A DNA stretch of 64,000 bases, from assembly GCF_018320785.1 (NCBI RefSeq), contig NC_054877.1:10125030-10189029 (forward strand), written 5' to 3'. The position numbers were made by a program, and so were the translations under genes. The DNA comes from Cheilinus undulatus (Eukaryota > Chordata > Actinopteri > Labriformes > Labridae). The notes under the pieces were generated by a model that saw nothing but the letters and a program-made list of their open reading frames with translations, was not told the DNA's origin and ran no database searches. The first letter of the stretch is position 1. Each line of letters starts with the position of its first letter. Shown piece after piece: positions 1 to 64,000 of the stretch.

Positions 1-962
1 ACTAAACATTTAATCCTGCTCTGGACACAGGCTGTCCTTCTGTTTAACCGTATACCGACCACCTAAACATTGCGCCTCTTTTATTCCTGAATTTTCAGAA
101 TTGCTCTCTTTTATCAATTCAAAATATGACTTGTTATTTTAGGTGATTTGAATCTGCATGTAGACAATCAATCAGAGTCTTTTAGCTCCGAATTTTTAAA
201 CCGTCTTAATTGTATGAATTTTATCCAACATGTAACACAGCCAACCCATAACAGAGGTCACATTTTAGCTCTAGTCATTACCTATGGCCTGTCAGCCTCT
301 GTGACCTCTGTTGTGGACGTGGGCTTGTCTGACCATTTCTGTGTGTTTTTTAATATCAGGGATTTTAAGCAGCAGGAAATACCAGTGCGTACTGCCAGGA
401 GATGCTATCTTAGTGCTAAAGTGGCTGCAGATTTTATTGGCATTTTAACCGATAACCCCCCAAATGATTTACTTTCCTCCTGTGATTTTATCATTGAAAA
501 TTTTAACAGTAAACTTAAGTCAGCACTTGACACAGTGGCACCAGTAAAAATAAAAAAAATTCAAGTTAACTACAACATTTTCTGCAATCATCTAAAAATC
601 TACAACACAGCCATCAAACAAGCAAGAAGACAACATTTTTCAAAATTAGTTCACAATAATCAAAACAATCCAAAAGTACTTTTTACAACCATAGACCGTT
701 TAATCAACCCTGTTTTTAACCAATTTACAACCCAGATTTGTCATGTGAGGACTTTGCAGTCCACTTCAGCAGTAAAATAGATTTTATCAGATCAAACCTT
801 TTACTTTTTGTCCTGGTTGATCCTGAGATGCCTGGTAAAGTTTTGAAACAACTCTAACTACCTGCCTTTTGCCCTATTTAAAAACTTTTATGACTTTTTT
901 AAACATGAGATTCTGACCATTTTAAACTAGAAAAGCACTCGGAGAGCGCAGACCTCCACCGT

Positions 963-1187
963 TAGCCCTATCTCCCAATAGTACAGAATCCTTAAAAAAA
1001 TTCCTGGATCAAGATGGTGATCCGGTTCACTCCCAAAATCTAATCAGTTCTTCCTTATGCCATTTCTGACATTTCCTGAAAATTTAATCAAAATCTGTCC
1101 ACAACTTTTTGAGTTATGTTGCTAACAAACAAACAAACAAACAGACCCACCCGATCATACAGCCTCCTTGGCGGAGGTAATTATTCT
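963..1187 (-). mobile_element. RTE-like LINE 3'-end fragment inside the L2-type LINE
   Basis: This block interrupts the LINE between its endonuclease and RT parts. Read on the - strand it gives the widespread fish motif 'acctccgccaaggaggc', then a GTTTGTTTG run and a 'caaaaagttgtggacag' stretch, which I recognise as the 3' region of RTE-clade LINEs. The element class is recalled from family knowledge; boundaries are approximate. Confidence 0.45.
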
Positions 1188-2017
1188 CTTCAGACAGGCG
1201 TATTCCCCTCTGCTTTTAAAACTTCTATTATTGAACCCCTCCTGAAGAAAAGCAATCTGGATACAGCAGCACCTGACAATTACACACCTGTATCCAATTT
1301 GCCATTTTTAAGTAAAATTTTAGAAAAGATTGTTTTAAACCACTTAAATGATTTTATTAATTCTATAAATATTAATGAAATGTATCAATTTGGTTTTAGG
1401 AAAAAACACAGTATAGAGACTGCTCTAGTCAAAATTGCTAATGACCTCAGGTCCAACATGGATGATAAATTACCATCTGTGTTAGTTTTGTTGGACCTGA
1501 GTGTAGCATTTGATACGGTTGACCATAAAATTCTTTTAAATAGACTCCAAAATTTTATTGGCATCTCTGGCACTGTTTTTAATTGGTTTAAATCTTATCT
1601 CAGTGATAGAAAGTTTTATGTGAACCTTGGGGATTACTCGTCTAAATTTTATGACATGAAGTGTGGTGTTCCCCAAGGTTCAATTTTGGGCCCTACTCTT
1701 TTTAATCTTCATGTTACCTTTAGGGAATGTCATCAGGAGGCATGGCATCAATTTCCACTGCTATGCTGATGACACACAACTCTAGGCTGCCATCTCCTGA
1801 TGACACAGGGCCACTTGATGCCCTTTTTCACTGTATTTTAGATATTAAACCATGGGTGGCAGAGAACTTTTTACAACTTAACCAGGACAAAACTCAGGTT
1901 TTAGTCATTGTTGCAGGGGACAAGAGAGAGAAACTGGTCAGCAAACTCAAAACGTTATCTTTTAATCCATGTGAGCAGGCAAAAAAATGTAGGTGTTTTA
2001 TTTGATTCAGATTTCAG

Positions 2018-2337
2018 GCTGACATCATGAACTGCTATGTCGTCTACGGCAACATTTTGGGGACAGAAAGAGCGAAACGCGATTTTTAAATACGAACCTG
2101 CCCGCCAGTCCTGAAAGCTACCTGGAAGGCAGGTGGAGAAGAAGACTGACCTATAAGCTATAAAAATAATGGTTACAAAAAGGAATGAATAAACCCTCAC
2201 CTCGTCACTGCTGTAGATGATGTCCGGCTCATGATCCTTTTTGGTCTTCACAGGCTCTTGTCGCTTAGTGATGTGATGTTTTGGGGAGAGATCTGAACGC
2301 TAGATGACGCTAAAATGCCAAATTCTACACATTGTAC
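2018..2337. mobile_element. Unclassified insertion in the LINE RT C-terminus
   Basis: LINE coding similarity stops near 2015 (after 'GVLFDSDF'-like sequence) and resumes near 2345 with the finger/thumb end of RT. The intervening 320 bp has no LINE similarity and ends in 'ctacacattgtaccttta', a common end of small fish DNA transposons. No clear terminal repeat pair was found, so class and exact ends are open. Confidence 0.4.
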
Positions 2338-3333
2338 CTTTAAAGAACATAGCCCAAGTGCTACTGTTTCTCTCAAGCCAATGCTGAGACATTAATCCAT
2401 GCTTTTATCACTTGTAGAATAGACTATTGTAATGCTCTTCTTTCTGGTCTCCCTAAAAAGAATATTTCACAGCTCCAGCTCCTACAGAAGTCAGCTGCAA
2501 GGACGCTGACTAAGACCAGAAAGAGGGATCACATTACACCTATTTCAAGGTCTCTGCATTGGCTACCCATCTCTTTTACAATAGATTTTAAGATTCTTTT
2601 ACTGGTTTTTAAAGCTCTCAATGGTCTTGCGCCTTCTTATTTATCAGATTTGCTTTTACCCTATGAGCCCAGTAGAGCCCTCAGGTCTTCAGGAAGTTCT
2701 CTGTTAACGGTTCCCAAAGTTAGAACAAAAACTTACGGTGAGGCATAGTTTTATTACTACAGCCCCCGTCTATGAAACAGCCTACATGAAGACCTGAGGG
2801 CCACGCCTGATGGTAATGTTTTTAAAAGCAAACTCAACACCTACCTCTTTAGTCTGGCTTTTACCTGAATTTAATACGCTCATCTTAATCTGTTTTAGTA
2901 AGTTAGGTTTTATCTTATTCTGTTTTAATTTTAGAATTATCTTTAAGTAGTTTATCCTCTTGTCTTACTGTCTTTTCCCAAGTTCTTAGGTGTTTTATTT
3001 CCCTGTTTGAGCATATTGCCGTTACCTTTTAGTGTTTTTACTCTCATTACAGCACCCTTTTATTATTTTACACTTTAACCTAACCTCCAGTGTTTACTCA
3101 TTTTAAACCTTTTAAATCAAGATGGTGTTTCCTCTGTGCGTACTGGGTACATGTATTTTCCTGTTCTACCAGTGTCTTATTTATGATGCATTTTTGCCAA
3201 TACTGTGAATGGACTGTGGGGGGGGGGGGGTCGGGCAGAGTGGGTTTGGGTCATACCTCCTTTTATCTTCTTTTAATTTATCTGTCTGTGTGTAAAGCAC
3301 TTTGTGCTACATTTTCTTGTATGAAAAGTGCTA

Positions 3334-3364
<31 letters not shown>

Positions 3365-3770
3365 GTGCAGCACTGAAAGGCATCCAAAATTATGCAGAGA
3401 GATGGCACAGTTCATGGCGCATAAAGGAATGCCAGGGGGATTCAGATAATGTAGGGACACAGAGAAGAATGACTGTAAGGGCCCATACGAGTTAAAAAGT
3501 CCAGGTTTCATTCAGCAGAAAGAGCTTGGAACTCTGATCAGGCTCCATATTATATGCTGTGAGCGATAACTCTTGCTATGAACGGCTTTTTCTCTCTCCT
3601 CAGTGGGCTCTGTGTAGTTAACGTAGCCTACTGATCCCAGTACAGGTGACATAACTCTGGTGTCAGATCAGATTTGGTATAACGCTGTTTCTATTTTACA
3701 GCCTAAAAAAACAACACTTATGTATATGAGTCATCAACACGTATAAATTCATCAACAGTGGATTCTCCCT
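3365..3770 (+). repeat. Third, diverged copy of the receptor 3'-flank block
   Basis: This stretch follows the LINE tail directly. It matches, with many substitutions, 6025-6430 and 62250-62600: a shared 'cagagagatgg' start, 'gggattc', 'gtgtcagatcagat', and 'ataaattcatcaacagtggat' against 'ataaattcaccattagtggat'. It is the oldest of three copies and suggests more than one round of local duplication. Confidence 0.6.
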
Positions 3771-4411
3771 GTGATGACGTTGGCGTGTGACGTATACGTC
3801 CCCAGGCCTGGATGCTTTGAGCCATGTGAGTGTAGGCCAAAGGGAGGACAGGGAGGGAGTGAAATGGGCTTCAGCACAGTTAGAATATGACACGGTACTG
3901 ATGGCCTAGTGTGAGTGTGCCCTCAGTGTTTGTCTTTTGTTTTTTGCTACACAGAAAGCCCACAAGCCCAGACCTCAATCCAACAGGGAATTTGTGGTTG
4001 GACATGAAAAAAGGCTGTTCACACCCAATCCCTGTGTAACCTGACAGAGCTTGAGCAGTTTGGAAAAGAAGAATGGAGTAAAACTGCAGCGTCCAGATGC
4101 GCAAGCCTGACTTGAAAGGGCTGAATTTTGATGCAGTCACTTAACATTATATATTCTTATTTAAATTACATTACTTAGTAGAAAGCTTTTTTCACTTTGA
4201 TGTCAAGTTATTTTTTCTTTTTTTTTGTCAAAAAGCTAAATCATTTTGACCATGACTGACTTATAAAATCAATAAAGTGTGAAACATCCAAGGGGTGAAT
4301 ATCAGCACTCTAGCTGCATCCATGTCATAGTTACAGGCTCGCAGTAAAACTGAACCACACCCAAACTACTGCTCCTCTCTTGAAATGATCCTGATTGGTC
4401 TGATCATCCTC

Positions 4412-4415
4412 TTAA
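4412..4415. other. TTAA empty site, allelic to a filled site in copy 2
   Basis: The sequence reads 'atcctcTTAAtgaaggcaag' here. In the paralogous block the same flanks enclose a 678-bp element with TTAA on both sides (58827-59512). This is the pre-insertion target. Confidence 0.9.
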
Positions 4416-4755
4416 TGAAGGCAAGTGCATCAGCTTGAAGCTTTGTAAGATGGCTCTCCTTGATGTGTGTAATAGAAGACTGCATGAAAGATCAACTTAA
4501 GTGGCCCAACATGCCATTCCCAAACATCTTTTGCTACATGGTTGAATCCCTTAGTAAAGAGATAAGATCACATTCACTAGAGATATATATACTAAATTAA
4601 ACTTTTCATAATATAAATTCATCACAAATCCATGATGAACCTCAAACAATCTAACACTGTTTAGAAAAGGAGAACTGAACAATAAAAAGTATAAAGTATG
4701 GACTACACTTCTCTACATTTTTTGATTTAACAACCAAAATCCAGTAATTACTCTC

Positions 4756-5197
4756 CAGTGTTAATTCGGTCGACAAAAACTATGATTAAAAATGTTCATC
4801 GACAGCCTTTTTTCCATGAGAAAGACTAGACAAAGATTAGCCTCCTTTAGTCAAGATGACTAAAACTAGACTTAAATGTAATTTATTTTTTGTCAGACAT
4901 TTAAAATCCATGATATTTCTCCACCGTGAGTAAATCTGTCAAAAACAATCCATCTGTAACTATTCTGCCTCTCAGCTGTAGAAAGCAGGTCAGGCAGGGT
5001 GCAGAGAACACAATACCACAATTAAGTACCAGATTCAGGCAAGAGAATAAATGCTTGGACTAAAAGTAAAGACTAAAATGTGAGGACTAAAACTAAAAAG
5101 GGTAGAAATTACTAAAATGTGACAAAAACTAAAAGGTATTTACTCTAAAGACTAAGACTGAGACTAAAATTAAAAATAGCTGTCCAAATTAACACTG
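4756..5197. mobile_element. hAT-type MITE with CAGTGTTAATT ends
   Basis: The element starts CAGTGTTAATTCGG and ends AAATTAACACTG, an imperfect terminal inverted repeat. The flanking 8-mers are ttactctc and ctagtctc (6 of 8 identical). The paralogous remnant at 59849-60022 has ctagtctc exactly on both sides, which confirms an 8-bp target duplication as expected for hAT elements. The interior is rich in 'gactaaaact' motifs, with no coding capacity. Confidence 0.75.
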
Positions 5198-5295
5198 CTA
5201 GTCTCTTAGTTTCTAACATCTGTTCCCTCACCTTAGTCTCTATTACCAAATGACACACAGTCTCTAACTAAACCCTCTGTTTTGTTGCTTTTCAG

Positions 5296-5423
5296 AGTCA
5301 CACAGTGGTTCTGGTCTCTCTCTCGGCATGCTGAGGATCATCATGGTCACAGTCAGTCTCTTCATCATGGTGTGTGCCGTCATCAGTGTTCACGTCTTTG
5401 AGAGGCTCAAGAAGAAAGGATGA
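5296..5423 (+). CDS. Last exon (transmembrane, short tail) of SLAM-like receptor gene 1, partial
   Basis: The acceptor is TTTTCAG|AG. The exon enters in phase 1 and translates to ESHSGSGLSLGMLRII... with a hydrophobic segment MVTVSLFIMVCAVISV, then the basic tail HVFERLKKKG and TGA. It is 128 bp, exactly the length of the last exon of gene 3 (60120-60247), and differs at only a few residues. No Ig exons with open frames occur to its left (1-5.3 kb), so the rest of the gene should lie beyond the window edge, or this is an orphan exon. The short tail has no tyrosine, so no ITIM/ITSM signalling is expected from it. Confidence 0.75.
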
Positions 5424-7140
5424 ACCGCTGATTCACCACAACATAGCTGTTTTATACTGTAGTTCTCAGTGTTTAGTGTAAAGTCTCCTCTAGAGGTGTT
5501 GACCACAGGTAGTTAAACAGAGCTGATTTTCTCAGGATTTAAAATGAATAACTGTGTTCTCAAGCTTTTTATGTGCAACTCTGCAGGATGAAGGTTGTGT
5601 TTCATTTATAAATATCTTAAGATTTTTTTTATTTTTTTTTTTCTTAGATAAACTTTTGTTAGATTCAGAGGTGGCTGGTAGATTTTTATTCTCGGGGTCT
5701 ATGACAGAATCCAGGGCAGGAATGGGACTTCTTTTCAGCACTGGATTTGATGACTCAGACCAGCCCACTTTAGTTCACAACCTTATACTGAAGGTATGTA
5801 AGTGTATTCATATATTCATTGTAATAATGTTCATTTATAAATGAGTTTTTAAAAAGGTCACTTTAATGCCACTGGAAAGCAGTTGTTTATTGCTTCAACT
5901 GTTTGCTTTTTATCATCTGTAAAGCACACTGAGTTTACAATTTTTTATGAAATGTGTTATACAAATAAAATTGAATTGCATTTAATTGAATTGAATGAGA
6001 GGTCTGCTTGTTTGGTTTAGGAGCAGCGATAAAAGACACTCAAAATTCCACAGAGAGATGGTGTCCTTCATGGTTCATCCAGGGATATCAGTGGGATTCT
6101 AAGAGACATGCAGAAGAAGAACAGTCAGGGCTCATGTCTTTAAAAGTTGAGCTTTCACTTAGAAGGAGAAGGGCTGAAAATCTGTGAGCTAATCAGGCTG
6201 TATGGTAGTGTGCTGTTTGTTTAGAGATAAATCTCTCTTTCTCTCTCCTCACTGGTCTATGTGTTATTAATGCACAGATCCCAGGTCAAATGAAATAACC
6301 CAGTGTCAGATCAGATATTATGTACAACCTATTTCAGCCGTATACAGCAATACTTCATGTTTCCTTAGAAAGAGTAATCAGTTCTCATAAATTCACCATT
6401 AGTGGATGCTAAAAACATTAAAATCAGAGGATGGCAGCAGTCACCGTCGTTTCAAACACAGTTATGGTGGCTGCTCCAAGACAGCAGCTGTGATTCTCTA
6501 CATCTGTAGAGCCTGATAAATAAAATAAACTTCTACTAGAGCTTGATATCTAGCTAAATGTGATGTGTCTGATGTTGAGAGACTTTTTCAGATGACTCTT
6601 TCTGCTGACATGAAGTTCTGCTTTATTTCAAGATTATTCACAAACATTTCAGAAGATTTATCTACATGGAAGTTTAAGAACAGAAGCATCAATGTTCAAG
6701 ATCATCAAATAGCAAAAACATAATAGCTGTGGCACATCACTGATTTAAAACAAGGTTTAATATTACATTTACAGTGCATATATTCACATAAAGAAAATGT
6801 AAAAAAATATGTCAGCCCTATTTTACGTGACTGAAATGTCCATGCATAGTTCAGACCTCTCTATATGGCATTATACAGACCACTAAATTAAGAGTGGAGA
6901 CACCATATTTATGTAAAAAGCTGTTTGTATTTTATGTACCAGTTTTACCAATCTACCGTTATAAAAACTGAGACATTTATCATGATCACCACAAATGCAG
7001 CTGCCATCTTTGTTTATTGCACCATGACCTGACACGATGGAAAGGTCTCCTCATACTGCCAATGACTGCTGAGCTACATAAATGATGGTATTTAAATGAA
7101 GTAGAGGTAAACTGTTCCAGGAATAAACCTCATGGAGCAG
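5424..7140 (+). other. 3' UTR and duplicated non-coding flank of gene 1
   Basis: This follows the stop codon of gene 1. An open stretch at 5640-5800 (LDSEVAGRF...HNLILK) is shared with 60483-60620, but most differences between the copies change amino acids and the apparent donor is not kept, so I regard it as non-coding. A LINE-like tail with 'atacaaataaaattgaattg' lies at 5920-5990. No other gene is seen. Confidence 0.5.
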
Positions 7141-7142
7141 AA

Positions 7143-7900
7143 ATGGGGCCTCAAGTCCATGACTTGGACTCAAGTCGCACTTAAGTCACACACATCAGTG
7201 CACAATCTTCAGTTTTTAATTTTTCCATCATGATCTCTTGTCCCCCTGTCACTCTTTTCCCCTTTCCTCCCCTTCCGTTTGACGGTTTGTGCCTCTTTTA
7301 CACAGCACCAAAGGCTGCTCTCCTCTCTTCCTCGTCTTCATTCATGCTGGACATGACACACAGCTGTGACGCTCACGCACACACTTACACTGAAACACAC
7401 GCTAAAACATTGGTAGTTAAAATAATATTTGGTTAAGAATTCCTTAATATCATATGTTTATGGGGAACAAATTAATGTTAGAATCTCTGCATTGCCACTT
7501 ATTGTAATAACTTACTTACTGAAAATGAACGGACATAAAAGACGATAGGAACATTAAAGCTTTAAATAAGGTTCATGGAGGCAGCGAGAAACAGAGACAG
7601 ATAGATACGAGGCTTTAACAGATACAGTCATGGACGAAAGTACTGGCACCCCTGGAATTTTTCCAGAAAATACAGCATTTCTCCCAGAAATTTTTGTAAT
7701 TACAAGTGTTTTTGGTGTACACATGTTTACTGCCTTTATGTACATTGGAAAAACACAAAAAATCTGAATAAAAAAGACAAAATTGACAGAATTTTACACA
7801 AAACTCAAAAAATGAGTAACTAAGGAGTCCAGGAGATTTCAGCGGAATAAAGTAAAATTACGCTTGATTTTACCCATATAAAGAAATTTACACCGTAAAT
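7143..7900 (+). repeat. Dispersed repeat, copy A (partner at 46.70-47.46 kb)
   Basis: It starts with 'gacttggactcaagtcgcac' and runs colinear with 46705-47460 through 'cacaatcttc.gtttttaatttttccatcat', 'atcatatgtttatggggaac' and 'gaacggacataaaagacgat'. Copy A contains an additional Tc1-end insertion (7622-7812). It joins the segmental duplication at 7140, where copy 2 diverges. Confidence 0.8.
7622..7812 (+). mobile_element. Tc1-like terminal fragment inserted in repeat copy A
   Basis: 'cagtcatggacgaaagtac' followed by 'tggcacccctggaattt' is the usual end of a Tc1-type element in fish. The partner repeat at 47364 lacks this segment ('cagatacctaaatgagtaac'), so it is an insertion after the two repeat copies separated. 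No transposase frame is present. Confidence 0.65.
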
Positions 7901-9480
7901 GATGACAGAGTATGCCGAGAAATACTCGGCATACTCTGTTGAAGATCTGTTTGAGTGAGAATTAGAAATGCTTATTGAGTTTTGTTTTGTTTTTGTTTAT
8001 GTTTTTTTTTTTTTAGAATAAACAGTTCATTAACAGTAAGTGTTTTTTGCTAGAATAAAATTACTAGCATTAAGGAACTATATCTGACAAATAACAAGAA
8101 CATGCTGGCCAGGGCAGTCATTAAAGAGGTAGTGAACACTTTAACATTTTTTTCAGCTGTACACTGAAGTATCTGACTGAACTATGATAAAATACATCAA
8201 TGCTGGTTTTATTTCTGACATTTACAACAAACTGATAACAACAATCTGCATTTTATGGGGTTTTCATTAGCTTAAACGGACATCTGCTTTAAAATATCTT
8301 TTCTGAAAAGTTGTGGCTTATGTGATGTAGAAACCTAACTTTATATAAAAGGTAGACTGTTACCACCTCTAACCAACTCTACCATTCGGAGACCGCTCCC
8401 ATCCTCTCCTGCACCTGCACTGCCTCGGCTCCGGCTTTAGTAATGCCGGTGCTGGAGGCAATGTCGGCCCAAACAGGTAGCGCTCAGGACCACTATGGTC
8501 CACCACCACACTACAGCCTGCTTCAGGGACTCTGGAGGGGATAAATCCTCCACCTCAAAAGATTGCTCTGAGGCAGCAGTGCTACAGGACTCTATGTCAC
8601 TGTCTGGCAAGGGAACTTCACTGTCACTCCAACCTTATCTGGAAAACCCCATCTTTTTCCCCTCCTTCCTCTCAGTACCAAACTGCCCATTTTCTGTGCA
8701 TTTTTCAAAAGTCTGAAGTGGGCGGAGTTAGCTCTGAGCTGGGGGTTTACTTACACTTTGACATATCATATTCTTTGTTGTTGCTCCACATATTTTCGGT
8801 TTTCCTTTACCTCTCTCTCTCTCTTTTTCTCCATCTCCCTCCTCCCCTTACTGTGGGTTTATTTATACTTCAACAGATAATATTCGTTTTTGTTGCTCTG
8901 CATTGTTCCTTCTTTCTCTCTTTTTCTCCATCTCCCTCCTCTTTCGGTTTCCCCCTTTAACCCTTTTCAACTCAACACAATTTCAGCTGTTCAAAATCAG
9001 TCTGGATCTGCTTGAAGTTCTTCTTTGCCAGTGTAACTTTGTTCAATGTTTAGCGCTGAGCTCATGATGATAAACGTTCGATCATTATAATAATAAAGCT
9101 GAGAGTCAAGTCTAAACCTGCCCTCATTGTAAAGAGTCTTGAGATAGCTTTGGTTATGAATTGGTGCTATACAAATAAAGATTGACTGAATCAGACAACA
9201 TGATAGCAAAGTCCACCTTTTCCATCCAAGCCACAGACAAGGAGCTCATCCATGCTTCAGCATGGTATGATGCATTCAACCTGGTCAAACAAGCTGGATT
9301 TTAGTGTTCAAGCATGCTCGGGCACAGGTTGGCTCGTGTGAATTTGCTTTCAACATCAGTCACAGGACTCAAGAGACTCATCAGAATCAACAATGATCAG
9401 CGGACGGCAAAGGAAACTGCAGCCAGACGTCTTCATTTGCTGACAGTGCTGTGTGTGGAACAGAATTTGTACAGAATTGT
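7901..9480. other. Intergenic repeat-rich DNA, L2 tail at about 9090-9195
   Basis: There is no gene here. 8110-8960 looks like an unclassified transposon: a start reading 'ttaaagaggtagtgaacact' and two CT-rich blocks, each with a 'tttgttgttgct'-like segment. 9090-9195 carries an L2-like 3' end ('gtgctatacaaataaagattgactga'). 9220-9480 is the downstream flank of the - strand receptor. Confidence 0.5.
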
Positions 9481-9481
9481 T

Positions 9482-9860
9482 TCAAGACTTTGCAGGTTGT
9501 TCAACTGTAGCATACAGGCTTTCTGGCTGAGTGTTGACTCTGATCTGAGTGCGTGCTTCTTTGCTCATGGGCCCTGTGGGCTCCGAAGGCCCCGTGGGCT
9601 CTGTGGACTCCGTGGGCCCTGTGGGCTCTGTGGACTCCGTGGGCCCTGTGGACTCTGTGGGCCCTGTGGGCTCTGTGGAGTCCGTGGGCCCTGTGAACTC
9701 CGAGGACTCCGTGGGCCCTGTGGACTTCGTGGGCCCACTGGACTCCGGGGACTCCATGGGCCCTGTGGGCTCTGAGGGCTCTGTGACAGGCCTGAAAAGG
9801 AAGTAGGTGGGTGGAGGATCAGCGGAGGCATCATTTGTTGGTCTCTTCTCCATGGGCAGG
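9482..9860 (-). pseudogene. Third tail unit (C), out of frame with the gene 2 tail
   Basis: This is a further copy of the tail unit: [20 protein letters not shown], a long TGP/TES hexapeptide linker, then [22 protein letters not shown] and a stop. It has an intact tyrosine motif SLYATV. Compared with unit A, the sequence before its MEKRP start has lost two bases ('aagctaaaatacagg' for 'aaggctataaatacagg'), so the main frame ends at 9831. It could still be read if a transcript spliced into its own TTTAAG acceptor; otherwise it is 3' UTR. Confidence 0.6.
9562..9796 (-). repeat. 18-bp minisatellite in unit C
   Basis: This is a tandem array of variants of GGGCCCTGTGGACTCCGT (+ strand), which on the - strand read Thr/Ser-Glu-x-Thr-Gly-Pro. 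The period of 18 bp keeps the frame. It is strikingly GC-rich against AT-rich flanks. Confidence 0.9.
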
Positions 9861-10511
9861 CCTGTATTTTAGCTTAAAGGCAGGTTGTTCATCTGTAGTG
9901 TACAGGCTTTCTGGCTGAGTGGGTGCTTCTTGACTCGTGGGGCCTGTGGGCTCCGTGGGCTCTGTGGACTCCGTGGGCCCTGTTGGCTCTGTGGCCTCGG
10001 TGGGCCCTGTGGACTCCGTGGGCCCTGCGGGCTCCATGGGCCCTGTGGGCCCTGTGAACTCCGTCGGCCCCGTGGGCTCTGTGGGCCCTGTGGACTCTGT
10101 GGGTCCTGTGGGCTCCATGGGCCCTGTGGACTCCGTGAGTCCTGTGGGGCCTGTGGGCTCCATGGGCCCTGTGGACTCTGTGGGCCCTGTGGGCTCTGTG
10201 ACAGGCCCTAAAAGGGAGTAGGTGGGTGGAGGATCAGCGGAGGCATCATTTGTTGGTCTCTTCTCCATGGGGAGGCCTGTATTTATAGCCTTAGAGGCAG
10301 GTTTTTTAACTGTAGCGTACAGGCTTTCTTGCTGAGTGTTGACTCTGATTTGAGTGGGTGCTTCTTGACTCGTGGGGCCTGTTTGCTCTGTGGGCTCTGT
10401 GGGCTCTGTGGGCCCTTTGATGGGCCCTAAGAGGGAGTAGATGGTTGGTGGAGGATCAGCGGAGGCATCATTTGTTGGTCTCTTCTCCATGGGCAGGCCT
10501 GTATTTATAGC
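9831..10511 (-). CDS. Gene 2 exon 6: repeated tail exon with TGP hexapeptides and tyrosine motifs
   Basis: The acceptor is TCTTTAAG|GC with a pyrimidine tract upstream; the exon runs to a stop at 9831-9833. It holds two in-frame copies of a unit: [20 protein letters not shown], then PPP-T-(I)-Y-SLLG, then a Pro/Thr/Glu/Gly stretch, then TSQEAPTQ...ESLY. Unit A (10511 to about 10300) has TIYSLL and SLYATV; unit B (about 10299 to 9860) has PTYSLL and SLYTTD. The linker is short in A and expanded in B by an 18-bp minisatellite. The last 14 residues are off-frame relative to the repeat, because a third unit starts with a 2-bp deletion. Confidence 0.7.
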
Positions 10512-13500
10512 CTTAAAGACAAATCAGAAGAATGGTTATTTTGCTGTTTCAATTGCTTTATTAGTTTAAATTGTGCTGTCATGATGCTGACTTTGCTGAT
10601 TTCATGTTTGACAGTAAGCAAGCAGGTTCAACTACACTCCACAATATACTAACAAACTTTATGATTAAAACTTATGATTCTTTGCTAAACTGCATATATG
10701 TGTATTCTGTATACAAATGAGTAATTCCAGGGATATTTTTGGAGACTGTATTTTTGTTTCACTTTTCCAATGCCTTCATTTTTCACCACCAACATCAAAT
10801 AGGACATAATAAGATCCACAGTCTGCTGGGATTGTCATACAAGACAAAATTAGCTTGACTTTCTTCACTCTTAACACTGGATAGAGCATGCATCAGATAA
10901 AGCTCCTGCATCAGAAGCACCAAATCAGTAGTGTGGAGATAGTTTCTTCATTTGGCTGGCAAATGCAGATAAAAGGGATGAACCTGTAGAAAAGGCTCTG
11001 CAGGTTCAACGAGTAATGAGAAGTGGCAACTGAAGTTAAGTTTTCTGCACTTCTTGCCAACATGAGTTATCAAAAGGCCACAGAGGTGATCTGGATCTAA
11101 CACAGCATGTTACTTCAGAGAAGGACAAGAAGCTCGCGAAAGAAAAAGATGGAAGCACTATCAGTCTGTTTTTGTGACATTGATGACACCAGAAGATGAA
11201 AAACGGCAGTGAATGAAGCCATCATGTGTAAGTGTGCTGGAAAAGTGGACTAAAGCAATGACAAGTTGAACCTTTAGTCATGATTTTTTTTTCTGTAAAA
11301 AATGCACCATATGGACAAAAGTATTTGGCTGGACCAGTTTATCATTAAATTCAGGTGCTTCAATCAGACCTGTTGCCAAAGGTGAAGAAAATCAAGCATC
11401 TAGCCCTGAGGTCCCCATTTACAAACATTTGTGATGTAAAATGTGTCGTTCTGAAGAGCTCAGTGACTTTAAGTGTGGTACTGTGATGGATGTCACCTTC
11501 ACAATAAGGTCGTTTGTAAATTTAATCTCTGCTGGGTATTTTCACAGTCAACTCTAAGTTATTTTACAAAGTGGAAGCATTTAGGAACAACAGCCACAAA
11601 GCAGAAAAACCTCACTGATTCCATAGCTGAAGGGTTCTGAACTTCCAATGCCAAGCATCAGAAAGAGTGGTGTAAAGCACATCATCACTGGTTTGGAGGA
11701 TGCTGGGAGAACATTACCTGCCTGGCTGCATTGTGCCAACTGTGACGTTTGGTGAAGAAGGGATAATGTATGGGGCTGACTGTGCCCTTATGCACGAAGC
11801 AAGGACCATACACCTTATCCACACGAAGACTAAAATGATATATTTCAATTTGTTTTGAAACCATTTTCTGTAAACATGGGATCATTTCAGGAAATGTCTG
11901 TGCAAGCACAGTACCACTGAAGCCTGTAGGTAGCTCTGTAACGCTGCCATGGACATGGACCAAAAAGAGAGAAGATTACAGAGCATGCAAATAAAGCATT
12001 TGTGCCATACACAGAAACAAGAACATGTTCCAAAGTCCAATCGTGTTCACGGTAGTGGTAAAGAAGCATCAGATTTGTAATCCACAATTGTTGTTTTGCC
12101 TGGACCCACGCATGCAGCTTAAGTCAGCTATGCTATGTGTGACGAAATCGTTTCTAGATGCAGCTGACTGTCCACACAGAGGCGAAACAGTAGGCGTTTA
12201 CAGATTTGTTCACTCTGGGACCCGGTTTCAAAACGTAGCATTTATGGCCTCCCAAAACGCTGTTTCTGTGTGCATGAAATGTCAATACAACAAAAAAATC
12301 ATGTGTGTACTCCTGAATACACGTCTTTGGGTAGGTGGGGCCTAGGTTTAATGAGATCAGTGTGGAAGAACTTGACTGGCCCTCACAGAGTCCTGACCTG
12401 AACCACATCGAGCACCTTTGGGTTGAACTGGAATGGAGATTGCAAGTCCAACATCAGTGCCTGACCTCATAAATGCTCTACAAGATGAATGGGCACAAAT
12501 TTCCTCAAAACACTCAAAAATCTTGTGGAAAGCCTTTCAAGAAAAGTGGAGGTTGTTATAGCTGTAAAAGGAGGGGAACTCCATATTAAAGTACATGTAC
12601 CTGAATACAATGTAATTAAAGTCCCTGTAGGTGGAATGGTCAGGTGGCCAAATACTTTTGTCCATATAGCGTACATCTAAAATGACTCTCAGATGGAGGT
12701 ATGTGGTCTACACTGCTGTGGCACTCCAAACTACATATCTTGTCCCTGATTTGGCAATGAAAAAGTTGGCAGCCCTAAACACAGAGGACAACCTGCAAGG
12801 CAACACTGCAGCACATTGGAAGAGATGGACTGTTGTTCATCTTGAGATTTAATCAGGTTCATCTGGTCCAACACAAAGCAGTGAAGCACAAAGAAAGCAA
12901 ATCAACCAGAGACATGAGTTGCAGGCAGGTAGGAGCAAACAGCAGATCCTGAAACAGTGGTTAAGTGCAAAGGTTAGCATAATACAAGCTAACTGTTAGC
13001 ATCTTACATCATAATTCAGAAGTGTGCACAGGGATAGGCAGCAGTAATATGATAGTGAGCTTTTATATCTCTGATCTATTTCAGATTTGCTCCAGAAATT
13101 CTGAACTTTGATGTATCTGGTGAATTCTGAGGAGAGATGTTTTAAAAAATCTTCCACTTACCTCGGGATCTGCATAAACCGTATTTTCCATTTCTTCTGG
13201 TTCCTCTGCAGATCAGTTATAAAAAACAACGTTAAAAATGACAATACTGGAGCTGCTTTTTAAGAGCAATTTAAAGATTGTCTACAGTGATAGAAGCAGT
13301 TTAGCAACTTAATTATTGATAGAGTAAGTAAAACCTTAGACCACTTTTTCAGATGAAACCCTAGCCATGGGTATTTAACAGTACTACTTATAAGCTAGGG
13401 TCTAAATATTGACATTTTACAACAAAGCATTTAAATTATACATACTTCCCTTTACAGCTTTAAACCATCTGCTGCAAATTGAATAATTTAAAGATCTAAT

Positions 13501-16500
13501 TGATTGATCTAGTGACAGGTTTTTATGTGGTGCCAACGTTCACCACCACAGGGCTCAACAATTACCGTCAGCTTTTTCATTAGCTTCATCAATAGCAGCC
13601 ATCAGCCAAAATCTACAGCTTCAATAATATACAAGCTGGACTCGTCTACATGACCATATATCTTGATTTCAGACTCAGGTTGCTGGTTGTGAGTCTACCT
13701 AAATGGTTTCAACACTATGGCTGATGATCTCATCTAAGAAGCAGCATGGACTGATTGATATGTGGCTGATTAGGGACACTAGGCTGTTTTCCATGATGTT
13801 CTAAAGGATTATTCTATTCCAGAGCAGGTGAACCTCAGCTGAAATTCTAGGGTTTAGTTTATATTTAATAATTAACAATAGGTAATGAATAATGAAAATT
13901 ATGAGCTCTATGCACGCAGATAGCAGAAACAAGTGGAGATCAAGGCTGATAGAGCGTCTGTTTGAAAGCAGTAGAGTGGAGACAGGATGGGTGCAGAGGA
14001 CAAAAAGAGTGCACAAATACTGCAAAACACAAAAGCACACCAACATAATTCAACACTTAAAATAGGGCAGAGATTTGAAGCTCAAAAATGTTGCACAAAT
14101 GACAGCAAGAGTCAAACAGAATGCTCTTGGTGTTTGGATTTCTACATCACAGCTGATGTTATGGTTCAACCTCCAACACTCAAGGAATGAAGATGAGACT
14201 TGAATAATGAAACATACAGCAGGTTTTGAAAGTAGAATGAAAGTAGAATAAAACATTTTGATGAAAAGGTAACAAGGCTCATGTAAAACGAAACGGTCTA
14301 CTTACAATGATTGTGAGTAACATTATTAGGCTTGCAGTCCTAAATTAACAAGGCTTTTATTTACCACCTCACCATGTGTGTGTTGCTGCATTACCTCTGC
14401 CTTCAAAACTTTCATATGAATGGGTCAGAGTTTGCTCACGGGGGCCTGTTTTGTGTGTACACAACTTTTCGAAATGTTTTTGAATGAGACTCCTGTGCCG
14501 TCCCTGTGGTGAGTTGATTTTTAATAAGCTCTGCTAAAATTGTCTTAAAGGGTTCATTTGTTCTTCTAACATGTTATACTGTCCGTGTTACAAATCTGTT
14601 GAAATCTTAGAATGAAAAACCAAACAAATTACAACAATGTTGATCTATCATTCAGTAATTTAGGTTATCAATGTTATGCTTTGCCACTTAAAATCAGTTT
14701 CTTGAGCAGAAAGCTTTTAGAGCAACTTCTCTTGAATTTGACTTACGTTTTCTTTTCCACTGTCGACAAAGTAATGCTCCAACAATTACTCCAGCCAGAA
14801 GGACGACGAGGACAACAGCAGGAACGATGGAATAGAGAGTTGCTTCATGGATCTGCTTGTGATATTCTGGATTTAAAAAGACAGGGCAGCTGTATTAGAA
14901 ATTCAGAACTTAGGACTTAGATCTTAATCTTGGTGCATAACTGAGAGTGTGCTAAACCTTCACATCTTCTAATTGTAAATTTAAAACCTTCAGTTTTATT
15001 TGAAAGAATCCAAAAAGATAATATGGAGAGGCACAAAATCCACATTGATTGAAGTCCAGTGTGAAGTTTCCACAGTCAGTGATGATTTGGGCTGCCATGG
15101 CATCTGACTGTGTTTTCTGAAGTCCACAGTCAACGCAGCCATCTACCAGGACATTTTAGAGACCTTCATGCTTCCTTCTGCTGATAAGCTTTATGGAGAT
15201 GCTGATTTGCTTTTCCAGCAGGACTTGGCACCTGCCCACACTGCCAAAGGTACCAAAAGCTGGTTCAATGACCATGGTTTACTGTGCTTGATTGGCCAGC
15301 AAACTGGCCTGACCTGAATCCCATAGAGAATCTATGGAGTATTGTCAAGAGGAAGATGAGAGACACCAGACCCAACAATGCAGGTAACCTGAAGGTCCCT
15401 ATCAAAGCAACCTGGGCTTCCATTACACCTGAGCAGTGCCACAGGCTGATCGCCTCCATGCCACACCACATTGATGCAAGTATTGAAGGCATGAGCATAC
15501 TTTTCAGAAGCCTGAACTTTAAAACCTTTCCTTACTATAACTATAGATAGATCATGATAAGGGAGTGATAATTTGTATTTGAAATAAATTAATATTGAAA
15601 ATTTATATTAGAAAAATCCATCTTTTTCCCCAAACGTCTCACAGGCCAGATGACACCTGCTGGCCCTGGACCTGGCCCGCAGGCCGCCATCTGGAGATGG
15701 CTAGTATAAAGTCACACTGGTTTGTTAACAGGTGCAGAAGAAGAATGTCTTCTTCTACGGCAAATTGTCGGTATATTTAACCAGTGGGACTAAATGGCGC
15801 ATGCCTAAAAATTGTATTCAGATCAGATTGAGATGCATGATCACACGTATCTGAATCGGATTGTATCTTCCATCGTCCATGTGTACAGAGACATTTTCAT
15901 CTCTGATCTGAATGACTTTAATCTGATTGTGAAAAAATGCTCACATAACCACAGCTACTATCACCCCTGGGCCAAGGAACTAAAAACTGTTTTCAAAACC
16001 AATAACATGTCGTTCATTTTTTGAAATAAGTTACTATGTGACTTTCAGGACATTAAGACTTCTATGTTTACTAAATACAGACAAAAATGGTCTGTGGATA
16101 TATATGGTGTAAACCAAAACTATGAACATATTGTCTTATGAAGAATAGCTATGATTTAGAGTCTTATGTGAAGGATTATCTCACTATAAAACAGGGATCA
16201 TTATGGACAGAGTTGCGCTCAGGAACTTTTCTCTGATCCATAGAGACTGGCAGGTTTAATGCTATTCCAGAGGAGGACAGAGTGTGTTTGTTGTGTAACT
16301 TTGGAAAAACTGAGAACGAGATCCATTTTCTGTTTCCCTGTCCAATTTATGATGACTTAAGAGATTTACTTTTTAGGAAAATATCCTTAATTAATGCTGA
16401 CTTTTTCTGGTTTGATGACTGAAAAACTTGAGTTCTGTTTCAGAAAAGGAACCTTTGTTATAGCAGAATTTATCTGCAAAACCTGAGAGAAAAGGCAGAG

Positions 16501-19500
16501 TGTATTGTTTACTTCTGAGCTGGGAAAAGATCACGCAACTTTGTAATTGTTATGAATTTATCTTTCTGTAAAATGCTGCTATTGTATTTCTGGTGTCTTA
16601 TAAACCCATGTGGGTTAGGCACTTTTTGTGCATGACATGTAAATAAAGTACAATAAATCAATCAACTAGTCTGCTCTGCAGTTAGGATTAATAATGAAAA
16701 ATGAATGTCACTGATCAGTTTAGCTTTAAACAAATAAACTCAGCAAGGACAAATCATTTCTGCCTTAAATCAATGCTTAGTGTCTATAGTTTGTTTAAAA
16801 AAGTACTTTTTTTCCATCAGTTTACAGTGAAAATTTGTTACAATACATACTAACATCTATTAGTCTTAAATCATGGCAGTGTTTCTGTAGCCAAGGTTGT
16901 TTTTTATAAGGAATGTAAACTCCAATATCTCAACATCTATCTGAGTGTTGTCTAAGAAAGTTGTTAGTCTTACCAGGAGTCTTTCCACAAAGATCTTCAA
17001 TCTTTCTGGCGTCCACTTCCAAGCTGACCTGGTTGCTATGGTTACAGATGACAGAGCCATTCTCCAGGTAGATGTCCAGAGAAGCACCAGGTGTGGTTCT
17101 CTCTCCTCCCTCATGAGAGCAGGTTTGGTTTCTACATGTGAACGTGCTGCTGATGAGAGAGTCCAGACTTCTGCAGATCACTGTGAGGTTAGACCAGTCT
17201 GAGCTGCAGGATTTCACCATCAGTTCTACTCTAGACACTGGATCTGTGAGAATCAGAGTAAATGTGAGGAGTTTATAGACAGAGAACTACTTCATCCACA
17301 TTTATAATGTGAGGAAACTTACCCTGAACTGTGACCTTGTGTTTGGCTACATCAGTGACACTGGTAACACGTGCTACATAAACTCCACTGTCATTCAGCT
17401 GAACATTCTTCAACAGCAGAGAGTGATTTTCTGCAAAAAATTCAGCTCTTGATTTATAACTCCCAAAAGCTATTGGTTTGCCACCATAAGATAGTTTTCC
17501 AATAGGAGTTGTGCCATTAAAACCCCATGTTAAATCGTGCCCTTCTTCTTTCAGTGTAACTACTCCCTTTACATCCAGGAGTAAATCCGTTCCTGTTCGT
17601 TTAAACACAGGAGTCTCTGCAAAAAGAACAGAAATCAAAATCATTTATATGATCAGAGTAACTATAATCAATGTTTCCATGTTAACAATTTGTTATTTGA
17701 AATATTGGACTTGAATGATGATGTTGAATGCTTGGTTTATGTGTCAGTTTACTCATGTTTTTAGCTCAAACTTCCTCTTATGTTTCTTTGTTTATATTTA
17801 ACCCAGCACTTGATACTTTATTTTTGCTTCTTTGATGCTCTGCTGTATAACTTTAATTTTACTGTACTTAAATTTTTGAGAAATGTACAAAATAAATCAA
17901 CACCACACACCACAGCAAAGGAAAAACAGTATAACAGCCATGATTGATAATTTCCCCATTGTTATAAGGTCTCTGTGACGTCAAACCCACCATGAGAGCT
18001 AAAATAAAGTTCACACATTTTACTTTGATACTTCAGGTTGTTTACCACACAATCATCTAAATTTGAGAACCATCAGATCTCAACTAATATTGACATTCAG
18101 CCACTTCATGGTTCATATTTACACTTGAGAATTAGAAATTTAGTAGTGTCTTGTGTTGATATTAGATAAAGGCAATGAGATGGTTTTATTTTATTAGCTG
18201 ACCATTTGATAAGTGTTTATTAATACAACTTTATTTTTGCATCATAAAATACAATTTACAATACAAAGTAAACCTTGTAGGACAGGACAGGACAGCAGTA
18301 TTAATGCTGAAATCATGGATATTAGCCTTCATACAGTGGCTGTTTTATTTTTTAATCCTTTAGGGATATCTGTAAATCTATCAGACCACCTGTGGATGGG
18401 TAAATGAGCCCTAAACTACATCACCACAATAAAATAACATGAGAATAATAATGGAGCTTGAAAAGAAATGCAGGATCAGTGAGTGTAAGCTCAAACAGAT
18501 AATAATTTATAATATTTATTACTTTGATATTTAGATCAAAGTTTTACCTCAGGCTTAAACAACTCTGTGATTTATTCAGTGTTTAGTTGTATGGTTAATG
18601 AGTCTGACCTTCTTAGGCTGTATTTCAATGTTATAATTTTTCTCTTTTTAACTCTGTAAAGCACTTTTAAATTCTCTGTTTTACAGGTGCTCTATAAATA
18701 AAGTCATCTTCAATAAATATCTGAAATATTTAAAGTAGTGTCTTATTTATACAAGCCTTTTCTACTGTAACTGTGAATATCAGATTTTTAAAATATCGTT
18801 TGTAGCTAAGATTTGAGGATTTGGTCTTGGGCTTGAATTGAAAATGTCTTTTGGTTTTAGTCCCTTTGATATTTATAGATCAATTAAAACTCCAAAAATG
18901 TATTTTACTTAACTTAAACTGTTTTCTTTCTTTTGACTGATTTAATAAGCCGAATTTTAACAGTATGTAAACTCCATTACAAAAAATAAACTCATATTAA
19001 TGCTATTTCAGTACTTTGATTGATTTAGATACAGATAAAACACCTACAAACTTTGAATGAAGGACATTGACTTATTTCAGAGTATTTTCAAAGAAAAGAG
19101 GGGTGTAAATGATTTTAATTTATCAATACCAAAATCAACATTTTTCATTTTCTTCATGTGGCATTTGAACATGTCATGATTGCATGCATACACCTTATTT
19201 TACTATTTTCCTAAGATTTCTGTAATCCCTCTTGGAATTTCCATGTTAACTCAGGAAACCCAGCTTTATTTTCCAACAAAAAAAAGGCAAACAGGTAGAA
19301 ATTTGGGACAAATAATGAGATTTACTTGTTACCAAAGGACACCTTACAAAACACATGTATGAGTATACTGTATGTCCCCTTAGGCTTCCGTGATTTTTGC
19401 CACCTTTTTGAACATCAAACATTTGTGACCCACTGAAAAGAGCTTTGTGACCCAATTTGGGTCCCAACCCATTAGTTGAGAACCATTTTTTTTATATAAA

Positions 19501-22500
19501 GGAAGAAATAGATCAATAACAGTAACATGGATTTGCTGATGCTACTTCAGTCGTGTCAGGAGAGGACGAGTCAGCGTACAGCTGAGGTGGAAAAAGTTTA
19601 TGATTACTGTACTCAAGTAAAATACAGTTACTCAGGTTAAAATCTACTTATGTCAAAGTAAAGGTACTGGTCCATAAATCTACTCAAGTAGAGGTAAAAA
19701 TTATTCAAAGTTTACTTTAAGTACTGAGCAGCGACTGAGGAGATGTACTTGTGATCTTTTCTTATTTGTAAGAACAACAAGAGAACAGATATCAGGCCAG
19801 GTTGTTCAGGTGAAGTCACACCTCTATTATTAAGTCAAACACTCGGTAAAATTTACAGGGTTAATAAACTCCTAAGGGAGTTAAATTCACACTTTAAAAG
19901 TGTCAGTATTGGCAAACACTACATAAAGCTGAACTGCACATGAAAGTGTTAAATATTTTACAATATGACAGAGCTGCAGTAACACTTACAGTGGTAAGGT
20001 GGGTCTCTCTGAACAAAACAAGCAGAATCAGCCTCATAGCAAGGGAATGCATTCTGATGAAGAATATTAACTATGGGTCTCAGTCACAGGCAGGAACTCT
20101 AATTCAGTGGATAACCTCACACATGATCCAAATGAGCAGAAGAACCGCAGCAGGGATCACTGAACAACAACGCTTATTTTAGTCAGAGTGGAGTCAAAAT
20201 AACTCAGAAATATTTAACCCTTAGATATCAACACTCCAGTTTTTGCTTTGGTGATACTTTTTGTGAGTGAGAGAGAGTTGGCATGACTTTAACCTCAGTA
20301 TTTTTGTCACAATCCGTGCTGACTTCACTCCTACAGTGTGAGCATGCAAACCATGAGTTATCAGCACATAAATCATGCACAGTGGTCGTGTGATCTAAGT
20401 GGTTCAGTCACACAGTATGAGCTGACATCTGACCACAAACGTCACAGGGTCATCTTAAAATTGCACAGTGGCGCGCCAGTAGTCGAGTGGTTAAGGCGCA
20501 CGCCATATACGCAGGCGACCTGGGTTCGAATCCGGCCCGTGGCACTATTTCCTGCATGTCTCTCCCTGTTTCCGACTCTATCCACTGTCCTATCTAATAA
20601 AGGCCAAAAATAAATCTTTAAAAAAAAAAATTGCACAGTGAACATCAGACTTTACTGGATCTGCAAACAAGAAAGCTCTGCACAGAGTAGTTAAAACAGC
20701 TGAAAAGATTATTGTTACCCTGACTAGAAGAAGGCTGCACTTTACTCAACAAGTGTCTAATATTTAGTTTTTATCCTGATTTTAGCCCTAGGTTCTTGTA
20801 TGCTTTTATTACCTTTTTATTATATTCTTAATGATAATTGTCCCCTATTTATGTTGTAAATGCTGAGCTTACACTGACAAAGGACAATATTCTATTCTAC
20901 TTTATTCTGTTCAATAGGAATTTTATTCTTGATGCCAAACTGACAAAACAATTTCATTCTTAAACTTAAACACCTGCTGCAGCATAGAAAGGGCCAGTGA
21001 ACATTAATTGTCATTAACTGTCTGCAGTACCTTTAAAACTACACCTGAAGCGTAAATTTCTCTTTTATGTTTTGTTTTTAAGTCATACTGTCATTTATGA
21101 ATTATAGCACTAAATCCCTATCCTGCAAGTTATATAAAAAATCAACCTTTTCCATCCTTGTTAGGAGGCAGAAGGACACAAACTTTTTGTTTAGTGGAAC
21201 TTTATAATTCTCTAAATTATGAAAAGGTTTGACAGCATTCAAATCTACATTGGTGTTTTGGATAAATAATGCTTCTGACTGCCTGATAAGCAAATCCACT
21301 AGAGCATGTCCTCTGATCCTCCTTAGTTTTCCCTTGGTGCAATCATCCTCTCATGTTTTTCTTATCACAGCTATTCGTCTTCTTTCCACCAGATGGCACA
21401 GTTTTCTCAGCCCAGATCTCATAATGCCTCGCTGATCTTTCTAAATGGATGAAGGGATGTTAAGCTCAACCTGTACAGGACTGAGCTTGTTATCATTCCA
21501 GCCAGTCTCACCATGAAACCACAGATCAATATCCAGCTTAGATCAAATAAACTCATGATCACTAATTCTGCCAGAAATCTGGATGTCATGATGGATGACC
21601 AGCTAACCCTAAAGGTTCATGTGACCTCGATTGCTCTGTCTTGTTGATTTACCCTCTATAACATCTCGAGCTTTGACCCACCTGACAGAGCATCGACACA
21701 GCTCCTGGTACAGGTTCTTGACTACTGCAACTACAGGCCTCCCTGCAGCACATCTGGTCCTCAACCAACCCAACACAGCTGTTGTGGCATCAGCTCGCAT
21801 CAAATTCAAATCTCTAATCATTTCTTATAAAGCAGTAACTAAAGCTGCTCCTGATTACCTGGAATCCCTGATCCAGGTCTACACTCCTTCTCGTCACTAC
21901 ACTCCACCAGTGAAAGGCGCCTGGTACTTTCATCACATCAGGGCTCTGAGTCACCAGCTCAACTCGAATTTCCCTCGATGGTGGAGTGAATTATCAATTT
22001 TCATCCAATCCACAGAGTCCCTTTCTACTTTCGAGGGAAAATTAAAGACCCAGCTCCTTAAGGCCAGCTCAGACTACTTTTTCTCCCTTTGGGGAACTAA
22101 TGTGTGCGCTTTATTTTATTTTATTTACTTTATCACATTAAGCGCTATCTGAAGGAGAGCCAGTCCATGTTGTCCTCTGTCACGATCCCCGTCTGTTAAG
22201 TTTATTTTTTCACTTTTTTCGCACATTCATGTCTGTTTTATTTTTTGCTTGTTCTAATTTCTCTTTTCTGTTTTAGATCGATCATGCTCCACTCACCACG
22301 CCCCGCCTCTTCCTTACTGACTCTCCTTACCTCTTGTGTCACTCACCTCGTCCCCTCCCTCTCCTGTTCTCCGTCCTGCACGCTGCTCCTCACACCGGTC
22401 CTGCATCACTAATTAGTCATAGTATAATACTCACCTGCTCACCCACCTCCTTTGTTAGTCCGCTGACCTTCTCTGTCACGTACCAGCTCTCTAGTATACT

Positions 22501-23289
22501 CACGTGTTTGTTTCTTTTCGATCTCGACCTCGCCAGCCCTTTTGACTCCGCTCCTGTCTGCTGCTTATTTGTACCTTTGCCTGTGAGTTTTGGAACTTCT
22601 GGGTTTTGACTTCGGACTGAATTAAAGAATCTGAGTTTTGCCTCACGTCAACCTGTCTCAGAGTCTGCATTTTTGGGTTCTGTTTATCTTGTGTTCTGGT
22701 CCATGGTTCTTGACATCCTCTGGATACATCTATAATTGTTATCCATAATCCAACCAGTAGTTGTGTCTGCCCACCACCAGTTGATTGTTAACAGATATGT
22801 TTCTTTAAAGGTGACATTTTTTACCCCTTTAAGACATGTCTATATTGGTCTCAGAGGTCCTCAAAACATGCCTATGAAGTTTACACATTTTCTGAAAGGT
22901 GGAAAAAGAAAGGGGAGGAGCAAATGGAATTTTCTGGTGCTTGAGGGGATTGTGGATAGGCGAGGGGCACAGATTTTTGTTAGAAAAGCCTGAAAAGTGA
23001 TTTTTGCATAATATGTCCCCTTTAACATGAACTATGATCCTGTCTCTCTCAGGATTTTTAACTTCTAGAGTCTTTATGAGACCCAAACAGGCACAGGCCA
23101 TGAGGAATATCATTCTAAAAAAAAAAAAAGAAAGAAATACACAGAATGTATGTTTAGATTAAGTTTTAAGGCCTTGCCATAAAGACAAACCCCTAAACAA
23201 TGGACACATACTGTAAATATGATGAAGTTCTTACCTTGGGCTTCACATGAGAAGAGCAGAAACAGAGCAACAACGACGATGGAATCCAT
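9831..23289 (-). CDS. SLAM/CD2-family-like receptor with long repetitive tyrosine-motif tail (gene 2, six exons)
   Basis: Exons read on the - strand are 23289-23235, 17616-17323, 17243-16974, 14866-14747, 13205-13162 and 10511-9831. All junctions are GT-AG and phases agree, giving one 487-residue frame. The order is signal peptide (1-18), IgV (19-116), IgC2 (117-206), stalk and transmembrane segment (about 218-240), then a cytoplasmic tail of about 245 residues. The IgV has DSGVYVARV in place of DSGxYxC and no disulphide cysteines, as in CD2/SLAM proteins. The IgC2 has six cysteines. In mammals such receptors bind family members on other leukocytes and signal through TxYxx(V/I) motifs that recruit SAP-type adaptors or phosphatases. 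Tail tyrosines here are in TVYADP, TIYSLL, SLYATV, PTYSLL and SLYTTD. Best alternatives are CD48/CD244-like naming; one-to-one orthology cannot be given. Inhibitory function is inference. Confidence 0.82.
9934..10206 (-). repeat. 18-bp minisatellite in unit B
   Basis: Same 18-bp unit as at 9562-9796, about 15 imperfect copies, encoding the in-frame Gly-Pro-Thr-Glu-Ser-Thr type linker of gene 2. Variants (TEF, MEP, TGL) show point drift between copies. Confidence 0.9.
10374..10418 (-). repeat. Short form of the 18-bp/9-bp minisatellite in unit A
   Basis: Only a few 'gggctctgt' steps are present, encoding [15 protein letters not shown]. This is probably the unexpanded state from which the arrays of units B and C grew. 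Confidence 0.7.
11309..12667 (+). mobile_element. Tc1-like element in intron 5 of gene 2, with nested insertion
   Basis: Matching ends ATATGGACAAAAGTATTTGG (11309) and its reverse complement (to 12667) are typical Tc1 terminal repeats, with TA at both ends. Transposase relics include 'agtggtgtaaagcacatcatcactgg' near 11670 and 'gaacttgactggccctcaca' near 12370. About 180 bp of the transposase is deleted near 11775, and an unrelated 0.5 kb block (about 11813-12340) is inserted. It is inactive. Confidence 0.8.
11813..12340. mobile_element. Unclassified small element nested in the Tc1 copy
   Basis: It interrupts the Tc1 transposase relic between 'gcaaggaccatacac' and 'gagatcagtgtggaag'. It contains 'gggacccggtttcaaaacg' and mirrored segments (cgaagactaaaatgatatatttcaa against tgcatgaaatgtcaat), suggesting a non-autonomous DNA element. 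Ends are not exact. Confidence 0.4.
13162..13205 (-). CDS. Gene 2 exon 5: short cytoplasmic tyrosine exon
   Basis: The exon is 44 bp with acceptor CTGCAG|AG and donor GAG|GTAAGT. It encodes (Q)[20 protein letters not shown] matches the TxY start of an ITSM, but proline replaces the usual V/I at +3. Phase matches the flanking exons exactly (1 in, 0 out), which is the main support for such a small exon. Confidence 0.7.
13206..14746 (-). other. Intron 4 of gene 2
   Basis: AT-rich intron sequence. I see no exon, RNA gene or clear transposon. Short open frames here have no recognisable similarity. Confidence 0.6.
14747..14866 (-). CDS. Gene 2 exon 4: stalk and transmembrane segment
   Basis: The exon is 120 bp with acceptor ATCCAG|AA and donor AAAC|GTAAGT. 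It encodes [18 protein letters not shown]... with a hydrophobic run [17 protein letters not shown] and then the stop-transfer RQWKRK. It is unrelated to the transmembrane exons of genes 1 and 3, so the two halves of the receptor pair use different membrane and tail modules. Confidence 0.8.
15040..15550 (+). mobile_element. Tc1-type transposase fragment (catalytic region) in intron 3 of gene 2
   Basis: The + strand translation, with one stop and a frame change near 15285, includes [18 protein letters not shown], then [17 protein letters not shown] and [11 protein letters not shown]. These are the second and third catalytic blocks (D...D34E type) of Tc1 transposases. Terminal repeats were not identified. 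It lies antisense to the host gene. Confidence 0.8.
15800..16665 (+). mobile_element. 3' end of a non-LTR retrotransposon in intron 3 of gene 2
   Basis: Positions 16255-16380 encode [20 protein letters not shown] followed by [18 protein letters not shown], the Cys-Cys-His-Cys end of a LINE reverse transcriptase ORF. Upstream, 15950-16250 has further, frameshifted similarity. It ends at 'gtaaataaagtacaataaatcaatc', a LINE-like tail. Confidence 0.65.
16974..17243 (-). CDS. Gene 2 exon 3: IgC2 domain
   Basis: The exon is 270 bp with acceptor CTCACAG|AT and donor CCTG|GTAAG. It encodes [17 protein letters not shown] to IEDLCGKTP with six cysteines and four sequons (NLT, NQT, NGS, NHS). Extra cysteine pairs in domain 2 are a hallmark of SLAM-family receptors. 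It is about 90% identical in protein to exon 3 of gene 3, much closer than the IgV exons are. Confidence 0.87.
17323..17616 (-). CDS. Gene 2 exon 2: IgV domain
   Basis: The exon is 294 bp with acceptor TTGCAG|AG and donor CAGG|GTAAG. It encodes [16 protein letters not shown] through AKHKVTVQ. The tryptophan of strand C is in DLTWGFNG and the strand F motif is [11 protein letters not shown] with alanine where Ig domains usually have cysteine. N-glycosylation sequons are NGT and NHS. The corresponding exon of gene 3 (56350-56643) has identical length, but the strands around the C'-C'' region and the end of the domain differ strongly. Confidence 0.87.
17617..20456 (-). other. Intron 1 of gene 2, promoter-distal half; proximal part is inverted copy of gene 3 intron
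   Basis: About 17617-18560 is the reverse complement of about 55470-56349: both contain 'aaccatcagatctcaactaatattgac' and the 'gaccacctgtggatggg' segment next to the IgV exon. This extends the inverted duplication past the exon. 18640-18715 has an L2-like tail ('gtgctctataaataaagtc'). The rest is unremarkable AT-rich sequence. Confidence 0.65.
20471..20630 (+). mobile_element. tRNA-derived SINE with 14-bp target duplication
   Basis: The tRNA-like head has A-box-like 'tagtcgagtggttaaggcg' and B-box 'gggttcgaatcc'. It is followed by the common fish SINE body ('atttcctgcatgtctctccc', 'tatctaataaaggcc') and a poly-A tail. 'aaaattgcacagtg' flanks it exactly on both sides (20457-20470 and 20627-20640). 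It lies in intron 1 of gene 2. Confidence 0.92.
21370..22155 (+). mobile_element. L2/CR1-type LINE RT C-terminal relic
   Basis: Frameshifted translation gives [35 protein letters not shown]-type and [19 protein letters not shown] segments, in the order of the RT thumb and C-terminus of CR1/L2-like fish LINEs. It lies antisense to gene 2 in intron 1. Confidence 0.7.
22809..23021. mobile_element. TTAA-flanked MITE (copy 1) in intron 1 of gene 2
   Basis: TTAA stands on both sides (22805-22808 and 23022-23025). The ends are AGGTGACAT and ATGTCCCCT, inverted. The inner part matches the element at 54431-54780 in reverse ('ttatgcaaaaatcac', 'tttcaggcttttctaac'). TTAA targets are used by piggyBac- and Kolobok-type transposons; the AGG start favours Kolobok. 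Confidence 0.72.
23235..23289 (-). CDS. Gene 2 exon 1: signal peptide
   Basis: The exon translates to [18 protein letters not shown] and ends CAAG|GTAAG in phase 1. The hydrophobic core VVVALFLLF and the S-C-E-A-Q end fit a cleavable signal peptide. The start is the first ATG downstream of a short, purine-rich leader ('tctgagaaATGg'). Confidence 0.82.
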
Positions 23290-23349
23290 TTCTCAGAATA
23301 AGAGAAACAGGAGGGGAAATAACCTCATGCTGCTGTAGATGAAGAGTCA

Positions 23350-23360
23350 GCACTTCCTCT
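23350..23360 (-). promoter_or_regulatory. Candidate ETS/PU.1 box upstream of gene 2
   Basis: On the - strand it reads AGAGGAAGTG, the PU.1/ETS core, about 62-71 bp upstream of the ATG. Gene 3 also has GAGGAAGTG (other orientation) at 51942-51950. PU.1 sites are frequent in leukocyte gene promoters without TATA boxes. Functional use is inference. Confidence 0.3.
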
Positions 23361-24145
23361 TTTTTTCATGCAGAATCCCCCCCACCCAAAAAAAAACTAT
23401 TGTAAATTTTAACTAGCAACCTTAATTCTCTTAAACAGGCTCGTTCTGTCTGCCACAGTCAGAAACTGTCACAGCAGTTAAAAACATTCAAACTTTATGA
23501 CTTTATCTTAGTGTTTTATATTTTATCTGATTGACTGTCTGCTTTTGAGAGTTAAACACAGCACCTTTATTACAGACAGTCACAGTGCCAGTCAACAACT
23601 CCACCTCGACGCAGAAGAAGGGTTGGTTTCTTTCTACCCTTCAGTCTGCATGGCTGACTGGTGGAGACAAAAGTAATGGATCAGGGATTTCTTCACTGAG
23701 TGCTGATCCTCTTTGTAGGGCACTGGTATCTTGTGTTTTTTCAGAATCTAGAACCAATCAGGCGATTGCTGCTTTAGTCAGAAACAGAGAATCTGGCTCA
23801 GTGTTGTCACAATTATCTTGTTGATCCTGCTTAAGACTTCTAATGAGAGACGCCAAACAGAAAAAACCCTTAAATAACTGGAATCAAGTTTATTTAATCA
23901 TTCATTTTAGCGATTATAGTCTCAGTTCGTCTTCATTTTAAGCTCTCTTTACATCTCTCTCTTAATGTTAATTAGGGAAATCACCATTTCCCAAATCAGT
24001 CTCATCTTTGCTTCACCCACTGTGTCCAAACCATCATTATTCAGTTCAAACAGAACCATCATCAATAACTTACAAAATCTCTCTCTCTCTAACCTCGAGT
24101 GGTGCAGCAATCTGTCAAGTCCCCCTGTGTTTCTGTCATCTAAAG

Positions 24146-24240
24146 CAGTGGTTCCCTCCCTTTTTTCCTCAGAGCTCCACCCACTTTTCTGAGGAAAGCT
24201 GAGACCCCAGGTAACAAGGAAAATTAAAATCGATCAACAT
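24146..24240 (+). mobile_element. hAT-type end fragment
   Basis: 'cagtggttccctcccttttttcctc' followed by 'gctccacccacttttctgagg' is the usual left end of Charlie/Tip100-type hAT elements. No matching right end was located, so only the end is called. Confidence 0.4.
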
Positions 24241-24424
24241 CAGAAGAAAATAAAGATAATCTGATAATCTGATTCAAGAAAAAAAAAAACCTTTAAATTC
24301 CTAAATTTGAAGTCATTAATTTAAGAAATAGAGTTAAAGTTGTGAATTTATATGAAGCAAAACTTTTACTGAGAATTTAATATTCTAATATCTGAATTCT
24401 GACTTTAATCTCAGAATTCTGACT

Positions 24425-24520
24425 CTCCTCATTCTCCCATCCTCATTTCTTAGTCTGTCAACTGTCCTCCTCTATCTAATAAAGGCACAAAGGGCCCAAA
24501 AATAAATCTTAAAAAAACCT
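24425..24520 (+). mobile_element. Truncated SINE tail
   Basis: 'ctgtcctcctctatctaataaaggc' followed by 'ccaaaaataaatctt' matches the 3' part of the SINE at 20471-20630 without its tRNA head. Confidence 0.6.
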
Positions 24521-24719
24521 TTTAGTGTTATTTTCATGATTTACTTCCTAAAAAACATGGTCAAATTCTGGTAAAATTGATGCTATATCTAAGCTCATCA
24601 CTGCACTAGAGGCAGCCAATGCAAACAGCTTAAACCCCACCCATAGCTGCTACCTCATTCACCACAAATGATGCTGATTGGTTCGAACTGTGTTTGGTTC
24701 AACACAAACGTTGTGGCTT

Positions 24720-24977
24720 GGAGCTTTGACCGATTTGCCTGATTACAGAGATGGAGTCTAGTAAATCCATCTGCTTTGCGAGGTTAAGAAGATATATTGA
24801 AAAAAAAAAGCAGCCCCAGGACAGAGCCCTGTGGTACTCCACACAACAACAGCAGGGAAGACTCAGAGACACAGACACATACTGTGAGTGCTGTGACAAA
24901 TATGATAAAAACCACTCTAATGCTGTACCTGAGATGCCTATCCAACCATGGAGCCTTTTTAACAGGATACAGTGGTC
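24720..24977 (-). mobile_element. LINE RT fragment, interrupted by a hAT MITE
   Basis: The - strand translation contains LDHCILLKRLHGWIGISGTALEWFLSYLSQHSQYVSV in pieces, the fingers/palm stretch of L2/CR1-type RT. The sequence continues past the MITE from 25614, where only weak coding similarity remains. Confidence 0.65.
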
Positions 24978-25613
24978 CAGGGATGTCATTAGGCCGTTTT
25001 GGGGGGCTGAAGCCACCCCAAAATGTTCCTAAGCCCCCCTAACAATAACTACAGTAAAACCAGAGACACAGTTAATATAGGAATGCACCACAGCGTTACG
25101 TTACTCACTGCTTAATGTAAAGAGGAGAGATACTCAGCCCATGGCTCCCTAGTCGCCAGTGGCTCTGTAGTGCCAGATCTAAATGAAAACTTTTATATTC
25201 TGGAAAGCATGAACAGCCTGAGAGAATAAAGAGAGGAGTTATGAAACCAAACATTTATAAATATTATACACCACAATTATATTTTACTAAATGCATTCAT
25301 GGATATGTTTTCCAACATCTTTCCATGAACTCACTCCAGCATATAGACCTTTAAATACCAACTCATAAACTCACTCAGGCTGTTATTAGAAAAAAGGAAG
25401 ACCTCCTCAAGGTTCAGGAAAAGACAGGCTTCCAAGGAAAAGAGAGTGAGCCCGATTATAGGTCCTGATAAAGGCCCTACAACTAATAATAAATGAATTA
25501 ATTAAGCATTTTAAGGTGTGGAGAAAAACAGTTGGTGCACGCCATATGCCAAGCATTACCTAAAACCCTAGGGGCTAAGCCCCCTCCATCTCTCAATCCT
25601 AGTGACGGCCCTG
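24978..25613. mobile_element. hAT-type MITE in LINE relic
   Basis: The ends are CAGGGATGTCATTAGG and, reversed, CAGGGCCGTCACTAGG (13 of 16 identical). The 8-bp flanks are CAGTGGTC (24970-24977) and CAGTGGCC (25614-25621). The inner ends carry complementary 'ggggggctgaagcc' and 'ggggctaagccccc' blocks. No coding capacity was seen. Confidence 0.75.
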
Positions 25614-26065
25614 CAGTGGCCAGTAGTGCCAAGGCAGAACAAATGTCAAGGAGGAGTAACCCTTAACAATCCACTGCACCACATGGCAGAGATGTCTCTG
25701 TACAGTATTTTTTGTAAACCAGACTGAAATTTATCATGCGTGTTGTGTTTTTTCCCTGCCAAGTCATAAGTTGTTTGTCACTGGTTTTTCCAGGACCTTT
25801 AGCAAGGCTTTTACAGTTATGAACTTCTTCTACCTCATGTCTATCAATGAAAATCTGTATATTTTATGCTGAAGTGTCATGGAAGCTACAAGGAAGAATA
25901 TTTATTTCAATGTCATACAGCACATCTGCAACAATAGATTCACACTAACAACACTTCTCTTTTTCCTGTTGATTCTCACTTGTGTCAGAGAATCAGCACA
26001 TGAACGGACCGCAGAAATGAAACCCAACCACCCACTAAATTTCCTGTTATAATAGCTGAACTTAC

Positions 26066-26243
26066 CCTTGGCTGCCCAGGCTCTTAGGGGGCTTGTGTCA
26101 TTGCTGAGATGGTAAAAAGTGAGGGGCAGGATGAGGAAGGGGCTGTCGCTGGACATGTCCACTTGGAAGGGGACATTCCTCTGGTCCAGACGAACTGTCT
26201 CACCTTCCTTGGTCAGAGACGTCTGGAGCAGTTTTCCTGTCAC
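26066..26243 (-). CDS. Isolated Kir4-type (kcnj10-like) potassium channel exon
   Basis: The exon is 178 bp on the - strand with acceptor CCCAAACAG|GTG and donor AAGG|GTAAGT. It encodes [15 protein letters not shown], then [18 protein letters not shown] and [20 protein letters not shown]. This is the cytoplasmic beta-sheet region of inward-rectifier channels, and it resembles Kir4.1 (KCNJ10) most, then Kir4.2/Kir5.1. The frame is open with no stop or shift and both splice signals are good. The pore and the rest of the C-terminal domain were not found nearby on either side, so it may be one exon of a spread-out gene or an exon-sized duplicate. It lies between the two receptor genes. Confidence 0.7.
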
Positions 26244-26277
26244 CTGTTTGGGAAAAATGGCTGAATTGGTTTAAAGT

Positions 26278-26400
26278 TTGATGACGCTTATTCATATGAA
26301 ATCTACTGACTCCACCCAAGTTTTAGCATCTCTACATCGACTTCCTAACAGTTTTAGTGTTGATCTAGGGATTTTACCCATTACTTTTAAAGCACTTAAG
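26278..26400 (+). mobile_element. LINE RT C-terminal snippet
   Basis: It translates to 'LASLHRLPNSFSVDLGILPITFKALK', which resembles the SLHWLPISFRIDFKIL motif of L2/CR1 LINEs. It is continued, after a hAT and a SINE insertion, at about 27440-27700. Confidence 0.55.
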
Positions 26401-26401
26401 G

Positions 26402-26600
26402 CAGGGGTGTCCAAACTATTTTACTTAAAGGGGTACATACAGAAATATATAAGCACTGGATAAGACTAATCCAATGCAGGGAACTGTTCCCTCAAAGGTG
26501 ATTTTCTGCACAACTGCACACTCAAACTGAGAAATGATTCCACAACTGAAAGCTCCTGTCAAAAATCTCAGTTTTGTGTAAGTTTCAGTGAGCCCTGCAA
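26402..26600 (+). mobile_element. hAT (Charlie-like) fragment
   Basis: The start 'caggggtgtccaaactattttac' is the diagnostic end of Charlie-type hAT elements. The sequence that follows has no open transposase frame. Confidence 0.5.
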
Positions 26601-26769
26601 ACAAAATGGTACATCTTGTCCAGTATTTACACTGTTTGTGGAGAAGTGATGTCAAACTGAGTTAAAAGCATCCCAAACACATCATGACTTTATATAATCA
26701 TTCATAAAACTTACTCTGAATCCTGTCCCTGGAAATTGATACATTCATGTATATATATAAAATATATTT

Positions 26770-26935
26770 TTTAAAGATTTATTTCTGGGCTTCTCATGCC
26801 TTTAATCCATACAAAAGGACAGCGGATAGAGCTGGGGATGGGAGAGAGACATGCGGGGAAGGGCCACAGGCCAGATTTGAACCTAGCTGCCCGCATACAA
26901 GGGTAGCATCTTAGACCGCTAGGCCATCTGCACAC
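26770..26935 (-). mobile_element. tRNA-derived SINE, reverse orientation
   Basis: Read on the - strand it has a tRNA-like head ('gcctagcggtctaagatgc' and a B-box 'aggttcaaatct'), the body 'tgcatgtctctcccatcccc' and the tail 'aaataaatcttt'. It is the same family type as 20471-20630, more diverged. Confidence 0.75.
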
Positions 26936-27439
26936 ACTGGAAATTCATATTTGAGGAACTTTGGTCTGCGTGCAGTAAATTGTCATTGACACTGATCCAG
27001 TGGTAGAGATGACAATCGTTTAAATACAAAAACAAAAATGATTAATAATCTTTTGATGGTTTCATTTGCTTTTAAAGGGTAGATAGAGGCATCAACATTA
27101 TATCAGTCTGTTTTTTATGTTTTTTTTTTAAGAAGATAAAAACTCATCTGCGTAAGTTTGAGCTTCCAAACCCAGCCCCCCACCCACCCACCAACTGGTT
27201 TTAAAATCCTCCATATGTAGAATCATGGGGGGAATTCCCCTTCAGTTCAAAACTGGATTCAGACCTTGTAACTTATTATTAATCATTACAGTAGCAGTCA
27301 TTATAATTGATTATTAATCATTAAAGTAGTCGTCACTTGTAATGGTATTTTGGGATTGGAGAGGTGATGTCACAGCTCTGACATGTGGACGAAGCATCAG
27401 ATGTTGCCCCCAGTTGCTGAAGTAGGAGCTAAGGGGACT

Positions 27440-27710
27440 TGAGTGCCTACTCAGGAGTTTCTTAAATTAGAGGGAACATTGCTGAGGGCTCTGGCTCCAA
27501 TCTATATGTACCACAGAACTTTTAAGTCCTATGAGCCTTCAATCCCCAGATGGGGGCCTCATGGTTATTCCAAATTCGAGGCCTTAAACCAAAGGTCCCA
27601 TGAGGTCCCCTCAACTTTGGAATGACCTGCCTGCAGAATCAGTAACATATTTTAAATCACTCTTTAAAACGCATGATTACACACTTGGGTTTATATGACG
27701 TTGTCTCCTT
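27440..27710 (+). mobile_element. LINE RT C-terminal relic
   Basis: Frameshifted translation gives 'ALAPIYMYHRTFKSYEPSIP', 'FEALNQRSHEVPSTLE' and 'WNDLPAESVTYFKSLFKT'-like segments, the end of an L2/CR1-type RT ORF. Confidence 0.55.
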
Positions 27711-29460
27711 GTTTTTTTTTCTAACAGATTTTATACCTTATTTAACCCTTATCATATTCCAGTTCCTCTTAATCTATTTCTTGCATTGAACCTCAATGAT
27801 TTCAATTGATTTCATCGCTCTTTTGGCTACTTCTAAGCATTATATCTGCCCTCTCTTTTACAATTTTGCTTCATTTTTATATTTTGCTGCCGTATTTATT
27901 CATTTTACTTCCCTATGTTAACTGAGCTTTTTGTAATTTGATTCTTCCCCAATTTATATTTACTGTTTTTAAATGGGGCACAGCTTGTGTTTCTGTCCCC
28001 CTGTTTTTGTTCCCTTCCTCCTCCATGCTGTGTTCTTGTATGATTTTTGGTCTCTGTTTCTCTTTGTTTTGTTTATGGATGTTTATTTAGCACTATGCAT
28101 GATGGGTGCATCACTTCATCTGCCTCCTGATCTCCTTACATGTTTTCTTTACTTGATGCGTGCCGATAATTTGACCCTTCTGAAACAGATAAAGCATCTT
28201 ATCCCCGACCACAGGATGTGTCATCCTACATGCTTGTTTAAGAAATGAAAATCTACTCACTGCATCAGTTAGGATTAAATAACTTGTTGCCAGCTGAAAA
28301 ATAACCATCCATGCAGTAATTATCCAATGGGAGGCTCTTCCCTATTTGCTTAGTTAAATCCAGCTGGTGACTTTTATTGGGACAGGCAGTGCATATTGCA
28401 CTGGCATTGGCATTGAGCTCCTCCTGTACATGACTCATTCTGTAACATGCTATAAGTGTCACAAGACAGGTCCACGTGTTTAAATTCTGTCTTTAACACT
28501 TCTCCCACACCCCCACCCAAAGTCTCGCTTAGTTTTTTTTTTCCTGACGGTGTTCACACTTTAATTGTTCTGAAGGAGGTGTAAACTTTCCAGCATAACT
28601 TTGACGACAATACAGTAGGGGTTTAAAGACTTCACAGAAAAAATGCTCTGCTATCTTCTACTGGTGGATGCTGAGGAGTGTACCATAATGTTTGAAAAAT
28701 CACCACAAAAGTGCTCTCTTGTATGCCACTATGGTGGACAAACACAACAAAGTGCCTCCTTTAGTGTCCTCACAGTGGCCAAAATTTGTCAAAGTGCCCA
28801 ATGTGGTGTACTCTAAGTGAACAAAGTTTAACACATTGCCTCTTATTTCTTTGTTGTAACAATGCTTCTTTGTAATAAATCTTTTACACTTGGAAAGCCT
28901 GTTTATTTCCCTTTTAAATGGTGCCACCTTTGTATGGATCATGCATTTGTGGAATGAGCAGCAGAGCTGAGTATGTGAGCTGCGGCCATCAAAAAATTGT
29001 CAAATCTTCTCTGCCAATGCCAAACAGGTTCTACTGCTGTTACTGACTCCTGTTTTGAGCTGCTGGTACTCCAAGGTGCTGACAATCAGGTGCCTGACTG
29101 GCACCTGATTGACACCCAAAGAGAACAGTTTCCATACCCTGTCAGTACCTAGGGACAGTAGGCTGTCTTCTCCAGATTTGAGTCCACACCCTTTCACTTA
29201 GAAATAGAAGGATGTGGACAGCTAATGATACAAACAGGAAATAGTCCACAGACCAGACTGTCTTATTTCAGATTGACCTCTATGCAGACTATGAAGGCTG
29301 TGTCCTTCATTGGTTAGATTCTACAAAGGATGCTACCCTTGAATTGAGACACAGCATGCAACTCCACTGCATGCTGTGGGCCACCAGATACCACCACCTT
29401 TTCTACACATTTTTGCCCCTCTCAGTTCATTTTTGCAAACACTCAGCCCATGTTTCACAG
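27711..29460. other. Intergenic DNA without recognised gene
   Basis: AT-rich sequence with short open frames and no family similarity that I can recognise. It probably holds old transposon remains (for example 28260-28500), but no ends could be matched. Confidence 0.4.
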
Positions 29461-29461
29461 G

Positions 29462-29464
<3 letters not shown>

Positions 29465-29532
<68 letters not shown>
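29465..29532. repeat. (AT)n microsatellite
   Basis: About 34 AT dinucleotides with two interruptions ('acatat' and 'tatgtat'). Short tracts of this kind are length-variable and form cruciforms. Confidence 0.95.
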
Positions 29533-29536
<4 letters not shown>

Positions 29537-29902
29537 TATTGCTTTCCTTTACAATGGACCATGATTTTCCTGAACTCCAACGGCTCCAGAAAGCCGTTCC
29601 CCTTCTCCCCCCTTATGGACGGTCAACATATTGTAGTACCTGTTACAGTATTTGTGCTTCATCTTTTCCAACAGGAGGAGGTTTAGGTATGTTGTCTTTC
29701 CGAACAAAGAGGCTATGTCTCCCACACCCTCAGCACTGTCTTACAACAGTTGAAACTATGGGGATGTCCTGATGTATTGAGGGGAAAGCCACAAACTCTG
29801 AATAATGACTAGTATTTAAGAACTTTCAGCCACCTGCTTTAACCTGAGAGTGAAACTGACAGTCAGTAAGCCTTGTGATATATACCTGAAACCACACCAG
29901 GC

Positions 29903-31270
29903 ATGCAGTGGAATGCTAGCAGTCTCAAAGCAAACAGACAAGAGTTTAAAAAATACGTCAGCGAGTTAAAGGAACAACCAGATCTGATTTGTATACAAGA
30001 GACGTGGCTCAAGCCAAGCTTGGACTTTGTTATAAGTGGATATTCTAGCATTCGAAAGGACAGAACACATCGAAATGGTGGGGGATGTGCAATATTTATC
30101 AACCAAGGTATGAAATATAGACAAATAACAGCACCACAAGAACTAGAGGTAGTAGTTATAGAGGTCTGGACAAAAGAGGGACGCATAAAAGTTATTAATT
30201 TTTATAATCCATGTAAACAATTAAAAAAGGAAGAAATGGAAGGTATTCTTGATGAGTGGATAGGGAAAATAGTCTGGTGTGGGGATTTCAATGCACATAG
30301 TACGGTGTGGGGGGACCATGATGACTCAAATGGGGAAGTAATGGAGGAAATATTGGATGACAAAGGGTTGGTATGTTTAAACAATGGTGTAGGCACAAGG
30401 GTGAATTTAGTGAGGGGCACAGAATCATCAATAGATCTCACTCTGGTCTCACAACCTCTGGCAGGGAAAAGTAATTGGGAGGTCTTAAAGAGGAGCACAG
30501 TGGGAAGTGATCACTACCCGATAAGTGTAAATGTAGAAATCAACAGTGTCATGGATCAGAACAAGGGAGAGGGGAGATGGAAGTTTGAGGGAGCAAACTG
30601 GGATAAGTTCAGAGCACTGAGTGAGGATAAAATGAGAGTGATTAATTTAAATCAGTCACTTAATGATTTGTATAAAGAAATTTGTAAAAGGATTGTTGAA
30701 GCAGCAAAGGAATCAATTCCAAAAAGTAGTGGGAATATAAAGAAGAAAAAGTTAGTACCATGGTGGACAAGTGATTGTACAGAGGCAATAAAAGCCCGAA
30801 ACAAGTCCTTTAAGGTACTGAAAAAAGTCCTTAGCCCTCAGAATCTAATAAATTATAAGAAACAGCAGGCAACAGTATGGAAGGTAATAAGAAGAGCAAA
30901 AAGAGAATATTGGAGAAAGTACTGTGAGTCACTAGGTAGGAGTCCACCATTGGATAGAGTGTGGGGTATGATCAAAAGAATGTCAGGTAATAGGAAAGAA
31001 TATGGATATCAAGTATTGAAAAATGGAAGCAACTGTATAATAGAAGATAAGGAAAAAGCAGAACTAATGGCTCTAACCTTTGTTAAGGTGCACAGCTCAG
31101 AAAATTTGAGTATTAAAGAGAGAGAAGGCAGGGAAAAAACAGTAGTGGAAAACACTGAAGCATTACAAGGCGAAGAAGAATATGTTATAAATGTAGAGTT
31201 TTCAATGACAGAACTAAATGATGCACTAAAAAAAAAGCTAGGAAAACAACTCCAGGAAAAGATAAAATAA
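29903..31270 (+). pseudogene. LINE endonuclease and linker ORF (455 codons open)
   Basis: The N-terminus reads MQWNASSLKANRQEFKKYV, with catalytic-type motifs CIQETWL (about residue 32), GGGCAIF, GDFNAHSTVWG (about 127) and the terminal GSDHYPI (about 202). These are the APE endonuclease blocks of non-LTR elements, nicking target DNA for primed reverse transcription. The frame stays open through a basic linker (KKKKLVPWW) and then runs off by frameshift at 31240, just before the RT domain. The start is the first in-frame ATG; true elements may begin further upstream. Confidence 0.8.
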
Positions 31271-32200
31271 ACTGTTGTATGTTAGATAACCTTAGTGTTC
31301 AAGGTAAAGAGGTATTACTGAAGTTATACAATAAGGTATGGGAAGAGGGGAACTTACCTAATCAATGGAAAGAATCTATAATGGTTCCTATTTGTAAACC
31401 AGGTAAGGACTCGAGTTTGCCAGAGAGCTACAGGCCAATAGCCTTAACATCTCATGTCGGCAAAACTATGGAAAAAATGATTAATGAAAGGTTGAATTAT
31501 TATTTAGAAACAAGGGAAGAATTAAAAAGTTATCGAAGTGGATTTAGGAAAGGAAGAAGCACAGTAGATCTAGCTTTATGTTTAAACCATGAAATAAGGA
31601 GAGCCCAAGTAAATAAAGAAAGTATAGCGGCTGTGTTCTTTGATGTGGAAAAAGCATATGATATGATGTGGAAAGACAGGGTGCTTATTAAATTATATCA
31701 TGGGAATAAGAGGAAAAATATTTAAATGGATTAAAAACTTTCTTACCAACAGGAAAATATCAGTAAGAGTGGGTAAAAACCTAAGCGAAAACTACACAGT
31801 TGAGAACGGAACCCCACAAGGTAGTATAATTAGTCCGACTTTATTTTCAGTCATGATAAACGACATATTTAGTAATGTATGCAGTTCTATTGGTGTTTCA
31901 TTATTTGCAGATGACGGGGCTCCGTGGAAAAGGGGGCAGAATATCTCTTATATTGTTGGGAAATTGCAGGAGGCTATTGAAAAGGTAGAAGCTTGGGCAC
32001 TGAAGTGGGGCTTTAGATTTTCAGTTAACAAAACAAAAGTGGTTGTCTTTACCAAAAAGAAAATACAAAATCAAGTCAATCTTAAACTATATGGGCAAAA
32101 TCTAGAGATAGTGGATTGTTTTAAGTATTTAGGGATTTGGTTTGACAAAAGGATTACTTGGAAGGTACATCTTGAAAAAATAGCAGGAAAATGCAAAAAA
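31271..32200 (+). pseudogene. LINE reverse transcriptase, frameshifted, 3' truncated
   Basis: Two overlapping frames (31279-31725 and 31700-32224) carry the RT blocks PESYRPIALTSHVGKTMEKM, SGFRKGRSTVDL, FFDVEKAYDMMW (motif A), NGTPQGSIISPTLF (motif B), SLFADDGA (catalytic motif C) and FKYLGIWFD. One -1/+1 shift lies near 31700. Coding similarity ends at about 32200, where foreign sequence begins. Confidence 0.82.
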
Positions 32201-33480
32201 AATAATGCTGAGATTAATGCATAGATTCATCTTTTTTAATCTAGATTAATCTCACTGCAATCCTGTAGTTAATCCAGATTAATCTAGATTAAAATGCTAG
32301 ATTTGAATTTTGCCAAAGACATTTAAAAAATGCTTGACCTATCTAAATATTAAGGAAAATGCATCACAGACTGCTTGAGAACACCTCGCTTGCTCACCAC
32401 TGATCGATATCGGTATCGATAAAAGTACTCATTTGGTATCGAGTACTTTTTAAAAGTATCGATATTAAATGAGTACTTTAAAAAAAACGTCTCACCATGC
32501 ACCCCATCTGTTTGTTTGCAGTCGCTCTCGTCTGTCTGTTGTGCCAAAGGTCCGCTGCTGCACTGGTTTCCGTGTCACGTGACTTTGGCGACCAATCAGA
32601 TAGAGCAAACGCGCACATACACACTCAAGGCACACACACACACGGTTATTCAGAGGCCTCATGTCTGTATCAAACTGGAGAGAATGGCAGAAATAAACTG
32701 CTGCAGCTTTGTGAAATAACTTTCCACAAAAATGCAAAGGTGAGTCAGCATTTCCAGTATCAAATAAGTTTTTATCTCAAAGTTATAAAAAACTGATGCA
32801 TGAAGAGGATGTTAGATTCATGACAAATCTCACTTTCCGACGAAAGACATTGATGGTGTTTTTCATTGAGCCAAAGCCACAGCTGGAGCTGTTAGTCATA
32901 AAAACCAGGAAAGAAAGAAGCTCTGTAGCTGACTCTGATGCATGTGCGATTCATTTTAATTGACTTTGAGAGTGTACTTCTAAATGTGTTCCTCTTTATT
33001 ACTGTTTACTAGTTTTTCTCCTATAATTTGACTGCGTTTTCCAAAGTTTATAACGTTTTTTGCAGCATTTTCTCAAACCACACATTGAATAGTCCAGGGA
33101 TTAATTAACTAATTTAAACAGTCTAACCATTAGGTACAGTGGGAAAACAAAAAAGATAAAATCAAGTCCCATATTACAAAAAATATATAAGTTAAAATCC
33201 TGCTTTGAAAATATGTTTTACCCCAAATACTTAGTTGATAGTTAAAGATAACTCGGAAAAGAATTAGTTCTATTTATTAAGACTGAAAAATAAATGATAG
33301 ATTATGTATTTTGAGTTTTTATTGGTCTTATTCATATCAATTTAATGATTATGTATACTGCTGCTTTTATAAGTAAAAAGTATCGTATCAAGTATCGGTG
33401 ATACTGGTCCTGTATTTACTTGGTATCGGCTCGATATTAAATTTTGTAGTATCAGTATCAGGATGGATCCAGCGGGATTT
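32201..33480. mobile_element. Nested DNA-transposon material with GTATCGAT-rich ends
   Basis: It begins with an 'attaatctagattaat' palindromic block (32215-32300). 32400-32470 and 33375-33460 carry mirrored 'ggtatcgat'/'agtatcag' segments, like the ends of one non-autonomous element of about 1.1 kb. A related 'tatcgatac' block lies at 39825-39895. No transposase frame was seen. Confidence 0.45.
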
Positions 33481-33805
33481 TAACGTGCTTTCACATTAGG
33501 CCCAGCTGATTCGAACCGCGCCGCGGCGCGATTCCTCCCCCTCCCCTTTCCCACGCAGGCAGGGCACTAGCAATATCGAACCGTGCCCTGGCACACTTGT
33601 GTATTTACTCGGTCTGAAACAGCAGGTGGCGGTATGCACGTAGCTGGTTTACAACCCCGCAAAGGAGGAGAAAGAAGAAGAAGATTGTTTTTTGTTTTGA
33701 CCCGGTAAAAAGTCCATCATGCATGCATGGATGATTAAAATCACTTTTAGGATGCCAGCAATTTCGCTCTTAGTATCTGCACATCTACGTGCAGCTCAGA
33801 GGATT

Positions 33806-33837
33806 AAAAAACCGCTGCAAAGATACAGCGGTTTTTT
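33806..33837. other. 12-bp perfect hairpin beside the fold-back element
   Basis: Arms AAAAAACCGCTG and CAGCGGTTTTTT are separated by 8 bases (CAAAGATA). The right arm's T-run abuts the fold-back end at 33838. It resembles a terminator hairpin but sits in a transposon context. Confidence 0.8.
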
Positions 33838-33898
33838 TACGGTGGCCCTGAAGGCCAACAGGAAATAAATATTTCAAAAGCGCAAAATATATTTCAGA

Positions 33899-34777
33899 AA
33901 ACACAAAAACATTTCACAAAACACAAAAACATTTCACCGATCGCAAAATACATTTCACAATACACAAAAACATTTCACAATACACAAAAACATTTCACAA
34001 TACACAAAAACATTTCACAATACATGAAAAACATTTCACAAAACACAAAAACATTTCACAATACACGAAAACATTTCACAATACATGAAAAACATTTCAC
34101 AATACACAAAAACATTTCACAATACACGAAAACATTTCACAAAACACAAAAACATTTCACAATACACGAAAACATTTCACAATACACGAAAACATTTCAC
34201 AATACACAAAAACATTTCACAATACACGAAAACATTTCACAATACACAAAAACATTTCACAATACACGAAAACATTTCACAATACACGAAAACATTTCAC
34301 AAAACACAAAAACATTTCACAAAACACAAAAACATTTCACAATACACAAAAACATTTCACAAAACACAAATACATTTCACAAAACACAAAAACATTTCAC
34401 AAAACACAAAAACATTTCACAATACACAAATACATTTCACAATACACAAAAACATTTCACAATACACAAAAACATTTCACAAAACACAAAAACATTTAAC
34501 AATACACAAATACATTTCACCGATCGCAAAATACATTTCACAAAACACAAAAACATTTCACAAAACACAAAAACATTTCACAATACACAAATACATTTCA
34601 CTGATCGCAAAATACATTTCACAAAACACAAAAACATTTCACAAAACACAAAAACATTTCACAATACACAAAAACATTTCACAAAACACAAAAACATTTC
34701 ACAATACACAAATACATTTCACCGATCGCAAAATACATTTCACAAAACACAAAAACATTTCACAATACACAAAAACA
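33899..34777 (+). repeat. Left arm array of the 20-bp repeat
   Basis: Tandem copies of ACAATACACAAAAACATTTC with variants (ACAAAACAC, ACGAAAAC, AAATAC) and a periodic 'accgatcgcaaaatac' spacer at about 33937, 34518, 34602 and 34720. Long open frames across it arise because three units give 60 bp; they are not genes. Confidence 0.95.
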
Positions 34778-35429
34778 TGACATATTTGATCGCAATTAAA
34801 TGTTCCTTTGTTTTTTACAGTTCTTTACACTGTGAAACACTTGTTTAGAGTGGGATGCAGTCAAAGTGGACAATGTGTTGAAATAAATGGTCTGAAATTG
34901 ATCTCTCTGTACATATATCTTGTTCAGACTGGTCAATAGACAAGTCAATATTCAGTGATATGGCTATGCAGGACCTTTATTTTAAAATACCTCGAGGCGG
35001 AAGTGGGAAGTGGTGAGTGCATGTCAGCGGCTTGACGCTAAACAGCGCTAATAGAAGATGATAAAAGTTATGAAGAAAATATGTCTGTTACTCATGTACA
35101 GCAGCGTGGACCCAGATTTGATGACCAACACGCCGCCAAAATACAATGACAGGACGCAGGAGGAAAAAGATGCGTTCTCAGTTCGGCGTAATGAGTGTGC
35201 ACCAAGCTGCAGTATCAAAACGTTTACTTAAAAGATCTTATTTTAAAAGATATTACTGACAAAAACACGATAATGATGAATAAAACAGATGATCAAAACT
35301 AATCTTCTGCTTTATACATTCTTTTATTGTCATTTTTATTCACTGAGGCGAAATCTACGCCTGATAGTCGATAGTCAGCTCCTTCGGCAAAGGTGGCAGG
35401 GGGATACAAGTCCTACCGGGGGTACTTCT

Positions 35430-35572
35430 TTTGGCACGACACTTTCAGCGCGATTTTAGGCTTCCAACTGAAATGTGTATGTCATGATACGAGGAGAGCA
35501 TATCAAGAATCACACTATATGTATTTCCCTTGTTGAAGTATTCCGCTATCAACTCAAGTTCCTCTTCCATGC
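35430..35572 (-). pseudogene. N-terminal HTH relic of an integrase-like transposase
   Basis: The - strand reads MEEELELIAEYFNKGNTYSV, then ILDMLSSYHDIHISVGSLKS and a stop. A 'two helices then ISxRTLKRRL' pattern is familiar from HTH regions of IS3-like (IS3EU) integrase-type transposases of fish. No catalytic DDE part is present. The identification rests on memory of the pattern. Confidence 0.45.
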
Positions 35573-35715
35573 CGGTAGACTCCTGAAATTTCGTGCTCGC
35601 TCAGCTATTGCGGTAAGAAGTGTAAACAGGAAATGATAAATGACTGATGCCGGACAGACTTGGGTTTAGCCAATCACAAACAAGCACCATGGTCCTACCC
35701 TTTCCGGTTTCATGA

Positions 35716-36082
35716 AATGTATTTTGCGATCGGTGAAATGTTTTTGTGTATTGTGAAATGTTTTCGTGTATTGTGAAATGTATTTGTGTATTGTGAAATG
35801 TTTTTGTGTATTGTGAAATGTTTTTGTGTATTGTGAAATGTTTTTGTGTATTGTGAAATGTATTTGTGTATTGTGAAATGTTTTTGTGTATTGTGAAATG
35901 TTTTTGTGTATTGTGAAATGTTTTCGTGTATTGTGAAATGTTTTTGTGTATTGTGAAATGTATTTGTGTATTGTTAAATGTTTTTGTGTTTTGTGAAATG
36001 TTTTTGTGTTTTGTGAAATGTTTTTGTGTATTGTGAAATGTTTTTGTGTATTGTGAAATGTTTTTGTGTTTTGTGAAATGTA
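35716..36082 (-). repeat. Right arm array of the 20-bp repeat, inverted
   Basis: The reverse complement of the same 20-bp unit (GAAATGTTTTTGTGTATTGT), about 18 copies, also with the 'gcgatcggtgaaatg' spacer at its inner edge (35725). It is less than half the length of the left array. Confidence 0.95.
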
Positions 36083-36589
36083 TTTTGCGCTTTTGAAATA
36101 TTTATTTCCTGTTGGCCTTCAGGGCCACCGTAGTTTTTGAGGTGACCTTTGCACCTCCTCTCACTGACTCCAGCCTGTGTTCATCTGTAAGGTGAGACAC
36201 AGCACACCATTTATTGACTGAATTCTGATGATTTGAGGAAAAATGTGAACAAACTGCCGCGCTATTTAAACAAGTTTAGTTTTTACGATGATGTCATAAA
36301 GCTGATACGGCGCTCTGTCCCAGCGCAACCTCTGGTTTGTGCTTATGTGCAAACAACATGTAATATCTACTACTGGTTGTAATCACACACCTGTTCACCC
36401 TCGGTCTGTGAATGTAGCGTGTTGTTAAAATGACTATATCGCAAATTTTCGAGTATAAATTATGTGGAAGTTTTGAGCCACCAGCATGCATTTCTTGTCG
36501 GAGTTTCACTTCTCCCATTGTCCCCGAATGCATCTCTCACAGCAGAGAGCTCACTCTCTCTCCTGCGCCCAATCAGAAAAATCCTTTGC

Positions 36590-37669
36590 ACATGCGCATC
36601 AGCGGCAAAAAGCAAGGGAGAGGAAGGTAAACACAGCAGCCGCGTGCCTAGTTAGCGGGGAGTTAGCTGACTTTAGAGACAGAAACAGAGCTGGATCTGC
36701 AGCGTTGAGCAGCCGTTCAACTTTGAAAAGGAAGAGGTCGAACTCAAGCGGTATTCGTTCAAATACGCCGCAAGATGACTCAGAGATAACGGCAGGAGTA
36801 ACACAATATGTCACTAAAGACATGAGCCCAGTGTTGTTGAAAAGCCAGGATTTTAAAAATCTCATGAAGACACTTAACCCAGAATACAAGATTTGTCTGG
36901 GTGCAGACATTTTGCTGAAAACTCCCTGCCAGAGTCCTACATGTCAGAGAGAAGACGTCCAGCAGCGGAAAAATGCGATCCACTTCTCCACAACAACGGA
37001 GACTTATCTCAGCCTTACAGTTCAAAACACCGACAACGAGAAGTTAAAATGTTCCTGCCTCCAGACGAGCTTTTGATCATGAGCCCATGATCACACAGGA
37101 GAGCTTCAAGAATAAGGTCTAAAGATGCTCTCATCTCATGAACTTGTCAGAAACTGCTCCAGCGTTCATCAGCACAGATAGCGGACTAATATAATCACAG
37201 CTGTGAGCCTGAATGGAGGACTAGACTGCAGGGTTTTGGTCTTCATGCATAATTGGTGAGTTTTGCTTCACCCTTAATGAGGAAAATAATCATTTTATAA
37301 TCATCAATAGTAAGCATAACACAGAAAACATTTCAGGACTTTCCATACACTGTAAAAGACAGAGTATTTCATGATTTATGTATTTTTGATTTATTAGTGA
37401 AAGATTGAATGAAGTACTTTTCAAAATAAAACAGCTAAATTTGACTTTATATTGATTTTTACTTTCTGCATATAATTTTATTAAAAATCCAATAGAACAG
37501 TCTATTTTTATCACCAAACCAGTGCCATTTGGGGCTGAATTTAATACAGCTGCTGAGAGACCATTTCAAAATATCACGATATATATTGTGTATCAGGGTC
37601 GGAGGTGGGCCGCGAAAAATTTTGAAACTTAAAAGTGGGCCCTGAGTTGGAAAAGGTTGGGAACCACTG
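36590..37669 (+). pseudogene. hAT (ZBED-like) transposase fragment and right terminal end
   Basis: 36730-37070 contains, with one frame change near 36890, GVTQYVTKDMSPVLLKSQDF, NLMKTLNPEYKI, ENSLPESYMSERR and TYLSLTVQNTDNEKLKCSC. This is the order of motifs in hAT/ZBED transposases (the RFVTKDM region, then the YLSLT block). The right end reads 'ggttgggaaccactg' to 37669, the hAT-type inverted end. The left end was not located. It fills the right part of the split LINE. Confidence 0.65.
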
Positions 37670-37670
37670 C

Positions 37671-38403
37671 TCTAGAGATCAGAAGAGAACAAGTAGCACT
37701 GACATATTGGGCACAGTTAAAAGGACATGGAGAAAGCCACCCAGCTCAGCATATACTTAAACCAAGCCAAGAGAAAGAAAAAAGAAAGATTCAAATTTTT
37801 GGATGGACAATCGAAAATCGGGTTGAAGAGAGTAGGATAGCTGATATAAATATGAGTAAAACAGTTCCGCTCTCTGTTGTTCCACCTTGGACACTGGAAG
37901 AGTCAAATGTTGATTTAAGATTACTAAAGAGAGAAAAAGGAAAACAAGTGAGTGTGAGTGTGAATGAAGTAAACAAGTATATAAATAGTAAATACAGTCA
38001 GTACATTAAAGTATACACAGATGCATCCAAATCAGAGCAAAACAGGGTAGGCATAGCATTTTCAGTTCCAGATTTAAATATTGTAATAAATAGAAGAGTC
38101 AGCAATGAGTTAGCAGTATACACAGGAGAGCTACTGGCCATTTATATGGCATTGAACTGGGTGCAAGAAGTCAGACCAAGTAAAGTGCTGATAGCATCAG
38201 ATTCCAGTAGTGCACTGATCAGTATTCAACATAGTCAGTCAGACACAAGACAAGATATAATATTGGAGATATCACACATGTTGCAGGGAATAAAGGCAGC
38301 AGAAGTAGAGGTCAGGTTCATTTGGGTTCCAGCACACGTAGGAGTTGAGGGGAATGAATTAGCAGATAAATATGCCAAGAATGCAACAAAGAAAGAACAA
38401 ATA
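37671..38403 (+). pseudogene. LINE RNase H domain
   Basis: The frame LEIRREQVALTYWAQLKGHG resumes the LINE ORF. The RNase H core is KVYTDASKSE (first Asp), YTGELLAIYMAL (Glu), VLIASDSSSALISI (Asp) and WVPAHVGVEGNELAD (His/Asp), all four catalytic positions visible. The frame ends at 38403 and continues by frameshift at 38539. Confidence 0.82.
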
Positions 38404-38538
38404 TGAATGGTTGTGACACACAATAAAGCAGAGATTAAAAGTTTAGTCAAATCAGAGATGAAGCAGAAATGGCAGAAGCAATGGGACAGAGAGAGTAGAG
38501 GTCGTCAGTTTTAAATTGTACAAAAGAAGGTTGGAGAA

Positions 38539-38862
38539 ATGAGAGTAAGTCACAGGAGTAGCAAGGAGGAAGACATCATATCACGCATGAGATTTGGTCA
38601 TGCAGGTTTAAATAGCACATTATTCTTAATACGTAAACATGAGACTGGAAATTGCAAACATTGTGGGTCTGGAGAAACAGTGGAGCATATCCTCTTCCAA
38701 TGTCCAAAGTACCAAGCGCAGAGATATACACTCAGAGCAGCATTCCATAGAAATAAGATACCATTTAATGTAACAGAATTACTGAGGAGGAATTCAGGGG
38801 ATGTTGTGTTCGGGGCGGTTTTTAGGTTTTTAGAAGCAACAGGGCTTATAAATAGAGTTTAG
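38539..38862 (+). pseudogene. LINE C-terminal cysteine cluster
   Basis: It carries SRMRFGHAGLNSTLFLIRK, CKHCGSGETVEHILFQCPKY and a C-terminal FRFLEATGLINRV. CxxCx(7)Hx(4)C is the usual end of I/jockey-type RT ORFs. The stop is followed by the 3' UTR and poly-A. Confidence 0.8.
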
Positions 38863-39006
38863 AATGTAGTACATTCTGTTCCACACTCCAGTCCAGAAGG
38901 TGGGGTGGCGGTAATGCACCTACAAGTTGTTTGCCAACCGCCATAAAACCAAAGAAGAAGATTAAGAAAAAAAAAAAAAAAAAAAAAAAAGAAGAAGAAG
39001 AAGACA

Positions 39007-39096
39007 ATGCTTAATCGAATACTGACAGTGGCAAGGCTCTCGTGGCGGAGTGATTTTGCTGCGCTTTTCACTGAAAATAATGGCCAAAACACAGGT
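39007..39096 (+). CDS. Possible first coding exon (mitochondrial-targeting-like), uncertain
   Basis: It reads MLNRILTVARLSWRSDFAAL, then FTENNGQNT, ending ACAG|GTAAG. The N-terminus is basic, amphipathic and free of acidic residues for 15 positions, like a mitochondrial targeting peptide. It starts directly after the LINE poly-A. I could not recognise a next exon; 39316-39510 has a GC-rich, interrupted coding-like stretch (ATEDGVAVAELLAEEEDIT). It could be chance or part of a transposon. Confidence 0.2.
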
Positions 39097-39648
39097 AAGA
39101 AAACACTTCGTCTCAGCATGGACAAATTGTACACAGCACCGGACAACTAATAGAATCTATGCCTAGTAACATACCAATTGCTAACTAATGCTAACACGGT
39201 CTTGCTAATGTCAGCGTCTATGGTCGGCACACATAAATTAAAATGCAACCATAGCCATGGTTTTATTAATGAGAACAATTTCAAGTTTACGACTGTTTCA
39301 TGTATTATCACTGACAGAGCCCTGCTGACTTGGACATCCCCGAACAGTCAGCGATGAGACAGGGCTGCAAGAGGGCGAGTTAGGGAGCACTCACACTCGG
39401 CCATCCGTACTGTGGCCACAGAGGACGGCGTGGCCGTGGCAGAGCTGTTGGCCGAGGAAGAGGACATCACCATCAGGACACAGACCCCCTGTGGGGGGAA
39501 GACCTGAACCGTGTTCAGGGGATACAAGCACATCTGGCTGCATTTGAAGAGGTATCTCTAAATAAACATGGCGTCATTTCCATATCATGATGTATGTATG
39601 CATGTATGTATGTCTATTTAAAAATGTATTTTTCTCTCATCTACTGTC

Positions 39649-39835
39649 TTGCAGACCAGAATTCAAGCTATGAGTCCTCAACAGACTGAAGACATACTAG
39701 GGGGTCTGTTGAGGGACCCCAGCATTATATTTGATGTGATGTCCACTCTAACATCACCCTCTCCTAACCAACCTGAATGGTCCGTATGTATAAGGTGCGG
39801 GGAAAGGTACTCATTGGGTATGGATACTTTGCTAG
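39649..39835 (+). pseudogene. P2RX7-tail-like zinc-binding fragment, uncertain
   Basis: It follows a TTGCAG acceptor-like site. It encodes MSPQQTEDILGGLLRDPSII, then FDVMSTLTSPSPNQPEW and SVCIRCGE. DPS(I/W)FDV...W.VC..C resembles the P2X7 intracellular domain, which is also common in fish transposon genes. The frame is interrupted by the 'tatcgatac' repeat. Confidence 0.3.
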
Positions 39836-40551
39836 AGAGATCGATACTAAAAGAGTACTATTTAAATATCGATATGTATTGATACTGTAGTATCGTTACT
39901 CCCACCACCAGTGCTGAATTATGGTTGGTAATTTGCCCATGCAAACAACAGATATGGTCAGTTTGTACAGGAACAAAAACACAGATGTCCTTCCTTGTTT
40001 CACACATACAGGATTCACAACAGCACACTTCCTCCACAGTTAAATACTAGAGCATTTTCTGATTGAGTTTTAAGTGAAGAAGAGAGCGGAAGCTTCTGTT
40101 CCCATTTCTTTAAGACATTAATGTCATACTCCCTCACATCTTCCAAAACAATCCCTCTGCAGCCACAGTTGTAACAAAGTACAGCATGACTGACTGTTTG
40201 CTCCTCACTCACACCTGGTTCATCAAAAGGTCTTTAACCCACCTCACTGTTCTGACTTACTGTCCAGTCCTGATGCACCTAGTGCCCTCTTCTGGCCAGA
40301 ACAAAGAATTAACCCACCAACTCATCAAATCACTGTTTGCAAGTCTCAAAGGACTAAATCTAAGTACAGCAAGTCCCAGAATGGCATAAATTACAATAAC
40401 CTTATCTACATAACTCTGGAATCCCTTAATATTATAGAAAACCCTGCACAACCAAGCCTAAATTCACCAAGTACCCTCAAATTGAGGAAAGGTTTAGGCT
40501 TTATACATCTTAATATCAGAAGTCTGCTCAAACAGGAAAAATTAGATCATC

Positions 40552-40656
40552 AATCAATCAATCCTTTATTGATCCCCGGGGGGGAAATTGCCTTTCAGTT
40601 ACATCCCGTCCAAGAAACATAAAAAAAGACATTGACGCATAACAGGGGAGGACAGG
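40552..40656 (-). mobile_element. Short reversed LINE-tail insertion
   Basis: The 105 bp begin with 'aatcaatcaatcctttattgatcc', the reverse of an L2-like tail. agatcatc stands exactly on both sides (40544-40551 and 40657-40664), and the LINE frame rejoins across it. Confidence 0.8.
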
Positions 40657-40715
40657 AGATCATCTTAAGATACTAGTCTCTCAGGCAGACCCTGATGTTC
40701 TGGTTCTGACTGAAT

Positions 40716-41534
40716 TAGGGTTGCCACCTTTTCAGCATAAAAATAAAGAACGCCCACAATCCTTGGGGCCACAGCTATCACGGGCTGGAGGAATGGGGTG
40801 CCTGTAGCATGACTACTATTACCACTCTTTAAGTTTTGTTGTGGAGGCCATTGTTTACTTTTTGGAGTGTTTTTAATAGGGCTGAACGATTTGGGAAAAT
40901 AATCTTATTGCAATTTTTTTTCATCCAATATTGTGATTTCAATTTAACATGCAATTATTCTTCAGGTTCCTCATCTTATAAGCCATTCTATATTATAACA
41001 CACAAAGCTATTTCCCCAGAAGTTTATATTGAACAAACCAAAATCTACAAATAAATGTTCCAAATTTCTAAGAAAATAACTAAGATTTATAGTTTTAAAC
41101 CTTAATCTCCCAGAAATTTGAATCAAATTCTCCAAAATTTATAAATAAATGTTAAAAATTTAAAAATTTCCCTAAAATATGGACAATTTTCTAAACAAAT
41201 TAAAAAAAAATCAAATTAAAATTCCTAAAAATTTCAAAATACTTTTCTCAAATTTCTGCAAAAATACTTAATTTCTTAGCTAATTTTCCCCCAAAATTCA
41301 AATGGATCTAACAAAAATGTCCTATTGCAAATTTGTTGTCCTGTATTGCAAATTTGATATCAATTGTATTGAAGGGAGTGATGATTTTATGTATCGACAA
41401 ATCAGTGGCAAAGTAGTACATGAGGGATGAAAATACAGAACAAATGGAGTCCTGTATTGACTCAGAACAGGACGCTGCATTTAACTGTCAAATACAGGAC
41501 GATACTGTATTTTAAAGGATGGGTGGCAACCCTA
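40716..41534. mobile_element. 819-bp hAT-type MITE with perfect 8-bp target duplication
   Basis: The ends are TAGGGTTGCCACC and its exact inverse GGTGGCAACCCTA. GACTGAAT stands on both sides (40708-40715 and 41535-41542). Removing the element and one 8-mer restores the LINE endonuclease frame. The interior is AT-rich (many 'cctaaaaattt'-like motifs), with no transposase. Confidence 0.92.
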
Positions 41535-43290
41535 GACTGAATCATGGCTAAATCAGTGACTCTGATGTAGCCATTAATGACTACTCTTTATTCAGAATAG
41601 ACAGGGAACAGAAAGGAGGTGGAGTTGCTGTTTATATTACATCTTGTTACTCTGTCTTTTTGCTACATTCTGTGTCTCTAACAAATTGTTTTGAATTTAT
41701 TGCCACTGAAATCATTTTGGCATCTAATGATTGTTTTATTCTCCCTCCTTCAGCTGTCATAAGATCCACTAATACTCTGGCAGATTTAATCTCTAAATAC
41801 ATGCATAGAGAGGTTATTATTATTATAGGTGATCTGAACTTTGATTGGCTCTCTGACTCCTCAAACAACTTTCAAGACTTCTGCTGCAGTCTCGGTCTTT
41901 CTCAAATGATCTCTGAACCAACAAGGCCGAATCTCAAACATCCTGAGAAGTCCACATTAATAGACCTTGTCCTCTCTAACAGAGGTGATGAAATAATCTC
42001 CACTGTCTAGTTTTCTGTATTAGGAATATAAAGAAATTACCGTACAAAATTATTTTGGAAAAAAAAACATCTAAAAAACTTTAATGAACCAGCGTTTTTG
42101 AATTACTTGTTTCATAGTGATATTTACGTTACATCTCATATTCCAGACACCGAGTTGGCCTTGGATTACTTTCCTAAAACTTTTCTTGCTGTTGTAAACA
42201 AACATGCACCATTTAAAAAACAAAGGGTAAAAAATCGGTCAGACCCCTGGTTTAGCAGAGATCTGTCAGATTTATTGATAGGAAGGAACAAAGCTTGGGT
42301 CTTAGCCAGACAGTCTGGGGGTCATTCACATTGGTTGTCATTCATACAGCTGAGAAATAGATGTACAACAATGGTGAGGAAAGCCAAATCAGAATATTTT
42401 GTTAACCTAGTTTCTAACTCTTACTCTGATCCTGCCAAATTCTGGAAAGTGATTAATTCAAATAAAAATAACAATTCCTCCATCCTCACTCAGATTCTGG
42501 ACAACGATCATGTGATCTCTGACCACAAACAGATTAGTCTGGCCTTAAATGAATAATCAAAAAAAAAAAATCACTCTGATAACAGCTTATTGTGTTCTCC
42601 ATCCTCTCCACTGTTTACCATACATCCAGTCTTCTTAAGCATGGTTGGAGATGCTCTGCTTGCTTGATCCTAAAAAACCCATCAGAGAAGATCATCTGGA
42701 TCCTTTTCTCTCAATCTGTCTGCTCTACTCATCTCAGATCAATCCAGGCATTTTTATCTCCTCAGTCACATCTGGTAGTGTTCCTAAGGTCTGGAAAATG
42801 GCACATGTCATACCCCTTTATAAAGGCGGGGACAAGAAAAACATTAATAACTACAGACCAATTTCAAAACTGCCTTGTTTAGCCAAGATCCTTGAATCAT
42901 TAATAAATAATCAATTAAAAAAAAGCTTTTAATCAAGAGCTAACACCCTGAGCCCTCACCAGTCTGGTTTTAGGCCAGGGCACAGTACTACTACTGCTGT
43001 CACTAAAGTTGTGAATGACATTCGATCAGCTCTGGATAAAAAGCAACTCTGTGTAGCAATTTTTGTGGATTTGTCTAAAATGTTTGATACCATTGGCTCC
43101 AGAATATTGGGTTTGACAGTAACGCTTGTGATTGGTTCAGGAGCTATTTATCAGACAGACAACAATCTGTTAAAAAAAGGGAGAAGCCACCAGGGCAATC
43201 TTCAGGCACACTCGCTCCAGTCAAGGATTAAAGTAAAAAGCCTTTATTGTCTCAGGGCATATCTGATAAAAATTAAAATTCACTAGGAAA

Positions 43291-43325
43291 GCCGACCGGT
43301 TTTGACCGCACAGGGTCTTCATCAG
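43291..43325 (-). ncRNA. Hammerhead-ribozyme-like motif of the PLE
   Basis: The - strand has the core CTGATGA, a 4-bp stem GACC/GGTC with a CTGTGC loop, then AAAAC, then a CGGTC/GGC segment. The hammerhead core needs CUGAUGA - stem II - GAAA; here the conserved G is A, so cleavage activity is doubtful. Hammerhead motifs in PLE terminal repeats are established knowledge; the position in this copy fits. Confidence 0.6.
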
Positions 43326-43869
43326 GGCGTGAACTAAACACTGACACAGGTGAAGTTCATTTAAAGGAGTCATGTGATCTGAGGGCTGAAGCCACACCAG
43401 CTTGGAGGCACAATGCTGAAGGTATTCCCAGAATGAATATATAACACCTTATAACTGTGAGACACTGGGATAGAGATAATATCCAAGATCAATTATAGGA
43501 GAGAGTAACGAAAAGCAAAATATAAGAAAAATATCTCCACATGCAGAACATAAATATATACATGTGCATATGCATGTACACATGCACACATACACCTACA
43601 CACATACATAAGAGCACATGTACCTGTACACACACATACCTACATACAAGTATATGCATACACCTACAAACTAAAATGCTACAGTGAAAATGTCAATTAA
43701 TTAAAGACAGATACACCAAAAGGGGGGTAAGATGCTCAAAAGAGGGAAGAGTGTATAAACCTGGTGACTCAATTCAATCACAATATTAATTTAAAATGCA
43801 AAATATGGGCTGATCCATGTACTAAAGAGGTAGATTTACTATGAAATATGTTAATCTAACAACTCTGAT

Positions 43870-44385
43870 CTAAATTTTAGAAACCATCTTCTGTAGAAAA
43901 GGTTTGAAATCAATCTCCTCATTAAGGCCTGGGTTCATCATAGCACCAAACCTAAAGATCCAGAAGGTGTCTCTTTGAAGCAGTTTTTTGAGACGACCCC
44001 CACCTCTAACTGACTGCTCCACTAGTTTTAAACCTTCTACCTTCAGAAGGCTGTCATTGCTTTGATGACATTCCTGGAAATGGCAGACCATAGGGTAGTC
44101 CACATTGTTAGTTCTTATGGCGTATAACTGCATGTATACCTGAAGAGTCTTTTTTTGGTTTATCAGAAGGGTGTAGAAGGTGGTGACGTCCAATGGAAGC
44201 AGCTTTGGTCTGAGCTGTGGAGATGATGGTTTTTTATATGATCTATCTAAAAAGTGCGTTGTCATGGCTTGAGATTGTTTTTGGAAATCTGAGTCCTGGT
44301 CACAGATCCTTCTTAACCTTTGGAATTGTCCATAGGGGATGTTATCTTTTAGATGTTGAGGATGAAAGGAGTTGTAATGCAACAA
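43870..44385 (-). pseudogene. PLE RT C-terminus and GIY-YIG endonuclease end
   Basis: It is in the same frame as the preceding RT. It starts LHYNSFHPQHLKDNIPYGQF (RT thumb) and ends with CHFQECHQSNDSLLKVEG, RGGGRLKKLLQRDTFWIF and NPGLNEEIDFKPFL, the conserved C-terminal half of PLE GIY-YIG nucleases. The GIY-YIG signature itself is not visible in the section between, which seems shortened by an internal deletion. Confidence 0.8.
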
Positions 44386-44391
44386 GGAATT

Positions 44392-45321
44392 TCAATGTGT
44401 GGGTTTTCTAAATAAAGTAGTATGTAATTTGCTGTCATCACCTCTGTAAACTGTTAAATTAAAAAAAAGGAAATTCTCCTCAGAGTATTCAATAGATAGT
44501 TTGATATTATCATTGGTATTGTTAAAATAGTTATAGAAATCCATCAGATTTTTCTGGCTTCCCTGAAAGAGAAGAAAAATATCATCAATGAATCTACAAT
44601 ACATTTTGATATTGTCTGTAAAAGGATTTCTTAGAGGGTTAAAGACGTTTTCTGATTCCCACAGTCCCAGATAGAGACGAGCATATTCTGGGGTGAAACT
44701 AGCTCCCATGCTGGTTCCTTTGCATTGTTTAAATAACCTGTCTTGGAACAGAAAGACATTGTAGTACAGAACCCATTCAGTCAGTTCTACTATGAAACCA
44801 GTAGGGGGTGTCATACCCTCTCTTTCTGACGAATAATGACAAATTGCCCTAAGGCCATCAGAGTGTTCAGTATTAGTATGTAGGGCCTCCACATCCATGG
44901 TGACCATGAAATCCCACATCATATCCTCCACATCACTTATTTTCTTTAACACATCTGTGGTGTCCTGGACATATGAAGGTAGCTTAAGAACATAGGGTTT
45001 TAGAAAATAGTCAATGAACTGCAACGCTGCTTCAGTGAGAGTCCCATTTGCAGTAATAATGGGCCTCCCAGGGGGGTTGTCTTTGGGTTCTTTATGGACT
45101 TTAGGTAACATGTAAAAAGTAGCATGTCTAGGATGTTCACATAACAGGAAGCCACATTCATGGATGTTAATCCAGCTGCAGTCCGTTGCTCTGTTTAAGA
45201 GAGTTGTAAGGTTCTCCTTCATGCGGGGAAGGGGGTTTTTACCCAGTTCAGTATAGTAGTGGATATCCTGTAGTTGGCGATGGGCTTCTTGAACATATTT
45301 GTCATAGGGCCAGATCACCAC
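44392..45321 (-). pseudogene. PLE reverse transcriptase ORF
   Basis: The frame begins upstream of the first ATG (IIIKKADKGGAVVIWPYDKY, near 45360-45300). Blocks seen are FYMLPKVHKEPKDNPPGRP with IITANGT, then YVQDTTDVLKKI, MVTMDVEALHTN (motif A Asp), KGTSMGASFTPEYA (motif B) and YCRFIDDIFLLF (motif C, DD). This is telomerase-related RT of Penelope type. It ends FRKPTH and a TGA at 44392-44394; the next codons NSLLHYNSFHP continue in the same frame, so a single in-frame stop separates it from the following ORF. Confidence 0.85.
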
Positions 45322-46704
45322 AGCACCACCCTTGTCAGCCTTTTTAATGATAATTTCTTTATTGTCCTGTAATCCTTTTAAAGCTATGCATTCCAGGTGA
45401 GTCAGACTGTATTTTGGTGAAGGCTGCGCTGGTATGTTAAATAGTTTTCAATGTCATAATCCACTTTTTTTTGTGAAGGCCACGAGGCTGGGATTGTTAT
45501 TTAGGGGGAAGAATTGGGACTTGGGTTTAAATGTCCTCTCTAAGGTGTGGGCGGGATCTGGTCTAAGCCCGGCAGGTTGTCTCTAGGAGTACCATGCTTT
45601 AAGATGTAAATTTCTAAAGAATCTGAATAAATCAATTTTCACTTCAAAATGGTTTATATGTGGATTAGAAATTAGGAAACCACTTTTCTGATTTTTTAAG
45701 TGTTACTAAAGGCGTTCCACAAGGTTCCATCTTAAGTCCTGTTCTATTTACTAATAATGTTGTCAACTCTCTTTTTAACTGTCATACTCATCTGTATGCA
45801 GATGATACAGTTCTGTATTGTTTTGCAGAAAATGTACTGTCTGCTTGTAATGTGCTGCAGCAGTCATTTAACATATAACAAGACAATTTCAGTGATCTTG
45901 ACTTGGTCCTTAATGCAGGAAACAAAATTAATGCTCTTCTTCAGATCAAAAGCAGTCGACCAAAATGATTTGACAATTGTAGTGAGAAATGGAGAAATGA
46001 TTGAAAGACTAAATTGGGTGTTTGGATTGATGATAAAATGACTTTCAATTGTCATATCAGTGATATTGTTGGCCAACTTTGGCAACAAAAAAAATCATGT
46101 ATTTCTACAGGAATAAATTAAACTTCCCTATGTTTTGTAGGAAGAGGGTAGTGGAGGCTGTTTTTCTGTCAGTCCTTGACTATGGTGATGTTGTTTACAG
46201 ACATGCAGCCCCTACAACCCTCAAACAGCTAGACTCTGTTTACCACTCTGCATTAAGCTTTATCACCAGTGATCCTTTTAACACATATCATTGTGTTTTA
46301 TATAGTAAGGTTGGCTGGTCTTCTCTACAGATGAGATGAAATTTCCACTGGCATCTTTTTTTTTTATAAAGCCCTTTTAGAAAAACTACCATCTTACCTC
46401 TCTGAGCTTCCATCTCTCTTTTAACAATCAACGTCACACACGCTCCTCTGGCCAGCTGCTTTTGCATGTTCCTCCAGTCAGGTCTGACCTGGGAAAGACT
46501 GCCTTTTCCTATTCAGCTCCTGACTCGTGGAACAGGCTACAGGAGCTGCTCAAGTTTACTGAGCTTTTTTGGGCTTTTTTAGAAATGTTATTTTAAACCT
46601 CCAACCTTATGTCTGTAATTGTTTCATGAAAGTGTGACCTTTATTGTCATTTTCATCATCACCGGTCTGGTGATTTTAATGCCCTTTGTCAGTCTCTCCC
46701 AGAG

Positions 46705-47460
46705 ATGGGGACTCGAGTCAGCGACTTGGACTTGAGTTGCACTTAAGTCGCACACATCAGTGACTTGAGACTTGACTTGGACTCGTACGGAAAAGACTCG
46801 AGAGTCGACTCGGACCCGTGGTTTGGGACTCGTGCACAATCTTCCGTTTTTAATTTTTCCATCATCTCTTGTCCTCCCCTTACGTCTGACGGTTCGTGCG
46901 TCTTTTACGCGCTGCTCTCCTCTCTTCCTCATCTTCGTTCATGCTGCAAAACAATGACACACAAACGCAACCCTCACACACACACCTACTCTGAAATGCA
47001 CGCTAACATGTTGGTAGACTGCAGACTTCAGGCTTCAGTCTGTTGAGGGCAAAAGTTTCAGAATACCTAAACTCTTTCCTCCTTAAAGCTCCATGTCAGC
47101 GCTGTTTGTGTGTGTGTGCGTGAGCTGTGTGTGTCTCTGTGTCACCCGTGTGAGCCATGGGTGTGCACAATGTTAAAATATTATTTGGTTGATAATTCCC
47201 TTAATATCATATGTTTATGGGGAACAAATAAATGTTAGAATCTCTGCATTGTCGCTTATTGAGAATGAACGGACATAAAAGACGATAGGGAAATTAAAAC
47301 TTTAAATACGGTTCATGGAGGCAAGAAACACAGAGACAGACAGATAAGAGGCTGGAACAGATACCTAAATGAGTAACTAAGGAGTCAAGGAGATTCCAGC
47401 TGAATAAAGTCATATTTAGCTTGATTTTACCCATATAAAAAAATTTACACCATAAATGAT
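46705..47460 (+). repeat. Dispersed repeat, copy B (partner 7143-7900)
   Basis: It starts with 'gactcgagtcagcgacttgg' and is colinear with copy A, but without the Tc1 insertion. The long open frames here are not conserved between the copies and are not genes. Confidence 0.8.
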
Positions 47461-49590
47461 GACAGAAGTTTCTATAGGAGGATGTAGAAATACTCAAGTT
47501 CTGGAACATTAGCCTGTTGCCTATTCCTAACGTTATACATACTTTATAAGCTAGCTCAATTTTCTCCCCATATTAGCTCATATTTCTGGAGAAAACTCTG
47601 GATTTATACATTTCACTGTTGTAGTTAAATAATCAACGCAGGCAAATGTTTAGCAAGCTGCTCTTCTCATATTCAGTCAGTTAAAAAATGACGCATGTTC
47701 CGAACAGACACGTCAAGAGCAGCAGCAGCTGTCTGTCAGTCCCTCCCCCTGCCCCACCTGAACAAGCCCAAGTACCCCCTGAGGAAGGAGGTGAGCAGCT
47801 GTGTGTTCAAATAATTGATTATTATGGAAAAAAAACATTAAAGAATATAAAATTGTTCTGAAATTTTAAAAAAGTCTATAGTATGTTTTTATTTCAGAAT
47901 GATTTTAATGGTTTAAAAAGCATCAACTATCTCTGAAATATAATGTTTGGTCAGTAGTTTGGGACTCTCACTGCTCTGCAGTAACAGAGATCATTTCTAG
48001 TGCATGCAGACTGGGTTACTGCTCTCAATCCAATCAGAGAAATGTTTACATTTTCTGGAAATCAGAAGATTAAATAGCAACAACCATACAGCCTTATATA
48101 TGTATTTTTCACCACAAATCTAATGCCATCACCTGTGAGTCTACGGTTTTGGAGATAAATTAGACCTGCATGTGGGCCTACAAGAGGGAGACAGTGAGCA
48201 GTGGAGTATTGGTAGTAAAATCACAGTTTCCTTTGTTATTTTTAGGCAAATAACTGAAAACACCACTAAGTAAAACAAAATGGTGAGGCCACCTGAAATG
48301 GTGATTATGATGCTATTACAAACGGTATTACATTATAGGAAATACTATATAATGTGAGCCTACTTTACTTAGTTTAACATCTGCTGCTGATTTTATTTAT
48401 CATCATTATTGTTATTATGAATTTTATGTATTTTTATTGTTTGCTTGTTGCATCTTGTTCTATAGATGATAATGTTCAAATTACAATAAATCATAAAAGG
48501 CAATTGGCCATTTTGTTTTTGATGGTGTTTTTAGCTGAGATTTTATTTGTTTCTCCACAGATTATAATTGCATTTCATTTTAATGGAAGAGGTTATTTTG
48601 TATTTAGATTGTGTATTTTCAGATAATTAATCTTAAGAGAATTTTATGTTCAAGTATTTAAAGAAAGAGATGGGTTTTTGATTATAGAGTATCAGTCTTG
48701 CAGCAAACAATTGAATCTAAATTTGAATTTCATTGTATTTTCACTGCTTCCCTACCAAGTAACTGTCATGTTGTTCTTTTCACAAATATGGAAATAATAG
48801 TAAAACAATATCATTAAAATGCATAGTTATATGTAACACAGTATCAAAATGTTCCGCCGGCAAAAAGGCTGGCTTTGGGGCGGACCCAGTTAGATTTCTT
48901 TTCATGGGCCCTGGCAGCGCCCCTGATTATAAGTAAAATGTCCTCTAAGCAGTTACAGCTCTAATATGCTACTGTCCCTTTAAGACAGTTGTTGTTTACT
49001 AAAACTCCACTAGGGGAGAACTGTGTGCTCAGACGCTGCAGCAGCAGGAGTAAAGGGAGCCCACGTGTGTGCTGCTTCTCCATTCTCTGTACCAGCTGCA
49101 TCATATCGTCTGCTCACATCATAGTTTCACTCCTAGTGTATGGACTCTTATGGGAATGGAATTGTTGCTGTTTCCTGGTGGCCAATGAGGAAAGCTGCTG
49201 TCGCTTTGCCCCCTCCTGGACCAACCTGAGTATTACACGCCTAATACTCCCTTTTCACACACACACATATACAGCTCTATAAACTTTTATTTCACTGGCC
49301 AGGATTTTTTTTTTCTTTTCCTTTCAAAGACAATCGAAGGACATTTGCGATCGAGGATGGTTGTTACCTTTTGTTTAATGGACTGGGAGACTGTAGAGGT
49401 TAAAACATTCATAAGGAAGACAGAACTTTAAGTTTACAGTGACAACCACTTTGAAACTTGTTTTCTATATAAGGAAAATAATTGTTTTATTTCCTTCCAT
49501 TTCATATTATTAACAACTGTTTTATAAGGTCACTTTGGAAGTGACGCAGGAAGCACTGCGCTTCCTGTGATAAACCAAGAGAAATCCAAG
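47461..49590. other. Intergenic DNA without recognised gene
   Basis: AT-rich, with scattered transposon-like pieces (48840-48930 'ggcaaaaaggctggctttgggg'). No exon, RNA gene or matching element ends were found. Confidence 0.4.
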
Positions 49591-49599
49591 GCTGTAGAA

Positions 49600-50180
49600 G
49601 CCTGACTTGTTCATTAAAAAATAATAGCTTTCAGCAGATATCTTCATTATCACAGGAGTGAGCTAGACAAGCACTTTTGTGTTTATTTGTGCCGTTAAAC
49701 AGCGCTGCAGTGTTGGAAATCTCTGTCCAGTAGCAGCCCGCATCAGGCTTTAATGTACAGCTGATGGGCTGAAGTTTCTGCGTAATAACAAACAAAAAAG
49801 AGGATCGATGTGATCATTTCCAAGAAGCAAATAATGCGATAAATAAATAAATGAAAGGTTAATAGATTATATCGTTTGAAAAGGATCTCTCTTTCCAGCT
49901 GCACACGGACAGGCGCTTTATGGGGTAATCCGTGAGATTTTAACAGGCTGAATGAGCTAAATCTGTCCTTGGGGGGAAAAAATATATATTCTCAGCGGAT
50001 ATTTTCATTATGACATGGGCATTTTTGTGTTTATATGCGCTGTTAAACTCTGCTGCCGTGCTGTGAAACTTCTGCCTTTAAACTCCTGCCTCCTCAGGAT
50101 TAAACGCACAGCTGACAGAATAAAGTTTCTGTGCAACAACAACAACAACCAAAAGGATCAATGAGATCACAACAGGCAAG
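49600..50180 (+). repeat. Internal tandem duplication, period about 370 bp
   Basis: 49610-49820 and 49985-50170 are diverged copies: 'cagcagatatcttcattat' against 'cagcggatattttcattat', 'ttttgtgtttat' and 'ccgttaaacagcgctgc' against 'gctgttaaactctgctgc', 'cagctgatgggctgaagtttctg' against 'cagctgacagaataaagtttctg'. They lie in what looks like one transposon running to about 50400. Confidence 0.65.
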
Positions 50181-50222
50181 TAATATAAACATATTACTTG
50201 TATTAATATAAACGTAGGCACG

Positions 50223-50266
50223 CTCCAGTGGGAATGTCACACCCGGGTGTGACATTCCCGCTGGAG
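50223..50266. repeat. 44-bp near-perfect palindrome
   Basis: Two 22-bp arms meet at CCCGGG with no spacer; only one base pair is mismatched. The arms read CTCCAGTGGGAATGTCACAC and its complement. It is near the end of a putative transposon whose edge is 'ggccagtgggaaagggg' (50388). Confidence 0.9.
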
Positions 50267-50499
50267 CCGATCGGAGGTGGGCCCGTGTCCATTGCAGGGT
50301 CAGTCGACCCGGGTCTGAATGCCGATTAGAGCCTTTCCCACTGCCGACAGGAGCCGATTGTTAGCAGGTTTAAACGGGTTTTTTGGCCAGTGGGAAAGGG
50401 GTATGACAGAGAACACACAACGACCATGAGAGCGAACAGACAGATCATACTTTCACCACTAAACTAGATCCAGGCATTTGGGGATGCTCTGGATGCTGC

Positions 50500-50640
50500 C
50501 ATTGAATCTGTGTGTGTAAATGGTGAGAGCCAGATGTTGTAGAGAGGTTAACCTACCTTGGCAGTGTAATCCATCAGTCGGCTGACTGTGAGGCACATGG
50601 GGCGATGAGCTAGAGTCTTACAGTTCTTGGTCCTTCCAGT
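50500..50640 (+). mobile_element. Short LINE RT C-terminal fragment
   Basis: It translates to 'VNLTYLGSVIHQSADCE' and continues weakly, resembling the FxYLGSxI.....C region of RTE/Tx1-type RTs. Confidence 0.45.
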
Positions 50641-51930
50641 CTAACTACACTCTTTGTGAGGCCTGAATGTTTACTGATGAGTGCCCAGAATCCAGTGGGC
50701 TGGTCCAGATACTGGGGGCGACCCAGTGCACTGTGGATGGGGCAGCTGGGAAGACACCAGTAGAGATGGGGCACAAGCCTGGAGGATGGTCATCAGAAGG
50801 CCCGGGCGGTACAGGACCAAGACTGACGTGGCAAAGTGCCAAACTGACACCATGCTCCCACACCTGACCTGAACAGTCATAACAGAAAACAAAAATAAAG
50901 CATCACCTTAAATAGTGAGAGCTACATGACCTTTAGTAGTATTACACCATGTCATAGAAGGTAAGAGAGTAAGACAGTAGCAATAGATAGATGAAGCTGC
51001 TGACCTCTTGACCTGGTCACTCTTGTAAAGAGATCTCAACAGGTCTTTATCTGGCTAAATAAAGGTTACATTTACATACTCTGCATTTAAGTCAATAAAC
51101 CTTGGCTGGTTTCATTGAAGAGTCTCCTCAGTAGTGCCGGTTTCTGGCAGGATTACAGTTTAGAAAGCACATGCAATACAGTAGAAATCCTTATGCACAA
51201 AGAAAGTAAAATCCAAGAACCAAGTCTTCTTGCCTGAAATTTCACTTGTTAAATATTTGCCCTCTTATATAAGTGTAGAAAAATCTCCATTTAAACAACA
51301 AGATCCACAACCAGTCATCTATTCATACAGGAAATCTTTAAATAAATGTGATTTTCTCCTTTTGAGACTGATTTAGCTCCATTACAGTTCTGAAGTGATT
51401 GGGTTGAATATCTGACATCCAGAAAACATTTTATCAGAGCAAGTTCAGTGTAGAATGATTTCTGTGTAAGTCTGCATTTGTCTGATCATTTTCTCTGATA
51501 ACAGTGCTTCCTTTCAGGGTGAACTTTTGAGGTTTAGCACTGAAACCTTGTTGCTTTGCACAGGAAATGCACAAAGCAACAAGGTTGTGAAAAGAAATTA
51601 TTATGAAAGAAATATTGACCACAGGTCAGCTACAAAAACAAGAACTAAAACATAAAACAAACTCAAGTTTATTATGCTTTTAATGTTCTGTGTTAAATAT
51701 TTGTTATCCTGGACTTTATCCTCGAATTGATTAACTTTGTTCTTTCATATTCATCTGATACCGAAGAAATTATTCAAATAATAAAATTTCTAAAAAAAAT
51801 AGAAAACACTGAAGCCTAATTGTACCGATCATAATCACTCAAAATCTGGATTTGACTGACCAGATAAAGTCAAACTGCTTCCAATCTTCTCATGGATTTG
51901 ACCATTTAGATAAACTTCCTCACACACTAG
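50641..51930. other. Upstream intergenic DNA of gene 3
   Basis: No gene is recognised. 51540-51590 has a perfect local inverted repeat ('ccttgttgctttgca...tgcacaaagcaacaagg'). Confidence 0.5.
51540..51585. repeat. Local inverted repeat
   Basis: Arms 'aaccttgttgctttg' and 'caaagcaacaaggtt' with a short spacer (cacaggaaatgca). It gives a strong hairpin about 0.5 kb upstream of gene 3. Confidence 0.75.
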
Positions 51931-51941
51931 TATAACTTTAA

Positions 51942-51950
51942 CACTTCCTC
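51942..51950 (-). promoter_or_regulatory. Candidate ETS/PU.1 box upstream of gene 3
   Basis: CACTTCCTC on the + strand, 136 bp before the ATG; its complement GAGGAAGTG is the PU.1/ETS core. Gene 2 has the same word near its start. No TATA box is obvious at either gene. Confidence 0.3.
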
Positions 51951-52085
51951 TCATGAACTGCAGCAGAGCTCAGAGAAGTAAAAAAGAGGCGTTTCATGTG
52001 TGGGTTTGACAGGAAACAAAGACCGCTGTTAAAGCTTTAACTGTCCACTGAGTTTGCTGCAGTGAAACAGATCACACAGGTGACA

Positions 52086-52161
52086 ATGTTCAGGACAGAT
52101 GGTGACCCCATCATGTTCCTCTTTGTGATTCTGGGACTGCTGGTCTGCAGTGAAGCTCAAG
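52086..52161 (+). CDS. Gene 3 exon 1: signal peptide
   Basis: It encodes MFRTDGDPIMFLFVILGLLV then CSEAQ and ends CAAG|GTAGG in phase 1. An internal ATG (MFLFVILG) would give a shorter, more typical signal; the first ATG is used here, but either works. The end SEAQ parallels CEAQ in gene 2. Confidence 0.8.
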
Positions 52162-55100
52162 GTAGGAGAACAACACTGTCATATTTATATCTACGTTTGA
52201 ATACGTGCAGGAATTAAAGTTCACAGAATACATCAACAGTTCAATGAGGTTTTAATGTGAGAACACAAAAAGGAGGAAGAAGATTCAACACAAGGAGGTT
52301 CAATGAAAATCAGACAAAGTAGAGAACAGGATCTCTTATTTTATTCTGTAAACCATTAATGGTACCAATTAATATTTTTAAGTTTTTATGATCCCTTCAA
52401 TAACAACAGAATATTTCTTCCCATCATTTCTTTGCTGTTTGTGGAGACTACTTTTCTATTATCATTGAAAGATTATCAGTTATTTCCAGTTATCTGAAGA
52501 TGCAGCTGTTTTTCATGGGGCGGTTTCTTTAGAGCAGCATTAGGTCACCTCAGGTTTTATCTTACAATTACAAAAAAAGAAAATAAATTCAATGATCATT
52601 TTGGTATACAGTGTAGATGTCTGTCCTATTTGTTTTAACAGTCACAGTTGCTAAAACATGCAGCCATGCACTCATGTCGTTAAATAGCAGAGAAGTTTGC
52701 ACTCCCTTTATCTGTCTATGCATCTTAAAATGAGAAGTGGTCAGGAGCAGAGCAGGCAAGTTCTCATCTTAAGGTGATAGAAAATGGCTGCGCTTCAAAC
52801 CACATAAACCTTGCTCAAAGTCCAACATCCGGGTGCCAGTTTAGCTCAGTGTTCATCGCAGGTGTCCATATCCTGAGGCTGTAGTCCTCAACACACTGGT
52901 CATAGGATCCATTCCTGGTCTCAGAGGTTGGTGCATGTCTTCCCTCACTCTCTCTCCTCATATTTCCCGTCTGAATAAAGGCAGAAGAGCCCCAAGAAGT
53001 CTAAAGTCTGTGGCACACAATCATAAATCAGACAGGGATATGAAAAACATATAAGAGTGAGTTAGGGAATGTTACCCCTGAAAAAAGAGAAATAATAATG
53101 AGTGATTTGGTGTTGTTTGTTTAAAGCAGTGATTCCCAACCGGTGGGGGTCGGGGGGCTGTCTGCTTTGACCTTATTATATTAGGTGTACATATATTTCT
53201 AATAATGAAAATATATCATGATTGTAAACATAGTATACAAAGACATATTAGGGCCACCATAAAAAAAAATTGTAATCAAGACGAAATGTAATTTTGAGCA
53301 AGACAGTAAACATTTTTGGAAAAAAAAAAGAATTTTAAAGATCATAAATTTGGATTTTACAGGAAAAAAACTCAGAAATTCAAAGTATATAAATGTGTCA
53401 ATTTAGAAGAAAATCTTGAAATTTCCATGTTTATAAAGTCTTAAATTTTGCCATTAGTTCAGCGTAGAATGATTCCTGTGTTACAGAGTTATTTTTTTTA
53501 AATCACGAATTAACAACCTTGTAAAGGCAAAAATTTAAAAGAAACCAAACTGAAAACAGTGGTTGGATTTTTGAATTTTTGACTTTATAACCACATGAGC
53601 TAAAGTTTTTGTTCACTTTCATTTAAGACTGTTCAAGCAAAAAATATTTTTGCTCGTAACCTAAACCTATAAATTTTATTTCATGATGACAGAACAGTCA
53701 TAATTTTTAGCATTTTTTCTGTTGCATTTTCTGAAAATGCCCCAAATAATCAGATATTAATGCATTAATTATGATGTTTTGATTATTTTGTCAAATGTGG
53801 ATCCAATGTTATGAATCTTTAACTATGAAACCAGTTTAAATAAATGCAAGCCTTTAATAACAAAAAATATGATTCAATAAAGAGAAACACCTGAAACATA
53901 ATACTTAAAACTGTTTAATGAAAATATGGCCTTAACTGAATAATTTCTAAATAATATACATATCCTATGTGTAAATTTAAACAAAATATAAAAAGCTTCA
54001 GGGGTACTGTCATAATAAACTTTTTTGTGAGTAGTGACCAATTTGGAAGACAAAAAAAAATATGAAAATAAGAAATTACAGAGCCAGACTTTAGTGGAAG
54101 AAACTGTAGAAAAGTTTACCATAGCCTAAAAGATGTCAGGGAATAAACACTTTTTTTCTCTCAGCAGGTTTTGAATTCTGTTTTGCACAAGTTTGGAATA
54201 ATTCTCCATACTGTTTTACACAATGATGTCTTAACTGTGTTTTACAGTAAAATAGTCCTACTGTCCTCATATGAGGACATCAACTTCTTTTGAAAACTGT
54301 TTATTGTTGAGATACAATGATTTATTATTCTTATCAGCTTCTACCAATCCCAAATATGTAAGAAATATCAAAAATGGCTCAGATCAAAAGCTACCAAGCT
54401 ATCAAAAAAGCTCAGGTCTCAGGAGGTTAAAACATATTATGCAAAATACACTTTTTCAGGCTTTTCTAACAAAAATATGTGCTCATCCCCCTTTCTCAAA
54501 CTTGTAGAAAATGTGTGCTGAAACAAGCCACTCTCAGATTTTCCCTCATGATGTCATATGGGGAGTTGGCACCCCACCTCCCCACTTGGAAGAAAGTTCT
54601 GCCCTCCTCTCGTGATCAGGAGAATGACTTACATTAAGCCACATCCATTTCCTGATAGGGGCGTGGTCAAGGGTGGAGTCAGAAACAGAGGGTTTTTTAG
54701 ACATGCAAACTTTACAGGCATGTTTTGGGGACCTCTGAGACCAACATGAACTTGTCTGAAAAGAATAAAATATGGGACCTTTAAATAGAGGTTCTGATAT
54801 TAGTCTCTGCTTAAATTAATCCATAATAATTGGCATATTGGATATTTTCAAAGATCCAAAATCATTCATTCCTATTAAATTCTTTGTCAAAATAATGCAA
54901 AGTGTATTAACTCAAACACGTATTCAGCAATACTCTTATTTCTGGCATGTTTTTGCATTAGTTCACTGAGAAACAGAAGACTAATTCAGACACATTCATC
55001 TCTCTATGGGTGATGCTGCAACACAGAGCAGGAGCTCACTAGTTAGCAGTATTACTCACCAGCAAATGTAACTTTAACTCACTCAGAACATCACAACAAC

Positions 55101-58100
55101 ATCATGACAAAACTCTCAATATGTTAGAACTTTATTTTGGACACATTAGCTGTTTCTAACCACAAGTATACCTGAAAAACTGGAGCAACAATCACAAGAG
55201 CGACTGGAAATGTAGAAATCTGTTCTTCCTGCTGTGACTCCTTTGTTTGAGCGATCAGGAAAAGATTTACTCCTCAGTGTCAAGGCAGTGGTTACTTCAG
55301 AAGAAGGAGACGATTTAACATGGAGAGTCAATGGTAGGACTGATATTGTAAAATTATATCCTAGTGGTAAATCAACATTTGTTCAGAATTATGAGTCAAG
55401 AGCGGACCTTTCTTTATCTAAGGCAACATTATTTATTTATAAAGCACCAATAGTACACAGAAAAATTCAAAGTGCTTTAGAGTTCTAACCAGAACCATTA
55501 AACCAATAAAAGACAGGAACCAAAGGTCAGACTCATTAAACATGTGACAAAACACCTAATGAATCACAGAGTTGTTCAAGCCTGAAGTAAAACTTTGATG
55601 TATTTGAGCTTACACTTTACCATTAATCTCAATTTACTTTATCAATGATGCCGTTTAGGGCTCATTTTCCTCATCCATGGGTGGTCTGATTGATTTTCAT
55701 GTATCCCTTAAATGGATAAATTCAAATTTAAAAGGATTAAATATGCAATGAGTGTTTACCTTTATCTAATTTTAAAAGAAGACACTGCTGTATTTCTTAT
55801 ATTCAAGTGTAAATATGAACCATGAAGAGGCTGAATGTCAATATTAGTTGAGATCTGATGGTTCTTAAATTTAGATGATTATGTGGTAAACAGCCTGAAG
55901 TATTAAAGTCAAATGTGTGAACATTATTTGAGCGTCTCATTCTGGATTTTGTTGCAATTGGAAAATTATCAATCATGGCTGTTATACTTTTTCTCCATTA
56001 CTGTGGTGTGTGGCATTGATTTATTTAGTACATTTCTCAAAAATTTAAGTACAGTAAAATCAAAGTTATACAGCAGAGCATCAAAGAAGCAAAAGATTAT
56101 TAAGTGCTGGGTTAAATATAAATTAGGAAACATAAGAGGAACTTTGAGCTAAAAACATGAGTAAACTGACACACTTAGTCTAAGCATTCAACATCATCAT
56201 TAAAGTCCAATATTAATTCCTATTTGGGTTTGGTGTATACGTAATAATATCTATAACACAGGTATTCACATAACAAATTGTTATCAAGGAAACATTGATT
56301 ATAGTTACCCTGATCATATAAATGATTTTGATTTCTGTTCTTTTTGCAGAGACTCCTGTGTTTAAGCAAACAGGAACGGATTTACTCCTGGATGTAAAGG
56401 AAGTTACCCTAGAAGAAGGACACGATTTAACATGGCTTTTTAATGGCAGAACTACTATTGGAAGACTATTTCATGGTGGTAAACCAATAATTTTGGGGAG
56501 TTATAAATCAAGAGCTGAATTTTTTGAACAAAATCACACTCTGCTGTTGAAGAATGTTCAGCTGAGTGACAGTGGAGTTTACACAGCACGTGTTAACAGT
56601 GACAGAGTCACTGTTGTAGCCAAACACAAGCTCACAGTTCAGGGTAAGTTTCCTCATATTATAAATGTGGATGAAGTAGTTCTTTGTCTATAAACTCCTC
56701 ACATTTACTCTGATTCTCACAGATCCAGTGTCTAGAGTAGAACTGACGGTGAAATCCTGCAGCTCAGACTGGTCTAACCTCACAGTGATCTGCAGAAGTC
56801 TGGACTCTCTCATCAGCAGCACGTTCACATGTAGAAACCAAACCTGCTCTCATGACGGAGGAGAGGGAACCACACCTGGTGCTTCTCTGGACGTCTACCT
56901 GGAGAACGGCTCTGTCATCTGTAACCATAGCAACCAGGTCAGCTCGGAAGAGGATTTCATAAAGATAGAAGATCTTTGTGGAGAAACTCCTGGTAAGAAT
57001 TAAAGACTGAACAAACGTTTAACACTAATGTGTACTGTGGATTAATATGCTAGATAGAAAAATAACCACAGAATGGGATATAATTCATAAACACAGGGCA
57101 ACAATTAGTGTTTGGTGTAACGTGGTTCAAAATAATTACATTACAATACCAAAGTATTTCCCCTTGATTTTTTTTTTATCCTTTTATTGATTTTATAAAT
57201 CAATCATGGTCAAAATAATTTAGCTTTTCTGACAAAAATTTATATAAAAAATCTCCTCAGTGTCAAAGTGAGAACAGATTTCTACAGAGTAATGTCAATT
57301 AAATGAAAATATGTAATGTTAAATAAGTGACTGCATAAATATTCACCCCCCCTCAAGTCGAATCAGGATTCAGACCACAGCACTAAGACCACCCTCATCA
57401 AAACCACTAATGACCTCCTCATAGCAGCAGATTCTGGAAAAATCTGCCTACTCATTCTCCTCAACCTCTCTGCAGCCTTTGACACAATCTCCAACACCAT
57501 CCTCCTAAACTGTTTATCCAACCACCTAGGCATTACCAGAACAGCTCTCTCCTGGTTTCTGTCCTACCTCAAACAGGAAGCAGTTTGTCACCATCGGCAA
57601 GTCCCGCTCTCCCCTAACCCCTGTAGACCAAGGCGTGCCCCAAGGCTCTGTCCTTGGTCTTCTTTTCATCTTTTACATGCTCCCTCTTGGTCACATCATC
57701 TGCAAACATGGTCTCAGCTTCCATTCCTACACCTGAACAGCAATAAAACAGAGTTAATGGTTGTGGCCCAAAAAGCACTGCTCAGGAAGGTTGGAGATCT
57801 CGTACTTAATGTGGACGGCAATCCCATTCATCCATCCTCTGAGGTCCAAAACCTGGGCATCATCCTGGACTCCACCCTCTCCTTCCAGTCCCATATCAAA
57901 TCTGTGACTAAAACTGCTTTTTTCCACCTAAAGAACATCTCCAGACTCAGATCATCACTCACAGACTCAGTTGCAGAGACACTCATACACTCATTCATCA
58001 GCTATGTCTGGCCCTGGACAGGCTCCAATACATCCAAAACTCTGGTTCTTACCCGCACAAGGCCCTGGCAGCACATCACCCCTACCCTCATCCACCTCCA

Positions 58101-60247
58101 CTGGCTCCCAGTTAGATTCTGAATCAAATACAAAATCCTCCTCCTCACTTACAAATCCCTTCATGCCCCTCAGTACTTCTCTGACCTCCTTCACCCCGAC
58201 CAGGAGCCTCTGTTCCTCCGACACTGGACTTCTCACTGTTCCCACCACCAAATTTTGTACCTACAGAGACAGAGTGTTCAGGACTACAGCCTCCTCAAAC
58301 TCCTCTAGCACCACCTGTTCACCACAGCTTACAGTCTCTCCTAAACCTGCCCCCCTGCACACTCAGCTTAGTGTTTGTCTTTTGTCTTTTGCTCCACAGA
58401 AAGCCCAAAAGCCCAGACCTCAATCCAACAGAGAATTAACCTGAATTAACCTGTAACCTGACAGAGCTTGAACAGTTTGGAAAAGAAAAATGGAGTAAAA
58501 CTGCAGCGTCCAGATGTGCAAGCCTGACTTGAAGGGGCTGAATTTTGTCACGTACCATTATATATTCTTATTTAAATGACATTACTTAGTAGAAATCTGT
58601 TTTCACCTTGACATCAATATATTTTTTTCCTTTTTTTGTCAAAAAAGCCAAATTAATCTGACCATGATTGACTTATAAAATCAAACAAGGGTGAAAAACA
58701 CAAGGGGTGAATATCAGCTCTGCAGCTGTATCCATGTCATAGTTACAGGCCTGCAGTAAAACTGAACCACACCCAAAGCTACTGCTTCTTTCTCTTGAAA
58801 TGATCCTGATTGGTCTGATCATCCTCTTAAAGGGATACTTCAACATTTTGGAAAATTCGCCCATTGTCATAATCCCTATAGTCTTAGAAAAAGGTTCGTT
58901 ACCTTCAGTTGTCGATGCAAGCTATTTTTAGATCGCTACTGCCGAGTTCAGACCTGCTGTGCCAACTCAATGTAAGCAGACGCTATTCCAGCTTTCCCTC
59001 ATCAAACTCATCAAATACACAATCCAACAACTCCAAAACGCTCTCGTGGAGAAGTTGTGACCTGCACATTCACCACGCTATGAAATAATCATGGAACATT
59101 ACAAGACGGAGATGTTTTAAAGTTAAATGCAAAGCCTGAACTATACTCCAGACATGGCTGCTGCACTGTGTCACTCCGCCCAGTGGTTTACTCAAGAAAT
59201 AGTTCCGAGTATTTGCTTCATGCGTCGTAATTTTACATAATTATACGTTATTATTTTATAGCGTGGTGAATGTGCAGGTCACAACTTGTCCACGAGAGCG
59301 TTTTGGAGTTGTTGGATTGTGCATTTGATGAGTTTGATGAGGGAAAGCCGGAATACCATCTGCTTACATTGAGTTGGCACAGCAGGTCCGAACTCAGCAG
59401 CGGTGATCTAAAAACAGCTTGCACTGACAACTAAAGGTAACAAACCTATTACTAAGACTATAGGGATTATGGCAATGGATGAATTTGCCAAAATGTTGAA
59501 GTATCCCTTTAATGAAGGCAAGTGCATCAGCTTGAAGCTTTGCAAGATGGCTCTCCTTGATGTGTTTAATAGAAGACTGCTTGAAAGATCAACTTAAGTG
59601 GTCCAACATGCCATTCACAGACATCTTTTGTTACATGGTTTAATCGCTGAGTAAAGACATAAGATTGAACTCCCTGTAGATATATATACTGAACTAAATA
59701 TTACATAATATCAATCAAAAGTCCATGATGCCCATAAAACAATCAAACACTGTATAGGAAAGGAGAAATGAACATTAAAAATTAACAAGTGTGGACTACA
59801 CTTTTCTACATTTTTCGATTTAACAACACAAATCCAATAACTAGTCTCCAGGCAAGAGAATAAATGCTTGGACTAAAACAAAAGACTAAAATGTGAGGAC
59901 TTTTTAGGGACTAAAACAAGACTCAAACTAAAAAGGGTAAATTACTAAAATGTGACAAAAGTATTTAATCCAAAGACTAAGACTGAGACTAAAATTTTAA
60001 TTAGTTGTCAAAATTAACACTGCTAGTCTCTTAGTTTCTAACATCTGTTCCCTCACCTTAGTTTCTATTACCAAAGGACACACAGTCTCTAACCAAACTC
60101 CCTGTTTTTTTATTTCTAGAGTCACACAGTGGTTCTGGTCTCTCGCTCTGCATGCTGAAGATCATCGTGGTCTCAGTCGGTCTCTTCATCATGGTGTGTG
60201 CCGTCATCAGTGTTCACGTCTTTGAGAGGCTCAAGAAGAAAGAATGA
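52086..60247 (+). CDS. SLAM/CD2-family-like receptor with short tail (gene 3, four exons)
   Basis: Exons are 52086-52161, 56350-56643, 56723-56992 and 60120-60247, with GT-AG borders and matching phases (all phase 1), giving 255 residues. The order is signal peptide (1-25), IgV without disulphide cysteines (26-123), IgC2 with six cysteines (124-213), transmembrane segment (about 228-248) and a 7-residue tail rich in lysine. Exons 2 and 3 have the same lengths as in gene 2 (294 and 270 bp). The tail has no tyrosine and the membrane span has no charged residue, so it should neither recruit SH2 proteins nor pair with ITAM adaptors in the usual way; a CD48-like ligand or decoy role is plausible. 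It is the head-to-head partner of gene 2 across 29 kb. CD48-like is the nearest name, but CD48 itself is GPI-anchored. Confidence 0.85.
52829..53005 (+). mobile_element. Degenerate tRNA-derived SINE in intron 1 of gene 3
   Basis: The tRNA-like head 'gtgccagtttagctcagtg' and a B-box-like 'ggatccattcc' are followed by 'gtgcatgtcttccctcac' and 'ctgaataaaggcagaagagcccc', the fish SINE body and tail. Confidence 0.6.
53006..54426 (+). other. Intron 1 of gene 3, AT-rich, with hAT end at 53127
   Basis: 'cagtgattcccaaccggtggg' at 53127 is a hAT-type end. The following 1.2 kb has no transposase similarity and no matched right end. No exon was seen. Confidence 0.45.
54431..54780. mobile_element. TTAA-flanked MITE (copy 2) in intron 1 of gene 3
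   Basis: TTAA stands on both sides (54427-54430 and 54781-54784). It shares 'catattatgcaaaatacac' and 'tttcaggcttttctaac' with copy 1 (22809-23021) in the opposite orientation on the window, which is the same orientation relative to the host genes. The right end is 'atatgggacct'. Confidence 0.7.
55234..55440 (+). pseudogene. Dead duplicate of the IgV exon in intron 1 of gene 3
   Basis: It translates to VTPLFERSGKDLLLSVKAVV, then EEGDDLTWRVNGRTDIVKLY and YESRADLSLSKAT, clearly the same IgV. The acceptor TTGCAG|AGACTCC of the live exons reads 'cctgctgtgactcc' here, so the AG is lost. After about 55430 the strand F motif and donor are replaced by 'ttatttatttataaagcacc', a LINE-tail-like sequence. 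It is therefore truncated and unspliceable. Confidence 0.82.
56350..56643 (+). CDS. Gene 3 exon 2: IgV domain
   Basis: The acceptor is TTTTTGCAG|AG and the donor CAGG|GTAAG. It encodes [19 protein letters not shown] to KHKLTVQ, with [16 protein letters not shown] and LSDSGVYTARV. No cysteines. One sequon (NHT). Roughly a quarter of positions differ from gene 2, clustered in the C-C'' and F-G regions. Confidence 0.88.
56723..56992 (+). CDS. Gene 3 exon 3: IgC2 domain
   Basis: The acceptor is TCTCACAG|AT and the donor TCCTG|GTAAG. It encodes [17 protein letters not shown] to IEDLCGETP. Six cysteines and four sequons are conserved with gene 2; the main differences cluster in the last 20 residues (SSEEDFIK against SLEVDARK). 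Confidence 0.88.
57350..58373 (+). mobile_element. L2/Rex1-type LINE RT relic in intron 3 of gene 3
   Basis: Frameshifted pieces: LILLNLSAAFDTISNTILLN, LGITRTALSWFLSYL, QNLGIILDSTLSFQSHIKSV, LIHLHWLPVRF and DLLHPDQEPLFLR. The order is that of CR1/L2-like RT palm to C-terminus. It ends exactly where the segmental duplication begins. Confidence 0.75.
58831..59508. mobile_element. 678-bp fold-back MITE with TTAA target (Kolobok/piggyBac-like)
   Basis: Ends AGGGATACTTCAACATTTTG and its inverse; arms of about 260 bp match each other almost throughout ('ctcgtggagaagttgtgacc' against 'ggtcacaacttgtccacgag'). TTAA stands on both sides, and the paralogue at 4412 has one TTAA without the element. The middle is AT-rich. 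It lies in intron 3 of gene 3. Confidence 0.93.
59849..60022. mobile_element. Deleted copy of the hAT MITE (partner 4756-5197)
   Basis: ctagtctc stands exactly on both sides (59841-59848 and 60023-60030). The left 270 bp present in copy 1 are missing after CAG; the right end AAAATTAACACTG is kept. The insertion therefore predates the segmental duplication. Confidence 0.8.
60120..60247 (+). CDS. Gene 3 exon 4: transmembrane and short tail
   Basis: The acceptor is TTTCTAG|AG. It encodes ESHSGSGLSLCMLKII, the span VVSVGLFIMVCAVISV, then HVFERLKKKE and TGA. It is 128 bp, the same as the orphan exon of gene 1 at 5296-5423. Confidence 0.87.
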
Positions 60248-60664
60248 ACCGCTGATTCACCACAACATAGCTGTTTTATACTGTAGTTCTCAGTGTTTAG
60301 TGTAAAGTCTCCTCTACAGGTGTTGACCACAGGTAGTTAAATAGAGCTGATTTTCTCAGGATTAAAAATGAATGACTTTGTGTTCTCGAGCTTTGTATGT
60401 GCAATTCTGCAGGATGAAGGTTGTGCCTCATTCACCAATAGCTTAAGATTCGTTTAGATTTTTTTTTTTTTTTCTTAGAAATCTTTGTTAGATTCAGAGG
60501 TGGTTGGTAGATTTTCATTCTCAGGGTCTATGACAGAATCCAGAACTGGATTGGGACTTACTTTCAGCTCTGGATTTGATGACTCAGACCAGCCCACTTT
60601 AGTTCACAACCTTATACTGAAGATATTTAAGTATATTCATTGTAATAATGTTCATTTATTAATT

Positions 60665-61690
60665 TTAATTTAATTTTCATCTTTATTCATTTTGAACATG
60701 TATGAAAATGAAAATAATAATAATAATTTTAAAAGTTAAAAAAAAAGCAACCAGAGATTGTCACCATAATAAATACAGTCACCCATGCATTTGCAAAAAA
60801 AAAAAAAAAAAAGGGGAGTGTTAACAAAGTCTTGCATTTGTCTCACGTTTACATGTTCAAAAAGGAGTAGGCAGAAGTAAAAAAACGTATTTAATCTACC
60901 CCTTTTATTACCAATTACTACAATATAGTTTTTTTAAACTATTATTTTTTTTTCCATAATAATAATATTTACAACACTGAACATCTATTCAAGAACCAAT
61001 GGTTCTTTTAATATATTGACTATAATTTAAGCTACAAACAAGCAGATATACAGATAATATTTCACCTATCTATACTACATAAGTTCTGTAAATATGATAT
61101 CCCATAGGCACACACAGCAAAAAGACACAAAACAGGACAATAAATCCGTGTTTCTTCTAAATCCTGCCATTATGTCCTGGGCAAACCGCTGCTCTTCATC
61201 CTTGTATTGATTTAAGATTTGTATTTGGAATGTGCTTTTAAACTCACCTATGGTTTCACATTTCTTTAATTCTTCTGCTAAACTGTTCCATAATTTAACC
61301 CCTGAGATTGACACACTCATGCTTTTTAATGTTTTTCTGACACGATGCATTTTTAGGTTCAGCTCCCCTCTTAGATTATAACCTCCTTCTCTTTCTGAGA
61401 ACAGTTTATTTATTTTGTTTGGAAGTAAGTTATTTTTTTGCTTTGAATGTTATTTGTGCTGTTTTAAACTGAATCAGATCATGAAGTTTAAGAGCTTGTA
61501 GTTGTAAGAAAAGTCTATTTGTGTGGTCTCTAAAGCCTGCATTGTTGATGAATCTGAGCGGCCTTTTCTGCATTGTATTTATTGTTTGAATATTACATTT
61601 ATATGTGTTTCCCCACACCTCTATGCTGTAGGTCAGATAAGGTAAGATTAATGCACAATATAAAATATACAGTGCTTTTTGAGTGAAGTA
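60665..61690 (-). mobile_element. LINE 3' part inserted downstream of gene 3
   Basis: The - strand has MWGNTYKCNIQTINTMQKRP, then LRFINNAGFRDHTNRLF and KSMSVSISGVKLWNSLAEEL, the C-terminal RT part of a fish CR1/L2-like LINE, with a 3' UTR ending in 'gaataaagatgaaaatt' at about 60665. The paralogous flank at about 5835 lacks it. Confidence 0.72.
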
Positions 61691-63316
61691 TAAATCATTT
61701 CAAAAAGGTCACTTTAATGCCACTGGAAAGCATTATATATCTATATATATTCTATTACTGTATATATTATGCAAGATATATCAACAGACATTACTACACT
61801 GTGAGTTAAATTGAACTAAAAGGCCTTTATTAACATATATTTAAAAACAAAAATGGCTATGGCTTTATAAAGTGCCTTAAATCAGTCAGATCTGTCTGAA
61901 TCTTGGTGGGTCTGATCCAGAGGTGAAATTATGGTCTTGATCACTTATGTACATTGGCATACTCACCTCTGGCTTTCAGCAAATGGTTAAAATTGCTCTT
62001 GTCAAGGTAAAAATACAGACCCAAGTTGTCCAATGGCCTGAGCTGACCTAAGATCTGTAGACACTTTAGACTCTTTAAACGTGGTCTGAAAACACTGCTT
62101 TTCTCTCATAACTGTTAGAAATACAGTATTTTTGCATTTTGGATATGTTGTCCTGAAAGAAAAGACAGCATAAGCTGATGATATGTGTATTTTGTGTTTA
62201 CATTTGTATGAAATATGCAATACAAATAAAGTTGAATTGAAATGAATTGATGGCGTTGTTCATGGTTCATCCAGGGATATCAGTGGGATTCTAACAGACA
62301 TGCAGGAGAACAGTCAGGGCTCATGTGTTTAAAAGTTGAGCTTTCACTTAGAAGAAGAAGGGCTGGAAATTTGTGAGCTAATCAGGCTGTATGGTAGTGT
62401 GCTGTTTGTTTAGAGATAAGTCCTCAATGGTCTATGTATTATTAATGCACAGATCCCAGGTCAAATGAAATAACCCAGTGTCAGATCAGATATTATGTAC
62501 AACCTATTTCAGCCGTATACAGCAATACTTAATGTTTCCTTAGAAAGAATAATCAGTTCTCATAAATTCACCATTAGTGGATGCTAAAAACATTAAAATC
62601 AGAGGATGGCAGCAGCCACAGTCGTTTCAAACACAGTTATGGTGTCCGGTCCAAGGCGGCAGCAGCTGTGATTCTCTACCTCTGTAGAGCCTGATAAATA
62701 AAATAAACTTCTGCTACAGCTTGATATCTAGCTAAATGTGATGTGTCTGACACTGAGAGACTTTTTCAGATGACTCTTTCTGCTGACATGAAGTTCTTCT
62801 TTATTTCAAGATTATTCACAAACATTTCAGAAGATTTATCTACATGGAAGTTTAAGAACAGAAGCATCAATGTTCAAGATCATCAAATAGCAAAAACACA
62901 TTATAGCTGTAGCACATCATTGATATAAAATAAGGTATAATATCATATTTACAGTGCATATATTTACATAAAGAAAATGTAAAAAAATATGTAAGCCCTA
63001 TTTTATGTGACTGAAATATCCATGCATAGTTCAGACCTCTCTATATGACATTATACAGACCACTAGATTCAGAGTTGAGACACCATATCTATGTAAAAAG
63101 CTGTTTGTATTTTATGTACCAGTTTTACCAATCTACCATTATAAACTGAGACATTTATCATGATCACCACAAATGCAGCTGCCATCTTTGTTTATTGCAC
63201 CATGACCTGACACTATGGAAAGGTCTCCTCATACTGCCAATGACTGCTGAGCTACTTAAATAAAGGCATTTAAATGAAGTAGAGGTAAACTGTTACAGGA
63301 ATAAACCTCATGGAGA

Positions 63317-63790
63317 GCTTCGATTAAGAAGACTCATCAGATAAAGACAAGTGACCAGCAGAGGTGCAGCACGACTCGTTTGCTGTTTGTCCGAAAGTCA
63401 CAACTATCACAGTGTGCTAAGAGATCGCGGAGGTCATAAACTCCACCAGGTGAAAACAGACGGTATCCTGAAGAAGAGTGGGGCTGCAACTAACCATTAA
63501 TATTAATACTAATTTAAGTTAATTAGTTGATCAGCCAAACACTTTCCTGAGTACTGATGATTTTTTTTTCCTTTCCATTTTTAATAAACAAAAACAATCA
63601 AAAACATAAAAAACAATTGAAGAACTATATGACAAAACACTTTTCTAAATCAAATAACTAACAGAAAAAATGTTTAAAAATGTTTGTGACAGATTTTGTG
63701 TCCCTTACTTCACTCTTGACTAAAATAATACTGTAAAACTTCCAATGTGTAAACCAACTGACCAAGACAGATAAAAAGACTCACCTCACA
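63317..63790. other. Intergenic DNA without recognised gene
   Basis: Past the edge of the duplication. AT-rich; nothing recognised. Confidence 0.5.
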
Positions 63791-63794
63791 TTTG

Positions 63795-64000
63795 ACTAAA
63801 AAACATTTTGTTGATACAAGACATTTGGGAAAAAATGTTGTGGACCAAAAGTTGAGCTTTTACATCTCAACAGTCAAACATGGTGGTGCTAGAGTGATGG
63901 TCTGGGGCTGCTTTGCTGCTCCAGAATCAGGACTACCTATTGTCCTTGATGAAACCATGAATTCTGCTCTCTACCAGAAAATCCTGAAGGAGGATATCCA
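63795..64000 (+). mobile_element. Tc1-type transposase fragment, cut by window end
   Basis: 'cagtcaaacatggtggtgctagagtgatgg' in parts, then 'tctggggctgctttgctgct', encodes the V-MVWGCF region of Tc1 transposase; it continues with 'ctaccagaaaatcctgaaggagg'. The remainder lies beyond the window. Confidence 0.75.

Follow-up and report, generated by a model that had tools for sequence, protein, structure and literature searches.

The window analysed here is a stretch of 64,000 nt (C13:10125030-10189029) within a 1.17-Gb genome. Judged from its reading frame, its splice sites and the sister genes described below, the minus strand appears to carry a complete-looking gene for an immunoglobulin (Ig) receptor, with exons in the order signal peptide, IgV, IgC2, transmembrane, short tyrosine exon and tail exon. 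When joined, the six exons form a single frame of 1458 nt (485 codons), and each of the five junctions has a GT donor and an AG acceptor. The signal-peptide exon (17911-17959) was recognized by its sequence and its match in the sister genes. The IgV exon (17323-17616) gives a match to Pfam Receptor_2B4 that lies barely above the cut-off (21.8 bits against 21), and the IgC2 exon (16974-17243) has six cysteines. Sequence and sister-gene comparison identified the transmembrane exon (14747-14866), while the short exon 5 (13162-13205), which holds the tyrosine motif TVYADP, has a 93% match in the sister genes. The coding part of the tail exon extends to the stop codon (9831-10511; 227 codons including the stop). 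Splicing of exon 5 to the tail exon at 10511 is supported by homology, given the continuous six-exon frame and the retention in both sisters of an exon 5 match and of the acceptor stretch before the tail exon, in which the window gene and the two sister genes show one difference in 29 nt.

The family has at least 11 C2 exons in this genome; every one detected is on C13, either at 4.06-4.12 Mb or at 10.10-10.23 Mb, where they are clustered. Expansion of CD2/SLAM genes is also known from Xenopus. Nine V exons were aligned after incomplete or damaged ones had been set aside (C13:10098886/10099061, 4060183/4060418, 4119829, 10212181 and the one at window position 55219), and so were ten of the 11 C2 exons, the copy left out being the one that bears a TAG. 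Seven of the nine V exons matched Receptor_2B4 at E ≤ 0.1, and all nine matched V-set and I-set. The V exon of the window gene is free of cysteines and is followed by the C2 exon. CD2/SLAM receptors likewise have an N-terminal V domain without the canonical disulfide, a trait shared by the V domains of CEACAM proteins, and then a C2 domain with two disulfides (A-G and B-F). The six cysteines of the C2 exon are invariant in all ten aligned copies, and their modelled placement would permit the pairs C24-C67 and C13-C86. This C2 model (pLDDT 82.5) matches NTB-A D2 and butyrophilin about equally; Foldseek returned 790 matches for it at E ≤ 10, of which none reached E ≤ 0.001, the C2 profile found no Ig relative in the PDB (two sequences at E ≤ 10, both unrelated, E 0.31), and Pfam assigned no Ig family to the C2 stretches. 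The V-domain model reached a mean pLDDT of 46.2.

Searched against the PDB, the V profile placed CEACAM1 first (E 3e-7), followed among others by JAML (1e-6), contactin-1 (8e-6), CD48 (3e-5) and SLAMF6 (4e-4). CEACAM1, JAML and contactin-1 outscore CD48 and SLAMF6 with this profile, which counts against a SLAM identity, and that identity is not proved. The CEACAM family, which shares with the window gene these best V-profile matches, has V domains without a disulfide, ITIM tails and C2 domains with one disulfide; a C2 exon with six conserved cysteines is a poor fit to such a one-disulfide domain. The features shared with SLAM receptors (CD244/2B4, SLAMF6/NTB-A and the CD48 ectodomain) are a cysteine-less V domain followed by C2, one transmembrane segment and tail tyrosines that include a TxYxxL ITSM, and by this architecture and tail a SLAM/CD2 type is the probable best fit.

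Other members of the family are more distant or broken. Those at C13:10094422 (minus strand) and 4093315 (plus strand) have a short tail with one SPYATV, without ITSM or spacer. In the copy at C13:4059724-4059990 the C2 exon is interrupted by an in-frame TAG, and in that at C13:4093315-4093437 the tail exon is interrupted by an in-frame TAA; both copies are likely pseudogenes. Two plus-strand family copies gave no transmembrane exon match. Within the window, an inverted partial relative of the gene occupies 55219-57003 on the plus strand and comprises a V fragment, a signal exon whose match starts with I rather than M, and V and C2 exons. On the plus strand of the region examined, neither a transmembrane exon nor a tail was matched.

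Two sister genes lie 56 and 89 kb from the window gene, at C13:10191165-10198984 and C13:10224407-10234544. Both match all six exons with order and strand conserved, the transmembrane match of the C13:10191165 sister being weak (E 0.008). A genome search with a sister tail, for which 13 candidates at E ≤ 10 were scored, located six places; four of these fall in the window gene and the other two in the sisters, one in each (C13:10191165-10191368 and C13:10224407-10224610). Each sister has a single tail unit with a 39-nt spacer. Between the two sister tails there are 3 differences in 207 nt, each of them synonymous, and the 3′ flanks show 25 mismatches in 497 columns. As the adjoining intron also differs at just 3 of 185 nt, the likeness of the sister tails need not reflect selection; it could be due either to constraint or to local conversion.

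The tail exon of the window gene is built differently from those of its sisters. The initial annotation had described tandem units in this exon, and two in-frame copies indeed lie within 10511-9831 (10511-10290 and 10289-9873), with a likeness far above chance. Read on the minus strand, unit 1 (10290-10511) has intact TIYSLL and SLYATV motifs and unit 2 (9873-10289) the degenerate motifs PTYSLL and SLYTTD. A third copy, unit 3 (9482-9872), is out of frame, forms a 128-codon open stretch and falls outside the interval 9831-10511 to which the initial annotation referred. Self-comparison aligned 10385-10521 with 10166-10299 (89% identity over 137 columns, E 2e-45) and 9880-10416 with 9492-9981 (78% identity over 537 columns). 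At the start of unit 3 a net loss of 2 nt shifts the frame, such that the protein runs a little way into the unit and then meets the stop at 9831; the unit's own end has the C-terminus form and stop of the sister tails (AKS, stop).

The joints between units indicate how they arose. Both read AACCTGC and then CTCTAAG or CTTTAAG, being equal except for one base, and CTTTAAG is the last 7 bases of the intron upstream of the tail exon. The copied unit thus consisted of the acceptor end (7 intron bases) and the exon as far as AACCTGC near the old C-terminus; at the joints the 7 former intron bases are now coding, completing an Ala codon and adding SK or FK. Units 2 and 3 have in common a 3-nt deletion that turns TIY into TY. 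Neither unit 1 nor the sisters have this deletion, which probably makes units 2 and 3 the younger pair.

One may postulate that these acceptor remnants are used, with exon 5 choosing between unit 1 and unit 2 and thereby setting tail length. CCTGCCTCTAAG precedes unit 2 and CCTGCCTTTAAG precedes unit 3, both derived from the true acceptor, and splicing to the unit 2 site would preserve phase. We consider such alternative splicing very unlikely, however, as the internal sites have a short pyrimidine tract, judged by eye, and use of the unit 3 site would lead to a stop after 13 codons.

Between the two motifs of each unit lies a coding repeat that is longer in the window gene than in the sisters. 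TRF identified 18-bp arrays at 9568-9785, 9936-10200 and 10372-10416, and the 18-bp coding minisatellite reported initially is thus real as a higher-order pattern, but its base period is 9 bp. Spacers measure 39 nt in both sisters and 57 nt (10371-10427), 273 nt (9936-10208, an expanded 9-bp/18-bp minisatellite) and 228 nt (9566-9793) in units 1, 2 and 3 of the window gene; every one of these lengths is 9k+3, and the difference between the last two is 45 nt, which is no multiple of 18. With a base unit of 9 bp, array length changes in steps of three residues, and the claim that such changes leave the frame intact is borne out; this behaviour is a property of the repeat and is not evidence of selection for tuning. 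The array is also open in other frames on both strands, so its openness is no proof of translation, and codon-position variation within the arrays gave no indication of selection in either direction. A repeat-order alignment of units 2 and 3 was used to ask whether array growth predates their split; it scored 38.0 against a shuffle mean of 33.9, a value reached by 62 of 1000 shuffles and 115 of 1000 rotations.

Repeat DNA resembling the tail array (74% identical) is present at C18 (43662222-43662510), in an open frame that also reads DGYTTDDIEFYWQGG; this frame presumably resembles a Cys-loop receptor. The C18 sequence was considered as a relative of the tail array but reads as SPTESHRVPQ-type repeats and looks unrelated, and a similar DNA repeat on C11 is perhaps unrelated too.

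The tyrosine motifs of the window gene form the series TVYADP, TIYSLL, SLYATV, PTYSLL, SLYTTD and LKYRPA, with spacings of 29, 40, 33, 106 and 12 residues. The sister tails have TVYADP, TIYSLL and SLYATV at spacings of 29 and 34, and the C13:10191165 gene has one extra tyrosine close to the membrane. In unit 1, TIYSLL (10445-10428) and SLYATV (10325-10308) are 40 residues apart, and in unit 2 the corresponding PTYSLL (10226-10209) and SLYTTD (9908-9891) are 106 residues apart. SLYATV fits the ITIM form. By the consensus TxYxxV/I/L (PMC3958483), TIYSLL of unit 1 and of both sister tails is an ITSM, and TVYADP does not match. These ITSM- and ITIM-like tyrosines argue for the signalling-type receptor tail first proposed. 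The accompanying claim that each unit bears both motifs holds for unit 1 and fails for unit 2, in which PTYSLL lacks the T at -2 and SLYTTD is no SxYxxV.

The initial annotation further held that motif spacing is used to tune signalling, and in this scenario the coding minisatellite would be a selected device that alters the spacing or number of phosphotyrosine motifs and hence signal strength. Spacer lengths do vary by multiples of three residues, and the TIY-SLY distance, which in the sisters is 34, amounts to 40 and 106 in the window gene. Tandem SH2 binding depends on motif spacing, and ITSM pairs for such binding were picked at 23-30 residues (PMC3958483); compared with this range, the 106 residues of unit 2 are far outside, and the 40 of unit 1 and 34 of the sisters somewhat outside. 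The long arrays, however, are located where motifs have been lost or are untranslated, one in unit 2 with both motifs degenerate and the other in unit 3, which is out of frame, and both sisters keep a short array. Tuning of signal strength is therefore unsupported, and we regard it as unlikely.

We then looked for constraint by counting codon changes in the non-repeat part of the units against the C13:10191165 tail, with the junction codon excluded (10 pairs in all, Fisher tests, p values uncorrected). In unit 1, 6 changes were synonymous and 3 nonsynonymous (pN/pS 0.16, p 0.007), unit 2 showed 3 and 3 (pN/pS 0.33, p 0.16) and unit 3 showed 2 and 6 (p 1.0); with the junction codon kept, the respective counts were 7/3, 4/3 and 2/6. 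Unit 1 thus gives some sign of purifying selection, albeit from small counts, the pN/pS of 0.33 for unit 2, from six changes, would be compatible with some constraint, and these counts gave no sign of constraint on unit 3. Direct comparisons between units revealed no significant constraint (units 1 and 2, 5 synonymous and 6 nonsynonymous, p 0.13; units 1 and 3, 6 and 9, p 0.20; units 2 and 3, 3 and 7, p 0.70), and the count between the two sisters was likewise not significant (1 and 0, p 0.25). Such a gradient across units, small as the numbers are, would be expected of a functional unit 1, a less important unit 2 and an untranslated unit 3. In the ectodomain, the C2 exons of the window gene and C13:10233574 differ by 5 synonymous changes over 59.5 sites and 10 nonsynonymous changes over 207.5 sites, which suggests no strong constraint.

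These counts bear on two further explanations. The gene could be a pseudogene, or its long tail might not be made; the frameshift of unit 3 points this way, as do the family copies with in-frame stops (TAG at C13:4059724, TAA at C13:4093315) or with no transmembrane match (the two on the plus strand). All six exons are open, however, with GT/AG at the five junctions and 485 codons, and together with the sign of purifying selection on unit 1 this makes such a reading unlikely. Alternatively, the array lengths, which were taken from one assembly, or the 2-nt loss of unit 3 could be artefacts of assembly, to which tandem repeats are prone. The 2-nt loss lies outside the array, however, and the 2 synonymous and 6 nonsynonymous changes of unit 3 against the sister tail are as for an untranslated copy, so that we judge an assembly error to be very unlikely indeed.

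The explanation we favour, and consider reasonably likely on the sequence comparisons, is that this exon encodes the cytoplasmic tail of an Ig receptor of the SLAM/CD2 type, that the gene belongs to a local cluster, and that the receptor signals via unit 1 and carries a repeat-rich, motif-poor extension. Both sisters have a single tail unit, whereas the window gene has three copies of the unit of 7 intron bases plus exon to AACCTGC, a lengthened coding repeat and a unit 3 that is out of frame. The protein would signal much like its sisters, through TVYADP of exon 5 and TIYSLL and SLYATV of unit 1, with TIYSLL as a putative docking site for SH2 domains of the SAP/EAT-2 type or of phosphatases and SLYATV as an ITIM-like motif. 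Unit 2 would contribute a long linker rich in Thr, Glu, Gly and Pro and no more than one weak site (YSLL), and would be mostly tolerated baggage. The tail exon accordingly resembles a decaying duplication more than a device built for tuning signals. SLAM tails bind SAP/EAT-2 when phosphorylated, and weak evidence suggests that a SAP-like gene may lie on C10: a search of the genome with a SAP query gave 12 matches, among them two C10 pieces, 57% and 65% identical, that lie on the same strand 3.5 kb apart. The piece at 11102328 (E 3e-10) contains a TGA in its frame; the other, at 11105957, matched at E 4e-8.

A more far-reaching scenario would be a hypervariable tail exon, whose units and 9-bp repeats are gained and lost among individuals and species, such that phosphotyrosine number and spacing, and with them recruitment of SAP-type proteins versus phosphatases, vary individually and the acceptor remnants add a splicing choice. 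We consider this improbable. Should tail length prove polymorphic and alter SH2 recruitment, this would offer a direct route to how motif spacing sets receptor signalling.

Compared with SLAM receptors, the window gene has its whole tail exon tandemly duplicated together with a coding minisatellite, a TVYADP motif outside the ITSM consensus and an ITIM-like SLYATV. To our knowledge, no SLAM tail combines a tandemly duplicated tail exon with a coding minisatellite, and none with a coding minisatellite was found among the literature matches listed. The general kind of variation is already known, given that chicken BG varies in tail length by repeated coding units: the length of its cytoplasmic tail depends on how many short coding exons are repeated (13 to 36 of 21, sometimes 24 nt), and an ITIM is reported in BG1 (PMC4046983). 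Chicken BG thus shares with the window gene membership of an Ig multigene immune family and a tail of variable length, but its repeats are separate exons with a presumed coiled coil (PMC4046983), whereas the window gene has a minisatellite inside one exon, between tyrosine motifs. PRDM9 and MUC7 also have coding repeats of changing copy number (PMC8925151, PMC4997351), although these repeats do not separate phosphotyrosine motifs in the tail of a receptor. A duplicated tail exon whose phosphotyrosine motifs are separated by an expanded coding minisatellite is a variant that has not turned up among the literature matches listed. The window gene shows clearly how the tail of an immune receptor can lengthen, by partial exon duplication carrying a splice acceptor, growth of a coding repeat and loss of spare motifs, and the single-unit sister genes represent the state before.

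Several other features were observed in the window, in which Rfam gave no match at the gathering score. Two 20-bp minisatellite arrays (AAACATTTCACAAAACACAA) at 33867-34778 and 35713-36087 lie in opposite orientation about 1 kb apart, with longest arms of 397 nt that are 91% complementary; a RPTGNKYFKSAKYIS-coding stretch is located near the outer end of both, like the ends of one element. This inverted pair sits between LINE-like open frames on the plus strand at 29879-32224 and 37633-38862, which by eye resemble endonuclease/reverse transcriptase and then RNase H, and the two frames are possibly one element split by insertion. A dispersed repeat is found on the same strand at 6057-7137 and 62249-63315, its two copies being 93% identical over 1086 columns.
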